Below, piece after piece: positions 1 through 47,947 of a stretch of DNA of 47,947 nucleotides. Position 1 is the first letter of the stretch. Every line of letters begins with the position of its first letter. The notes below the pieces were generated by a model that ran no database searches, was not told the origin of the DNA, and worked only from the letters and a program-made list of their open reading frames with translations. The translations under genes and the position numbers were made by a program. This DNA comes from Acidisoma silvae (GTDB lineage Bacteria > Pseudomonadota > Alphaproteobacteria > Acetobacterales > Acetobacteraceae), in assembly GCF_020618775.1 (NCBI RefSeq), contig NZ_JAESVB010000024.1, forward strand, positions 1 through 47,947. Reading direction: 5' to 3'.

Positions 1-44
1 GGGTCGAAACCCTCAGGGTCCGACGCGGGATGGATTTCGGTCAT

Positions 45-538
45 GGCGGCGAGGAGACCCCCTCCCCGCGGGAAAGACAAGTCAGAAAAACAAGCTAGGC
101 GCGATAATGGTGTTTATCACGCGTAACGTGCTCCAATAAACGACGCAGTAGAAACGGTTCCGTGCACATAATTCACTGCCCTACCCGACTGCGCCCAGAG
201 GCCAGCACCGTCGACCGCAGCACCACCGCCCTCATCATCAAATGAGCCGCATAAGATCCCGCGCGCATCAGCGCGGGTTAGTCTTAGGCTTTTATATCAA
301 CAGGCCCGATCTCGGCCGTCCCCAGCTGCCCCTGGTCTCAGCCGCACGACGCTATCCCAAGCGCCAGATCCCCCCCCTGTGCAGCGGTTGTCGGCGCTGT
401 AAAGTCCCCTCCGCTTCATGCTGGCGGCGTTGCCTGATTGTGGCCAGAGCCGCCACATGGCCGCCTGGAGCATGCTGAGGCTACACGAGTCGGGGTCGCT
501 GAGCATGTATTTCCGTGTTGAGACTCGGCACTGATAGC
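45..538. other. Leader region with no recognised gene
   Basis: This stretch precedes the iterons. Open frames on both strands here have no recognisable motif and overlap each other, so I call no gene. A possible start codon on the minus strand at 44 runs off the left edge after 14 codons and cannot be identified. The right part may belong to the replication origin because it directly abuts the iteron array. Confidence 0.4.
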
Positions 539-736
539 GTGGACTTTACTGGGAGCCATCCACAGCAGGGGCATGGACTTTACTGGGATAAGGTGTGGAC
601 TCTTCTGGGAGGGCTGATTCTGGAAGACCAAAGGAATCAATGTTTTAGCCACAGTCGTCCCGTGGACTCTTCTGGTGACAGTACAAGTACAAAATACAAA
701 TAAACCAAACCAGTAGCTTGCCCCACAAAAGTCCAC
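539..736. repeat. Iteron array upstream of repA
   Basis: Copies of a 15-16 bp motif GTGGACTTTACTGGGA lie at 539-554, 573-588 (first base A), 595-610 (GTGGACTCTTCTGGGA) and 662-677 (weaker end). A fifth, inverted and imperfect copy (CCCACAAAAGTCCAC) lies at 722-736, ending one base before the repA GTG codon. Repeats of this type are the usual binding sites of plasmid Rep initiators and serve as origin and copy-number control. The last copy would overlap the repA translation start, which suggests autoregulation. Confidence 0.85.
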
Positions 737-737
737 G

Positions 738-1706
738 GTGACATTCACCGCGTTATCCCCCAGTGTTCAGCCCATGGGAAAGGTTCACGACATTCTGGAA
801 GCGAAGGGCAAGCAGGGAGCACTGCTGGCTGACTTCGAACGTGTCGTGGTTGAAGCGGCAGCACAGTATCTTGGGGATGAAGAAAACAGCATTGGTTTTC
901 TTTATTCGGGTTGGTGTCAGGCGGCCCTGCCTCATCGGAAACTTCCCAATGACGCTGGTTGGCAAATCGAGAGCGAGCGTATGGCGCTTGTGGTCGAGCC
1001 GGGCATGCGCCCCACCCCTGGTGGCAAGCCTGAGGCTGTAGGCGTGCCTTACGGCAGCCGCGCCCGATTAATTATGATCTACCTGCAAAGTGAGGCAATC
1101 CGTACGAAATCTCGCGAAATCCTGCTTGGCCGCTCGCTGCGGGAATGGCTCATGAAAATGGGGATTCCAGTCGGTGGTAAAAGCCTCAAGGACGTGCGCG
1201 ATCAGTGCGAGCGAATCAGTCGTTGCCGCCTCAGTTTGACCATCAGGCAGGGCAATCGCGTTGGTATGACGAATCAGAACCTTGTCGATACCGCGATGTT
1301 CCTGGAGGGCGCGGAGCCCGGACAGGGCAGTCTTTTCGTCGACACAGCGCGCCTGTCAGAGGGTTTTTACGAGCAGCTGCAGCGCCATCCGGTCCCGCTG
1401 CAAGACGCCGCCATTCGCGCAATTGCCAATAACTCCATGGCCTTAGACGTCTATGCCTGGCTTGCTTACCGGCTGCACTCGCTCGACAAACCCCGGCCGA
1501 TCTCCTGGAAGGCTGTGAAGACCCAGTTCGGCGCCGGCTACGGTCGAATGGACCATTTCAAGATGAATTTCCGCCCAACCCTCGCGCTTGCTTTAGCGGT
1601 TTATCCTGATGCACGCGTGGAAGAAGACGAAAATGGCGCTGGCTTAGTGCTGCATCCTTCACGTCCGCCGGTGCCCAGCCGCCTCGTCGCGATCTCTGGC
1701 AAGTAA
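738..1706 (+). CDS. repA: Plasmid replication initiator, RepA_C family
   Basis: This encodes a plasmid-borne RepA initiator that should bind the flanking iterons and open the origin. The 322-residue product has the layout of the alphaproteobacterial RepA_C family: an N-terminal segment with SGWCQAALPHRKLP, the YGSRARLIMIYLQSEA block near residue 112, the GRSLREWLMKMGI segment, and a C-terminal winged-helix region with YAWLAYRLHSL and WKAVKTQFG. Translation may begin at the GTG used here or at the ATG at 774 (MGKVHDILEA), which aligns better with typical family starts. It is monocistronic, bracketed by iterons on both sides and followed by a strong terminator. The frame is intact, in contrast to many genes further right. 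The family is clear; the incompatibility group cannot be told from sequence alone. Confidence 0.9.
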   Translation: MTFTALSPSVQPMGKVHDILEAKGKQGALLADFERVVVEAAAQYLGDEENSIGFLYSGWCQAALPHRKLPNDAGWQIESERMALVVEPGMRPTPGGKPEAVGVPYGSRARLIMIYLQSEAIRTKSREILLGRSLREWLMKMGIPVGGKSLKDVRDQCERISRCRLSLTIRQGNRVGMTNQNLVDTAMFLEGAEPGQGSLFVDTARLSEGFYEQLQRHPVPLQDAAIRAIANNSMALDVYAWLAYRLHSLDKPRPISWKAVKTQFGAGYGRMDHFKMNFRPTLALALAVYPDARVEEDENGAGLVLHPSRPPVPSRLVAISGK

Positions 1707-1709
1707 GTC

Positions 1710-1900
1710 CCCAGTAAAGTCCACGTTGAATTAGTGCCGCGAAAAAAGAGCCTCTCGGGTGCGAGACGGCTCTTTTTTTGTTTGGCTATTCGAAAAAAAC
1801 CTAATGTTTTCAAGGGCCGTGACGGTGCTTCCCAGTAAAGTCCACATGGGTCACACTTATCTGCTGCGGCCTGTACCGGCCGACTCCCAGTAAAGTCCAC
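1710..1900. repeat. Inverted iterons downstream of repA
   Basis: Three copies of CCCAGTAAAGTCCAC, the exact reverse complement of the upstream iteron, lie at 1710-1724, 1831-1845 and 1886-1900. They sit between the repA stop and the end of parB. With the forward copies at 539-677 they place repA between two opposed iteron groups. They could serve as extra Rep-binding sites for handcuffing, or as part of the origin itself. Confidence 0.85.
1742..1779 (+). terminator. Rho-independent terminator of repA
   Basis: AAAAAAGAGCC (1742-1752) pairs with GGCTCTTTTTTT (1768-1779). An inner TCTCG/CGAGA stem extends the hairpin and a T run follows. The flanking A run means that it could act on both strands. 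Confidence 0.85.
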
Positions 1901-1916
1901 GCCCCGGTAAGGGCCG

Positions 1917-2981
1917 TCAGCGATCCAGCGAGATGTGGAAATCTGACTTTGTGCGCGGCCCGGACTGATACTCTTCGTATAGCGCCTCTATGCGCTCGAG
2001 CAGAAAGCTGCCGAATTCCGGGGCCACCGCGCGGTCAATCGCCAGCGTGAAAACCTGACTGTTCTCAGTCACGATCGCAACGCGCTGGCCGTTCCGCGCG
2101 ACCCAAGAACGAGGCTTGCTGCGTGGCATAACGCTCACGGCTCGAGTGAGATGTTGGAACAGCATTTCGAAACGCCGATCGGATGTTGCCGAAAGGAAGC
2201 GGTGGCTCTCAAGTAGAGGGTCAACTGGGCGCTCCCGCACTTTTTCCATATAGGCTTTGGACAACGCGACCCATCGGTCTCGACCCGCTGCCGGCGCAGG
2301 ACCCACGGCTTCTACGATATCGGTCGGCAGTCGGCTCGCGACCGATATCAACCGCGAGAGAGTCGTCTTGTCGATCGAAAGCGCCTGCATGATCGTTTCT
2401 CGGTCATGGCCCGCTACCTCCAAGGACTGCGCGAAGCGGCTGCGCTCGATGAAGGACAGATCGGCACGGGCACTGTTTTCCTGCCCCTGGGCGATGACCA
2501 GGTCGCGGTCGCTCAGCGCTTTGACGATGGCGCGCACTGGACGGCCAAGCTCCGTCGCGGCGGCGAGACGACGATGCCCGAAAGCTACCTGATAGCGCCC
2601 CTTCTGCACTGGATGAGGCCGGACAAGAATGGGGCTGTCCTGCCCCTTCTCAGCGATGCTATCGCGCAGCGCCCGGTAGCTTTCATCCTGGGGTTCCATC
2701 CGATCAGCAACCGGTGAGCGGTCGATGGCCGCAGGGTCGAGCTCCACGATAGTCTCGCCAGTGGCGAGCGTGGCTTCGAGGGTGCGCGCTGCATCCGCAC
2801 GGGCCGCAAGATCATCAATCGTGCGGGTCACAGCGCCAAAGGCCCCACGGCTGGAAAAGGCGCTTGAGGGTGCGCGGACCGGTGCTGCTGGTACAATGGT
2901 TCCGGTTTCGGAGGCGGCTATCCCCTCCCCTTCCGACAGTTTCTTTTCGGTCAGGCCGGTTAGCAGGTTCTTTCGTGCCAT
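1917..2981 (-). CDS. parB: ParB/RepB-type plasmid partition protein
   Basis: This 354-residue centromere-binding protein pairs with the ParA gene just upstream. It has the ParB/RepB layout: a variable N-terminus beginning MARKNLLTGLTEKK, which resembles repABC-type RepB proteins; a ParB/Srx nuclease-like domain with ILVRPHPVQKGRYQ and GHRRLAAATELG around residues 118-147; the ENSARADLSFIERSRFAQSL box; and an HTH region with SIDKTTLSRLISVA. Its ATG shares one base with the parA stop codon (TGATG), so the two are translationally coupled. Its likely DNA targets are the palindromes at 4340 and 4451. No RepC follows it; the replication protein is instead an iteron-type RepA encoded on the other strand. 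Confidence 0.9.
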   Translation of the reverse strand: MARKNLLTGLTEKKLSEGEGIAASETGTIVPAAPVRAPSSAFSSRGAFGAVTRTIDDLAARADAARTLEATLATGETIVELDPAAIDRSPVADRMEPQDESYRALRDSIAEKGQDSPILVRPHPVQKGRYQVAFGHRRLAAATELGRPVRAIVKALSDRDLVIAQGQENSARADLSFIERSRFAQSLEVAGHDRETIMQALSIDKTTLSRLISVASRLPTDIVEAVGPAPAAGRDRWVALSKAYMEKVRERPVDPLLESHRFLSATSDRRFEMLFQHLTRAVSVMPRSKPRSWVARNGQRVAIVTENSQVFTLAIDRAVAPEFGSFLLERIEALYEEYQSGPRTKSDFHISLDR

Positions 2982-4210
2982 CAGGACCGCCCCCAGGTAG
3001 CGTGAATGAGATCTTCGATTTCACCATTGACCGCATCGAGCGATTCCATCGCGCGATCATACGTGGAGCTGGTGAATTGCCGCCGCTCCACCTCATACAA
3101 GGTTTGTTTCGTAATTCCGGCGTCTGAGATTGCGACGCTCTTGAGCATGGGATTGATCAGCACGTGCTGGCCGAAGAGCGAGCGCAAAAAGCCGACCATC
3201 TGGGTCTGCGGGCCATCGGAAGGTTCGTAGCGTGTGATGAGATAGCGCAGCCAATCGAACCCCATATTACCCCCTGCCCGCTTCAGATGGCCGAGCAGAT
3301 CGCCCATCATCAAGAGGAATTGGCACATGGACATCACGTCCAGCATTTGCGGATGGACAGTGATGAGAACCGCAGTCGCGGTGCAAAGCGCGGACATGGT
3401 GAGATAACCAAGCTGCGGTGGGCAATCGATCACCACCACGTCGTAGTCGTCGGCAACGTCTTCCAGAGCAGTGTTGAGGCGCGCGAAAAATATGCTGTCC
3501 CCTGCCCCGCCACGGCGCAGCGCCATCTCACGCGGCGTGTCATATTCGAACTCCATCAGCTCGATATTGCCAGGCACGATGTCCAGGCCCGGAAAATTCG
3601 TGCGTTTGATGATCTCGCGCAGCGGCCGGCGCTGGTCATCATAGCGAATGGCGCCGTAGAGCGTTTCGTTCTCTCCTACGTCAAATTCCGGTTGAAATCC
3701 GTGTAGGGAAGAAAGGCTTGCTTGGGGATCGAGGTCAATTGCGAGCACGCGATGGCCACGCAAGGCCAAGTGCTGCGCGAGGTGCCCTGCAGTTGTTGTC
3801 TTCCCACTGCCGCCTTTAAAATTGACGACAGCCACAACCTGTAAGGCTTCGCCATTGCTGCGATGCGGGACATAGCGTTTGCTGGACCGTCCATTGGCAT
3901 CGAGATAATGCCGCAGCGCCTGTATCTGTTCAGCGGTATAGGAGCGACGGCCCCCACCGGTCACAACAGGGTCCGGCCCTTTGCCTTCGAGGGAGAGGTT
4001 GCGAAGGTATCCGGGTTTGACGCCGAGCAGCTTGGCGGCTTCGCCGACGACAAAGCGACGGAGGGACTTTTGTGCGGCAGGGGGGAAAAGTTCCAGGCGA
4101 TGGGCCTGAAGTTTTTCTGAGAGTTCCCGCGCGTGGTGACTGATGATAGTGTCAATGTCGTGAGACAGGACACGCTCTTGCATCGTCTGTTGGGCTGTTG
4201 CTTTTTTCAT
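2981..4210 (-). CDS. parA: ParA/RepA-type partition ATPase with N-terminal HTH
   Basis: This 409-residue ParA-family ATPase moves plasmid copies apart using ParB-parS complexes. Residues 51-110 form a MerR-like helix-turn-helix (VGEAAKLLGVKPGYLRNL, then GGGRRSYTAEQIQALR), as in class Ia ParA proteins and RepA of repABC plasmids, which also repress their own operon. The deviant Walker A motif KGGSGKTT is at about 132-139, followed by AIDLDPQASLS (A') and VVVIDCPPQLG (Walker B). It is the first gene of a parA-parB operon. A perfect 10-bp inverted repeat at 4231-4257, just before the start codon, is a good candidate for the autoregulatory operator. Confidence 0.93.
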   Translation of the reverse strand: MKKATAQQTMQERVLSHDIDTIISHHARELSEKLQAHRLELFPPAAQKSLRRFVVGEAAKLLGVKPGYLRNLSLEGKGPDPVVTGGGRRSYTAEQIQALRHYLDANGRSSKRYVPHRSNGEALQVVAVVNFKGGSGKTTTAGHLAQHLALRGHRVLAIDLDPQASLSSLHGFQPEFDVGENETLYGAIRYDDQRRPLREIIKRTNFPGLDIVPGNIELMEFEYDTPREMALRRGGAGDSIFFARLNTALEDVADDYDVVVIDCPPQLGYLTMSALCTATAVLITVHPQMLDVMSMCQFLLMMGDLLGHLKRAGGNMGFDWLRYLITRYEPSDGPQTQMVGFLRSLFGQHVLINPMLKSVAISDAGITKQTLYEVERRQFTSSTYDRAMESLDAVNGEIEDLIHATWGRS

Positions 4211-4230
4211 GACTTAAAATCGCACATGCG

Positions 4231-4257
4231 GTTTAAACTCGAAGTGTGAGTTTAAAC
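4231..4257. promoter_or_regulatory. Inverted repeat operator upstream of parA
   Basis: GTTTAAACTC (4231-4240) and GAGTTTAAAC (4248-4257) are perfect 10-bp arms separated by 7 bases, 21 bp before the parA ATG. The position and symmetry fit a site where ParA, through its N-terminal HTH, represses parAB. The function is inferred. Confidence 0.6.
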
Positions 4258-4339
4258 GCATTTAACGAGCTAAGGTCCACGCTGCAATCATTTCCTTGGC
4301 TCACGAAAATTGCGAGGCGCTAGCTCATGAAAGTCGAGA

Positions 4340-4355
4340 GTTGACGGCCGACAAC
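4340..4355. promoter_or_regulatory. parS-like centromere site 1
   Basis: GTTGACGGCCGACAAC matches the repABC-type parS pattern GTT-N4-GC-N4-AAC, with one pair off perfect symmetry. It lies 130 bp upstream of parA and shares its first 11 bases with the second site at 4456. Confidence 0.7.
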
Positions 4356-4450
4356 TAGTCCGAAATCGGACCTAATGGGCGCAGAGCGCGACTCCGATGC
4401 ATCGCTTCCCCAGGAGTGGCGACGTGAATGTCGCAATAGTTCCAATTCGA

Positions 4451-4476
4451 ATTGAGTTGACGGCCGTCAACTCAAT
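4451..4476. promoter_or_regulatory. parS-like centromere site 2, perfect palindrome
   Basis: The core GTTGACGGCCGTCAAC (4456-4471) fits GTT-N4-GC-N4-AAC. The dyad extends to a perfect 26-bp palindrome, with arms ATTGAGTTGACGG and its complement. It is the likely main ParB loading site. Confidence 0.75.
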
Positions 4477-5264
4477 CGGGATTTGAGCCAACTTGCCTTT
4501 TCTGTCCAACCGGTCTTAATCGAGAGGCCGCCTGCGAAGGTTTTCAAGGCCTGAGCGTTTATGAAGCGTAGCGTTTTTGTCGCCGACGCTTCTTTTGGAT
4601 ATGGTGCGAAACGGCTCGGGGGCATTTAACAGGTCGTCCAATTTCCCGCGCGTATTAGTGAACCATGCGCCAAATAATGCTGTCCGGCTCGGAGATCCTG
4701 ATATCCTGGTCCAATCGTCGGCACGCCCGGGTCAATGGGGGATATGACCCAACCTACGAGTTCGTCATCAGGCAGAGTCGGCCACGCAGCAAGCAGCTTC
4801 TGCCGGTAGCTCCCGATATCGAAGTCAATTGTTCGACTGGGCGAATGCTGTCAGGGAAAAATGGTGTCCTGTTGGATTTCGTAAGGCGCGAAATTTCTGT
4901 AACCGCAGCAGATGATGCTGGTGAGCGCTGACGTTTCGAATTACCGACAATCCGACTGCCGTCACCCTCTGTTGTCGGACTGATGGGCCTGGCTACGAGA
5001 CCGTCCAGCCATGGGTCGCGATCCTCCGGCCCGCATGAAGGCGATCCCTCAGTCGCGTCGAAGTATATCGTGTCTGTTGGCTGGTCTTCGTGGCTCGATG
5101 AGAGCTAAGTGAATATCAGAGCTCGGCGACGCGATCTGTATTGCACAGGGATAGTAACGCGGCGACCGCTTTTTTCGAAGCCGTTGAGCCGCGCCGCAGC
5201 TTAGCTACTCGGACAAGGCTTTTTCCCTGGCAGCGTTAGCCGGTAGCACAGCGCCGGTGTACTT
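4477..5264. other. Region with no recognised gene
   Basis: An 88-codon open frame on the plus strand (4665-4931) has no recognisable motif and unremarkable sequence, so I do not call it. No RNA gene or repeat was recognised here. The stretch separates the partition locus from the broken recombinase. Confidence 0.4.
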
Positions 5265-6420
5265 TCATACGATGCCATGGAGGGGGGGCTCAAAGGGATC
5301 GCCGAATTCGAGATAGGTGTCGAGTGCGGCGTGGCTTTTGTGTCGGCCGAGCCGTTTGAGGCGGGATGGGGGGGTGCGAGGTCTTTACTGGTCGTCAGTG
5401 CGCCGCGTTTGAGACTATGTCCGCTAAGGAGTGCCGGATCAAAACCCGCTGTTTGTGCCCATGATTTGGCGATCCGGGCAATCGTGCCGAGATCGCGGGC
5501 GTCTGTCCCGATGACAAGACCAGCGCGCGCTGAAATCGGCAGACTTAGCGCGGGTCGGTGGCTGCCAGATTTGCCGGAACACCGCCCCGCCAGCAATGTC
5601 AGCCGCTGACTACCAGCGCCGCAGGGCCCGGACCCGCCATCGCAGCGATGCTGCCATAAAGGATCGCAACGATGACGGCCTAGCCCATGCGCTCGCCCTT
5701 GGACTGAGGGAGGGCGAGGTGCAGGTGACCCTTCCGGGTCTCCGGGTGCTCCATGCGGTTGGCTGAGAGCTTTGATCGCCGCAGGGCGCCGGCAAAACCA
5801 CCCAGGAGCAGGGCGCGCTCACGGAGGCGACGAAATCATCCCCAATTTGTGCCATGATCGGGCCCAGGCTGGCGGCGGCGGTGGCCAGTTTCCGTGTAGG
5901 ATCTGCTCCTTTGGCGCCGGCGTGACGCCGGATGCCAGCCACCGTCTTAGCGACGCGGGGCTTCTGCGGTCGGCACCGGCAGATCCGCGATGAAGGTATA
6001 GGTAGCGGATGGCGGCGCGGCGGAGGGTAAGGGGCTGACGCCCACCCCTTGGCCGCGTTCGGCCGCTAGGAAGGCGACGATATTGGCGGAACCTGTCGGC
6101 AGGCAGGGGAGGGCATGGGTCTCGCACCAGGCACACGAGGCGCGGACGCCCGCCCGGTAAGCGCGGCGGGTGTCGTCTGACTTCGCATGACAGGCATAGG
6201 CATAAGCCGCGTCACGAGCGGTTGCCAATGTGCCGTCAGCAAGGGGAACGGCGACACGCGCTGCGGCGTCGAACCGGAGGCCCACATCTTCGGAGACTGT
6301 CCTATGGAGGTCTGCCCAACCGTGACCTAACTTGCTGGCACCGGTGTCGTCAGGAAGGGCAGGGGGCTCTGACAGATCGAAAGGGCTCGGATCCTGGTCG
6401 ATCGGCTGGTGATGCTGCAT
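5265..6420 (-). pseudogene. Tyrosine recombinase/integrase, multiply frameshifted
   Basis: Pieces of one phage-type integrase can be read in order along the minus strand in different frames. The N-terminal SAM-like core-binding domain is in the frame starting at 6420 (SDDTRRAYRAGVRASCAWCE, then IVAFLAAERGQ). A linker (AGIRRHAGAKGA, then GPIMAQIGDD) follows in the frame ending at 5610. A catalytic-domain start (ERALLLGGFAGALRRSKL) is in another frame and ends at an in-frame TAG where a Gly-Gln-Ala step is expected. The C-terminal part holds FDPALLSGHSLKRGALTT (the H-x-x-R box) and then, after another shift, LGRHKSHAALDTYLEFGDPF with the family's closing segment. At least three frameshifts and one stop make it non-functional. 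It may once have mobilised this accessory region. Confidence 0.85.
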
Positions 6421-6707
6421 GGCGCGATGCGGGAGTTCCAGTGCGATTCAGAAGCTCAAAAAACGCGAAAAATGTGTGCAAGAGGAGGATATTTATCAAG
6501 CATATATTAAGGGAAACGCATTACCGTGCCTTAACATGGAAAAAGTTGTTCCTGCCTTAATTGGTGGCTTTCAACACGACCGCAGGACTGTCGCGCCTCA
6601 AAAGGATCAGATGTGCAGCAGAACGCTTCGTCTGGATGACCTGACAGCCAGTGGGGCTGCCCGCTAAATCGCCGGACGAGACTCACCCTTAACTAAGGGT
6701 TGGTTAT

Positions 6708-7112
6708 ATGGTCGGTTCTATGAGTGGTTCTTATCCTCGAGCCGAGGTTTTGCCTGGACCGGCACGCCGACGGCGTTGGTCTGTGGTGGAGAAGTTGGCG
6801 ATGGTCGACGAGACCCGTGAGGCTGGCGCCACTGTCAGCATTGTCGCACGTCGGCGCGATGTTTCACCGAACCAGCTCTTCACATGGCGACGCCTGGCCG
6901 AACAAGGGGCACTGGCCGCGACGCAAGCCGAGGAAGAGGTTGTCCCGGCATCTGCTTTCCGAGCACAGCAGGATATGATCCGCGAGCTCCAGCGTCTTTT
7001 GGGCAAAAAGACCCTGGAAACCGAGATCTCGAAAGAGGCGCTTGAGGTCGCGACCGACTCAAAAAAACGGCCGTTGCGGCTACTGCCGCTGCCACGAGAC
7101 AGTTCGCGATGA
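6708..7112 (+). CDS. IS3-family transposase OrfA
   Basis: This 134-residue OrfA is the DNA-binding half of an IS3-type transposase. It shows the HTH_Tnp_1 layout: RRRRWSVVEKLAMVDETREA, then VSIVARRRDVSPNQLFTWRR, then a leucine-zipper-like helix (MIRELQRLLGKKTLETEISK). Near its end the run of seven A at 7061-7067 is the expected site of programmed -1 slippage into orfB, whose frame follows directly (TAVAATAAATRQFAMTA). The frame itself is intact, but without a working orfB the element cannot transpose on its own. An OrfA of this kind can still act as a regulator or inhibitor of related elements. Confidence 0.8.
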   Translation: MVGSMSGSYPRAEVLPGPARRRRWSVVEKLAMVDETREAGATVSIVARRRDVSPNQLFTWRRLAEQGALAATQAEEEVVPASAFRAQQDMIRELQRLLGKKTLETEISKEALEVATDSKKRPLRLLPLPRDSSR

Positions 7113-7606
7113 CGGCCATCTGCGAGACGCTCGGGGTGGCGCGTTCGAATATCGCGCGCCGCGTCACGAAGGGCCCGTCCAAGCGCCGTGGGCGCCCAGT
7201 TTTGTCCGAAGAGCCGCTGCTGAGCGAGATCATGGCTGTGATCGCTGAGATGCCGTCCTAAGGCTATCCGCGGGTATGGGCTGTGCTGCGCCGTCGGTCT
7301 GAAGCCTAGGGTGACGCGCCTGCGAACTGCAAATGTGTCTGTCGAATCATGAAAAAGCACGGCCTTCTCCTGCAGAAACACGCAGGGGGCGGGGTTGAAC
7401 GTCAGCATGATGGCCGGGTCGCAGTCGGGCAATCCAATCTCCGCTGGTGCTCCGATGGTTTTGAGATCGCCGCGACAATGCGGAACGTGTTCGTGTCGCT
7501 TTTGCTCTCGACTGCTGCGACCGAGAGGCCATGAGCCATGTCGCGACAACGGTGGGCATCAAAGGCGGCGATATCCGAGATCTAATTGTAGCGGCGGTCG
7601 AGCACT
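7058..7606 (+). pseudogene. IS3-family transposase OrfB, truncated and broken
   Basis: The -1 frame after the A7 run reads ICETLGVARSNIARRV, then hits a TAA at 7259. It resumes with GYPRVWAVLRRRSEA, hits a TAG near 7307, and resumes with MKKHGLLLQKHAGGG and SNLRWCSDGFEIA, the start of the rve/DDE integrase core. At about 7470 one base appears to be missing (GATCGCC-GCGAC), shifting to the frame that reads ERVRVAFALDCCDREAMSHV and VGIKGGDIRDLIVAAVEH. Similarity ends there, before the later catalytic Asp and Glu, so the right end of the element is lost. Two stops, one frameshift and a truncation leave it inactive. Confidence 0.8.
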
Positions 7607-8016
7607 CTCACTGGCCTTACTGCGCTTCTCCACGAAAGCTACAATCTCGGGGGGCCTCTTTCGCCCCGGCAGGCGACTTTGTCGGCCGGCTGATGCAGGC
7701 GATGTCGTCTATCAGGGGCGACGCCATCTCGGGGAAGGCTGCGAGGTGCTCTTGCTCGATCGAGGTGGGGAAACGCTCGTGAAGAAGGTTTCTTTGGCTC
7801 AGGCTGCGCGTGCGTCCGGTTGGCGTATTGGCGACGCCGTGCGGATCGACGCGAGAGGTCGCCTAATTGATCATGCTCCGCACCTCGAACAGAACGCCGG
7901 GCGAGCGTAAATTCGATGCCTTAGATCTGATGAGCATGCCCATCAGCCGACTTGCTGCGGAGAATCCAGCAACCATCCGCACAATGAGCACTCCGCAGGG
8001 TCAAAGCCGACAGGCG
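7607..8016. other. Unidentified gene remnant and spacer
   Basis: After the transposase homology ends, two plus-strand frames carry coding-like stretches: FAPAGDFVGRLMQAMSS in one and ETLVKKVSLAQAARASGWRI followed by GDAVRIDARGRLIDHAP in the other, the latter ending at 7910. Together they look like the C-terminal part of a frameshifted gene. A relaxase-like tail is possible given the nearby transfer remnants, but I cannot identify it. Confidence 0.35.
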
Positions 8017-8217
8017 TCAAAAGTGGGCTGGGATGGGCTTGCGGCCGGCGTCTCGAGCGCGCTGCTCAGCGGCTGTCAGCAAGGCTCGTTTCCGGGGCGA
8101 GCGATCTCCACCCTTGTTGCGCAGAGCTTCGACGGCGAGCTCGGTATCTTTGATCCCGAGCTCGCGTTTCTTAGCCCTTACTTCGGTCAACAGGTCGTCA
8201 AGAGACATCCGGATCAT
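8017..8217 (-). CDS. Small charged protein, partner of nucleotidyltransferase
   Basis: This 66-residue hydrophilic protein has many Lys, Arg and Glu residues and no known domain that I recognise. It begins MIRMSLDDLLTEVRAKKREL and ends in a basic segment. Two starts are possible, ATG at 8217 or ATG at 8208; both lie inside the end of the upstream nucleotidyltransferase gene, an overlap of about 10-20 bases that implies translational coupling. A longer frame to 8274 is unlikely because it lies wholly within the other gene. The pair arrangement resembles two-gene toxin-antitoxin or abortive-infection modules built around a nucleotidyltransferase, but this is inference from architecture only. 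It is intact in a zone where most neighbours have decayed, which supports selection for the pair. Confidence 0.6.
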   Translation of the reverse strand: MIRMSLDDLLTEVRAKKRELGIKDTELAVEALRNKGGDRSPRKRALLTAAEQRARDAGRKPIPAHF

Positions 8218-8785
8218 CGTGATGGCTATCCATAATGGGGCCGAGCAGGTCGAAATCGCCCTGTTCCTGCTCAATTCGCCTCTTTAGATAGGAAATATCT
8301 AGTTTGGGCGCGAGTCTAAACATGGCTTTTGCCTGTTCCAGGCGAGAGTGATCGGTATGGCTTCCGCGCACCTCATGCTGCGCTAAGCGATCCGCAATGA
8401 GGTCCTCGACGGCCGGAAGAGCAATTTCTCCGGCCGCATGCGCCCTAATCAACACCAGTCGGTCAGGATCCGACCGCCCGTCGAAAAGAGGACCAGAGAC
8501 TTGTTCGACCCCATATTCGGGATAGCTGGGATGATAAAAGCCACCAGATAGGCGCCCTTGTCGCGTTTCTTCGACAAACCCCGCCGCTAGCAGGGCCGCT
8601 TTCAGATGGTCATCGCTCGCTGCAACAAAATCGAAATCCCCCGACATGAAAAGTCCATCGGTGTAGATCGCCGCTGCAGCGCCTCCCACGAGCACCGCCA
8701 AGGCGCCCCCAGTTGTCTGCTGGTAGCTGCTACATGCGGTAGCCAAAACATTCAAAAGCGACCGGTAATCGTCGGGAAGGGGCAT
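8198..8785 (-). CDS. Nucleotidyltransferase-like protein (MNT/AbiEii-type fold)
   Basis: The 195-residue protein has the signature of the small nucleotidyltransferase superfamily: a GG-x-A-A start (LAVLVGGAAAAIYTDG, residues 29-44), then SGDFDFVAAS with the two metal-binding Asp residues (D-x-D) at about 49-51. It continues with helices that include PAVEDLIADRLAQHE, a conserved feature of the DUF6036/AbiEii-like group, where a later Asp-Lys/Arg pair supports catalysis. Members transfer nucleotides to tRNA or protein partners, and several act as toxins or antitoxins. It is cotranscribed with the overlapping 66-residue gene downstream. The substrate is unknown. The frame is intact. Confidence 0.75.
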   Translation of the reverse strand: MPLPDDYRSLLNVLATACSSYQQTTGGALAVLVGGAAAAIYTDGLFMSGDFDFVAASDDHLKAALLAAGFVEETRQGRLSGGFYHPSYPEYGVEQVSGPLFDGRSDPDRLVLIRAHAAGEIALPAVEDLIADRLAQHEVRGSHTDHSRLEQAKAMFRLAPKLDISYLKRRIEQEQGDFDLLGPIMDSHHDDPDVS

Positions 8786-9000
8786 CGAGTAAGCTCAGAT
8801 CATTTCCAAATATCTTACTCGTGATATGTCGGCGTTTCGAGCCCGATCAACGTGGGCCGGTAGTGGTGGCCAAGAGAGCACCGGTACGAGATCGTCGGAG
8901 CTCCCTATTATTTTATATGACGTATGATATAGACTTATCAAACTAGCTTATTAGGCCTGCGCCCATCAGGTTGTGACCTCGATGCCCATCCGACTGGAGG

Positions 9001-9470
9001 ATTGAGAGCTATGATAGGCAGCGCACCCAATATACCTATTTTGCCGATCACGAAGACCGGCAGTCCGCGCTGGTCGGCATGGGGGTCGTGGCGGCCGCTG
9101 TTGTCGCTATAAATGCCGGCGTAACGGAGTTTGTCGCCTGGCGGCTCCACTACGATACCGCCCTTGGGTCTCCTTGGCTTGCGAAGCTTTACGCACCCTG
9201 GGCCTGGACTCAATGGGCGCAGGCCCCATGGGCTGGCTCTGTCTCAAACACGTTCCAGCTCGCCGGTGCGGGTGTCCTGGCCCTCGTCGCTGGTGGCATT
9301 CTGATCGGGGTTCAAGTTGGTGGCTCGGCCCGCCGTCGACCGCAAAGGATCGAGGGTCTGCATGGCACGGCCCGGTGAATCACCACCGCAGAGGAAATGC
9401 GGGCGATCGGGTTCTTGCCAAAAGAAGGCGAGGCGGGGGCAGGCGTTTATATCGGCGCTTGGACACAATG
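9001..9470 (+). pseudogene. traG: TraG/VirD4 coupling protein, N-terminal remnant
   Basis: Reading from 9001, YFADHEDRQSALVGMGVV leads into two hydrophobic segments and the stretch EFVAWRLHYDTALGSPWLAK, LYAPWAWTQWAQAPW and then RRRPQRIEGLHGTAR. These match the membrane-anchored N-terminus of TraG-type conjugative coupling proteins. A TGA at 9376-9378 replaces the expected Trp codon after HGTAR; the same frame then continues with EEMRAIGFLPKEGEAGAGVY and IGAWTQ before homology stops at about 9465. The Walker A ATPase core is missing. Upstream no ATG is in frame before a stop at 8974. This is a dead fragment of a conjugation system. Confidence 0.8.
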
Positions 9471-9931
9471 GCGCGCTGTCACAGCCACCACCTGCTTCAA
9501 CCGCGTCTGAGGCCAAGGCCGAAGTGCAAGCGTGGATGGCACGTGGCTATAGCGTCGACCTGGGGCTGATGCAGGTCAACAGCCGCAACCTGCCAAGCCT
9601 CGGTGTGACGGTTGGGCAGATGTTCGATCCTTGCACCAACATCCAGGTCGGCGCCGCGATTCTCGTAGCAGATTTTCTGTCGGCGTCTGCCAACCGATCC
9701 AATCCGCAAGAGGCCCTGAAAGCCGCGCTGTCAGTCTATAACACCGGCGACTTTGAGCGCGGATTCGCCAATGGCTACGTCGCCAAATACTACGGGCCGG
9801 GTGGGGCGATTGGCCATCGGCCTTTCGTCACCATCGCATCCGATCGTACCCATAGCGCGGCGCGGGCAAGTTTTGCCAATCCTTATACAGCCAGCCCGGC
9901 AGTCTACGCGCGGGAGACTGCCAATCAGTGA
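9471..9931 (+). pseudogene. VirB1-like lytic transglycosylase, C-terminal remnant
   Basis: From about 9470 a different frame encodes QPPPASTASEAKAEVQAW, then ARGYSVDLGLMQVNSRNLPS, LGVTVGQMFDPCTNIQVGAA and ALSVYNTGDFERGFANGYV. These are the conserved C-terminal blocks of VirB1/TrbN-type transglycosylases, which open the cell wall for type IV secretion pili. The N-terminal part with the catalytic Glu is absent and is replaced by the TraG remnant, so a deletion has fused the two genes at about 9465-9480. The reading frame to 9931 is otherwise clean. Confidence 0.75.
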
Positions 9932-9976
9932 GCACGCGGAAAAGTCACAGCCGGCTTTGCCACGGGGAGGGGACCA

Positions 9977-10189
9977 ATGTCTTACAGAAAACCAACTGAG
10001 ATCATATCCGAGACGGACGAAGGGCAGATCACCAAGATCGAGACAATGCCCTACCTCTCGCGCAGCTTAGCGGATTTCGGAATTGAAGGCGTTTGGCTCG
10101 AGGTTGACGCCGAGACTGCCGAGCAAATGGGCGCTTTTGACGAAATTGCCGTCACTCTCGCAGACACGGAGGATGACCATGGCAACTGA
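9977..10189 (+). CDS. Small acidic hypothetical protein upstream of ardC
   Basis: This 70-residue acidic protein (many Asp and Glu) begins MSYRKPTEIISETDEGQITK and has no domain I recognise. A strong Shine-Dalgarno (GGGAGGGG) precedes the ATG by a few bases. Its end overlaps the ATG of the following ArdC-type pseudogene (10179), as in a coupled operon. It may be a plasmid-conserved accessory gene of the transfer region. Confidence 0.6.
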   Translation: MSYRKPTEIISETDEGQITKIETMPYLSRSLADFGIEGVWLEVDAETAEQMGAFDEIAVTLADTEDDHGN

Positions 10190-12508
10190 TTAAGCCAAAA
10201 AGGTTGCCGAGAGCCTAATAGAGCAATTGAAGCAAGGCGTAGCACCCTGGCAAAAGCCGTGGCAGCCGGGCGAACAATTCCTGCCTTACAACCCGACAAC
10301 TGGAAAAGACTATCGTGGTGGCAATGTCATTTGGTTGATGGCGCAGGGGCATTCCGATCCGCGCTGGATGACCTACCGCCAGGCGTCAGCCGAGGGCGCC
10401 CAGGTGCGCAAGGGCGAACAGGGCACACAAATTCAATACTGGATTATCCGCGGCAGCGAGCGGGTTACGTTACCGATGAGAAAGGTACGCCAGTCCGAGG
10501 CGAGGATGGCAAGCTGCTGACCCGCGTTGTTGAATACGAGCGACCCCGCGTTAAAACCTTCACTGTGTTCAATGGCGAGCAGATTGACGGGCTTCCGCCG
10601 CTGCCCACGCGCATGATTGCGGAATGGGATCGGCACGCGCGGGCCGAGGAGATTTTGACGGAATCCGATGCCCGTATAGATCATCAGGCGGGTAACAGAG
10701 CCTATTACCAGCCATCAACAGATAAGATGGTTATGCCAGAACGGGGACAGTTTCCGGCGGCAGACGGATATTATGCCTCGGCGATACACGAGCTCCATTG
10801 GACTGGCGCGCCGAACCGGCTTGACCGCGATCTTGCGCACCCGTTTGGCAGTGAGGGCTACGCCCGTGAGGAACTTCGGGCAGAGATCGCTTCTCTGATC
10901 GTCGGGACGGAGATCGGTATCGGCCACGATCCAAGCCGACACGCTGCCTATGTCGGGAGCTGGATCAAAGCCCTTGAAAGCGATCCGCAGGAAATTTTTC
11001 GGGCGGCGGCCGAGGCTGAGAAGATCGCGGCCATGTTGCGCGGCTTCGAGCGCGCGCAGGAGCAGGGTGCCGAACCAGCACAGGATCAATCGTCACAAGA
11101 AAGCACCGACGCCGAGACTGTGGTTGTCCGGGCGCCGACCTTGGTTCGGGAGGAACACCCCATCATGCAAGCCAGCAGCGAGCGCACCTATCTTGTGGTG
11201 CCGTATGCGGAGAAGGACCAAGCCAAGGCCGCGGGCGCAAGATGGGACCGTGAGGCCAAAGCCTGGTTTGTGCCGGTTGGAACCGACCTTGCCCCGCTGA
11301 GCGGCTGGCTGCCGCCGCATGATGAGCTTCATGTCGTGCCGTTAGTTGATCCACGTGCAGAGTTCGCGGAGGCGCTTCGCGCTTCTGGGCTTGAGCTCAA
11401 CGGCTTACCTGAAATGGACGGTCAGCTCCACCGGGTGCGCGTGGTCGGTGATACCGGCGCATAGCGTAGCGGGGCCTATGTCGGCCATTTGGACGGCCAC
11501 CCGGCGGGCTATATTCAGAATTTCAAAACAGGCGTGCAGGAAAACTGGAAATCGGGCGCGCCCATGCAGGCGCTTGGCACTCAGGATCGAGCCAGGCTAG
11601 CCGCAGAGGCTGCGCAGAAGGCCCATATCCGCGCTGTCGAGCGCGAGACCGCCGCTCGGGCAGCGGCTCTTACGGTCGAAGCGGTATTGGCTGCCGCCCC
11701 GGCTGCATCCGCCATGTACCCCTATCTCTTCGCAAAGAATATTGAGCCGGGCGAGTTGCACCAGGGCGCATCTGGCCAGACCATTACTACCACCAAGAAA
11801 TTCGGCCGGCCCAAAGAGGCGAACCTTGAGGGCAAGCTGATCGTTCCCATGCGCGATATCGATGGTCGCATAGGGAGCATCCAAACGATCGACGGCGAGG
11901 GGAGCAAATCCTTCCACAAAGGCGGTCGCGTCGAAGGAATGCATGTGATCGTTTGCGGTGAGCTAAAACCTGATGAGCCGATCATCATCGCCGAGGGCTA
12001 TGCCACGGCCGCGACCTTAAGCGAGGCCGCAAGCCTCCCGGTCATCGCCGCGTTTAATGCCGGCAATATTGCGCCCGTCGCGTAACTCTATCGAGACCGC
12101 TACCCTGAGCGGAGCATCATTATTGCCGGAGACAACGACCACACGAAGAACGCCGACCAGAATGTCGGACGCCGAAAGAGCGAGGAGGCTGCTGTTCAGG
12201 TTGGGGGCTACACGCTGCTACCTGATTTCGCGCCCGATGATCGCGGGACGGACTGGAACGACTACCAGAAAACCAACAGAGATATTGCAACTCGTGAGGC
12301 CATCGGGTGCGGCCTACGGTCAATTGCAGCAAAGCAGATCGCGGTAGAAAGCGCGTTGCTCCGGCGAGAGCAGGATGCCGAGACTCAGGCGCATGAATTG
12401 GTTGAAGAACGACAGCAGCAGGCTCATGAGGATGAGGAAGTCGAGATCGCGCTGGTCGAACGGCAGCTTGAATCCGAACCGAACCAGGAATTGAGTTCTG
12501 GCCGATAG
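10179..12508 (+). pseudogene. ArdC-type antirestriction/Toprim protein, degenerate
   Basis: One long ancestral gene of about 775 codons is still legible. An ideal RBS (GGAGGATGACC) and ATG at 10179 are followed at once by a TAA at 10191 (MATD, then stop). The frame then gives the ArdC N-terminal domain (KQGVAPWQKPWQPGEQFLPY, GGNVIWLMAQG, KGEQGTQIQYW). A frameshift at about 10470 leads to the zincin-like part (RPRVKTFTVFNGEQIDGLPP), where the HExxH zinc motif is reduced to HELH (10787-10798). Next come a DUF5710-like segment (TYLVVPYAEKDQAKAAGARW), a TAG at 11462, the RSGAYVGHLDGHPAG segment, a Toprim domain (IIIAEGYATAATLSEA), a TAA at 12083, then IIIAGDNDHTKNADQNVG. Such proteins protect incoming single-stranded DNA or prime it. 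It cannot yield full product. Confidence 0.85.
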
Positions 12509-12703
12509 CAGACGGCGGGGAATGTGAAATCGGGCCAGACGGATGATGATGTTCTTGCAGTTGCGGCCCAGATACTAAATCGGCCTGATCTCATCGCCAG
12601 CGGCCGGTTGACAGTGCGTCACAGGCATGATTTTCCCTCCGTCGCGGAAGTCGTGCAGCCCGCTGCTTAGCTTCTTAATGCAGTTGGGTGGGGCGCTTCG
12701 CGG

Positions 12704-13240
12704 ATGATGGCAAGGTCGCATGCATTGATTGGAGGCACCGCAGCGGTAGCGCTAGGTGCTTGCGGCATCGTGCCGCTTACTCCGATCATGTTGATTGCTG
12801 CCGTGGTAGGGAGTTTAGCGCCGGACATCGACCACCCTCACTCGAAGCTCGGCCGCATGTTTTTCTTTGTATCCTACCCATTGAATGCGATAGTCGGCCA
12901 TCGCACAGCGACACATTCGATTCTTGCGCTTGCCTTGTGTGCGGCGATGATGCCTTTCGCGGAGCGCGCAGGATTCTCGAAGATAGGTTTTGGGTTTCTT
13001 GTTGGGTACACGTCGCACATCTTAGCGGATCTTCTAACCAAAGGAGGCTGCGCACTTCTATATCCTGTGAGCCGCGTCCGATATGGTTGTTGGCCAGCGA
13101 TAAAGACTGGAAGCAAAAGTGAAGCGCTCCTGCTGGTCCCCATTTTGGGTTTGATTGTCGGCATTGCCTATCACATCAATCCCACATTCTTTCGCACGAC
13201 AGATGTGCTGAGGGGCCTTTTCGAGGCGGGTGTGTTTTAG
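12704..13240 (+). CDS. YdjM-type membrane-bound metal-dependent hydrolase
   Basis: The 178-residue inner-membrane protein belongs to the YdjM/DUF457 family. Metal-ligand motifs are present in the usual order: an early His (SHALIGG), PDIDHPHSKLGR at about residues 40-51, HRTATHSILA at about 66-75 and SHILADLLTKGG at about 106-117. Four or five hydrophobic segments surround them. In E. coli the family member is LexA-regulated, and its enzymatic substrate is not well defined. A second ATG codon follows the first (MMARSHA), so the start may be one codon later. It stands alone, and the frame is intact next to the decayed transfer zone. Confidence 0.8.
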   Translation: MMARSHALIGGTAAVALGACGIVPLTPIMLIAAVVGSLAPDIDHPHSKLGRMFFFVSYPLNAIVGHRTATHSILALALCAAMMPFAERAGFSKIGFGFLVGYTSHILADLLTKGGCALLYPVSRVRYGCWPAIKTGSKSEALLLVPILGLIVGIAYHINPTFFRTTDVLRGLFEAGVF

Positions 13241-13654
13241 CCACGAATAGCCAGAGAATTGTCAAGGCTAGGTTGTGCCTCATGGGCTTCCTGCAGCTCA
13301 TGCGCGACGCCGGACGCAAATACGGCATTACCTGCAATTGTTCTTCCAATTGCCCGGGCAGATCATCGAGCGATGGGGTCGTGAAGGTAAGAACGTTTGA
13401 TATGGCGGCCTGCACTGGAGCGCCCATGCAACCCATTATCGTCCTGAGGAAACCTGCTGAAGCGACGCAGCTGATAATCCTGAAGTAAACAATCAGGGCA
13501 GCGTACCGTCCGTTAGGCGGCGAGTCCCTTCAAGCTTCGCCAGCCACAGCAGTCGTGTGCCTTTGTGCGGGGCAACTTCGATCTTGAGCAGTAGGGCCTA
13601 GGCTGAGGAGGCCAAAGGCCCGCCTCAGCGGATCTCCTTGACCCCAGGACTTAC
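13241..13654. other. Intergenic region with hairpin, no recognised gene
   Basis: No credible gene was seen. A hairpin lies at 13602-13629: GCTGAGG pairs with CCTCAGC, and inside it GGCC-AAA-GGCC. It lies 25 bases past the stop codon of the minus-strand HU gene and could end its transcript, although no T run follows. Confidence 0.4.
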
Positions 13655-13924
13655 TTAAACAGCTTGCTTCAGGGTCGGGGACGCCTTGAAGCGAACGGTC
13701 TTGCCAGCCTTCACCTTGACGGGTTCGCCGGTACGGGGATTGAGCGCCTTCCGGGCCTTTGTCTTTTTGACCGTGAAGGTTCCAAAGGACGGAAGGGTAA
13801 AGCCACCTTCCTTCTTCAGCTGCGCGACGATAGCGTCGATGACGTCGGCGGCCGCGCGGTTGGCGGCCACACCGGTGGTCTCGAGGCTCTCCTGAATGAC
13901 TTGAGCAATGAAGGCTTTCGACAT
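13655..13924 (-). CDS. HU-family nucleoid protein
   Basis: The 89-residue protein is a typical HU/IHF-family DNA-bending protein: MSKAFIAQVIQESLETTG at the N-terminal helices, FTLPSFGTFTVKKTKARKAL at the saddle, and NPRTGEPVKVKAGKTVRFKA for the DNA-gripping arm. The arm motif RNPRTG is present as LNPRTGEPV, with Leu before the Asn. Length is standard. An AGGAA ribosome site lies 9-10 bases before the ATG. A plasmid-borne HU may substitute for or modulate the chromosomal HU, limiting the cost of the plasmid or helping origin opening. Confidence 0.92.
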   Translation of the reverse strand: MSKAFIAQVIQESLETTGVAANRAAADVIDAIVAQLKKEGGFTLPSFGTFTVKKTKARKALNPRTGEPVKVKAGKTVRFKASPTLKQAV

Positions 13925-14143
13925 GTATTTTTCCTAAGGTAACCGAGACGCCCTATAGTCATACTGCGATCAGATTTCAAATAGCTGCCTATATGGTCAG
14001 CGATGTCTTATGGGCTCACCGAAAACATTTGGTTCGCTGGTAGGTCTAGTCTTTGCCCCGGATAGTTTGTAACTCTTGCACCAATCAGCCAGTCGATGTT
14101 GAACTCAACGTAGTCGTGTATGAGACAGGAGTCCAAAGACGTA

Positions 14144-14356
14144 ATGGCGACCTATCGCGAGATACAGAATCGGGTCCGCGTCAAAAGTGGTTTTGTGCCC
14201 AAGACATGTTGGATCGCTCATGTAAAATCAGACCTTGGTTTTGCCATGCGTCGCTCGACGAATCGCTTCGACCATCCCACGCGGGTCAACCCTTGTCCCG
14301 GGGATCGGCGTTCAGCCATTGAGGCAGCGCTCCGGCATTTTGGGATGGTCCAATAG
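14144..14356 (+). CDS. Small conserved protein (FVPKTCWIAHVK motif)
   Basis: The 70-residue product begins MATYREIQNRVRVKSGFVPK and continues TCWIAHVKSDLGFAMRRS, with NPCPGDRRSAIEAALRHFGM at the end. I recall this pattern (YREIQ, GFVPKTCWIAHV, PCP and ALRHFGM) as a conserved short protein of alphaproteobacteria with no assigned function; that recollection was not checked. An upstream in-frame ATG at 14120 is possible, but AGGAG at 14126-14130 favours 14144. It stands alone between HU and mucR. Confidence 0.65.
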   Translation: MATYREIQNRVRVKSGFVPKTCWIAHVKSDLGFAMRRSTNRFDHPTRVNPCPGDRRSAIEAALRHFGMVQ

Positions 14357-14660
14357 GACAGAGGATCCTGCCGACCAAAGCGGCTGCGGGTACAGGATTC
14401 GGGCGTTTCCCCAAGGATCGGTCCGAAGGTTTAACAAAGTCTTCGGGCTCGAAGGAACAATTGGGTCCACGGCGGCAGTCCTGAAGCGGCCTGGTGCAGG
14501 CGTCTCCCTTGCATATGGAAAGCTATCGTCAGCGTCCAATTGCCCAAGGGCTACATCTGTCTAAATCCTCAAATAAGCAAAGCAGTAGAAATTCGATTGA
14601 CTATCGAAGAATACTGGCCATTTGTTCGTTGAACAAAGCCCATCTCCAAGGAAATAACCA
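14357..14660. other. Spacer upstream of mucR, no recognised gene
   Basis: Open frames here have no recognisable motif. AT-rich sequence directly before 14661 probably holds the mucR promoter. No clear -35/-10 pair could be fixed by eye. Confidence 0.35.
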
Positions 14661-15134
14661 GTGCTTGCTCCCTTTCATGGCAGTGATCTCGGCCAGCTCG
14701 TATCCGACATCGTCTCAGCCTATGTCGCCAATCACACGGTCGACGCGGTGGAGGTCCCAGCCCTTGTCCGGGCCGTTCAGAATTCTTTTGCAACGCTCAG
14801 TGCAACCCCAGCTGAAGTGGAGGCCCAAGCGCCCCAACCGGCGGTCCCTATCAAAAAGAGCGTCTTTCCGGATTATATCGTTTGCCTGGAGGACGGTAAG
14901 AAACTCAAAATGCTCAAGAGGCATTTAAAGACGGCCTATAATATGGAGCCGGATGAGTATCGGGCAAAATGGGGGCTGCCGCCGAGCTATCCTATTGTCG
15001 CACCCAATTACGCTCTGCACCGGTCATCGCTCGCCAAGAAAAGTGGTTTGGGCACGACCCCGCGATTTATTGCAGATAACGGGGAATCCGGTACTCAGAA
15101 AATCAAATCAGGGCGCCGTGGTGCAAAGGCGTAA
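14661..15134 (+). CDS. mucR: MucR/Ros-family zinc-finger transcriptional regulator
   Basis: The 157-residue protein is a MucR/Ros regulator, which binds AT-rich promoter DNA and silences exopolysaccharide, virulence or horizontally acquired genes in alphaproteobacteria. Conserved blocks: LVSDIVSAYVANHTV near the N-terminus, PAVPIKKSVFPDYIVCLEDG, KKLKMLKRHLKTAYNMEPDE, YRAKWGLPPSYPIVAPNYA. The Ros-type finger keeps Cys, Asp and the first His, but the position of the last His ligand is Ala (KTAYN instead of KTHYN), which is an alternative seen in some members as far as I recall. A GTG start is preceded by AAGGA at ideal spacing. The next gene begins 2 bases after its stop, so they form an operon. 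Confidence 0.9.
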   Translation: MLAPFHGSDLGQLVSDIVSAYVANHTVDAVEVPALVRAVQNSFATLSATPAEVEAQAPQPAVPIKKSVFPDYIVCLEDGKKLKMLKRHLKTAYNMEPDEYRAKWGLPPSYPIVAPNYALHRSSLAKKSGLGTTPRFIADNGESGTQKIKSGRRGAKA

Positions 15135-15136
15135 CA

Positions 15137-15622
15137 GTGCCCCGTTATATAACCCGCGTTGCCGCATCAGCCGTTGGCGGCACCATCGCATGCACGGCAG
15201 CCTTGATGGCATTATCCGCAAGGCGAACCGGCAGTGTTTGGCCCGGCCTTAACTGTACGGCTCACTGGTTCAAGGGGGACCGGGCGGCAAAGGTAAGGAC
15301 TCCGGACCTCAGCCATACCGCCGTCGGTTTCATGACTAACGTTGCCGCAACCATGTTCTGGGCCGCACTCTACGAAGGGGCCCTGGGCGCAGGACATCTC
15401 ACAGAATGGAAATTTCCGATCGTGAGCGCCGCGCTTGGCCCCATTGCTGCAGCTGCCGACTATAGGGCGACACCGAAGCGGTTCACGCCAGGCTGGGAAC
15501 TCGTCTTCACCAAGCGTGAGATGGCGTTGATCTACGGCGCACTCGCGATTGGCATGGCGTCCGGCTCGGCGGCCGTAAGACTAGCAGGCAAGTCACGATC
15601 AAAATTTCCGAAAGGCCTATAA
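15137..15622 (+). CDS. Hypothetical inner-membrane protein cotranscribed with mucR
   Basis: The 161-residue protein has about four hydrophobic segments: residues 5-27, 63-84, 90-108 and 129-148, with basic ends. I recognise no enzymatic motif. It starts at a GTG two bases after the mucR stop codon, so its expression should be coupled to MucR. It may be a membrane protein of unknown role maintained with the regulator. Confidence 0.55.
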   Translation: MPRYITRVAASAVGGTIACTAALMALSARRTGSVWPGLNCTAHWFKGDRAAKVRTPDLSHTAVGFMTNVAATMFWAALYEGALGAGHLTEWKFPIVSAALGPIAAAADYRATPKRFTPGWELVFTKREMALIYGALAIGMASGSAAVRLAGKSRSKFPKGL

Positions 15623-15661
15623 CCGCTGCAGCGCCACGTATCCGCGTCTCAGATCGGATAT

Positions 15662-15766
15662 CTATTCTTCCGGCTCAGACGTGAACAGTATCGGGTAGCC
15701 GTTCCCGCGCGCGGCGTCGATGGCGCTCCCAACCTTCGCCTCGGCATTATCCTTGAAGCCGCTCAT
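15662..15766 (-). CDS. Possible short ORF of 34 residues
   Basis: A minus-strand frame reads MSGFKDNAEAKVGSAIDAAR and ends FTSEPEE. Codon third positions are strongly G/C, like real genes here, and the product is soluble and acidic. There is no clear ribosome site, and a stop lies three codons upstream. It could be a micro-protein gene or the 3' end of an older gene. Nothing else was recognised in the 15623-16026 gap. Confidence 0.3.
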   Translation of the reverse strand: MSGFKDNAEAKVGSAIDAARGNGYPILFTSEPEE

Positions 15767-16026
15767 CGAGAATTACATTGTCTTTGCTAACGCCCTGTTG
15801 CGTGATGATCGGATCTGGTCGCCAAAATCTACTTGCCCATAACGGATACTCTAGCGATTAGATTGAAGAGTTTCAGAACCTGCAAAGTAATAAAGAGTGT
15901 CCGATCCACCCGGCGCATAATAAAGTTTGCCCGCCAGATTTACCCTTCCAACGGCCTGTACGGGGTAAGAAAGTCAAGACAAGCGTAAAGAAACCGACCG
16001 TGACCCATGGATGAGGAGTATGACGC

Positions 16027-16830
16027 ATGACGGTTCACGTGACCCAACTCTATCGGTACCCGGTCAAGGGGCTCTCTGCACAGCCTGTGGCAACACTGGA
16101 TCTGAGTGTGGCCAATGGTGTCGCTCATGACAGGACTTATGCGCTCGCCTTGGGAAGCACACGATTTGAGCGAGAGAAGGCAGAGCCCTTGGATAAGGGA
16201 CATTTTCTCATGCTACGAGCAAACGAGATTTTGGCTCAATTACAAAGTCATTTCGACGAAACTCGCTCAACTCTGACGGTGTCCCAAAATGGTCAGGTCG
16301 TTTTGGAAGCCAGCCTTCAATCGGCAGACGGGCGATCCACTGTCGAAGCCTTTTTTACAGACTTCGTGGGTGCAGCTGCTCAGGGTAACATTCGCGTTGC
16401 CGAGGCGCCGAGCCATAAGTTTACCGATGTGAGTGTTGTCTCCCCCACGATGATGCGTGCCCTGTCTGTCATAAATCTATCGACCGTCCGGGAACTGGAA
16501 ACGGTCGTCGGTCAGGAAATTCATCCACTGCGCTTCCGCGCGAACGTTTATATTGACGGTCTCGACGCACGCGCCGAGCTTGATTGGGTGGATCGCGATG
16601 TGATCATTGGCGCCACCCGCTTTCGTGGCGCGTTGCGCACGCGACGCTGCGCGGCCATTGACGTGAATCCAAGAACGGCGGTGCGCGACACTCATCTGCC
16701 TAAAGCGATCTTTCGTCATTTCGGCCATCCGGATCTTGGTGTATATTTAGAGATAGTGGAGAACGGGAATCTGGCGGTCGGGGACCAGGTCCATTTCCGG
16801 CATGGTATATTGCCATTTCACTCTGTCTAA
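16027..16830 (+). CDS. MOSC-domain protein (YcbX/mARC-like)
   Basis: The 267-residue protein has the MOSC N-terminal beta-barrel (VTQLYRYPVKGLSAQPVATL at the start) and a MOSC domain (HPLRFRANVYIDGLDARAEL, IIGATRFRGALRTRRCAAID). MOSC proteins carry sulfurated molybdenum cofactor and reduce N-hydroxylated compounds or donate sulfur. The Cys of RRCAAIDVNP sits at the expected cofactor position; the usual preceding Cys of a C-x-R-C pair is Thr. GAGGAG precedes the ATG by 8 bases. The neighbouring molybdenum hydroxylase operons offer a plausible cofactor link, though it lies on the other strand and is not in their operon. Confidence 0.8.
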   Translation: MTVHVTQLYRYPVKGLSAQPVATLDLSVANGVAHDRTYALALGSTRFEREKAEPLDKGHFLMLRANEILAQLQSHFDETRSTLTVSQNGQVVLEASLQSADGRSTVEAFFTDFVGAAAQGNIRVAEAPSHKFTDVSVVSPTMMRALSVINLSTVRELETVVGQEIHPLRFRANVYIDGLDARAELDWVDRDVIIGATRFRGALRTRRCAAIDVNPRTAVRDTHLPKAIFRHFGHPDLGVYLEIVENGNLAVGDQVHFRHGILPFHSV

Positions 16831-16864
16831 CAAATAAGCACCAGAAAATTAAGGGATAGAGTCC

Positions 16865-17473
16865 TTGAAATATCATAGTCTGGCTTTCGTATTGACCTTG
16901 GGCATTGTGGCAGTCGGTGCCGGGTCGGTGCAGGCGCAAACATCCCAGAGAACTCGAGGGACGGTGACCTCGGTCAAGGGGGATGTTGCGCAGGTTACAA
17001 CTCACCAAGGTGCCATAATCTCGATCGATCTAACTACCGACACAAAATTCGCGGATGTCACCTACGCGAAGATAACGGACATCAAACCAGGAAGTTTTGT
17101 GGGCACCGCAGCAGTACCGCAGTCGGACGGAACTTTAAAAGCGCTCGAAGTTCACGTCTTCGCATCTGCTCTCCGGGGTTCTGGAGAGGGCAATCGCGCC
17201 TGGCAAGGCGATGGCCGGACAGGTTCGATGACCAACGGAACGGTCGGCGACTTGGTCGTAGCAAATGGCCGAACGATGACGGTCAGCTATCACGGTGGCC
17301 AGAAGAAAATCGTGGTACCCCCAGATGTGCCAATCGTCTTCATCGATAGCGCATCGCGCCTCGAGTTTGTGAAGGGACAACACATCATCGTCTTTGGTCA
17401 TAAAGGCGGTGATGGGAATCTGACTGCCGACCGCATTCTCATCGGTCGCGACGGTCTTGTGCCGCCCATGTGA
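16865..17473 (+). CDS. Secreted hypothetical protein (DUF5666-like)
   Basis: The 202-residue product has a signal peptide (KYHSLAFVLTLGIVAVGAGS, ending VQAQT) and a repetitive beta-rich body with segments such as RGTVTSVKGDVAQVTTHQGA and GTVGDLVVANGRTMTVSYHG. This resembles the DUF5666-type tandem OB-like folds, with no catalytic motif. It starts at TTG 34 bases after the MOSC gene, so the two are probably cotranscribed. It is likely periplasmic. Confidence 0.6.
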   Translation: MKYHSLAFVLTLGIVAVGAGSVQAQTSQRTRGTVTSVKGDVAQVTTHQGAIISIDLTTDTKFADVTYAKITDIKPGSFVGTAAVPQSDGTLKALEVHVFASALRGSGEGNRAWQGDGRTGSMTNGTVGDLVVANGRTMTVSYHGGQKKIVVPPDVPIVFIDSASRLEFVKGQHIIVFGHKGGDGNLTADRILIGRDGLVPPM

Positions 17474-17477
17474 CGAG

Positions 17478-17503
17478 AAAGAGCCCTTACTGGGGGCCCT
17501 TTT
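17478..17503. terminator. Candidate terminator between convergent genes
   Basis: AAAGAGCCC (17478-17486) pairs with GGGCCCTTT (17494-17502), with one mismatch and a 7-base loop, followed by T. It lies between the ends of the secreted-protein gene and the oppositely oriented aldehyde oxidase operon. Confidence 0.4.
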
Positions 17504-17525
17504 CCCAATTAGCGTTGGCAATCGG

Positions 17526-19832
17526 TCACATCAGCTTGTCCAAGGTCAGCGGCAAATCCCTAACGCGTTTGCCGGTTGCATTGAAAACGGCATTGGCAAC
17601 GGCCGCAGCGGTGCCCGTTATGCCAATTTCACCGATGCCATGCGCCCCCATGGGCGTGTGTGGGTCTGGGATATCGTTCCAGATCACATCAATTTCGGGG
17701 ACGTCCATATGCGCAGGCACATGATACTCGGCCAGGCTGGGGTTCATGATGCGGCCGTTCCGCTCATCGAACTGCGTCTCCTCCATCAGGGCGAGGCCGA
17801 GGCCCATGATGATGCCGCCACGGAACTGGCTGGCCGCCGTCTTGGCGTTCAGGATGCGCCCGCAGTCGAATGACCCGAGGAAACGACTGATGCGTGTCTC
17901 GCCGGTGACGGCATTGACACGCGCCTCACAGAACATGGCGCCATAGGAATGCATCGACCAGTTCTGCAGCTCCATCGGCGGCGGCGCATCTTCCTGGACG
18001 ACAATCTCGTCCCGCCCCGCACGCCCCATAATGGATGCGTAGCTCTCGGACCTTGCGAGGTCCGCCAGCGCGACGAGGCCGCCATTGAAGCCACCGACTT
18101 CCTCGGGCCTGAGGCCGGCGAGCGGAGACGCGTTGCCCGCTAGGATCAGAAGTTGCGCGAACAAGGCGTGTTGCGCCGCGACGATGGCCGCGCCGATCGA
18201 GGCCGACTGCTGAGAGCCGCCAGCCAGAACGGCTCCGGGCATTTTTGAATCGCCGTAGCCAAAGGTCACCTGATCAAGGGGAAGTCCCAAGCGGTCGGCC
18301 GTAACCTGGGAATGCGCCGTCGCCGTGCCCATACCCATCTCGTGGGCCGCTATCTCCACACGGGCATGGCCATCTTTTCTGAGCGTGATCCGTGCGGCGC
18401 CACCTGGCATCCGGTAATAGGGATAGGTGCCGGTGGCACAGCCCATCCCAATTAGCCATTCGCCCTGCCGCACCGATCCCGGCTTGGCGTTCCGCTTTGC
18501 CCAGCCAAACCGCTGAGCACCCGTTCTCCAGGCTTCCACGATGTTCCGCGACGAGAAGGGCTTTCCTTCGGTCGGATGCTTGTCGGGCTCGTTCAGGATC
18601 CGAATCTCAACCGGGTCGATGCCAAGCTTGTCCGCCAGTTCATCCAAGGCGCATTCCAGGCCAAAGGTGCCGACAGCCTCGCCCGGCGCGCGCATGAAGG
18701 TATTGGCCAGCATATCCATTTGCGCGACTTCCACATGCAGCTTAAAGGCGTCAGCCGCATAAGCGCCCCGTGTCGCCAGGATGAACGGCTCCGGTAGGGC
18801 GTTCTGGTGTGACATAGCGACCACGCCCGTATGAATGATCGCCTTTAGGCGGCCGTCCTTGTCGGCACCCAGGGCGACGCGTTGCTCGGTCTGCGAACGC
18901 CCGCCGACCATCCGGTAGACGCCCTCCCGCGACAAGGTGATGCGAACGGGTCGACCGGCAAGCTTGGACGCCGCAGCGCCCAGCACCTGATGCTGCCAAA
19001 GGGTTTTGGATCCAAATCCGCCACCAACATAAGGTGAGGTGACATGAACCTGGCTCTCGTCGATGCCAAAGACCGAGCTGAGAGACCAAGCGGTATGAAC
19101 GACGGCTTGGGACGCGTCATGGACAAGCAGGGCATCACCGTCCCAGGCGACCGTGGCGGCGTGGGGCTCGATCGCGTTGTGGCTGTGGCGAGGAGTGCTG
19201 TACTGCGCATCGATTGATACCGGCACCTGTGTCAGCGCCGCTTCTGCGTCTCCGATCTCGAGCTTGAGTGGGCCACCGCCGAACTCTCCTGTTTTGGTTC
19301 CCCGGCGCTTAGCCTCCTTGAAATTCGTAACCGAAGGTTCGGCTTTGAAGGTCGCGTGGACAAGCGACGAGGCAAAGTCCGCCTGCTCCTGGGTCTCAGC
19401 CAAAACCAGAGCGATCGGCTGGCCATTCCAGTGAACCCGGTCATCCTGCATGATCGGCAGATTGTCGCCGCCGGCGGCCTTTTCAGCGGTCATGAACAGG
19501 GGCATGGGCTTCATGCGCGGCGCGTTTTTATAGGTCATGACCAAAACCACGCCGGGAGCCGCTTCAGCGGCCGAGGTGTCCAAGGTCTCGATGCGGCCCT
19601 TGGCAATGGTGCTGAAGGCCAAGGCGGCATAGGTCAGCCCCTCCTTCACGAACTCGGCCGCGAAGGTCGCCTTGCCCTGCACCTTCAGCGGGCCGTCGAT
19701 CCGGGAGACCGATGTGCCGACAAGGCCATGCTTGTGCCGGATCAAGGGGTCTGGATTATCGCCTTGCCCCCATTGATTGGCAGCCAGCCCAACGGCTGTT
19801 CCCGGATGACCGGCGTTGCTGACCGCGCTCAT
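17526..19832 (-). CDS. paoC: Molybdopterin subunit of PaoC/YagR-type aldehyde oxidoreductase
   Basis: The 768-residue large subunit of a xanthine-oxidase-family enzyme carries the molybdenum site that oxidises aldehydes to acids. Features: the [20 protein letters not shown] start of the a/b hammerhead domain, [10 protein letters not shown] in the Mo-binding domain, and [19 protein letters not shown] near the C-terminus holding the catalytic Glu. The ATG at 19832 overlaps the stop of the FAD gene (ATGA), and this start gives the usual length; a longer frame to 20012 would lie inside that gene. It is the last gene of the operon order maturation factor, 2Fe-2S, FAD, Mo. Unlike the neighbouring dehydrogenase operon, no cytochrome gene or Tat signal is linked to it, so it may act in the cytoplasm. 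Confidence 0.9.
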
Positions 19833-20815
19833 GACTGATCTCCCGCCAGGCTGGTCATCAAGGCCGCCACGGTACGGATGGCAAGCTCCACCTTGAAGCC
19901 GTTGCCGCTGAGTGGGGTTGCATGCGCGAGTTCCGCCTCTGCCGCTTTGCGGAATGTCGCTTCGGTCGCCGGTGCGCCGAGAAGGGCATTCTCCGCTTTT
20001 TTGGCGCGCCAAGGCTTCGGCGCCACGCCGCCGAATGCCAAGCGGACGCCCGTGACCTTGCCGTCTTCCACCGCCAGGATGGCAGCGACTGACACAAGGG
20101 CAAAGGCGTAGCTCGCCCGATCCCGAACTTTCCGGTAGGTCGACCTGCCTCCAACAAGGGGAGAAGGCAATTCGATCGCCGTAATCAGTTCACCGGGCAG
20201 CAGTACCGTCTCCTTCCCAGGGTCATTGTCTGGAAGGAGATGGAGATCGACCAGTGGTATTACGCGGGCGCCTGTAGGGCCTTGCAGATGAACCAGCGCG
20301 TCGAGCGCGGCTAGCGCCACGCACATGTCTGAAGGATGCGTCGCGACACAGGACGAAGACGCGCCGAGAATGGCATGATTGCGGTTGAAACCATCGATGG
20401 CGTCACAGCCCTGGCCAAGGCTCCGCTTATTACAGCGGGATCCCTCGGTGTCGTAGAAATAGGCGCAGCGAGTTCGCTGCAGAATATTTCCACCAACCGT
20501 TGCCATATTCCGGATTTGTGCCGAAGCACCTGCGACGATCGACCGCGTCAGCATGGGATAATGCGAAAGCACCAGACGATGCTCGGCTAGAGCCGTGTTT
20601 TTGGCGGCGGCACCGATCAGCAATCCACCATCGGCAGTGGGCGTGATCGCCGAAGAAAGACCAGTGACGTCGATAAGCGACGACGGCTGTTCAATGGTTT
20701 CGCGGAGAAGATCGACCAGATTGGTGCCGCCGCCGAGATACTTGGCCTGCGCCATTGCACCGAACTGGACTGCTGATGCCGTGTCGCTGGCACGAGAATA
20801 GGTGAAGGGGGTCAT
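19829..20815 (-). CDS. paoB: FAD-binding subunit, PaoB/YagS-like
   Basis: The 328-residue subunit contains the FAD domain of molybdenum hydroxylases: [18 protein letters not shown] for the pyrophosphate loop at about residues 24-40, [20 protein letters not shown] at about 95-114, and CO_dehyd C-terminal segments. Between them, four Cys (TRCAYF, SRCNKR, QGCDAI and SSCVAT) match the extra [4Fe-4S] site that distinguishes PaoB from xanthine dehydrogenase FAD subunits. ATGA overlaps join it to both neighbours. It passes electrons from the Mo/Fe-S centres to an acceptor. Confidence 0.9.
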
Positions 20816-21345
20816 GCTGCGGCCTCCCTGCTATCCGTCCGGTCTCCCTGTATCGCATGAACCTCGGCAATGGCAGCCACGATGCCGTTATGGGCACCAC
20901 ACCGGCACAAATTGCCGCTCATGCGCTCACGGATTTCCTCTGGCGTCAGAGCGACGCCGTCGTCGTCGAAATCTTCCGTGATGACGCTCGGCACGCCGCG
21001 GTCAAATTCCGCGGCCATGCCAAGCGCGGAGCAAATCTGCCCTGGCGTGCAAAAGCCACACTGAAAGCCATCATGCTCGATAAAGGCCTTTTGCAAGGGG
21101 TGGAGACCGTTGTCTCCGGCCAGCCCCTCGACGGTCATGACATGCCGCCCTTCGCATTGGACTGCGAGCGTCAGACAGGAGAGGACGCGTTGGCCATCGA
21201 CCAATACCGTGCAGGCGCCACAGGCACCCTGGTTGCAACCCTTCTTGGCGCCGAAGAGATGAAGGTCTTCACGCAGCAGGTCTAGAAGCGATACGCGGGG
21301 ATCATGGGGCAATTCGGCCTCATTACCGTTAACCGTGATCGGCAT
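20812..21345 (-). CDS. paoA: 2Fe-2S subunit, PaoA/YagT-like
   Basis: The 177-residue ferredoxin-like subunit holds two [2Fe-2S] clusters. Ligands: [21 protein letters not shown]-type residues for the plant-type cluster (Cys-x4-Cys-x2-Cys and a later Cys), and CGFC with CRCG for the second cluster. The ATG at 21345 follows an AAAGG ribosome site and gives the family N-terminus ([15 protein letters not shown]). A longer TTG-started version to 21369 would overlap the preceding gene and is less likely. E. coli PaoA has a Tat signal for export; this one has none, so the complex probably stays in the cytoplasm. Its end overlaps the FAD gene by ATGA. Confidence 0.9.
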
Positions 21346-21349
21346 GGTG

Positions 21350-22393
21350 CTACCTTTCAGCGTGTTCAAAGTGACGTTGCTTAACCCGGACGGGTGCGGT
21401 TGCGTTTGGAAGCGGCTCTTTGACCTCTAGCTGGTGTGTCTTGGCCGGATGCGAAGCTTTGGATGCACATCGTTCTTCATAATGGGCGACGACTTGGCTC
21501 AAAATCGACAAGGCAAGCGTTTGAGGATCGCGAGCCCCCGGAATTAGCCCGATCGGACCAAGGATCGAAGCGAGCTTTTCTTGTCCAACACCTTGAAGCC
21601 TCAGGTTTTCGATCCGGCGTTTATGGGTCGCTTGGCTTCCCATTGCGCCGATCAGCAAAAAATCCTGGTCCAGCGCTTGGATCAGAAGGTCACTCTCCCA
21701 CGCGTGATCATGGAACAAAAAGACCGCCGCACTGAACGGATCACCAATGAGGTGGTCAGAACGACCTTGCCTTTGCAAAGGCTGAGCATTCACGCTCAGC
21801 AGGCCCGCTTCAGCGACGACAGCGTCATCCGGGCTGATGACGACGACGTCCGCGCCAAACGCCACAGCGAGACGCGCAAGACAGATCGTCTCCGCCCCGT
21901 GGCCCAGGATAACAAGGCGCAGGTCAGGCCGGTGAACAGCCCGGAAAGTCTCGCCGAGCCAGCCCGTCGTGGATTCAAGATCTGCTCCGAGGGCCACAGG
22001 TTCCGTTCGGCTGAGCTGCAAGGAAACAGTTTCTCGGCGTTCCAACCTGGAAATCGTTTCCGCTAGCACTGCGATTGGCGGGTTTGGCACGATGAGAATG
22101 TCCATCGCGCCCCCACATGGCAGACGGATATCGATGTAGGGGGAGCCCGTGCCAAACCGTATGGTCGAGGTTTCCACTGCCTTAATGGCCTCCAAAGCCT
22201 CGCGGATAGCGGCAGCTTCAACACATCCGCCCGACAAGGAACCCACCGACGCCCCCGTTGAGCTCACGGCTAGGTGTGTTCCGGGCGACCGGGCAGTATG
22301 ACCGATCACATTGGTGATGGTCATGAGAGCCGTGCCCTCTCCGCGACCAGTGGCCTCGGAGAGGAAGCGCAGGATTTGAATAGTGTTCTTCAA
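21350..22393 (-). CDS. paoD: XdhC/PaoD-type molybdenum cofactor maturation factor
   Basis: The 347-residue protein belongs to the XdhC/CoxI family that binds and sulfurates molybdenum cofactor and inserts it into the Mo subunit. The N-terminal XdhC_CoxI domain has GSLSGGCVEAAAIREALEAI with its conserved Cys. The C-terminal Rossmann part contains LVILGHGAETICLARLAVAF and FLLIGAMGSQATHKRRIENL. It is first in the operon; its stop lies five bases before the ATG of the 2Fe-2S gene. In E. coli the maturation gene paoD is last, so the order here is different. The upstream 22394-22648 gap should contain the operon promoter; I could not fix it. Confidence 0.88.
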   Translation of the reverse strand: MKNTIQILRFLSEATGRGEGTALMTITNVIGHTARSPGTHLAVSSTGASVGSLSGGCVEAAAIREALEAIKAVETSTIRFGTGSPYIDIRLPCGGAMDILIVPNPPIAVLAETISRLERRETVSLQLSRTEPVALGADLESTTGWLGETFRAVHRPDLRLVILGHGAETICLARLAVAFGADVVVISPDDAVVAEAGLLSVNAQPLQRQGRSDHLIGDPFSAAVFLFHDHAWESDLLIQALDQDFLLIGAMGSQATHKRRIENLRLQGVGQEKLASILGPIGLIPGARDPQTLALSILSQVVAHYEERCASKASHPAKTHQLEVKEPLPNATAPVRVKQRHFEHAER

Positions 22394-22648
22394 TGTGTTG
22401 CCATTCGAAGTGAAAGGCTCGCCATAACTATCTTTTGTACAGGCCTTTTTTGAAAAAACGAATGACCGGCCAATTCATTCTCTATTTGGCATATGGGTCT
22501 CTCATGCGCTGCGCCAAGAACGAGGTTTATCGATCATCTTGCGCATCAAAGGAGATGCCGAATACCCAAGCGACAATCTAGAATCGTTCTATGATCAGTG
22601 CGGGTGCTTTGTCCCCGCTGAAAATAAGGGGAAGCCCGCGCCGCTCAT

Positions 22649-23878
22649 TTAGGACCCCGGTGCCGCTTTTGGTTCCGGTGATTGCCGCGCTTTGCTAATT
22701 TGCTGAGGCATTACCTGACCCTGGCGGGCGCTGAACTGGCCAATAAGGTAATTGGCCACGGCCGACAGTTCCTCGTCCGTATAGGCACCTGTAAAAGGAT
22801 GCATGAACATCAGCCCCTTGTCGGTTTCGATCTGGCTGCCGTTGGTCAGCACCTGCACGACGTTGTTGCCCGTCACGTCACCTGTGCTGTGCGACCCGCC
22901 AAGTGCCGCCCAAGGCGACTGCCGTCCTGTTCCATTCGGGAGATGGCAGCCCGCACAGGCGCGGATGAAGATATGCTCACCCAAAGCCGCCGTCGTGAGA
23001 GGGGTGATAGTCGCGGGCACGACCTCAGGTCCGTCATCCCGCGCTGGAACGGTGCGAAGGTAGGTAACGATCGCCGAGATGTCTTCCGGCTTGAGATATT
23101 GCAGGCTATCTTCAACGGCCTCAGCCATCGGGCCGGACGCAGGTCCATGGCCAGGAGCCTGGCCGGTCGACAGAAACTCTTTGAGCGATGCGTCTGACCA
23201 CGCGCCAATGCCGTGCACCGGGTCGCTGGTCAGATTGTAAGCGAGCCAACCCGCCTGGATGGCCCCTGCGAATTCCCGACTACTTTTCGCCTGCATGAAG
23301 TTGCGCGGCGTGTGGCATTCGGCGCAATGGCCAAGCGCCTCTACCAGATAGGCGCCTCTGTTCCATTCGGCTGATTTTGAAGAGTCCGGCTCAAACCGTG
23401 CATCCGGATTGTTGATGAGGTTCCAAAATACCATCAACCAACGCTGGTTGAACGGAAATCCAAAATTGTTGGGTTTCGTCGGCGCATGAACGGGAGGCAG
23501 GCTGAAAAGGTAGGCCTTGATCGCCCGCGCGTCGTCGTCGCTCATTTTGGTGTAGGAGGGATAAGGCATGGCCGGATACAGGTGCTGGCCTTCCCGGCCG
23601 ATGCCACGATGAAGCACCCGGAGAAACTGCGCGTCGGTATATTGCCCGATGCCGGTATCCTTATCCGGCGTAATATTGGGCGAGTACAGGTCGCCAAACG
23701 GCAGTTGGAACTGGCGCCCACCAGCAAAGGGCGTGCCGCCGGGCGCTGTATGACAGGCTTCGCAATCCGCCGCGCGCGTCAGGTATTGGCCTTGCTGGAC
23801 AAGGTCGGACGGTGACGCCGCCCAAGCGCCAAACGGCGAGGCTATCGTCAGCAATGAGGCGAGGAGGAAGAGTCTCAT
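22649..23878 (-). CDS. Triheme cytochrome c subunit of dehydrogenase
   Basis: The 409-residue protein has a signal peptide (MRLFLLASLLTIASPFGAWA) and three c-type heme sites: CEACH at residues 39-43, CAECH near 190 and CAGCH near 325. This is the layout of the cytochrome subunits of membrane-bound alcohol and aldehyde dehydrogenases of acetic acid bacteria (AdhB and AldG types), which pass electrons to ubiquinone in the periplasm. Each domain shows the usual distal Met segments (PAMPYPSYTKM for the first). The ATG at 23878 overlaps the stop of the Mo subunit gene (ATGA). It completes a 2Fe-2S, Mo, cytochrome operon. It is intact although its partner is frameshifted. Confidence 0.88.
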   Translation of the reverse strand: MRLFLLASLLTIASPFGAWAASPSDLVQQGQYLTRAADCEACHTAPGGTPFAGGRQFQLPFGDLYSPNITPDKDTGIGQYTDAQFLRVLHRGIGREGQHLYPAMPYPSYTKMSDDDARAIKAYLFSLPPVHAPTKPNNFGFPFNQRWLMVFWNLINNPDARFEPDSSKSAEWNRGAYLVEALGHCAECHTPRNFMQAKSSREFAGAIQAGWLAYNLTSDPVHGIGAWSDASLKEFLSTGQAPGHGPASGPMAEAVEDSLQYLKPEDISAIVTYLRTVPARDDGPEVVPATITPLTTAALGEHIFIRACAGCHLPNGTGRQSPWAALGGSHSTGDVTGNNVVQVLTNGSQIETDKGLMFMHPFTGAYTDEELSAVANYLIGQFSARQGQVMPQQISKARQSPEPKAAPGS

Positions 23879-26062
23879 GACGACACCAGCTGGCCAGTGC
23901 CAAAGGGTATGCGGCGAAGCCGCTTTCCGGTGGCGGCACATATCGCGTTCGCCAGCGCCGGAGCCGCTGCGACCGTTCCGGTTTCCCCAATGCCGCCAAT
24001 CTCACCCTCGGGGTTGTGGACGATATGCACCTCGACTTTCGGTGCCTCGTCGATGCGCAGGATCCGGTAATCGTGGAAGTTGCTCTGATCAACGCGGCCA
24101 TTGGTCAGGGTAATCTCGCTGTAGAGCGCCATGCTGAGGCCGAAGATGAGGCCGCCCTGGACTTGCGCCGCCAAAGTGTCGGGGTTGACGACCGGGCCGC
24201 AATCAACCGCAACATCTGCTTTGATGAGTTGCACCTCATTGTCGCTGCCGACTTCGATCTCCAGCACCGTCGCCATATAGGTCTGGAAGGCAAATTGGAG
24301 CGCGATACCACGCCCTCGACCGGCGGGAAGTTTTTCGTTCCAATTCGACTTTTCGGCTGCAAGGTCCAGAACCGCCAACGCGCGGGGATTTTTCGTCAGA
24401 AGTTTCCGGCGAAAGGTTATGGGATCCTGTTTCGCGGCTGCCGCCAATTCATCCATGAAGCTTTCGATGACGAAGACATTGTGGGTGGGTCCCACGCCGC
24501 GCCACCAGAGCGCTTGGCTCCGACCGGACCCAGGCGACCTGATGCGCCGGGAACTCATAGGGCGTGTCCGCTGACCCCTCGACCGTGTCGGGGTCAAGCT
24601 TGCCACCCTCCGCCATCCCGGGCGGAGCCCATCTCGCCATGACCGATGACCCGGTGGTGCGGTGGGACCAGCCCGTCACATTGCCGGAGGCATCGAGACC
24701 TGCCGAGACCTTGTCATAATAGTAAGGCCGGTAGAGGTCGTGCTGAATGTCCTCCTCGCGCGTCCAGATAAGCTTGACCGGGTAAGGGACATGTTTGGCG
24801 ATGCGCGCGGCCTGGGTCACGCTGTCGACATCGAGACGGCGCCCGAAAGCTCCGCCCATGAACTGATTGTAGACTTTGACGCTTTCCTGCGGCAGCCCGG
24901 TTTCCTTCGCGACCGTCATCTGGGCACGAACCGGCACCTGGGTGCCGACCCAAACGTCGGCGCCATCAGGACGAACGTGAATAGTGGTGTTGATGGGCTC
25001 CATTGGGGCATGAGCCAGGAAGGGGAGCTGGTAGACGGCATCCAGCTTCGTCGCCGCCCCCTTTATTGCCCCATCGGCATCGCCGAGCTTCTTCGCAATG
25101 AAACCGTCCTGCTCAGAATCCCGCGCAAGATGGGCGATCAGGCTTTGCGTGTCGGCATGGGCATTTGGACCGTCATCCCAGACGGGATTCGCCGCCTGCA
25201 GGCCTTTCATCGCGGCCCACATATGGTCGCCGATCACGGCAACGACGTCGTCTAGCTGGACCACATCGCGGACGCCAGTAACCGCCCGTGCGGCTTTCTC
25301 ATCAATCCTGACCAGCTTGCCCCCCAGCACGGGGCTTGCAGCCACCGTGCCGATCTTCATGCCAGGAACCTGGATGTCCATGCCGTAGATGGACGTACCG
25401 TTGACCTTCGCCGGTGTGTCGATTCGGCGCGGCGAGGTGCCAATCAGTTTGAATTCTGACGCCGGTTTGAGCGCGACATGCGTCGGCAAGGGCTGCTTGG
25501 CGGCATCGTTTGCGAGGTCGCCATAGCTGAGGGTCTGCCCGGCCGGACCATGAACGGCGGCCCGTTCAGCCTTACAGGTCGAGGGATCGACCTGCCACTT
25601 TGCCGCAGCGGCGCCGATGAGCATCATGCGGGCGGCGGCTCCCGCCTCCCGCAGCGGCTTCCAACTCCCGCGAATGGAGGCAGAGCCACCAGTCGCCTGC
25701 TCGCCCAGAAGAGGGTCCGTGTAAAGCCTGAGGTTGGGCGGAGCCGCTTCGACCTCGATCTGGTCCATACCGACCTCGAGCTCCTCGGCGAGGAGTGTCG
25801 AGGCGCCAGTATAAATCCCCTGGCCGCACTCCGTATTGCGCATGATGAAGGTAATGACCCCCTTGGGGTCGATCCGGATGAAAGCATTTGGCTCGAAATC
25901 GCCGTCGAAATCCGGCGGCGGCATCGGGGTAGCGCGGGTCAAAAACTGGGCAGCGCTGGCCGTGGCGTTGAGGTGCAGCCCGATCAGGAGACCGCCTCCT
26001 GCCGCAAGGCTTGCCTTGAGCAGGCCACGGCGTGACAGCGTCTTGGGCGCCAACGCGTTCAT
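23875..26062 (-). pseudogene. Tat-exported Mo subunit of aldehyde/IorB-type dehydrogenase, frameshifted
   Basis: Two frames together encode one large Mo subunit of the IorB/AldH type, about 728 residues. The first part starts at 26062 with a Tat signal (SRRGLLKASLAAGGGLLIGL) and contains FIMRNTECGQGIYTGASTLL and YNQFMGGAFGRRLDVDSV, ending AWVRSEPSALV. The second part continues from LWWRGVGPTHNVFVIESFMD to GGIGETGTVAAAPALANAI, which has the catalytic Glu, and stops at 23875. The break is at about 24505-24520; the span leaves one extra base relative to a whole number of codons. Without correction both halves are useless, so this is either a recent inactivation or a sequencing error. The 2Fe-2S gene stop and this ATG are one base apart (TGAGATG), and it overlaps the cytochrome gene. 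Confidence 0.85.
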
Positions 26063-26063
26063 C

Positions 26064-26516
26064 TCAGGCCTCCGCCGCTGCGTGAATGGCCGCCCGGATG
26101 CGGACATAGGTCGCACACCGGCAAATATTTCCAGCCATCGCCACGTCGATATCAGCGTCCGTCGGCTTTGGCGTCGCGTCGAGCAGCGCGGTCGCGGCCA
26201 TGATCTGCCCAGACTGGCAATAGCCACACTGGACAACCTCATGATTGAGCCAGGCTCTCTGGATCTTGGCGCCGCTCGGCGTCTCGCCTACGGCCTCGAT
26301 GGTCGTGATCGGCTGGCCAGCCACGCTCGATGCCGGAAGCAAGCAGGAGCGGACAGCATTGCCGCCCACATGGACCGTGCAGGCGCCGCATTGGGCAATT
26401 CCACAACCGAACTTCGTGCCTGTCATACCCAGGACATCGCGCAATACCCAAAGCAACGGCATGTCGGGCGGGACGTCAACCTGATGAGCCTGGCCGTTGA
26501 TCAGAAGCTGAAACAT
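26064..26516 (-). CDS. 2Fe-2S subunit of aldehyde/IorA-type dehydrogenase
   Basis: The 150-residue small subunit carries two [2Fe-2S] clusters. Ligands: the plant-type set in [17 protein letters not shown] plus the downstream Cys of VRSCLLPA, and the second set in CGYCQSG and NICRCATY. It begins [20 protein letters not shown], normal for IorA/AldF-like subunits, which enter the periplasm bound to the Tat-signalled large subunit. It is first in the operon with the Mo and cytochrome c genes. The 210-bp region upstream should contain the promoter. Confidence 0.88.
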
Positions 26517-26727
26517 GGCTGTTTGCCTCGATTTGGAGCGACCGTAGAAACAATCCGGTCTTTATAGGCTTCGACAAAATCAGCATGTGCCAAAATAAGG
26601 AATGACGCCAGACCACATAACATCTATCGGAATTTGAAATTTATTTGCGAATAGTTCTGAATCTCATCGACAGGCACAAAAATTTGGGAGTCTGCTTGTA
26701 GACACAGTGAAAGTCTCCAATGCCTCA

Positions 26728-27571
26728 TCATGCTTTGTGGACAGCAGCTGACAGGGTTCCAGCGGCGGCAAGCAGAACCACAACAGTCCAAGGGGGCGCT
26801 TTCCAAACCGTGAGGAGTAGGAAACCAGCCGTCGCAAGCCCAACGTCTTCCGGCGTGACGACGGCATTGACCCACACTGGACTGTAGAGTGCAGCGCCAA
26901 GAATACCGACCACGGCCGCGTTTGCGCCGCGCATCACGTTTGTGTGGTTGGACGTGAGCGCAGCTTGTCCCAAAACGGCAACATTCCATGCACAAGGAGC
27001 AAGCCCGGCAAAAATATTGCGACAAGCGCGACAATTGCCCCGGCGATCCCATTGGGTTGATGAGTCGTGGCCGCGCCTAGATAAGCGGCAAATGTAAAGA
27101 GTGGGCCCGGCATAGCTTGAGCAAATCCATATTCGGTTAAAAAGGCATAGTTTGTCACCCAGCCGGATTCAACAACCGCAGAATGGAGCAAGGGTAGAAC
27201 GACATGACCTTCATGAAAAACCAGCGCACCGGAACGGTAAAATGCGTCGAAGAAAGACAGCACCTGAATGTCATTCGCGGACGATAGAAATGGCACAATC
27301 ACGAAACAGCAAAAAACAAACCAAGAGCGAGGCCACCGCCCTGCCGCGAAACCGGAAATTTCAGTTGACCTGCCGCGGGAGCCACACCGTCGCGACACAA
27401 GTAAGATCCGGCCAAGGCTCCACAGACTATGGCGGCTATTTGGCCGAAGGCACTGTCAAATGTGACAACAATTGCTATGGCCACCAGCGCAATCCCGGCA
27501 CGGGTGCGGTCCGGCGTATCGCTGCGCGCCATGCCCCAGACAGCTTGTGCGACCACAGCAACTGCCACGAG
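26728..27571 (-). pseudogene. chrA: Chromate transporter ChrA, 3' remnant
   Basis: Three frames together encode the middle and end of a ChrA/CHR-family membrane transporter. The first, from about 27571, reads VAVAVVAQAVWGMARSDTP and GQIAAIVCGALAGSYLC and ends by 27299. The second reads SFFDAFYRSGALVFHEGHVV, EYGFAQAMPGPLFTFAAYLG and LVAIFLPGLLLVHGMLPFWD. The third reads GANAAVVGILGAALYSPVW. Two frameshifts separate them. The 5' third of the gene is missing, cut at the end of the IS3-derived mini-element at 27572. A functional product is not expected. Confidence 0.85.
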
Positions 27572-27743
27572 GGGGATGCGGATAAAAACTTGGACTGCCT
27601 AGGAGGTAGTCTATGTATTCGTATAAAGACAGGCTTCAGGCAGCTGAGCTTTACATCAAGCTCGGCGCTCCCAGTCCCCTTGAATATCGACAGAGTCTTG
27701 GCATTAGAGTTAAAAAATAGTCCAAGTTTTTATCTGCATCCCC
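27572..27743 (+). mobile_element. IS3/IS150-derived mini-element
   Basis: Inverted ends at 27572-27596 and 27719-27743 match in 24 of 25 positions (outer GGGGATGC, inner AACTTGGACT). Between them, an ATG at 27613 with AGGAGG before it starts a 36-codon frame, MYSYKDRLQAAELYIKLGAP. This is the conserved beginning of OrfA of IS150-like IS3 elements, and it ends soon after. The rest of the element is deleted. No clear target duplication was seen, so the exact ends are uncertain. Confidence 0.7.
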
Positions 27744-27770
27744 TATTTTAGCCTTCCCGGGTCAGCTCTC

Positions 27771-27968
27771 GGTTCTTTCGCATAAAGCGTGCAAGAAATT
27801 CCATCGCATCGAAGCCGATATTATTATTCTGTATAAGCTTTCGGGGCTGAGCGCGGGTGCTTTAGTGCGAAGCGCTTAAGGCGGCCCTTTGGAACAGAAA
27901 TCCTGTTGCAGCATCTGAGAGAGTTAAAAAACAGGGATCGCAACCTGCACGCTTTATGCGGAAGAGCC
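27771..27968. mobile_element. 198-bp MITE with 23-bp ends and 8-bp target duplication
   Basis: Left end GGTTCTTTCGCATAAAGCGT (27771-27790, continuing GCA) and right end, read inward from 27968, GGCTCTTCCGCATAAAGCGT (continuing GCA), match in 21 of 23 positions. The element is flanked by perfect direct repeats CAGCTCTC at 27763-27770 and 27969-27976. The interior holds no transposase gene. An 8-bp duplication with GGCTCTTC-like ends is typical of ISL3-family transposition. It is a non-autonomous element. Confidence 0.85.
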
Positions 27969-28089
27969 CAGCTCTCAGTGAAACTCGACAACTATCGCGC
28001 CTATATTCCCAAGAGCCGAAAAATAGCATGTCTGTAGTGGACCGCCCGCAGCGTGAGTGCCATGAGTTTTGACTCAAATTTTCCAACGC

Positions 28090-28920
28090 TTAAGCAGATG
28101 ATAATCGGACGTGAGAGGCCAGACTGGAGCAGACGCGCATCCAACGAATGGCATCCAAAATGGTGTCCGTTCTGAAGCCAACCGTTAGCGCGCTGCGGCG
28201 TTCGGAAACTGGTATTGTTGCACAAATGTCAGCTAAGAAGGCGCTGGTAAGGTCGAACTCAATATCGCAGGGCTCGGCTATCCGATAAGGTTTAATTTGA
28301 TCTGATTCTTTGACTGCTTTGTCGGCCGCCGCGCGAATAAGCGATTGTGCAGCCTTGGGCGATAAAGCCCGCGCGGCCCGCTGACCTAAAGCATATTTCA
28401 CACAGGCGAATTGGGCTGCGGGGAAAAGGCTACCGCAGGTACGCTCCGTCACATCATCACCCGAGAGCATGATGATGGGCACGCCCATGGCACCCGCATA
28501 GGCGCCATAGATCATGGCCTCCGACGCAGCTACCCCGTTTAATCGGATGGCCGCAAAGGCAAAGTCGCTCGTTGTATGCGCGAGAACGCCAAAATCGGCA
28601 GCGCCCGCATGGTAGCCGAGGCAGATGACACCAGAGTAAGTGTGGTCCAGGCCTGCAAACATGCCTGCGTGCTTAATATTACCACGGATCAGTTCAGCGC
28701 GCGGATCGAGCAGATCGGGCAGGATATTGGTCATAGGACCGTGGCTATCATTAACCAGAACTTCGGTCGCACCACCGGCGAAGGCACCCGCAATGGCGGC
28801 ATTCGCCTCCATCGTCATCAGCCGGCGTGCTTCTTCGTATTCGACATTGCCCGGTCGCTGATGCTGCGGAATGACGACGCCAGCAACGCCCTCGATGTCG
28901 GCTGAAATGTAGATTTTCAT
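28090..28920 (-). CDS. M55 family D-aminopeptidase, paralogue 2
   Basis: The 276-residue zinc peptidase resembles Bacillus DppA, which removes D-amino acids from the N-terminus of short peptides such as D-Ala-D-Ala. Zinc ligand positions of DppA are kept: Asp8 and Glu10 (SADIEG), His60 (NDSHGP), His104 (LGYHAG) and a Glu at 134 (AASEAM, 133 in DppA). The active-site His115 (VLAHTT) is also present. It is the last gene of an eight-gene peptide transport operon, 24 bases after its paralogue. The C-terminus differs from paralogue 1, and Ser/Thr changes near the active site may shift specificity. It is probably cytoplasmic; DppA forms a decamer. Confidence 0.92.
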   Translation of the reverse strand: MKIYISADIEGVAGVVIPQHQRPGNVEYEEARRLMTMEANAAIAGAFAGGATEVLVNDSHGPMTNILPDLLDPRAELIRGNIKHAGMFAGLDHTYSGVICLGYHAGAADFGVLAHTTSDFAFAAIRLNGVAASEAMIYGAYAGAMGVPIIMLSGDDVTERTCGSLFPAAQFACVKYALGQRAARALSPKAAQSLIRAAADKAVKESDQIKPYRIAEPCDIEFDLTSAFLADICATIPVSERRSALTVGFRTDTILDAIRWMRVCSSLASHVRLSSA

Positions 28921-28944
28921 GCATGCAATTCCAGAGCGATGGTG

Positions 28945-29763
28945 TCAGGACAAATGGCTACCGAGCATGCAGCACACAGCCACCCAACGGTTTGCGTCGC
29001 TGACGGTCTCTGCTGTGAAGCCAACCGTTAGGGCCGAACGGCGCTGAGCTAGGGGAATAGTTTCACAGAGGTCGGCTAGGACAGCACTCGTTAAGTCCAG
29101 TTCAAGTGTGCATGGCTCGGAGACCGTAAAGGGCTTGATGTGGGCTACCTGGCGAACCGCACGTTCGGCCGCATTTTGGATACGTGTCCGCGCCATTTGT
29201 GGAGAGAGCGCTTTCGCTGCCCGCTGCCCCAAGGCGGTTTTCACGGTGACGATTTCGGCGCCTGGAAACAAGGTGCCGCAGCTGCGCGCTGTCACGTCGT
29301 CACCGGACAGAAGAATAACCGGCACGCCCATGGCACCTGCATAAGCACCGAAAAGCATTGCTTCGGATGCGACGAGGCCATTCAACCGGACAGCGCTGAA
29401 ATCCCTCGTGCTATAAGTATGGGCCAAGACACCATAGTCGGCCGCCACCGCGTGATAGCCGACGCACATCACGCCAGCGTAGGTATCATCAAGCCCTGCG
29501 AACATGCTGCCAGGCTTAATCTGGCCACGGATGAGTTCCGCCCGTTGATCCAGCAGATCTGGGATGAGATTGACCATCGGACCATGACTGTCATTGACCA
29601 ACACTTCGCTCGCGCCGCCAGCAAAGGCACCAGCGATCGCCGCATTCGCCTCTTCCGTCATCAGGCGGCGGGAATCCTCGTATTCCAAATTTCCGGGCTG
29701 CCCCTGCTTTGGAACGACAACCCCGGCCACGCCCTCGATATCAACGGAAATGAAGATCTTCAT
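28945..29763 (-). CDS. M55 family D-aminopeptidase, paralogue 1
   Basis: The 272-residue paralogue of the next gene has the same DppA-type ligands: Asp8/Glu10 (SVDIEG), His60 (NDSHGP), His104 (VGYHAV), His115 (VLAHTY) and Glu134 (VASEAM). The two proteins are clearly similar over their full length, so they arose by tandem duplication, perhaps to widen substrate range or form mixed oligomers. It starts 29 bases after the C69 dipeptidase gene. It likely trims D-residues from peptides imported by the upstream ABC transporter. Confidence 0.92.
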   Translation of the reverse strand: MKIFISVDIEGVAGVVVPKQGQPGNLEYEDSRRLMTEEANAAIAGAFAGGASEVLVNDSHGPMVNLIPDLLDQRAELIRGQIKPGSMFAGLDDTYAGVMCVGYHAVAADYGVLAHTYSTRDFSAVRLNGLVASEAMLFGAYAGAMGVPVILLSGDDVTARSCGTLFPGAEIVTVKTALGQRAAKALSPQMARTRIQNAAERAVRQVAHIKPFTVSEPCTLELDLTSAVLADLCETIPLAQRRSALTVGFTAETVSDANRWVAVCCMLGSHLS

Positions 29764-29792
29764 GAGAGAACGTCCTCTTACGTCGTAGACGA

Positions 29793-31079
29793 TTACAGAG
29801 CGAGCGAGGCTTCGTCGTTAAATCGCTGCCACATCGCGGCATAACCAGTGTGGCTAAAGCCGTAGCTTTTAGCTTCCAATCTTTCGATCCACCGCTCTGT
29901 CGCAAGCGTTGCCGTCTGCCAACTCCAGGCGACGTAGTCTTGCTTTAGCCTTTCGGACGCAGTCCGCGCAGATGCGGCTTCAGCATGAAATTGGCGCTCC
30001 AAAGCATCGAACTCATTTCGGATTTCTGGCTTGATAGCCTTGTAATGTGCCATTGCCCGGCGATGCAGACGTTCGTGCCGCCACCACAGGGTCTCGGCGG
30101 TATCGGTGCCGCTCGGCTGCAGGCCGACCTCCGGCAAAGGAATGCCAAAAAAGAGCGGCTTGAAGATCGACAGATCGGTAGCAGAGGTTCCTGTCATCCA
30201 AACGACGACGCTATCGGGCCGTGTCTCGGCGATCATGGCACCTGTCGCGTGCCAAAAGCGAGATGGTGTCGGGCCTGCGTGCATGCATACGCGCACAGAG
30301 CGCTCATCCATGGTGACGTCATAAGCGTCTTCATCGCCGACATCGCGCAACACGGCCGCCATGTCATGCATTGTGATCCGACCGCGCTTCCCGGCCAGAA
30401 GCCCCGCCGCACAGCTTTCACGCTCGTTCGCCCCGGCATCGTGTTCCTTCTTCGGATCGGCAAACATTGCGCGGAAATCCGCCTTCGGACCAATAGCGGG
30501 TAAGGACGAGAGATCCCAATCTGTCGTGATCTGATAGCGGTTCAAGATCGCCTCGGTGCTTTTCGCACGTCGTGCCGCCCAATGCTTGCCGGCGCAATTC
30601 ACGACCCACGCCTCAGTCCTATCGGATATAAGAAAGCCACTGTCGAACCTGAAATTGCCCATCATCTGGACATTTCCGCCCTGGCCGTAGGCCTCGACAT
30701 GTGCACCGATGACATTGACGGCTTCGAGTGCCGTCGCTCCGCGCTCCAGCCCCAGACGCAACAGGTCGAGAATAATGACGCCATCCTTCTCGGCGCTTTG
30801 GTTACTGAAAGCGGCCTCATTGCCGATGGCGACGCCGTGCTCGTTACAGCCGATTTCTCCTCCCCATGCCCAGAAAGAGCGGTCCAAAATCACTTCGTGC
30901 GTGTGACGCGCTTGGGGGATGGTCAGATGGCTGACGCGAACAGCCGCACCGGTGCCATAGTTTCGGGCGGGGAAATGCAGGATCTGCTGGGCCTCATTCA
31001 CCTCCGTATCGGCGTTCTTCGCGAGGAGCATTGCGCCGTCGGCGGTTGTCTCGGGTAACGCGACGATCGTGTCACACAT
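29793..31079 (-). CDS. C69-family (secernin-like) dipeptidase
   Basis: The 428-residue N-terminal nucleophile hydrolase belongs to the peptidase C69/secernin group. Cys2 immediately follows the initiator Met (MCDTIVALPETTADGAMLLA) and becomes the N-terminal nucleophile without a propeptide. The family segments AKNADTEVNEAQQILHFPAR and GGEIGCNEHGVAIGNEAAFS are present. Family members cleave dipeptides or small amides. It lies 23 bases after the ATPase gene and just before the two M55 genes, so imported peptides would meet C69 and D-aminopeptidase activity together. The substrate is inferred from neighbours, not shown. Confidence 0.85.
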   Translation of the reverse strand: MCDTIVALPETTADGAMLLAKNADTEVNEAQQILHFPARNYGTGAAVRVSHLTIPQARHTHEVILDRSFWAWGGEIGCNEHGVAIGNEAAFSNQSAEKDGVIILDLLRLGLERGATALEAVNVIGAHVEAYGQGGNVQMMGNFRFDSGFLISDRTEAWVVNCAGKHWAARRAKSTEAILNRYQITTDWDLSSLPAIGPKADFRAMFADPKKEHDAGANERESCAAGLLAGKRGRITMHDMAAVLRDVGDEDAYDVTMDERSVRVCMHAGPTPSRFWHATGAMIAETRPDSVVVWMTGTSATDLSIFKPLFFGIPLPEVGLQPSGTDTAETLWWRHERLHRRAMAHYKAIKPEIRNEFDALERQFHAEAASARTASERLKQDYVAWSWQTATLATERWIERLEAKSYGFSHTGYAAMWQRFNDEASLAL

Positions 31080-31102
31080 GGCGCGCTTTTCCTGTCTTGG
31101 CC

Positions 31103-32110
31103 CTATTGAAGCTGAGCGTTCATTGTCTCAGCCGCGAAGTGGCAGGCGGCCCAACGACCACCTGGCAGCGTCACGCGCGGCGGCGATGTCTCGCACATCC
31201 CTTGCGCGTCCGGACAACGGGTGCGGAACGGACAACCGGATGGAGGGTTGACCGGGCTAGGCGGTTCGCCGGCGAGCGGCGTCTCGTCGCTCTGCGCCAA
31301 GGTAGGGTCAGCGCGTGGGATGGAGGCCAGAAGCGCCCGCGTATAGGGATGGGCGGGTCGCGCGAAGACCTGTGAGGTCGGACCGTTCTCGACCATGGTG
31401 CCGAGATACATCACGCCCACCGTCTCGCACAGATATTCGATGACGCCGAGATCGTGCGAGATGAACAGCAAGGTCAGACCCAGATCTCGTCTCAGATCAT
31501 CCAGCAAATTGAGCACCTGGGCGCGGACCGAGACGTCGAGGCCGGAGACTGCCTCATCCGCCACCAAAAGCTTCGGCCGCACCGATAACGCGCGCGCAAT
31601 ACCCACGCGCTGGCGCTGTCCGCCGGAAAGCTCTGACGGATAACGGCCGGCGGCGGACGACGGCAGACCGACCCGCTCCAACAGGCGCGCAACCTCATGC
31701 TCCACTTGATCGGCCGGCACGATACCGTGCAGGCGAAGCGGCTCGGCAATCGCCCGCCCAATGCGCATACGCGGGTTGAGCGAAGAATAGGGATCCTGGA
31801 AGACCATCTGCATCTGGCGACGCAAAGCGCGGCGGGTGGCAGGATCGACCTTGGTCACATCCTGCCCGTCAAACCGAATGGCGCCGTCGTCGACGGGGAG
31901 CAGACCAAGCACCAGGCGGCCGAGCGTCGTCTTGCCGCAACCGGACTCGCCCACCAGCCCGAAGCTTTCACCGCGTGCGACGGTAAAGGTCACGCCCTGC
32001 GCTGCCTGCACCCAGTGCTGTGGCTGGCCCATAAAGCCCGCGACCAGAGATCGGCGCAGTGGAAAGTATTTATCCAGTCCAATGACCGATAGAAGCGGTT
32101 GCTCAGCCAT
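31103..32110 (-). CDS. Peptide ABC transporter ATPase (DppF-like)
   Basis: The 335-residue ATPase drives import of oligopeptides. It has Walker A GESGCGKTTLG, the signature LSGGQRQRVGIARAL, Walker B LLVADEAVSGLDV and the C-terminal oligopeptide domain with CPFRTRCPDAQGMCE, whose Cys cluster is typical of DppF/OppF. The ATG at 32110 is preceded by GGAGG and overlaps the end of the partner ATPase gene by 8 bases; the frame upstream to 32314 lies inside that gene and is not used. It is the fifth gene of the operon. Confidence 0.9.
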   Translation of the reverse strand: MAEQPLLSVIGLDKYFPLRRSLVAGFMGQPQHWVQAAQGVTFTVARGESFGLVGESGCGKTTLGRLVLGLLPVDDGAIRFDGQDVTKVDPATRRALRRQMQMVFQDPYSSLNPRMRIGRAIAEPLRLHGIVPADQVEHEVARLLERVGLPSSAAGRYPSELSGGQRQRVGIARALSVRPKLLVADEAVSGLDVSVRAQVLNLLDDLRRDLGLTLLFISHDLGVIEYLCETVGVMYLGTMVENGPTSQVFARPAHPYTRALLASIPRADPTLAQSDETPLAGEPPSPVNPPSGCPFRTRCPDAQGMCETSPPRVTLPGGRWAACHFAAETMNAQLQ

Positions 32111-33098
32111 GGGGGACCTCCGCATGAGCGCGAGCGGGATGAAAACAAGCGAAGCCGCCACCACCTGCATCGGGCGTCCAGCCCGGTGCCACCGCCTCAC
32201 AATCGGTCTGCCGGTTCGGGCAGCGGGCTGCGAAGCTACAGCCTGACGGGCGGTGCGCCGGATCGGGCGGCATCCCCGCAATGGGATGCAGCGGGTGACC
32301 GGCGCGTGAGCCACGCGGAATCGAGTTGAGCAGGGCGACGGTGTAAGGGTGGCGCGGATTCTCGAAGATGCGGCGGATAGGCGCTTCCTCTACGATACGG
32401 CCTGAATACATCACGGCCACGCGGTCACAGGTTTGCGCGACGACACCCAGATCATGCGTGACAAGGACCAGTGCCATCCCGAGGCGCGAACGGAGGTCGG
32501 ACAGCAGGCGCAAAATCTGCGCCTGGATCGTCACGTCAAGCGCGGTCGTCGGCTCGTCAGCCAAAAGCAGGCGCGGGGAGGCAATCAGCGCAATGGCTAT
32601 GGCGGCGCGTTGTCTTTGGCCGCCTGACAATTCGTGCGGATAGGACGCCGCGATGCGTGCGGGGTCCGGAAGACCGACAAGGCGCATAGCTTCCAGCATG
32701 CGGGCATGACGGTCTGCCGCAGACAACTGGCCGTGGTAGCGCAAGCCTTCGGCAATCTGGCGGCCGACGGTAAGGACAGGATTGAGGGCGGTCAGCGGGT
32801 CCTGAAACACCATGCCGATGCCGGCACCTCGGATCGATTGCAGCGCGCTTTCTTTGGCCTGGGCCAGGTCCACACCATCAAAGCGGACCGCCCCCCGGGT
32901 AATGCGCGCCTTGCCTGTCAGCAACCGGATGATGGCGCGGATCGTAGTGCTTTTACCACAGCCGGATTCGCCCACGATGCCGTAGCTCTCGCCGGCGCGG
33001 ACGGTGAAGGAGACATCCTCGACCAGCGCCACAGTGTTGCTGCCTCGTGGAATGCCGATGCCGAGATGATCGACGGTCAGAAGATCAACCATGCTCAA
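32103..33098 (-). CDS. Peptide ABC transporter ATPase (DppD-like)
   Basis: This 331-residue ATPase partners the next gene. It has Walker A GESGCGKSTT, signature LSGGQRQRAAIAIAL and Walker B LLLADEPTTALDV, with the C-terminal segment CSFAARCPNRQTDCEAVAPG carrying Cys residues as in DppD/OppD. Overlaps with both neighbours (ATGA with the permease) show translational coupling in a standard B-C-D-F order. Confidence 0.9.
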   Translation of the reverse strand: MSMVDLLTVDHLGIGIPRGSNTVALVEDVSFTVRAGESYGIVGESGCGKSTTIRAIIRLLTGKARITRGAVRFDGVDLAQAKESALQSIRGAGIGMVFQDPLTALNPVLTVGRQIAEGLRYHGQLSAADRHARMLEAMRLVGLPDPARIAASYPHELSGGQRQRAAIAIALIASPRLLLADEPTTALDVTIQAQILRLLSDLRSRLGMALVLVTHDLGVVAQTCDRVAVMYSGRIVEEAPIRRIFENPRHPYTVALLNSIPRGSRAGHPLHPIAGMPPDPAHRPSGCSFAARCPNRQTDCEAVAPGWTPDAGGGGFACFHPARAHAEVPHG

Positions 33099-33910
33099 GC
33101 GCGCCCCAGTTCTGGCCGCAAAGCATCGGCCAGCCCGTCACCCAGCAGGCTGAGTGAGACTGCGAGCAGCACGATGGCAAGGCCCGGAAACCCGCTGATC
33201 CAGGGTGCCTGGCTGACGAAACTATAGCCGTCCGCGATGATCAGCCCCCATTCAGGCAAGGGCGGTTGTGCGCCAAGACCGAGCCAGCCGAGCGAGCTGC
33301 CGAGGAAGATGTCCAGCACGGCGTCCGAGGTCGCGTAGACCGCGGCCTGGACGATGACATTGGGCAGGATGTGGTGGGCGAGGATCCGGGTATTCCCAAA
33401 GCCTAGCAGTCGCGCGGCCTGCACGTAATCCGCCTGTTTCACCACCAGAATTTCGGCGCGGGTGATGCGGGCGTAGCTGACCCAGCCGACCGCTGCGACC
33501 GCGATATACATGTTTTTGAGGCCGGGCCCGAGTACTGCCACGATAGCAATGACCGCGACAAAAAAGGGAAAGGCGACGGCGATATCGACCAGACGCATGG
33601 AAATGGCGTCGGTCAGTTTGCCGAAATAGCCGGCGACCAAGCCGACTGTGGTGCCGATGACGAAAGCAGGGACGACACAGAAGAGCGCGATTTGAAGATC
33701 CGTGCGGGTGCCATAGATGACGCGGGTGAACACGCCACGACCAAGGTTGTCTGTTCCGAACGGGAAGGCGAGGCTCGGCGGGTGCAATGAATGCATCAGG
33801 TCCATAGCTGTCGGGTCACCCGGCAGCAGCATGGGACCGAAGACTGCCACAAGCACCCAGCCCATCATCAGGCCAAGGCCCAGTTTAAGATTGCGCGGCC
33901 AATGCTTCAT
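33095..33910 (-). CDS. Peptide ABC transporter permease (DppC-like)
   Basis: The 271-residue inner-membrane permease has five or six membrane segments, an N-terminal single segment (LGLGLMMGWVLVAVFGPMLL) and a BPD_transp_1 domain with the EAA-like loop ADYVQAARLLGFGNTRILAH before HILPNVIVQ. FGTDNLGRGVFTRVIYGTR is the typical DppC segment after the first helix. It overlaps both neighbours by four bases. Confidence 0.9.
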   Translation of the reverse strand: MKHWPRNLKLGLGLMMGWVLVAVFGPMLLPGDPTAMDLMHSLHPPSLAFPFGTDNLGRGVFTRVIYGTRTDLQIALFCVVPAFVIGTTVGLVAGYFGKLTDAISMRLVDIAVAFPFFVAVIAIVAVLGPGLKNMYIAVAAVGWVSYARITRAEILVVKQADYVQAARLLGFGNTRILAHHILPNVIVQAAVYATSDAVLDIFLGSSLGWLGLGAQPPLPEWGLIIADGYSFVSQAPWISGFPGLAIVLLAVSLSLLGDGLADALRPELGRA

Positions 33911-34851
33911 CCGATCTCGCTCCGCCGCACGCGAGGATCAAGCATGATCTGGCCAAGATCAGTGATGAGATAAATCAGCACGACGATGATGCCAAACATC
34001 AGCGTGACCATCTGAATGGTGGGGTAATCCCTTGTGCCGATCGAACTGATCATGAGTTGACCGAGGCCCGGCACGGCGAAGACGTTTTCAACCAGCACGG
34101 TATTGCCGACCAGGAAACCGATATTCAGGCCGAGAACATGGAGCGCGGGTAGTATCGCGACGCGGAGCGCATGGCTGAGCAGGACAGCACGGGCGGGCAG
34201 TCCCTTGGCGCGCGCGGTATCGATAAAGCCAGCACCGAGCGCTTCGCCAAGACTTGTGCGCAGGGCGCGCATCACCAAGGGCGCGACATTCAATGCGCAA
34301 GTCAATGCTGGCAAAAAGAGGTTATAGAGCCGCGCGCCCCAGGTATTGCCGTAGCCAGCAATCGGAAAAAGATGAAAGGTCACGGACAGCAGAAGAATGA
34401 GGATGAAACCAGTCCAATAGCTGGGTAGGCCAAGGCCTGCCGTTGCCACCACGCGCAGAACATGATCGGCACCGCGCCCTTGTTGGGTTGCGGCTAAAAT
34501 GCCTGCTGGGATGGCAATGACGAGGGAGATAATGGTGCTGTAGAGGAGCAAGACTAGGGTCGGCACCATGCGGCCAAGTACAAGCTGTGCGACCGGTTGG
34601 CCATAGTAGTAAGAAATACCAAAATCGCCTTGTACCAGGCTTCTGAGATAAAGCAGATATTGCATACCGATACCGCGATCGAGCCCTAATCTGGCCCGGA
34701 CCGCGGCCATCAGAACCGGCGTTGCATGAATGCCCAAAATGGCCCTTGCCGGGTCACCTGGAATAAGCCTCACAAGAAGAAAAACCGCGAGGGTTATGCC
34801 AAGCGCCACCGGGATCATGAGCAATAGACGACGGACGATATAAGTCAGCAT
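33907..34851 (-). CDS. Peptide ABC transporter permease (DppB-like)
   Basis: The 314-residue permease begins YIVRRLLLMIPVALGITLAV, the standard DppB start, followed by FLLVRLIPGDPARAILG. The BPD domain has the EAA loop in FIDTARAKGLPARAVLLSHA and LRVAILPALHVLG. Six membrane segments are expected. It is separated from the binding-protein gene by about 120 bases, and ends overlapping the second permease gene. Confidence 0.9.
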   Translation of the reverse strand: MLTYIVRRLLLMIPVALGITLAVFLLVRLIPGDPARAILGIHATPVLMAAVRARLGLDRGIGMQYLLYLRSLVQGDFGISYYYGQPVAQLVLGRMVPTLVLLLYSTIISLVIAIPAGILAATQQGRGADHVLRVVATAGLGLPSYWTGFILILLLSVTFHLFPIAGYGNTWGARLYNLFLPALTCALNVAPLVMRALRTSLGEALGAGFIDTARAKGLPARAVLLSHALRVAILPALHVLGLNIGFLVGNTVLVENVFAVPGLGQLMISSIGTRDYPTIQMVTLMFGIIVVLIYLITDLGQIMLDPRVRRSEIG

Positions 34852-34972
34852 GCTTGCTGCCCTGCGCTTGTAAAGCGGACCGCTTTATCGCGACTGGAAC
34901 TCGTCATGCCCGCTTGCCGTCTAAGCGCGACAGCAAGCAGTTGAGCAAGGCCTTCTAAAAGCAACAACTTTC

Positions 34973-36556
34973 TCAGCTCTTCCAGACATCTTCCAACCAA
35001 TAATTGCCGGTCGGAAGCACTCGGAAGCCATGCACGTTATCGCGCATCGCGGTGATGGCGGGTGTCCAATAAAGCCAAAGGTAGGGTGCATCCGCGAAGA
35101 CCTGCCGCTGCATGTCCAGATAGATGCCGCGACGCTTGGCTTCATCAAGTTCGCCTAAGGCAGCAGTCGCCAATTGATCGACCTTCGGGTTGTTATAGAA
35201 CGTCCAGACAGAGTCGCTACCTTCATCGCCCGCTCCAGCGAAGGCGACAAGTTCACAAGGATCGAAGATATCACTGGTCATATAGCCTTGCGCCATCTCG
35301 TACTGGCCGGCACTCGTCTGAGCGAAGACCGTATTACCTTCTTCAGGCTGAATGCTGATTTTGATACCGAGCGGAAGAAGCATTTGCTGTACGATCTGAG
35401 CGACCTGGGCAAAGATAGTATCGCCGCTATTGATGAGACATTTTACGGTGAAGCCAGTCGGCATACTGCTTGCCGCCATCAGCTCCTTGGCCTTAGCAAG
35501 ATCGTAAGGGTAGGGCTTGTCCGTCACATCAGCCATAAACATTTTTGGAAGGAATGTCGTTGGCACTTCGCCATAGCCGAACAAAACCGCCTTGATGATA
35601 GCTTCCTTGTCGACGGCATAGTTGATGGCCTGCCTAATCTTCACATCCTGGAATACTGGCAGCTTTTCATTGAATTGGATCCAGTCGATGCGAGTATACG
35701 GCACGATTTGTATATCGAGGCCGGACGCATGCTTGAGCTTGTCCACTTGATTAAACGGCACCTGGGTGCCGATGTCGATTTCTCCCGACTGAGCCTTAAG
35801 CATGCGGACGTTGTCGTCTGCGACGATAGATAGAACCACACCATCCAAATAGGGGCGGTTGGGATCCCAGAAATGCGGATTCCGGCCGAATGTGACGCTG
35901 TCGCCCTTCTTCCACTCGGTGAGCAAGAACGGACCAGAGCCGATCGGCTTATCGGCAAATACATTCACGCCAACCTTGTTGAAATAGGCCTTTGGCACAA
36001 TCGCTGCGCCGTGCAGCGAGGCAGCTGCTAAAAAGGGCGCCCAATCCTGCTGCAACTTGAAAATGATGGTATGCACATCCGGCGTTTCCATCGTCAGCTT
36101 CGGAAAGAGGGAGCCCCACGGCGAATCCTTGTCGTATACCGTTCTGCCGAAGGAGAAGGCCACATCTTCGGAGGTTACCGGCGTACCGTCAGAGAAGGTC
36201 GCTTTTGGATTGAGATGAAACGTATAGGTGCGCTTATCGTCCGATATATCCCAGCTGGTAGCTAGATCGGGCACGACGCCATCGCCAGACGGATTGGTGC
36301 GGACAAGCAACTGGAAGATAAGCAATTTTGCCCAGATCGACATGTTGTCGGATGGGACAACGGGCTCGAACGACACGACATCCGCGATCCGCGCCATTGT
36401 GAGGATGCCACCTCGTTTAGGAGTATCATCGGCGCGCGCTATTGGGCTGAGGCCTACACTTGCCAAAGTTGTCGCGGCTAAGCCAAGCGCAGAACTTTGT
36501 AGCAGTCGGCGACGGGAGAGTGCCATCGGTCGTGAGAAGCCATTGAAATACGTCAT
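34973..36556 (-). CDS. Peptide-binding protein of ABC transporter, family 5, Tat signal
   Basis: The 527-residue extracytoplasmic solute-binding protein is of the SBP_bac_5 (DppA/OppA) type. A Tat signal (ALSRRRLLQSSALGLAATTL, ending IARAD) indicates export of a folded protein. Family segments include GILTMARIADVVSFEPVVPS, TYTFHLNPKATFSDGTPVTS and SGPFLLTEWKKGD. The ATG at 36556 has GAGGA nine bases before it; the open frame continues upstream to 36691 but without a ribosome site. It is first in the operon and divergent from the XRE-cupin regulator. It selects the peptide to be imported; the sequence does not tell which. Confidence 0.9.
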   Translation of the reverse strand: MTYFNGFSRPMALSRRRLLQSSALGLAATTLASVGLSPIARADDTPKRGGILTMARIADVVSFEPVVPSDNMSIWAKLLIFQLLVRTNPSGDGVVPDLATSWDISDDKRTYTFHLNPKATFSDGTPVTSEDVAFSFGRTVYDKDSPWGSLFPKLTMETPDVHTIIFKLQQDWAPFLAAASLHGAAIVPKAYFNKVGVNVFADKPIGSGPFLLTEWKKGDSVTFGRNPHFWDPNRPYLDGVVLSIVADDNVRMLKAQSGEIDIGTQVPFNQVDKLKHASGLDIQIVPYTRIDWIQFNEKLPVFQDVKIRQAINYAVDKEAIIKAVLFGYGEVPTTFLPKMFMADVTDKPYPYDLAKAKELMAASSMPTGFTVKCLINSGDTIFAQVAQIVQQMLLPLGIKISIQPEEGNTVFAQTSAGQYEMAQGYMTSDIFDPCELVAFAGAGDEGSDSVWTFYNNPKVDQLATAALGELDEAKRRGIYLDMQRQVFADAPYLWLYWTPAITAMRDNVHGFRVLPTGNYWLEDVWKS

Positions 36557-36654
36557 GGGCTTTGTCCTCGCAATGCAAAATGGGACGCCAGTGGTATGCG
36601 ATGCAGATGCGTCGAAACAATTCTGTGGCCAATTCCGAACCGCGGAGAAGTTTC

Positions 36655-36678
36655 TGTCAAGAAAATTTGTTTTTGACA
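36655..36678. promoter_or_regulatory. Imperfect palindrome in divergent promoter region
   Basis: TGTCAA (36655-36660) and TTGACA (36673-36678) are inverted around a 12-base AT-rich spacer, and 9 of 12 half-site positions match. It lies about 100 bp before the peptide-binding protein gene. It could be an operator for the XRE-cupin regulator, or -35 elements on both strands. Confidence 0.35.
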
Positions 36679-36928
36679 AAAATTTCATCACACTGATCGA
36701 GACTCAGGCAAAGAAAGAGAGATCGGGAATAAGGAAGACCAGCCATTTTTAGATCTTAGCGGAAAATTATGAGTAGAATCTAAGCACATCGTCGCAAGCC
36801 CGCGGTTTTGGTATTAATGAGTTGACCGTGCTCAATCGTTGAAATCAGGTGCCGGATATGTTTTCTACCTAGAAAGATGCTAGCGGCCATTTGAGACGGC
36901 CGTTCATTTATCTCTCGAGGAATGCCTT

Positions 36929-37537
36929 ATGTCGGTGTCCACACTGACCGAGACCATCGGCCGAACCCTAGCGGAGCTCCGACTGAGCCGCGGCTGGACT
37001 TTGAAGAAGCTCAGTGAGGCGACGGGCGTCAGCGTCCCAGTGTTGTCTAAGATCGAAAACAATCAGACCGGCATTTCTTTTGAGACAGCGATGAAGATTA
37101 TGGGGTCGCTTTCACTTTCTTTGGATGACCTCACGGCAGAGAAGCCTGAGCTTCCGCACATAAGCGGCCGGCGGGCGGTAAACCCTGCCGGATCCGCTTT
37201 AACGATCCCTTCAATGGGCCGCAGTTACGAATTATTTGCGACCGAACTTCGCCAAAAGCGAATGGTGCCGATGATCACGACCGTTAATAACCACAGCGCC
37301 GAAGAATGGGGCCCATTCAGCCGTCATGACGGCGAAGAATGGATGTATGTGTTGGACGGCAGCATCGAGTTACACACTGAGTTGTATGCGCCCCTGGTGA
37401 TGAAACAAGGAGATAGCGTGTACATTGACTCAGGCATGGGTCATGCAATGGTCGCGCTCAGCGAGTTACCAGCGCGCGTTCTTTCGGTTTATGCTGGTGC
37501 AGGCGAGCCCTTTGGCACGCCGAACTCTGACAAATAG
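36929..37537 (+). CDS. XRE-cupin transcriptional regulator
   Basis: The 202-residue regulator has an N-terminal HTH_3/XRE domain (LRLSRGWTLKKLSEATGVSV, PVLSKIENNQTGISF, residues 17-50) and a C-terminal cupin (PFSRHDGEEWMYVLDGSIEL with GDSVYIDSGMGHAMVALSEL, residues about 126-190). Members often sense amino acids or their products. A ribosome site AGGAA precedes the ATG. It is divergent from the peptide transport/peptidase operon, the usual place for its regulator. His and Glu residues in the cupin motifs suggest that metal binding is possible. Confidence 0.88.
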   Translation: MSVSTLTETIGRTLAELRLSRGWTLKKLSEATGVSVPVLSKIENNQTGISFETAMKIMGSLSLSLDDLTAEKPELPHISGRRAVNPAGSALTIPSMGRSYELFATELRQKRMVPMITTVNNHSAEEWGPFSRHDGEEWMYVLDGSIELHTELYAPLVMKQGDSVYIDSGMGHAMVALSELPARVLSVYAGAGEPFGTPNSDK

Positions 37538-37735
37538 TTTGATGTGTTGCTTTGCAGCGCTTTTTGCCCATTCCCGCTTGTCCAAAAGATTTAGCGAAGG
37601 AAGTATTCGACTCCCAATTTCTATAACTCGTCTCGGAATCAGGTATTAAGACTGTTGCAAGGTGTCAAGTCTTGCTCGCTGGGGTCTAGTGGGAAGAAGC
37701 CCTATTGGATAGATGGACGTTAACCAGAGCTATCA

Positions 37736-38392
37736 GCAAGCCATTTCTATGACTACGTTCTTTCAGCGGAATGCTACGCCATCCGCCTGTTTCTGGGCAT
37801 GATCGGACAAGCTTACGAATTGCGGCGTGTGGACGTTCATCCGGGTCGCGAACATCGGGAACCTCCTTTCCTGGCGATCAATCCGGCCGGCGAAATTCCC
37901 GTGATCGAGGATGGGGATTTCCGGATCGCCGATCAGGGCGCCATTCTCACCTATCTGGCGTGCACCTATGACGGCAGCGGGCAATGGTGCGCCGATGATG
38001 CGCAGACGCTGAGCCGCATCGTTTATTGGCTGAGCTTCGCCAGCGGCCCCTTGGCGGCCCTGCGGCGCTTGCGGGACCGGGATCTTTTCGCGATCCCGGG
38101 GAATGACGCGGCTTTGCAGGAGACGGCGAGCCAGGCGCTGCTCCTGCTGGAAGACAGCCTGTCCGCGATCGAGATCGCGGGCGGCGGCTGGTTTGCGGGT
38201 GGCAAGCCGAGCATCGCGGACGTCGCTATCTTTCCCGCCGTAGCCCTCTGCACGGAAGCGGGCTTTACTTTCGAGACAATGCCTGCCGTGTGGCGCTGGA
38301 CAGAACGTTTCAAGCGTCTGCCGAATTTCTCGGTTATGCCTGGTATCTTGCCCGTTCTAATTATAACGGACGTTGGTGGTGTTCAGGGTTGA
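37736..38392 (+). pseudogene. Glutathione S-transferase-like gene with damaged 5' end
   Basis: The protein frame begins to look like GST at YDYVLSAECYAIRLFLGMIG (37748 on), continues NPAGEIPVIEDGDFRIADQG with the conserved cis-Pro region, and ends in an all-helical domain with GGKPSIADVAIFPAVALCTE. The first start codon in this frame is ATG at 37799, inside the first helix, so translation from there gives 197 residues without strand b1. A nearby ATG at 37713 is in another frame; one added base near 37745 would join it (QQAIFYDYVLS). It is either a pseudogene with a 1-base deletion or a gene mis-sequenced there. It could act as a truncated protein. Confidence 0.65.
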
Positions 38393-38678
38393 TTAAATAA
38401 AAATTATCAAATTGGTTGCTTTCGAGGCATCTCATATTCAGTCAGCTTAGGAATTGCTCCTCAGATGTTCCCGACCTCCATTTGGTGAAAGTCGTATTTA
38501 GCATAAAGGTAATGGCGAGGATGTTAACGATTCAATGTAGAAACAATATAGAGGTGTCACCCTCTGCAAATTAGAAATGTCACTGCCTTTCGGTTCTGAG
38601 CGTCCGGAGCAATACCAATTCTGCAAAACTCTCAGAGTTTTGTTGCCTTAAGATTGTCAGCGAAAGTGTAGTATTTTG

Positions 38679-39605
38679 TTATTGCCAAACCTCAGTGTCT
38701 CTGCTGATCGCGCGTGCGAATAGAGCTATCTCAGGTAGGAAACCCAGTTCGGATGTTGGGATATAGGATACTGAGTATTCAAGCGGACTGATACTGGGGC
38801 GCTCAGACAAAACCTTCATGGTCTTCGCTTCGATCCCTTCTTTGAACAGACCAGGCGGCAACAGGCTTACGCCCACCCCCTTGCGAACAAGGGAAGCGAC
38901 AACGCTGACATTCCCGCAATAGCTGATACGTCGTGGCCGCACCCCGGCGTTCCGGAACCAGTTCTGCATGACGGAAGACACGCTGGCATCGTCAGGCGAT
39001 GCAATGATGGGGACATCCACCAGATCCGACGGTTCGATCGTGTTGTCACTTGCCATCAAATTCGGATGAGACATCCAACTCAGCGGGTAGGAACCGAGAG
39101 ATTGAGTGATCGCCTCGGGCAGCACGACAGGACCAGGAAGAAGTGCGATGTCTACACGTCGCGCTGCGAGTTTTTTGACGAGACGAGCGGAGAGATCTAC
39201 ATCCAATTCAACACTGATGGCCGGATATCGGTTGCCGACGCGTTCCAGCAATTTGTCCAGCCACGTGAGGGCGATGACCTCACTCACGCCCACGCGCATG
39301 GTGCCGCTGACACCCAGATCCTGGGCCGCTGCAGCTTTCAGCGCCGCAAAGTCAGCGACCATACGTTCAGCAACCTGAAGGCAGCGCCGGCCGCTTAATG
39401 TCAAGACCACCTGTGCTTTTTCTCGCCGAAACAGGGCAGAGCCTAGTTCCTGCTCCAATTCATTGATGCGCCGCGTGATCGCAGGTTGCGTCAGCCGAAG
39501 ATGCCGGGCAGCCGCGCTGAAGCTTCCCAAACGGGTGATCCACAGAAGGGTTTCCAGGCTACGAATGTTCACGGCATACCATAACAAAGACGCATGACCA
39601 TCCAT
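38679..39605 (-). CDS. LysR-type regulator, divergent from M24 operon
   Basis: The 308-residue LTTR has the winged HTH at its N-terminus (SLETLLWITRLGSFSAAARH, LRLTQPAITRRINELEQELG) and a periplasmic-protein-like effector domain (GTMRVGVSEVIALTWLDKLL, GVGVSLLPPGLF). The start at ATG 39605 is chosen because the longer frame to 39698 adds a hydrophobic tail unlike LTTRs; a GTG a few codons later is an alternative. It is divergent from the M24/ABC operon and probably activates it. Confidence 0.88.
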   Translation of the reverse strand: MDGHASLLWYAVNIRSLETLLWITRLGSFSAAARHLRLTQPAITRRINELEQELGSALFRREKAQVVLTLSGRRCLQVAERMVADFAALKAAAAQDLGVSGTMRVGVSEVIALTWLDKLLERVGNRYPAISVELDVDLSARLVKKLAARRVDIALLPGPVVLPEAITQSLGSYPLSWMSHPNLMASDNTIEPSDLVDVPIIASPDDASVSSVMQNWFRNAGVRPRRISYCGNVSVVASLVRKGVGVSLLPPGLFKEGIEAKTMKVLSERPSISPLEYSVSYIPTSELGFLPEIALFARAISRDTEVWQ

Positions 39606-39664
39606 GAACCGATTTTTCTTGTCAATGAGAATAATATTGACGCAAGATACAGACGCTAGACGCG

Positions 39665-39677
39665 ATATTTCGAATAT
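39665..39677. promoter_or_regulatory. Candidate LysR binding site
   Basis: ATATTTCGAATAT is a short dyad (ATATT-TCG-AATAT) with T-N11-A type spacing in the divergent LysR/M24 region. Only its position and symmetry support this. Confidence 0.35.
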
Positions 39678-39806
39678 AGTTAAATATATCAAATTCAATT
39701 ACAGTACATTCAACGCGCTTCTAAAACATTAAGAGCATAATATTTAGTTTTAACGTGAATGCCGCCGTCTTTCGGCAGGCCTTTTCAAATCTAAAAAGGG
39801 TCGGCG

Positions 39807-40937
39807 ATGAAACCTTCCGCGCGTGATCTCATGAATGTCGATCGCATGGCGGCTCAGATGGATGCCCGTGGCGTCGATGCCGTTGTCGCCCGCGCAGGGA
39901 TCAATCTGGCCTATCTGGCGGGCTTCGCTTTCCCGGGAACCCTTGCCCGCCATGTCGATCTCGTCGACTCACCGCGCGCGGTCTATCTTGTCTGGCCGCG
40001 AACCGGTGAGCCTAGGATTATTGCGAACACCATCGCTGCCCCTCTCGCCCAACGGGACTCATGGATCGAGGCCTTCGATCTTTATGAAGGCTATCGAGAG
40101 AAGCCGGTCGAGGCCTTGATTAAGACCCTGACTGCGATGGGTCTGCGCAGCGCCACTGTTGCTTTCGAGACCGAGTATACCAATGCCGCGGACTGGGAGA
40201 GCCTGCGCACACAACTGCCGCGTATGCAGATGGTCGACTCATCAGAGCTTATGGAGCAGGTGCGTGCAATCAAGACCCCGGCCGAGATTGCGCGCTTACG
40301 CGAAGGGGCGCGCGTGCTCGACCACGCTTTCCTGAAGCATTTTGCGACCGCGCGGCCCGGCATGCGAGAGCGGGACCTTCATGGTGCCATCGTGGCGGAA
40401 TGCATCGCGGGCGGCTCAGAATTCACCCATGGCATTCTGAATTCATCGCGCAATACCCTGCCTTATGGCGGCGAGAGCGATTTTGTGTTTCAGGCCGGTG
40501 ATGCCATCCGGACCGATTACGTGGCTTACTTCAAAGGCTATCCGGGCCATCAGTCGCGCTGCGCCGTCATTGGTCAGCCGACTCCTGAGCAGACCCGCGA
40601 CTATCACGTGATCCGCGACATCTATCGCGCGGTGAATGAGCAGCTGTTGCCGGGACGTACCGCCGGAGAGATTTATCAGTTTGCCAAGGATCAGTTTGCG
40701 GCGGCGGGCACGTCCTATTCCAGCATCATAGCGGGCCACAGTGTCGGTTGTTGGTGGCATCAGCAGGAACCTGTTATCGCGCGCGGCAATCCGAGACGTC
40801 TGGAGAGTGGCATGGTGATTGCCATGGAACCCTTCGTGAACCACTGGCATATACAGGACATGTTGTTGATCACGGATCACGGGCCGGAACTGCTATCTCC
40901 TGACTTCAATACGGATGAGATCTTCGCCTGCGGCTGA
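39807..40937 (+). CDS. M24-fold hydrolase with altered active site
   Basis: The 376-residue protein has the two-domain creatinase/Xaa-Pro peptidase (M24) layout: an N-terminal Creatinase_N domain (MDARGVDAVVARAGINLAYL) and a pita-bread domain from about residue 165 (RAIKTPAEIARLREGARVLD). Three usual active-site positions are changed: the catalytic His of the N-x-L-P-H site is Tyr (SSRNTLPYGG), the second metal Asp of GYxSDxTR is His (GYPGHQSR), and the last Glu of TEDG is Asp (ITDHG). Asp of IRTDYV, His of AGHSVG and Glu of MEPFV remain. This suggests a metal-independent or altered enzyme, as with creatinase and ectoine hydrolase in this fold. It is first of a five-gene operon with a polar amino-acid ABC transporter. 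Confidence 0.85.
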   Translation: MKPSARDLMNVDRMAAQMDARGVDAVVARAGINLAYLAGFAFPGTLARHVDLVDSPRAVYLVWPRTGEPRIIANTIAAPLAQRDSWIEAFDLYEGYREKPVEALIKTLTAMGLRSATVAFETEYTNAADWESLRTQLPRMQMVDSSELMEQVRAIKTPAEIARLREGARVLDHAFLKHFATARPGMRERDLHGAIVAECIAGGSEFTHGILNSSRNTLPYGGESDFVFQAGDAIRTDYVAYFKGYPGHQSRCAVIGQPTPEQTRDYHVIRDIYRAVNEQLLPGRTAGEIYQFAKDQFAAAGTSYSSIIAGHSVGCWWHQQEPVIARGNPRRLESGMVIAMEPFVNHWHIQDMLLITDHGPELLSPDFNTDEIFACG

Positions 40938-40997
40938 TCAACCGTCCAACCCCATTACCAAATAAACCGCTTCTTAGCCCCAGGGAGAGACATCGCC

Positions 40998-41855
40998 ATG
41001 AATGATCTTTGTGACTTCAGCCTTCCGCGCCGCCGCTTGCTCAAGGCAGCGGGTGTATCACTGGCGGCGTCAGGCCTGTTTGCCGGCGGCAGCCGATCGG
41101 CGCGAGCGGAGACGACATGGAAAGCTGTACAAAAGCGCGGCGTGCTGAATATCGCGACAGAGATGCAATTCGCGCCATGGGACATGATCGCGGATGGCAA
41201 ATATGCCGGCGCGAACCGCGAACTGATTGACGCCGTTGGGGCAAAGTTGAAAATCAAAGTGACGTATAATGATATTCCCTGGGATGGCATTCTGCCGGGC
41301 GTCGAAGCCGGGCGCTTTGATCTTTGCATCGCACCGGTGATGGCAACGAAGGAGCGTCTCACGCACTACGCCTTTACCAACCCGATCGGCGCGGCAACCG
41401 CCGCACTCGTGAAAAAGGCCAATGACACAAGCATCAAGACGGCGCGCGATATCTCTGGTAAGATCGTCGGCGTGCAGAAAGGGTCTCATGTGGTCATGGA
41501 TCTCCAGTCTTTTTCGGCAACACTCCCGAAGCCGGTCGAAATCCACGAATATCTAGATAACAGTCAGGCCTATGCCGATCTTGCATCGGGCCGGTTGGAT
41601 GCCGTGGCCAATTCCTCACCCAGCCTCGCCTACCTCGCGCAGAAACGCCCGGAGACCTTTGCCCTGGTCTCGCCGCCGTTCGGGAAACCCACTTACCTGT
41701 GCTGGGTTGCACGGCATGACGATACGGCCTTGATTGAGGCCATTAACGGAGCGCTGCATGCGATCACCGAAGATGGTCAGATCGCCGCGATCCAGAAAAA
41801 ATGGTTTGGTGTCGTGACCCCGCTGCCGCAGTCACTTCCCACGCCCGTTATCTGA
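40998..41855 (+). CDS. Amino-acid-type solute-binding protein, family 3, Tat signal
   Basis: The 285-residue binding protein begins with a Tat signal (PRRRLLKAAGVSLAASGLFA, ending ARAET). The SBP_bac_3 domain starts at about residue 45 (RGVLNIATEMQFAPWDMIAD), with IKVTYNDIPWDGILPGVEAG and DLCIAPVMATKERLTHYAFT, which contains the expected ligand-binding Arg region. It delivers a polar amino acid or amide to the following permeases. It lies 60 bases after the M24 gene. Confidence 0.9.
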   Translation: MNDLCDFSLPRRRLLKAAGVSLAASGLFAGGSRSARAETTWKAVQKRGVLNIATEMQFAPWDMIADGKYAGANRELIDAVGAKLKIKVTYNDIPWDGILPGVEAGRFDLCIAPVMATKERLTHYAFTNPIGAATAALVKKANDTSIKTARDISGKIVGVQKGSHVVMDLQSFSATLPKPVEIHEYLDNSQAYADLASGRLDAVANSSPSLAYLAQKRPETFALVSPPFGKPTYLCWVARHDDTALIEAINGALHAITEDGQIAAIQKKWFGVVTPLPQSLPTPVI

Positions 41856-41899
41856 GCATGTAGCATTCTAAGACAACAGGGAAGACCTTCAGGCCGCAC

Positions 41900-42556
41900 A
41901 TGCAGTTTGGCGTTATAATCGATGCATTTCCCTATCTGCTGCAGGCATCGATCGCGACGATCGGTTATACGGCTAGCGGCATCGTTGTAGGTGCCGCGTT
42001 GGCGATTGTCGTTTGCGCCGCCCGCTTCGCAAATTCCATCCTATTTCAGCGTGCGGCGCTCGCCTATGTCAGCTTCTGCCGTGGCGTGCCGCTTCTTGTC
42101 ATGCTGATGCTGATTTTCTATCTGCTGCCGCTCATCGGAATCCTTGTGCCTGCATCCGTGAGCGCCGTGCTTGCACTGGGGCTTTGCACCAGTGGCTATC
42201 TGGCAGAGATGCTGCGCGGTTCGCTTACGGCCATTCCACGAGGACAGGCCGAGGCAGCGCAGGCCTTCGGGATGACCGGAATCGACACCTGGCGGCGCGT
42301 TCTGCTTCCGCAAGCCATCCGAACATGCTTGCCGCAGGTCATTGGTGAATTCATCGCGCTCATGAAAGCCTCTTCCCTGATTTCTGTCATCGGCATATCG
42401 GAACTAACGCGGGTGAGCATGAATATCGCGGCCGATACCTACCGGCCGCTGGAAGCCTATATCGGCGCGGGCATTTTCTATCTTGCGATCAATCTCTGCC
42501 TTGCTGGTTTGGGAACTCTGGCTGAGCGACATTTCAGCCGGGGCATCATCGCATGA
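41900..42556 (+). CDS. Polar amino-acid ABC permease 1
   Basis: The 218-residue HisMQ-family permease has about five membrane segments. VSFCRGVPLLVMLMLIFYLL is the typical RGTPL-type segment; the EAA loop reads RGQAEAAQAFGMTGIDTWRR followed by VLLPQAIRTCLPQVIGEF. It overlaps the second permease gene by four bases, as usual for a HisQ/HisM pair. Confidence 0.9.
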   Translation: MQFGVIIDAFPYLLQASIATIGYTASGIVVGAALAIVVCAARFANSILFQRAALAYVSFCRGVPLLVMLMLIFYLLPLIGILVPASVSAVLALGLCTSGYLAEMLRGSLTAIPRGQAEAAQAFGMTGIDTWRRVLLPQAIRTCLPQVIGEFIALMKASSLISVIGISELTRVSMNIAADTYRPLEAYIGAGIFYLAINLCLAGLGTLAERHFSRGIIA

Positions 42557-43233
42557 ACATGCTCCAGACCCTGTGGCATTATGCGCCGCTTTTATTGAGC
42601 GGTGCTGGCGTCACCTTATGGACCTGGCTGCTTGGTTCAGTGCTCGGGCTCGCGATTGGCGCGAGCGTAGCTTTGCTGCGGCGTTTGCCTGTCCGCCCGT
42701 TGCAATGGGTCTTGCGCATTTATATCGAGATCATCCGCGGCACACCGTTTCTGCTGCAACTGTTTCTGCTTTATTCCGGTGGGCCTTCCATTGGCATTCG
42801 TCTGTCTGCTTTGACAGCTGGTGTCGTCTGTTTGGGCGTTCATGCTGGGGCCTATTTTGCCGAAGTATTCCGCGCAGGGTTTGAGGGGCTGCCCAAGGGT
42901 CAGATCGAAGCAGCGTCCAGCTTTGGCATGACATCTTTCCAGATTCTCTATCGTATCAGCCTGCCAACCATGCTGGTTGCGATCTTCCCTTCCATCGTCT
43001 CGATACTGATCAGCTTGTCCAAAGAGACGGTGATACTTTCCATTATCACGGTGCCAAATCTCATGTACCAGGTCCAAAGCATGACGGTTGAAACCTATTC
43101 CGCATTCTCCGGCATCGCCGCTTTGGCCGTCTTCTACTGGGTTTTCGTGGAATGCGTCGCCCGGTTCAGTGCCTTGATCGAATATCGGCTCACTCTTTTC
43201 GCGCGCCGTGACAGCGCCGAGGTACGTGCATGA
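42553..43233 (+). CDS. Polar amino-acid ABC permease 2
   Basis: The 226-residue second permease has the HisMQ features [20 protein letters not shown] and [20 protein letters not shown], then [15 protein letters not shown]. Five membrane segments are expected. It overlaps both neighbours by four bases. With the first permease it should form a heterodimeric channel. Confidence 0.9.
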
Positions 43234-44015
43234 ACAAGGTTCCGAAAATAGCAATCCGCGATGTATGTAAACGCTTCGGAACACTGACCGTACTAGATGG
43301 CGTCAGCTTGGACGTTCATCAGTCCGAAGTGGTCTGTTTGATCGGTGCCAGTGGTTCGGGCAAAAGCACGCTCTTGCGCTGCATCAATTTTCTTGAAGCC
43401 TATGATGCCGGGGAAATTCGCATCGACGGTCACCTCATGGGGTATGTCGATGCTGCGCAAAAGCAAAGACGGCCGATGTCCGATCGCATGCTGCGGCAGG
43501 CGCGGCGCGATATTGGATTTGTCTTCCAGCAGTTCAATCTCTGGCCGCATATGTCCGTCATTCAGAATGTGATGGAACCATTATTGCGGGTGAGGGGATT
43601 GTCGGCCGAGGTCGCCGTCAAACGCGGGGAGGTCGCGCTTGATAGGGTGGGTCTTACAGACAAACGGAATAGCTATCCATTACGACTGTCCGGCGGCCAG
43701 CAACAACGCGTGGCAATCGCGCGGGCGCTCGCGATGGAGCCGAGCCTCATGCTGTTCGATGAGCCGACCTCTTCACTGGATCCGGAATTGGTCGGCGAAG
43801 TCTTGCAGGTGATGAAAGGGCTTGCCGCTGAGGGCATGACAATGGTGGTCGTAACCCATGAAATGGGATTTGCGGCTCACGTTGCGGATCGTGTCGCCTT
43901 TCTGGATCGCGGCCGGATTATTGACGTTGGTCCATCGCAGCAGGTGCTTCATGAAAGCAAGGAAGCCCGCGTGCAACAGTTCCTGCAAACCTATCATGAT
44001 CGGACAAATTTTTAG
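43230..44015 (+). CDS. Polar amino-acid ABC ATPase (GlnQ/HisP-like)
   Basis: The 261-residue ATPase contains Walker [19 protein letters not shown], the Q-loop [20 protein letters not shown], signature [17 protein letters not shown], Walker [21 protein letters not shown] and the H-loop [10 protein letters not shown]. It is the last gene of the M24-SBP-permease-permease-ATPase operon. Confidence 0.92.
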
Positions 44016-44491
44016 GCTGAGCACAGTTGCTTTTGGCCAATGGTCCTTTGGTTCACAGATGACAACGGCAAAGCACTCGTACACCGGGTTATCGGTGGTC
44101 TCTCAGAAGCAATCGTCCGGCGTCCACACCCGCCTACGGTCAATTTGCGCCCAGGCCGCGCATGGAGATTGAAGGTGGCAAACTTGTCTATATTGGCGCC
44201 GGAGCGATTGCCAATATCTACCACCGTTCTTGCCAGCTAAGAGCCCGGAACCGCCAGAACGCATTCACCAGTCATATGAAGTGCGGCTTGGCTATGATCC
44301 CAAGGGTCGATGATGCAACCGATCAGCGGTGGATCATGCTGCATCATCAAGTGAAACCCCCTCGTCATGACATTGGGGCCGTCTGAGCTTTGGTGACGAC
44401 GAGTAAGATCGGCCCGGGCTCGATGAACCGAACGGCATGTCTGACGGGAACGTCTTACATCCTCGGTTCCCTTGGATAAGCGCTTAGGGAG
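44016..44491. other. Intergenic region, no recognised gene
   Basis: A short plus frame from 44162 (MEIEGGKLVYIGAGAIANIY) and others nearby show no family I can name. The region may hold gene debris. Confidence 0.35.
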
Positions 44492-44521
44492 ACAGGCGAG
44501 TGTCTGCCTATCGCCTGTTTT
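44492..44521. terminator. Hairpin terminator between convergent genes
   Basis: ACAGGCGA (44492-44499) and TCGCCTGT (44511-44518) form a perfect 8-bp stem with an 11-base loop, followed by TTT. It lies just past the end of the minus-strand aldo-keto reductase gene and could stop either transcript. Confidence 0.5.
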
Positions 44522-44525
44522 CATG

Positions 44526-45506
44526 TCATGCAAAGCCCGCAACGGCGTGCGGAACATAGGGCGCTTCAAGCGCCTCCACTTCCGCATAAGTCAATTCGAG
44601 ATCAACGGCCGCTACGGCATCCGCCAGATGATGCGGCTTGGTGGCGCCCACGATCGGCGACGTTATCGCCGACTTGCCCAGCAGCCAAGCGAGCGCGACC
44701 TGCGCGCGGGGAACCCCCCGGCTCTCAGCGATTGTGCGTACGGCGTCCACAACGCGACGGTCTGCATCGCCCGCCTTGGCGTAAAGCGATTTGCCAAACT
44801 CGTCTGTCTCGGAACGCGCGCTGGCTTCGTCCCAATCCCGCGTCAGACGTCCGCGCGCGAGCGGGCTCCAGGGAATGACGCCGATATGTTCCTGTTTGCA
44901 GAGCGGCAGCATTTCACGCTCCTCCTCACGGTAGAGGAGATTCAGGTAGTTCTGCATGGTGACGAATTTTGTCCAGCCGTGGCGCTCGGCGATGGCAAGT
45001 GCCTGCGCGAATTGCCAAGCATACATAGATGAGGCACCGATATAGCGCGCCTTTCCAGCCTTCACGATGTCGTGCAAGGCTTCAAGCGTTTCTTCAATCG
45101 GTGTCGTGTAATCCCAACGATGGATCTGATAAAGGTCGATATAATCGGTGCCCAGGCGGCGTAGGCTTGCGTCGACCTCACTCATGATGGCGCGGCGGGA
45201 GAGGCCGCCACCGTTCGGCCCGGGTCGCATGCGGCCATGCACCTTCGTCGCGATGACGACCTCATCTCGTGTCGCGAAGTCTTTAAAAGCACGCCCAACT
45301 ATTTCCTCGCTGGTTCCGTCTGAATAGACATTCGCGGTGTCGAAGAAGTTGATGCCCGCTTCCAAGGCCTGGCGTATGAAGGGACGGCTTTCTTCTTCGG
45401 GTAAGGTCCAAGGATGGTTGCCGCGTTCGGGAATACCGTAACTCATGCAGCCAAGGCAAATTCGGGAAACATCGAGGCCAGTGCCACCCAGTTTCGTGTA
45501 TTTCAT
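44526..45506 (-). CDS. yajO: YajO-like aldo-keto reductase
   Basis: The 326-residue protein matches the E. coli YajO pattern closely: LGCMSYGIPERGNHPWTLPE, GINFFDTANVYSDGTSEEIV, LYQIHRWDYTTPIEETLEAL and VIPWSPLARGRLTRDW. The catalytic tetrad Asp, Tyr, Lys and His is present (FDTANVY, ATKVHG, QIHRWD). It reduces aldehydes or sugar-type carbonyls with NADPH in the cytoplasm. The start is ATG 45506, with GGAAAAG upstream; a longer frame to 45677 runs into the preceding SDR gene. It follows the SDR gene in the same operon. Confidence 0.9.
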   Translation of the reverse strand: MKYTKLGGTGLDVSRICLGCMSYGIPERGNHPWTLPEEESRPFIRQALEAGINFFDTANVYSDGTSEEIVGRAFKDFATRDEVVIATKVHGRMRPGPNGGGLSRRAIMSEVDASLRRLGTDYIDLYQIHRWDYTTPIEETLEALHDIVKAGKARYIGASSMYAWQFAQALAIAERHGWTKFVTMQNYLNLLYREEEREMLPLCKQEHIGVIPWSPLARGRLTRDWDEASARSETDEFGKSLYAKAGDADRRVVDAVRTIAESRGVPRAQVALAWLLGKSAITSPIVGATKPHHLADAVAAVDLELTYAEVEALEAPYVPHAVAGFA

Positions 45507-45579
45507 ATGCGGCTTTTCCTGTGATGAGAGAATGTGGCGGCCAACCCATGAGTTGACCGCGATGCGCGGGCAAGCCTTG

Positions 45580-46434
45580 TTAAGCCTTGGGAAAATCCGC
45601 CGCCAAGGCAGTGTCTTTCTCGCCTTGGATTTCATCCAGCCGAGCCTTGAGTTGCTTCGTGACGTTCTCAAAGCCAATGGCGCCGAGCACGAGATGGCGC
45701 GGCGGATTGGCTTGCTGAGTCAGGCGAATCATAATGTCGCTCGCACGGCCCGGGTCACCGGCCTGGGTGCCGCTGATATCCTTTATGCCGCTCATCCGCT
45801 CGCCTGCGGTCTTTGCATAGTCAGTGATTTTGGTGATGGTCTGACGCAGCGAGCGCCCCGCCCAATCGGTGCGAAAAGGTCCAGGCTCGACGCAGGTGAC
45901 GTGAATCCCCAGCGGCTTTACTTCGGCCAGAAGAGAGTCGGACCAGCCTTCGATCGCGTGTTTGGAGGCCGCGTAATAGCCGGAGCCGGGGAACCCCATA
46001 AGGCCTGCGACTGAGGTGACATTAATGATATGGCCGCTGTGCTGCGCGCGCATCATGGGCAGAACTGCACGGGTCAAGGCAAATAGCCCGAAGACATTTG
46101 TGTCGAACTGAGCGCGTATTTCCGCGTCATCACCCTCTTCGACGGAGCTTTGATAGCCGTAGCCGGCATTGTTCACCAAGACGTCAATGCGGCCGAATTG
46201 AGACTTTGCGCGGGAGATCACGGTATCAATATCGGCCGCTTTCGTGATGTCGAGCGCCAGCGCGAGCACAAATGATTTGTCATAACCAGCCGAGATAAGG
46301 TCGGCAATCTGATCCGTGTTGCGCGCCGTGACGATGACGCGCCATCCCTTTTTGATAACCCGTAACGCCAATTCCCGGCCGAAACCGGTTGAGCAACCGG
46401 TGATAAGCCAAACTGGGCTTTGTGCTTCTGCCAT
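45580..46434 (-). CDS. Short-chain dehydrogenase/reductase
   Basis: The 284-residue classical SDR has the cofactor motif TGCSTGFG (residues about 14-21), the NNAGYG motif, a Ser in the SVAG region, and the catalytic YYAASK (Tyr-x3-Lys). It uses NAD(P)H, with the Arg after the second strand (VTARNTDQI) favouring NADP. The ATG at 46434 follows GGAGATG. It is the first gene of a two-gene operon with the aldo-keto reductase and is divergent from a LysR regulator. Confidence 0.9.
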   Translation of the reverse strand: MAEAQSPVWLITGCSTGFGRELALRVIKKGWRVIVTARNTDQIADLISAGYDKSFVLALALDITKAADIDTVISRAKSQFGRIDVLVNNAGYGYQSSVEEGDDAEIRAQFDTNVFGLFALTRAVLPMMRAQHSGHIINVTSVAGLMGFPGSGYYAASKHAIEGWSDSLLAEVKPLGIHVTCVEPGPFRTDWAGRSLRQTITKITDYAKTAGERMSGIKDISGTQAGDPGRASDIMIRLTQQANPPRHLVLGAIGFENVTKQLKARLDEIQGEKDTALAADFPKA

Positions 46435-46544
46435 GAGACATCTCCGTTTCTTTGGAGGGAAGGGGCACAGGAACGTCCCCAAGCCTGCCGGAACCAATCT
46501 ATCGCTTACTCGTCTATTATATTAGTAGGGCAATCATGCATGCG

Positions 46545-46565
46545 TTTATGGTAAAATATCATAAA
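46545..46565. promoter_or_regulatory. Palindrome in divergent SDR/LysR promoter region
   Basis: TTTATG (46545-46550) and CATAAA (46560-46565) are perfect inverted 6-bp arms with an AT-rich 9-base spacer, T-N(x)-A type, 15 bases before the LysR start. It is a likely LysR operator and autoregulation site. Confidence 0.5.
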
Positions 46566-46579
46566 TTGGAATTGTGGTC

Positions 46580-47497
46580 ATGACCCGCGAGGATCTGGGG
46601 GATATTCTTAACCTAGTCGCGATTGTGGAGGCTGGCAGCTTTACCAAGGCTGCGGCCAAGCTCGGCGTCTCTCAGTCCACGCTCAGCCACAGCATGCGCA
46701 GGCTGGAGCAGCGTCTGGGCATTCTGCTTCTGTCGCGAACGACGCGCAGCGTGGCGCCAACACCCGCCGGCGAGCGGCTCATGGAGATCGTGCGCCCCGC
46801 CTTCACGGACATCGCGGCGCGGTTGGCAGATGTGCGGGCATCGCGGGAAAAGCCGGCCGGGACCATCCGGATTACCGCTTCGGAACATGCAGCTCATACG
46901 CTGCTGCTACCCGCGATTGCGCCCTTCGTCGCTGAATATCCCGATATCAACGTGGAACTGGTCATCGATTCCCAACTGACGGATATCGTTGCCGAGCGCT
47001 TCGACGCCGGTGTCAGACTTGGCGAGTTGCTGGCGAAGGACATGATCGCCATTAAAATCGGTCCCGCGCTCAAGATGGCGGCAATTGCTTCGCCCACCTA
47101 TTTCGAACAACATTCCATACCGCTATCGCCGCGCGAATTGGCTGGGCAATCCTGTATCAATCTGCGCATGAGCGCCGGGTCACTCTATGCCTGGGAATTC
47201 TCGAAGGCCGGGCAGCGGCTTCGGGTGCGAGTGGGTGGTAATATCGTGCTCAATCGCGTACCGTTGATCTTGAACGCGGCACTGGAAGGCTGCGGCATTG
47301 CCTTTGTGTTTGAGGATCAGGTGCAGGCCCATCTTCAAGACGGCAGCCTGATTCGGATTTTGGAAGACTGGTGCGAGCCATTCGACGGCTACCATCTCTA
47401 CTATCCCAACCAGGGCCAGCCGTCCTTGGCATTTTCGCTCTTCGTCGATGCACTTAGACAGTCGGGCGAAGAGAAGGCTGTCGACATTACCTGGTGA
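46580..47497 (+). CDS. LysR-type regulator of SDR/aldo-keto reductase operon
   Basis: The 305-residue LTTR of the CrgA/AaeR-like group has a winged HTH at the N-terminus (LNLVAIVEAGSFTKAAAKLG, VSQSTLSHSMRRLEQRLGIL, LLSRTTRSVAPTPAGERLME) and a substrate-binding domain with GTIRITASEHAAHTLLLPAI. ATG 46580 was chosen over GTG 46574 because GGA sits at suitable spacing. It is divergent from the SDR gene and probably controls the SDR and YajO-like genes in response to a carbonyl compound. Confidence 0.9.
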   Translation: MTREDLGDILNLVAIVEAGSFTKAAAKLGVSQSTLSHSMRRLEQRLGILLLSRTTRSVAPTPAGERLMEIVRPAFTDIAARLADVRASREKPAGTIRITASEHAAHTLLLPAIAPFVAEYPDINVELVIDSQLTDIVAERFDAGVRLGELLAKDMIAIKIGPALKMAAIASPTYFEQHSIPLSPRELAGQSCINLRMSAGSLYAWEFSKAGQRLRVRVGGNIVLNRVPLILNAALEGCGIAFVFEDQVQAHLQDGSLIRILEDWCEPFDGYHLYYPNQGQPSLAFSLFVDALRQSGEEKAVDITW

Positions 47498-47947
47498 TTA
47501 CACTGCTGTCGCCCGCCAGTAAATCTAGCGTTCTTAATAATTTGCAAGTAATTGAAATTGCTGTTTTCAAAAACTGTGCCATTTTGGAGTGACGAGCCAA
47601 ACCGTAAGCGGCGCAAGCGCGAAGGCTCTCAAAGTGACCCGATACCAAGTCTTGAGCAATCCAACCGACAACCATGGGATTGATTGAGGCGCGCAAGCCC
47701 TTAACCGTCATCATCCCTCCCTGGCTGTCAATATTCCTTAAAAGGCTTTTCCTCAAAGTGTGGGGTCATTCTCATTCCGTGCGCAAAAGAGGCCGTCGTT
47801 TCGCGCGCAAGGCGGTGAGAGGCTTTTAATAAAACCTTATTTGCATGTTGCGTACAGCAATCGGACGAACTTGCCAGCTCTGACTCCGAATTGTTCAATC
47901 GCCACGCGTTGCAGAGCTCCGATACCCTGTTGCAGTGCCCACCGTTT
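47498..47947. other. Right-end region with no recognised gene
   Basis: A minus-strand frame of 89 codons (47487-47756) and another running off the right edge have no recognisable motif. No tRNA, repeat or element was identified here. Confidence 0.35.

Follow-up and report, generated by a model that had tools for sequence, protein, structure and literature searches.

In Bacillus subtilis, the dpp gene order places the M55 peptidase DppA with a Dpp transporter, and in Escherichia coli ddpXABCDF provides for the import of D-Ala-D-Ala and for the cleavage of D,D-dipeptides inside the cell by the dipeptidase DdpX, which is of the VanX type and belongs to neither M55 nor C69. M55 enzymes encoded with an importer are already widespread on plasmids (Azospirillum, Paracoccus, Thalassospira, Enterobacter, Agrobacterium), and a P1 peptidase frequently accompanies them. 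Among five annotated regions of such plasmid clusters, two have a D-amino acid transaminase and one has genes of the DgcN/DgcA D-Glu pathway (PMC10845958). DppA itself has been described as a D-stereospecific, self-compartmentalizing aminopeptidase (PMC2651629). Among the titles listed from open-licence papers, none dealt with an M55/C69 operon.

How does the locus in Acidisoma silvae compare with these systems? In the window, that is, the whole stretch of 47,947 nucleotides analysed here, an M55 enzyme is encoded beside a Dpp-type ABC importer as in B. subtilis dpp, but here two M55 genes stand in tandem at the 3' end, the unit includes a C69-like Ntn hydrolase as an addition, two ATPase genes are present together with an XRE-cupin regulator, and both M55 proteins stay below the cut-off of the NCBIfam equivalog for the Bacillus D-aminopeptidase DppA (194.7 and 194.3 bits against 430). 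With ddpXABCDF, the locus would share import and intracellular D,D-dipeptide hydrolysis. The logic, the M55 family and the plasmid location are shared with the plasmid clusters of M55, Gsi-like importer and isoaspartyl peptidase; these, however, have one long GsiA-type ATPase gene instead of separate D and F genes, an isoaspartyl and usually a P1 peptidase instead of a C69-like enzyme and a second M55, and neighbouring regulators of the MurR/RpiR or LysR type where the locus has an XRE-cupin protein. The parts are of known types, and their combination is local and mostly new. We favour, with a confidence somewhat above even, the reading that the operon is a regulated catabolic cassette for peptides containing D-residues.

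The gene block, its regulator and its plasmid

The preliminary description of this DNA had proposed eight adjacent minus-strand genes between 28,090 and 36,556 as one unit of uptake and degradation. All eight were found by sequence reading and Pfam, each with a Pfam match, and the operon-like unit is real. In the direction of transcription it consists of a substrate-binding protein (SBP) of the SBP_bac_5 family with a twin-arginine-type leader (34973-36556), permease B (BPD_transp_1 with its N-terminal domain, 33907-34851), permease C (BPD_transp_1, 33095-33910), ATPase D (ABC_tran and oligo_HPY, 32103-33098, starting with TTG, or with ATG at 33092), ATPase F (the same two domains, 31103-32110), a secernin-like Cys2 Ntn-type hydrolase with a weak Pfam C69 match (29793-31079), the M55 D-aminopeptidase a (28945-29763) and its tandem paralogue b (28090-28920). 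The SBP and B genes are separated by 121 bp; B and C overlap by ATGA, C and D by TTGA, and D and F by 8 bp provided that F starts at ATG 32110; gaps of 23 bp (F to C69), 29 bp (C69 to M55a) and 24 bp (M55a to M55b) follow. The reading frame first given for F, 31103-32314, had to be shortened: sequence reading and conservation place its start probably at ATG 32110, and in the identity and dN/dS comparisons the F sequence begins one codon ahead of this ATG. The membership of the unit had to be widened, since a divergent XRE-cupin transcriptional regulator on the plus strand (36929-37537; HTH_3 and Cupin_2), missing from the preliminary description, also belongs to it, and the block with this regulator is a discrete cassette. 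A search for the gene order in relatives found the eight genes and the divergent regulator in the same order in Acidisoma cellulosilyticum, with 80-96% protein identity. Because of this recurrence, and of dN/dS values of ~0.03-0.08 for the seven operon genes tested (all except the SBP), the gene order is not ascribed to chance.

The regulator also adjoins the operon in L010/L078, L076 and L012. The dyad TTTCTN4AGAAA has two exact copies in the window, where 0.01 is expected, and occurs twice in the regulator-operon interval in three species; judged from these letters it is a probable operator. The predicted sites, both given without strand, are O1 (36862-36875, TTTCTACCTAGAAA), upstream of the regulator, and O2 (36651-36664, TTTCTGTCAAGAAA), whose minus strand includes TTGACA, a -35-like hexamer. 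No regulator homologue was found in G002 at E<=1e-20, and the draft genome of the species without the regulator has zero exact copies of the dyad. L012 keeps the regulator (59% identical), yet an exact operator copy was not found there. At the operon, no sigma-70 promoter was called and terminator-like sites did not exceed chance level, and no Rfam family was matched in the window.

The plasmid location proposed earlier holds: the contig encodes a RepA_C replication protein (738-1706, plus strand), ParB (1917-2981, minus strand) and ParA (2981-4210, minus strand), and the RepA of a circular Acidisoma plasmid of 204 kb shares 90% identity with it. The ends show no exact overlap of 10-399 bases, which rules out closure into a circle by terminal overlap, and the contig may therefore be incomplete. 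About 2 kb past the regulator, the same plasmid also encodes an M24 peptidase and a polar amino-acid importer.

The M55 pair and the C69-like hydrolase

The preliminary description had counted two M55 peptidases, and both deserve the name. M55a and M55b match Peptidase_M55 of Pfam in full length (306.2 and 306.4 bits, cut-off 25), are 67% identical to each other, and align to DppA (1hi9) over almost the whole length (E 2e-41 and 1.9e-42). D8, E10, H60, H104, H115 and E134 (E133 of DppA), the counterparts of the metal-binding residues and the catalytic His in DppA, are present in both, and the aligned residues are found in 22 of 22 M55 rows. The second M55 is a duplication within Acidisoma, and the duplicated pair is retained under purifying selection.

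For the hydrolase, earlier called a C69 dipeptidase, the broad family stands, while the dipeptidase label is weaker. Its Peptidase_C69 match (35.9 bits, gathering threshold 23) covers only the N-terminal 172 of 428 residues, and it scores 43.4 bits with the NCBIfam equivalog for C69 family dipeptidases, whose cut-off is 250. Cys at position 2, which could be the N-terminal nucleophile, is invariant in five of five aligned sequences, and a PDB profile match leads to the dipeptidase 5iau (E 2.4e-5), which is filed under C69. The genome of the window carries a second C69-like copy besides that of the operon. Could the C69-like enzyme be a detoxifying amidase, acting for example on imported peptide antibiotics or beta-lactam-like amides, so that the operon is protective and not nutritional? 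A weak match, of 23.3 bits, to a C45 acyltransferase/hydrolase model with a cut-off of 85 and the Pfam AAT scores of the relatives L012 and L013 (27.3 and 21.9 bits against 23.2) point in this direction, but Pfam matches to efflux or resistance families are absent from all nine cassette genes, and importing a compound before destroying it is costly for detoxification; we consider this explanation very improbable. The substrates of human secernins have been described as elusive (PMC9140057). It is a speculative idea, on balance doubtful, that the C69-like protein is a secernin-type Ntn hydrolase whose natural substrate would be a D-residue-containing or gamma-linked peptide, or an amide; this would enter by AapF-like import, and its breakdown would be completed by two M55 enzymes dividing the specificities between them.

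Variants in Acidisoma and distribution in the class and family

Two other Acidisoma species have variants of the operon into which a gene for a DadA-like flavoenzyme is inserted. The flavoenzyme of G002 matches DAO with 210 bits, and its best NCBIfam match, D-amino acid dehydrogenase, gives 140.8 bits, below the cut-off of 383; that of G001 is 71% identical to it, and in G001 an amidase occupies the place of C69. The genome of the window has a 63% identical DAO-family homologue outside the operon. In L012/G601 the importer-C69 operon is without M55. G231 also lacks M55; among the fetched contexts it alone has a full importer beside C69, in the order C69-SBP-B-C-D-F (L061). Thus, in these genomes, the importer and the C69-like enzyme do without M55.

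With C69 scored on the best four first-look candidates per genome in the class set and the best six in the family set, 15 of 385 class genomes have a strong C69-like protein (of 18 with a match at E<=1e-10, three score 44-53 bits), 16 have M55 above the cut-off (out of 19 with a match at E<=1e-3; a piece of 43 positions counts among the 16), and seven have both, with the pair on one contig, among those listed, only in the genome of the window. The corresponding family counts, out of 259 genomes, are 21, 35 and 15, and the one-contig pair is confined to three Acidisoma. M55 is found in 15 of the 21 C69-positive family genomes against 20 of the 238 others, and by genus in six of 11 against eight of 91 (Fisher p=7e-4), counts that are phylogenetically non-independent. 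Presence and adjacency may be undercounted, because many genomes are drafts and only the best four or six candidates were scored. As a general rule the pairing of C69 with M55 is ruled out, with one-contig pairs limited to the window's genome among the class genomes listed and to three Acidisoma in the family. Distant C69-like genes were also rejected, if not cleanly, as importer markers. In 21 fetched contexts, a count that leaves out the second C69-like copy of the window's genome and G231, a family-5 SBP homologue (23-28% identity) lies within ~5 kb in six, four of them within 2 kb; an M81-type homologue lies ~4.8 kb off in three, all of a single family; and in ten nothing but the C69-like gene matches the reference set within the fetched stretch. 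In Thioclava, a gene annotated as amidase adjoins the C69-like gene.

The importer, its substrate and a possible pathway

SBP_bac_5 (311.8 bits), two BPD_transp_1 proteins and two ABC_tran/oligo_HPY ATPases, all transcribed in one direction, make the importer set complete, and by gene content it is a Dpp/Opp (PepT-type) ABC importer. Near its N-terminus the SBP has the motif SRRRLL in the window, L010 and L011, with RRRLL in four of four aligned sequences; this fits the twin-arginine consensus, and the protein is probably exported, as the leader predicts. The subunits have matches to generic models (dipeptide, oligopeptide and nickel), none of those shown reaching its curated cut-off (for the ATPases, the best 25 of 185-187). 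Such generic matches, and the nearby M24 peptidase and polar amino-acid importer, would suit general scavenging of ordinary L-peptides, with M55 kept for occasional D-residues or cell-wall recycling; this is improbable in our view, as M55 and a DadA-like enzyme recur as partners in Acidisoma and purifying selection retains both M55 copies.

The nearest solved chain to the SBP is AapF (7kz8, E 2.5e-83), which at 283.7 bits leads the next (183.5 bits) by a wide margin; DppA reaches 144 bits, a murein-peptide binding protein 89, and OppA is also farther away. AapF, of the plant-responsive PipR system of Pseudomonas, binds HEHEAA (PMC11168924), an amide derived from ethanolamine (PMC11168924; PMC10134790). 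The importer might accordingly take up this or another ethanolamine-type or plant-related amide, which the C69-like hydrolase or the G001 amidase cleaves, a DAO flavoenzyme oxidising the released N-substituted glycine and M55 being accessory. The amidase in place of C69 in G001, that of Thioclava, the SBP homologues in six of 21 other contexts and the decaying wood from which A. silvae came (PMC8537097) agree with this. On the other hand, PMC10134790 describes a closely homologous transporter protein that, unlike AapF, fails to bind HEHEAA, and the ligand inference from the nearest relative is therefore weak; the partner enzymes named for the PipR system, proline iminopeptidase and Ala aminopeptidase, are not M55, and the enzymes and regulator of the PipR/AapF system as described are unlike those of the Acidisoma operon. 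The amide explanation also leaves two kept M55 copies without a reason, and we regard it as unlikely.

The imported substrates may be D-peptides or fragments of peptidoglycan, as the preliminary description had proposed, and its idea that the plasmid location could bring a niche advantage is a conjecture. For the D-peptide reading speak the M55 active-site residues in 22 of 22 rows, the in-operon DAO-family flavoenzymes, the D-amino-acid genes in other plasmid M55 clusters, the co-occurrence of C69 and M55 in genomes, and the two exact operators; against it speak the absence of M55 from the L012/G601 operon and from G231, an SBP closer to AapF than to peptide-binding proteins, M55 scores of ~194 against 430, the L012 regulator without an exact operator, and a putative DadA-like enzyme below its curated cut-off. 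If the cassette does serve D-peptides, the exported binding protein would capture a small peptide or amide and the B/C/D/F machinery would carry it inward; the M55 pair, supposedly cytosolic, would free N-terminal D-residues of the D-Ala type, and the C69-like Ntn-type hydrolase would probably open an amide or peptide bond beyond the reach of M55. DadA-like flavoenzymes, whose genes two relatives have within the operon and this genome has at another site, may oxidise the freed D-amino acids, while the XRE-cupin protein on its two TTTCTN4AGAAA sites may repress the operon and its own gene until an inducer derived from the substrate is sensed. In Acidisoma the cassette occurs on different replicons, and it would be a portable unit for the catabolism of D-peptides (or amides), with exchangeable finishing enzymes and a likely operator of its own. 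As a bacterial C69-like enzyme is tied here to one importer and one regulator, the operon may offer a genetic route to a substrate of this enzyme class, and, if the secernin-type idea is true, the cassette would be an entry point to the chemistry of secernins.

The eight-gene operon and its plasmid

Between 28,090 and 36,556 on the minus strand, eight co-directional genes encode the substrate-binding protein (SBP), permeases B and C and ATPases D and F of a Dpp/Opp-type ABC importer, a C69-like hydrolase and two M55 D-aminopeptidases, and all eight genes named in the preliminary description are confirmed. The junctions are overlaps or short gaps as it claimed, except for a 121-bp gap 3′ of the SBP gene. 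Read from the sequence, the minus-strand starts are ATG 36556 for the SBP, with the leader MTYFNGFSRPMALSRRRLLQ, TTG 33098 or ATG 33092 for ATPase D, and ATG 32110 for ATPase F. The operon is a real, conserved and well-organised unit.

Its proposed location on a plasmid is well supported. The window is one entire contig (C24; 47,947 bp) in a genome of 5,436,125 bp in 82 contigs, and it carries RepA_C, ParB and ParA genes. These genes are arranged alike on a circular plasmid of 204,534 bp in Acidisoma sp. PAMC 29798, whose RepA is 90% identical. In each of five Acidisoma genomes (G000, that of the window, to G004), 2-10 RepA_C matches are found mostly on separate contigs, which suggests several plasmids per strain. 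An HTH_Tnp_1 transposase match (134-aa frame) lies at 6708-7112 (+). The plasmid has a second uptake-and-hydrolysis unit at 39807-44015 (+), where an M24 (Xaa-Pro/creatinase-like) peptidase gene precedes the genes of an ABC importer for polar amino acids (SBP_bac_3, two permeases, ATPase), accompanied by a LysR regulator (38679-39698). At 23875-26516 (-), a molybdopterin-binding oxidoreductase gene, which appears to be split over two frames (24449-26242 and 23875-24606), stands beside a 2Fe-2S subunit gene; a second such set with longer open frames occupies 17526-21369.

The cassette and its enzymes among relatives

In a comparison with the A. cellulosilyticum stretch that was fetched, DNA similarity spans the operon and its divergent XRE-cupin regulator gene (28108-37531) and ends there, the sole further similarity being an HU-family gene elsewhere in the window; operon and regulator form a cassette. 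The HU-family DNA-binding protein gene is at 13655-13924 (-), and each Acidisoma genome has 3-7 stretches of similar DNA, one copy being directly downstream of M55b in G003. Near the cassette edge, a short chromate-transporter match in a 154-aa frame (26934-27398, minus strand), which covers Pfam positions 2-104 of 166, is possibly a remnant.

Among the compared loci the importer is constant and the finishing enzymes differ. The SBP-B-C-D-F genes are followed by C69-M55a-M55b in G000 and G003, with the regulator; by DadA-C69-M55 in G002, without the regulator; by DadA-amidase-M55 in G001, with the regulator and without C69; and by C69 alone at locus L012 (the same locus as in G601, judged by contig coordinates), with the regulator and without M55. 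In G231, of another family, the order is C69-SBP-B-C-D-F with no M55 match, and G004, searched for these two enzymes, gave neither M55 nor C69-like genes. Homologues of the DadA-like flavoenzyme (63-65% identical) and the amidase (75-78% identical) inside the G001 operon are paired elsewhere in G000 (L103 7436-10147, contig C6) and G003 (L104 7354-10055, contig C1), beside another SBP importer, which looks like shuffling of an enzyme module.

M55a and M55b are identical at 184 of 276 aligned positions and are the only M55 genes of G000. In a tree, all six M55 sequences from Acidisoma fall into a single clade (support 100/100), with supported groups of window-b with G003-b and of window-a with G003-a and G002, the G001 placement being unresolved; the pair thus arose by duplication inside Acidisoma. 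Both copies are retained in two species, with dN/dS against L010 of 0.04 for M55a and 0.08 for M55b, approximate values as synonymous sites are near saturation. The residues aligned to the metal ligands and the catalytic His of DppA are present in 22/22 M55 sequences.

The "C69 dipeptidase" of the preliminary description keeps a weak Pfam C69 match and an invariant Cys2 (5/5 aligned, in a protein beginning MCDT), but it fails the curated C69 dipeptidase equivalog model and should be read as a C69-like Ntn hydrolase. Cys2 is where an Ntn hydrolase that exposes an N-terminal Cys would have it. A profile search matched the solved dipeptidase 5iau (E 2.4e-5, positions 2-194), and a single-sequence search did not find it. 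Its counterpart in Acidisoma cellulosilyticum HW T5.17 shares 87% identity with it, and the one in Acidisoma sp. L85 shares 76%; a second, more distant C69-like gene lies on contig C9 of G000. Among other C69-like contexts, 6/21 have a family-5 SBP homologue within ~5 kb and 3/21 an M81-type homologue, a hint that such enzymes often accompany solute uptake. M81-type peptidase homologues lie near the C69-like gene at L063, L064 and L067 (three genomes of one family) and at L013 (Thioclava plasmid).

A predicted operator

Two exact copies of the dyad TTTCTN4AGAAA lie between regulator and SBP (36651-36664 and 36862-36875) and no others in the window, where shuffled windows gave a mean of 0.01. 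The pair recurs between regulator and SBP in L010/L078 and L076, and in three regions, each compared with 20,000 random sequences, not one of these held two copies. Exact copies per genome number 5 in G000, 8 in G003, 4 in G001, 1 in G004 and 0 in the G002 draft, where no regulator homologue was found at E<=1e-20; a reversed control pattern gave 1, 1, 1, 1 and 3, respectively. The L012 regulator is 59% identical, yet the region upstream lacks an exact copy, so its operator may differ. Since the SBP-proximal dyad includes TTGACA on the coding strand, repression through promoter overlap would be a fair reading there; a promoter scan made no call at this dyad.

What does the operon import?

The pairing of M55 with a peptide importer is already established. 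tblastn with M55a matched 128 plasmid records, six of which were inspected by hand. Genes for an importer and isoaspartyl peptidase stand in each of the five annotated regions (the sixth had no annotation), P1 peptidase in 4/5, D-amino acid transaminase in 2/5 and DgcN/DgcA in 1/5. By tblastn, the P1/isoaspartyl/importer set is at 4/17 further M55 loci outside Acidisoma. Unlike these plasmid clusters, the window operon has the C69-like enzyme in place of P1 peptidase, a tandem M55, separate D/F ATPases and an XRE-cupin regulator with a likely operator.

We lean modestly towards D-peptides as substrates. In favour are the chemistry of M55 enzymes, the presence of a DadA-like partner, genes for D-amino acids in cognate clusters and the finding that C69-like and M55 genes co-occur across genomes, which are not phylogenetically independent; the biochemical core of this interpretation we infer. 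D-peptide scavenging, as first proposed, is plausible and partly strengthened, but the call is held below confident because the nearest solved relative of the SBP is AapF, whose ligand is HEHEAA according to a passage of one paper (PMC11168924). A close AapF homologue is stated, in a passage of another, not to bind HEHEAA (PMC10134790). Substrates of the human C69 secernins are termed elusive in part of a review (PMC9140057), and the operon would be of use chiefly as a route towards a substrate of a secernin-like enzyme.
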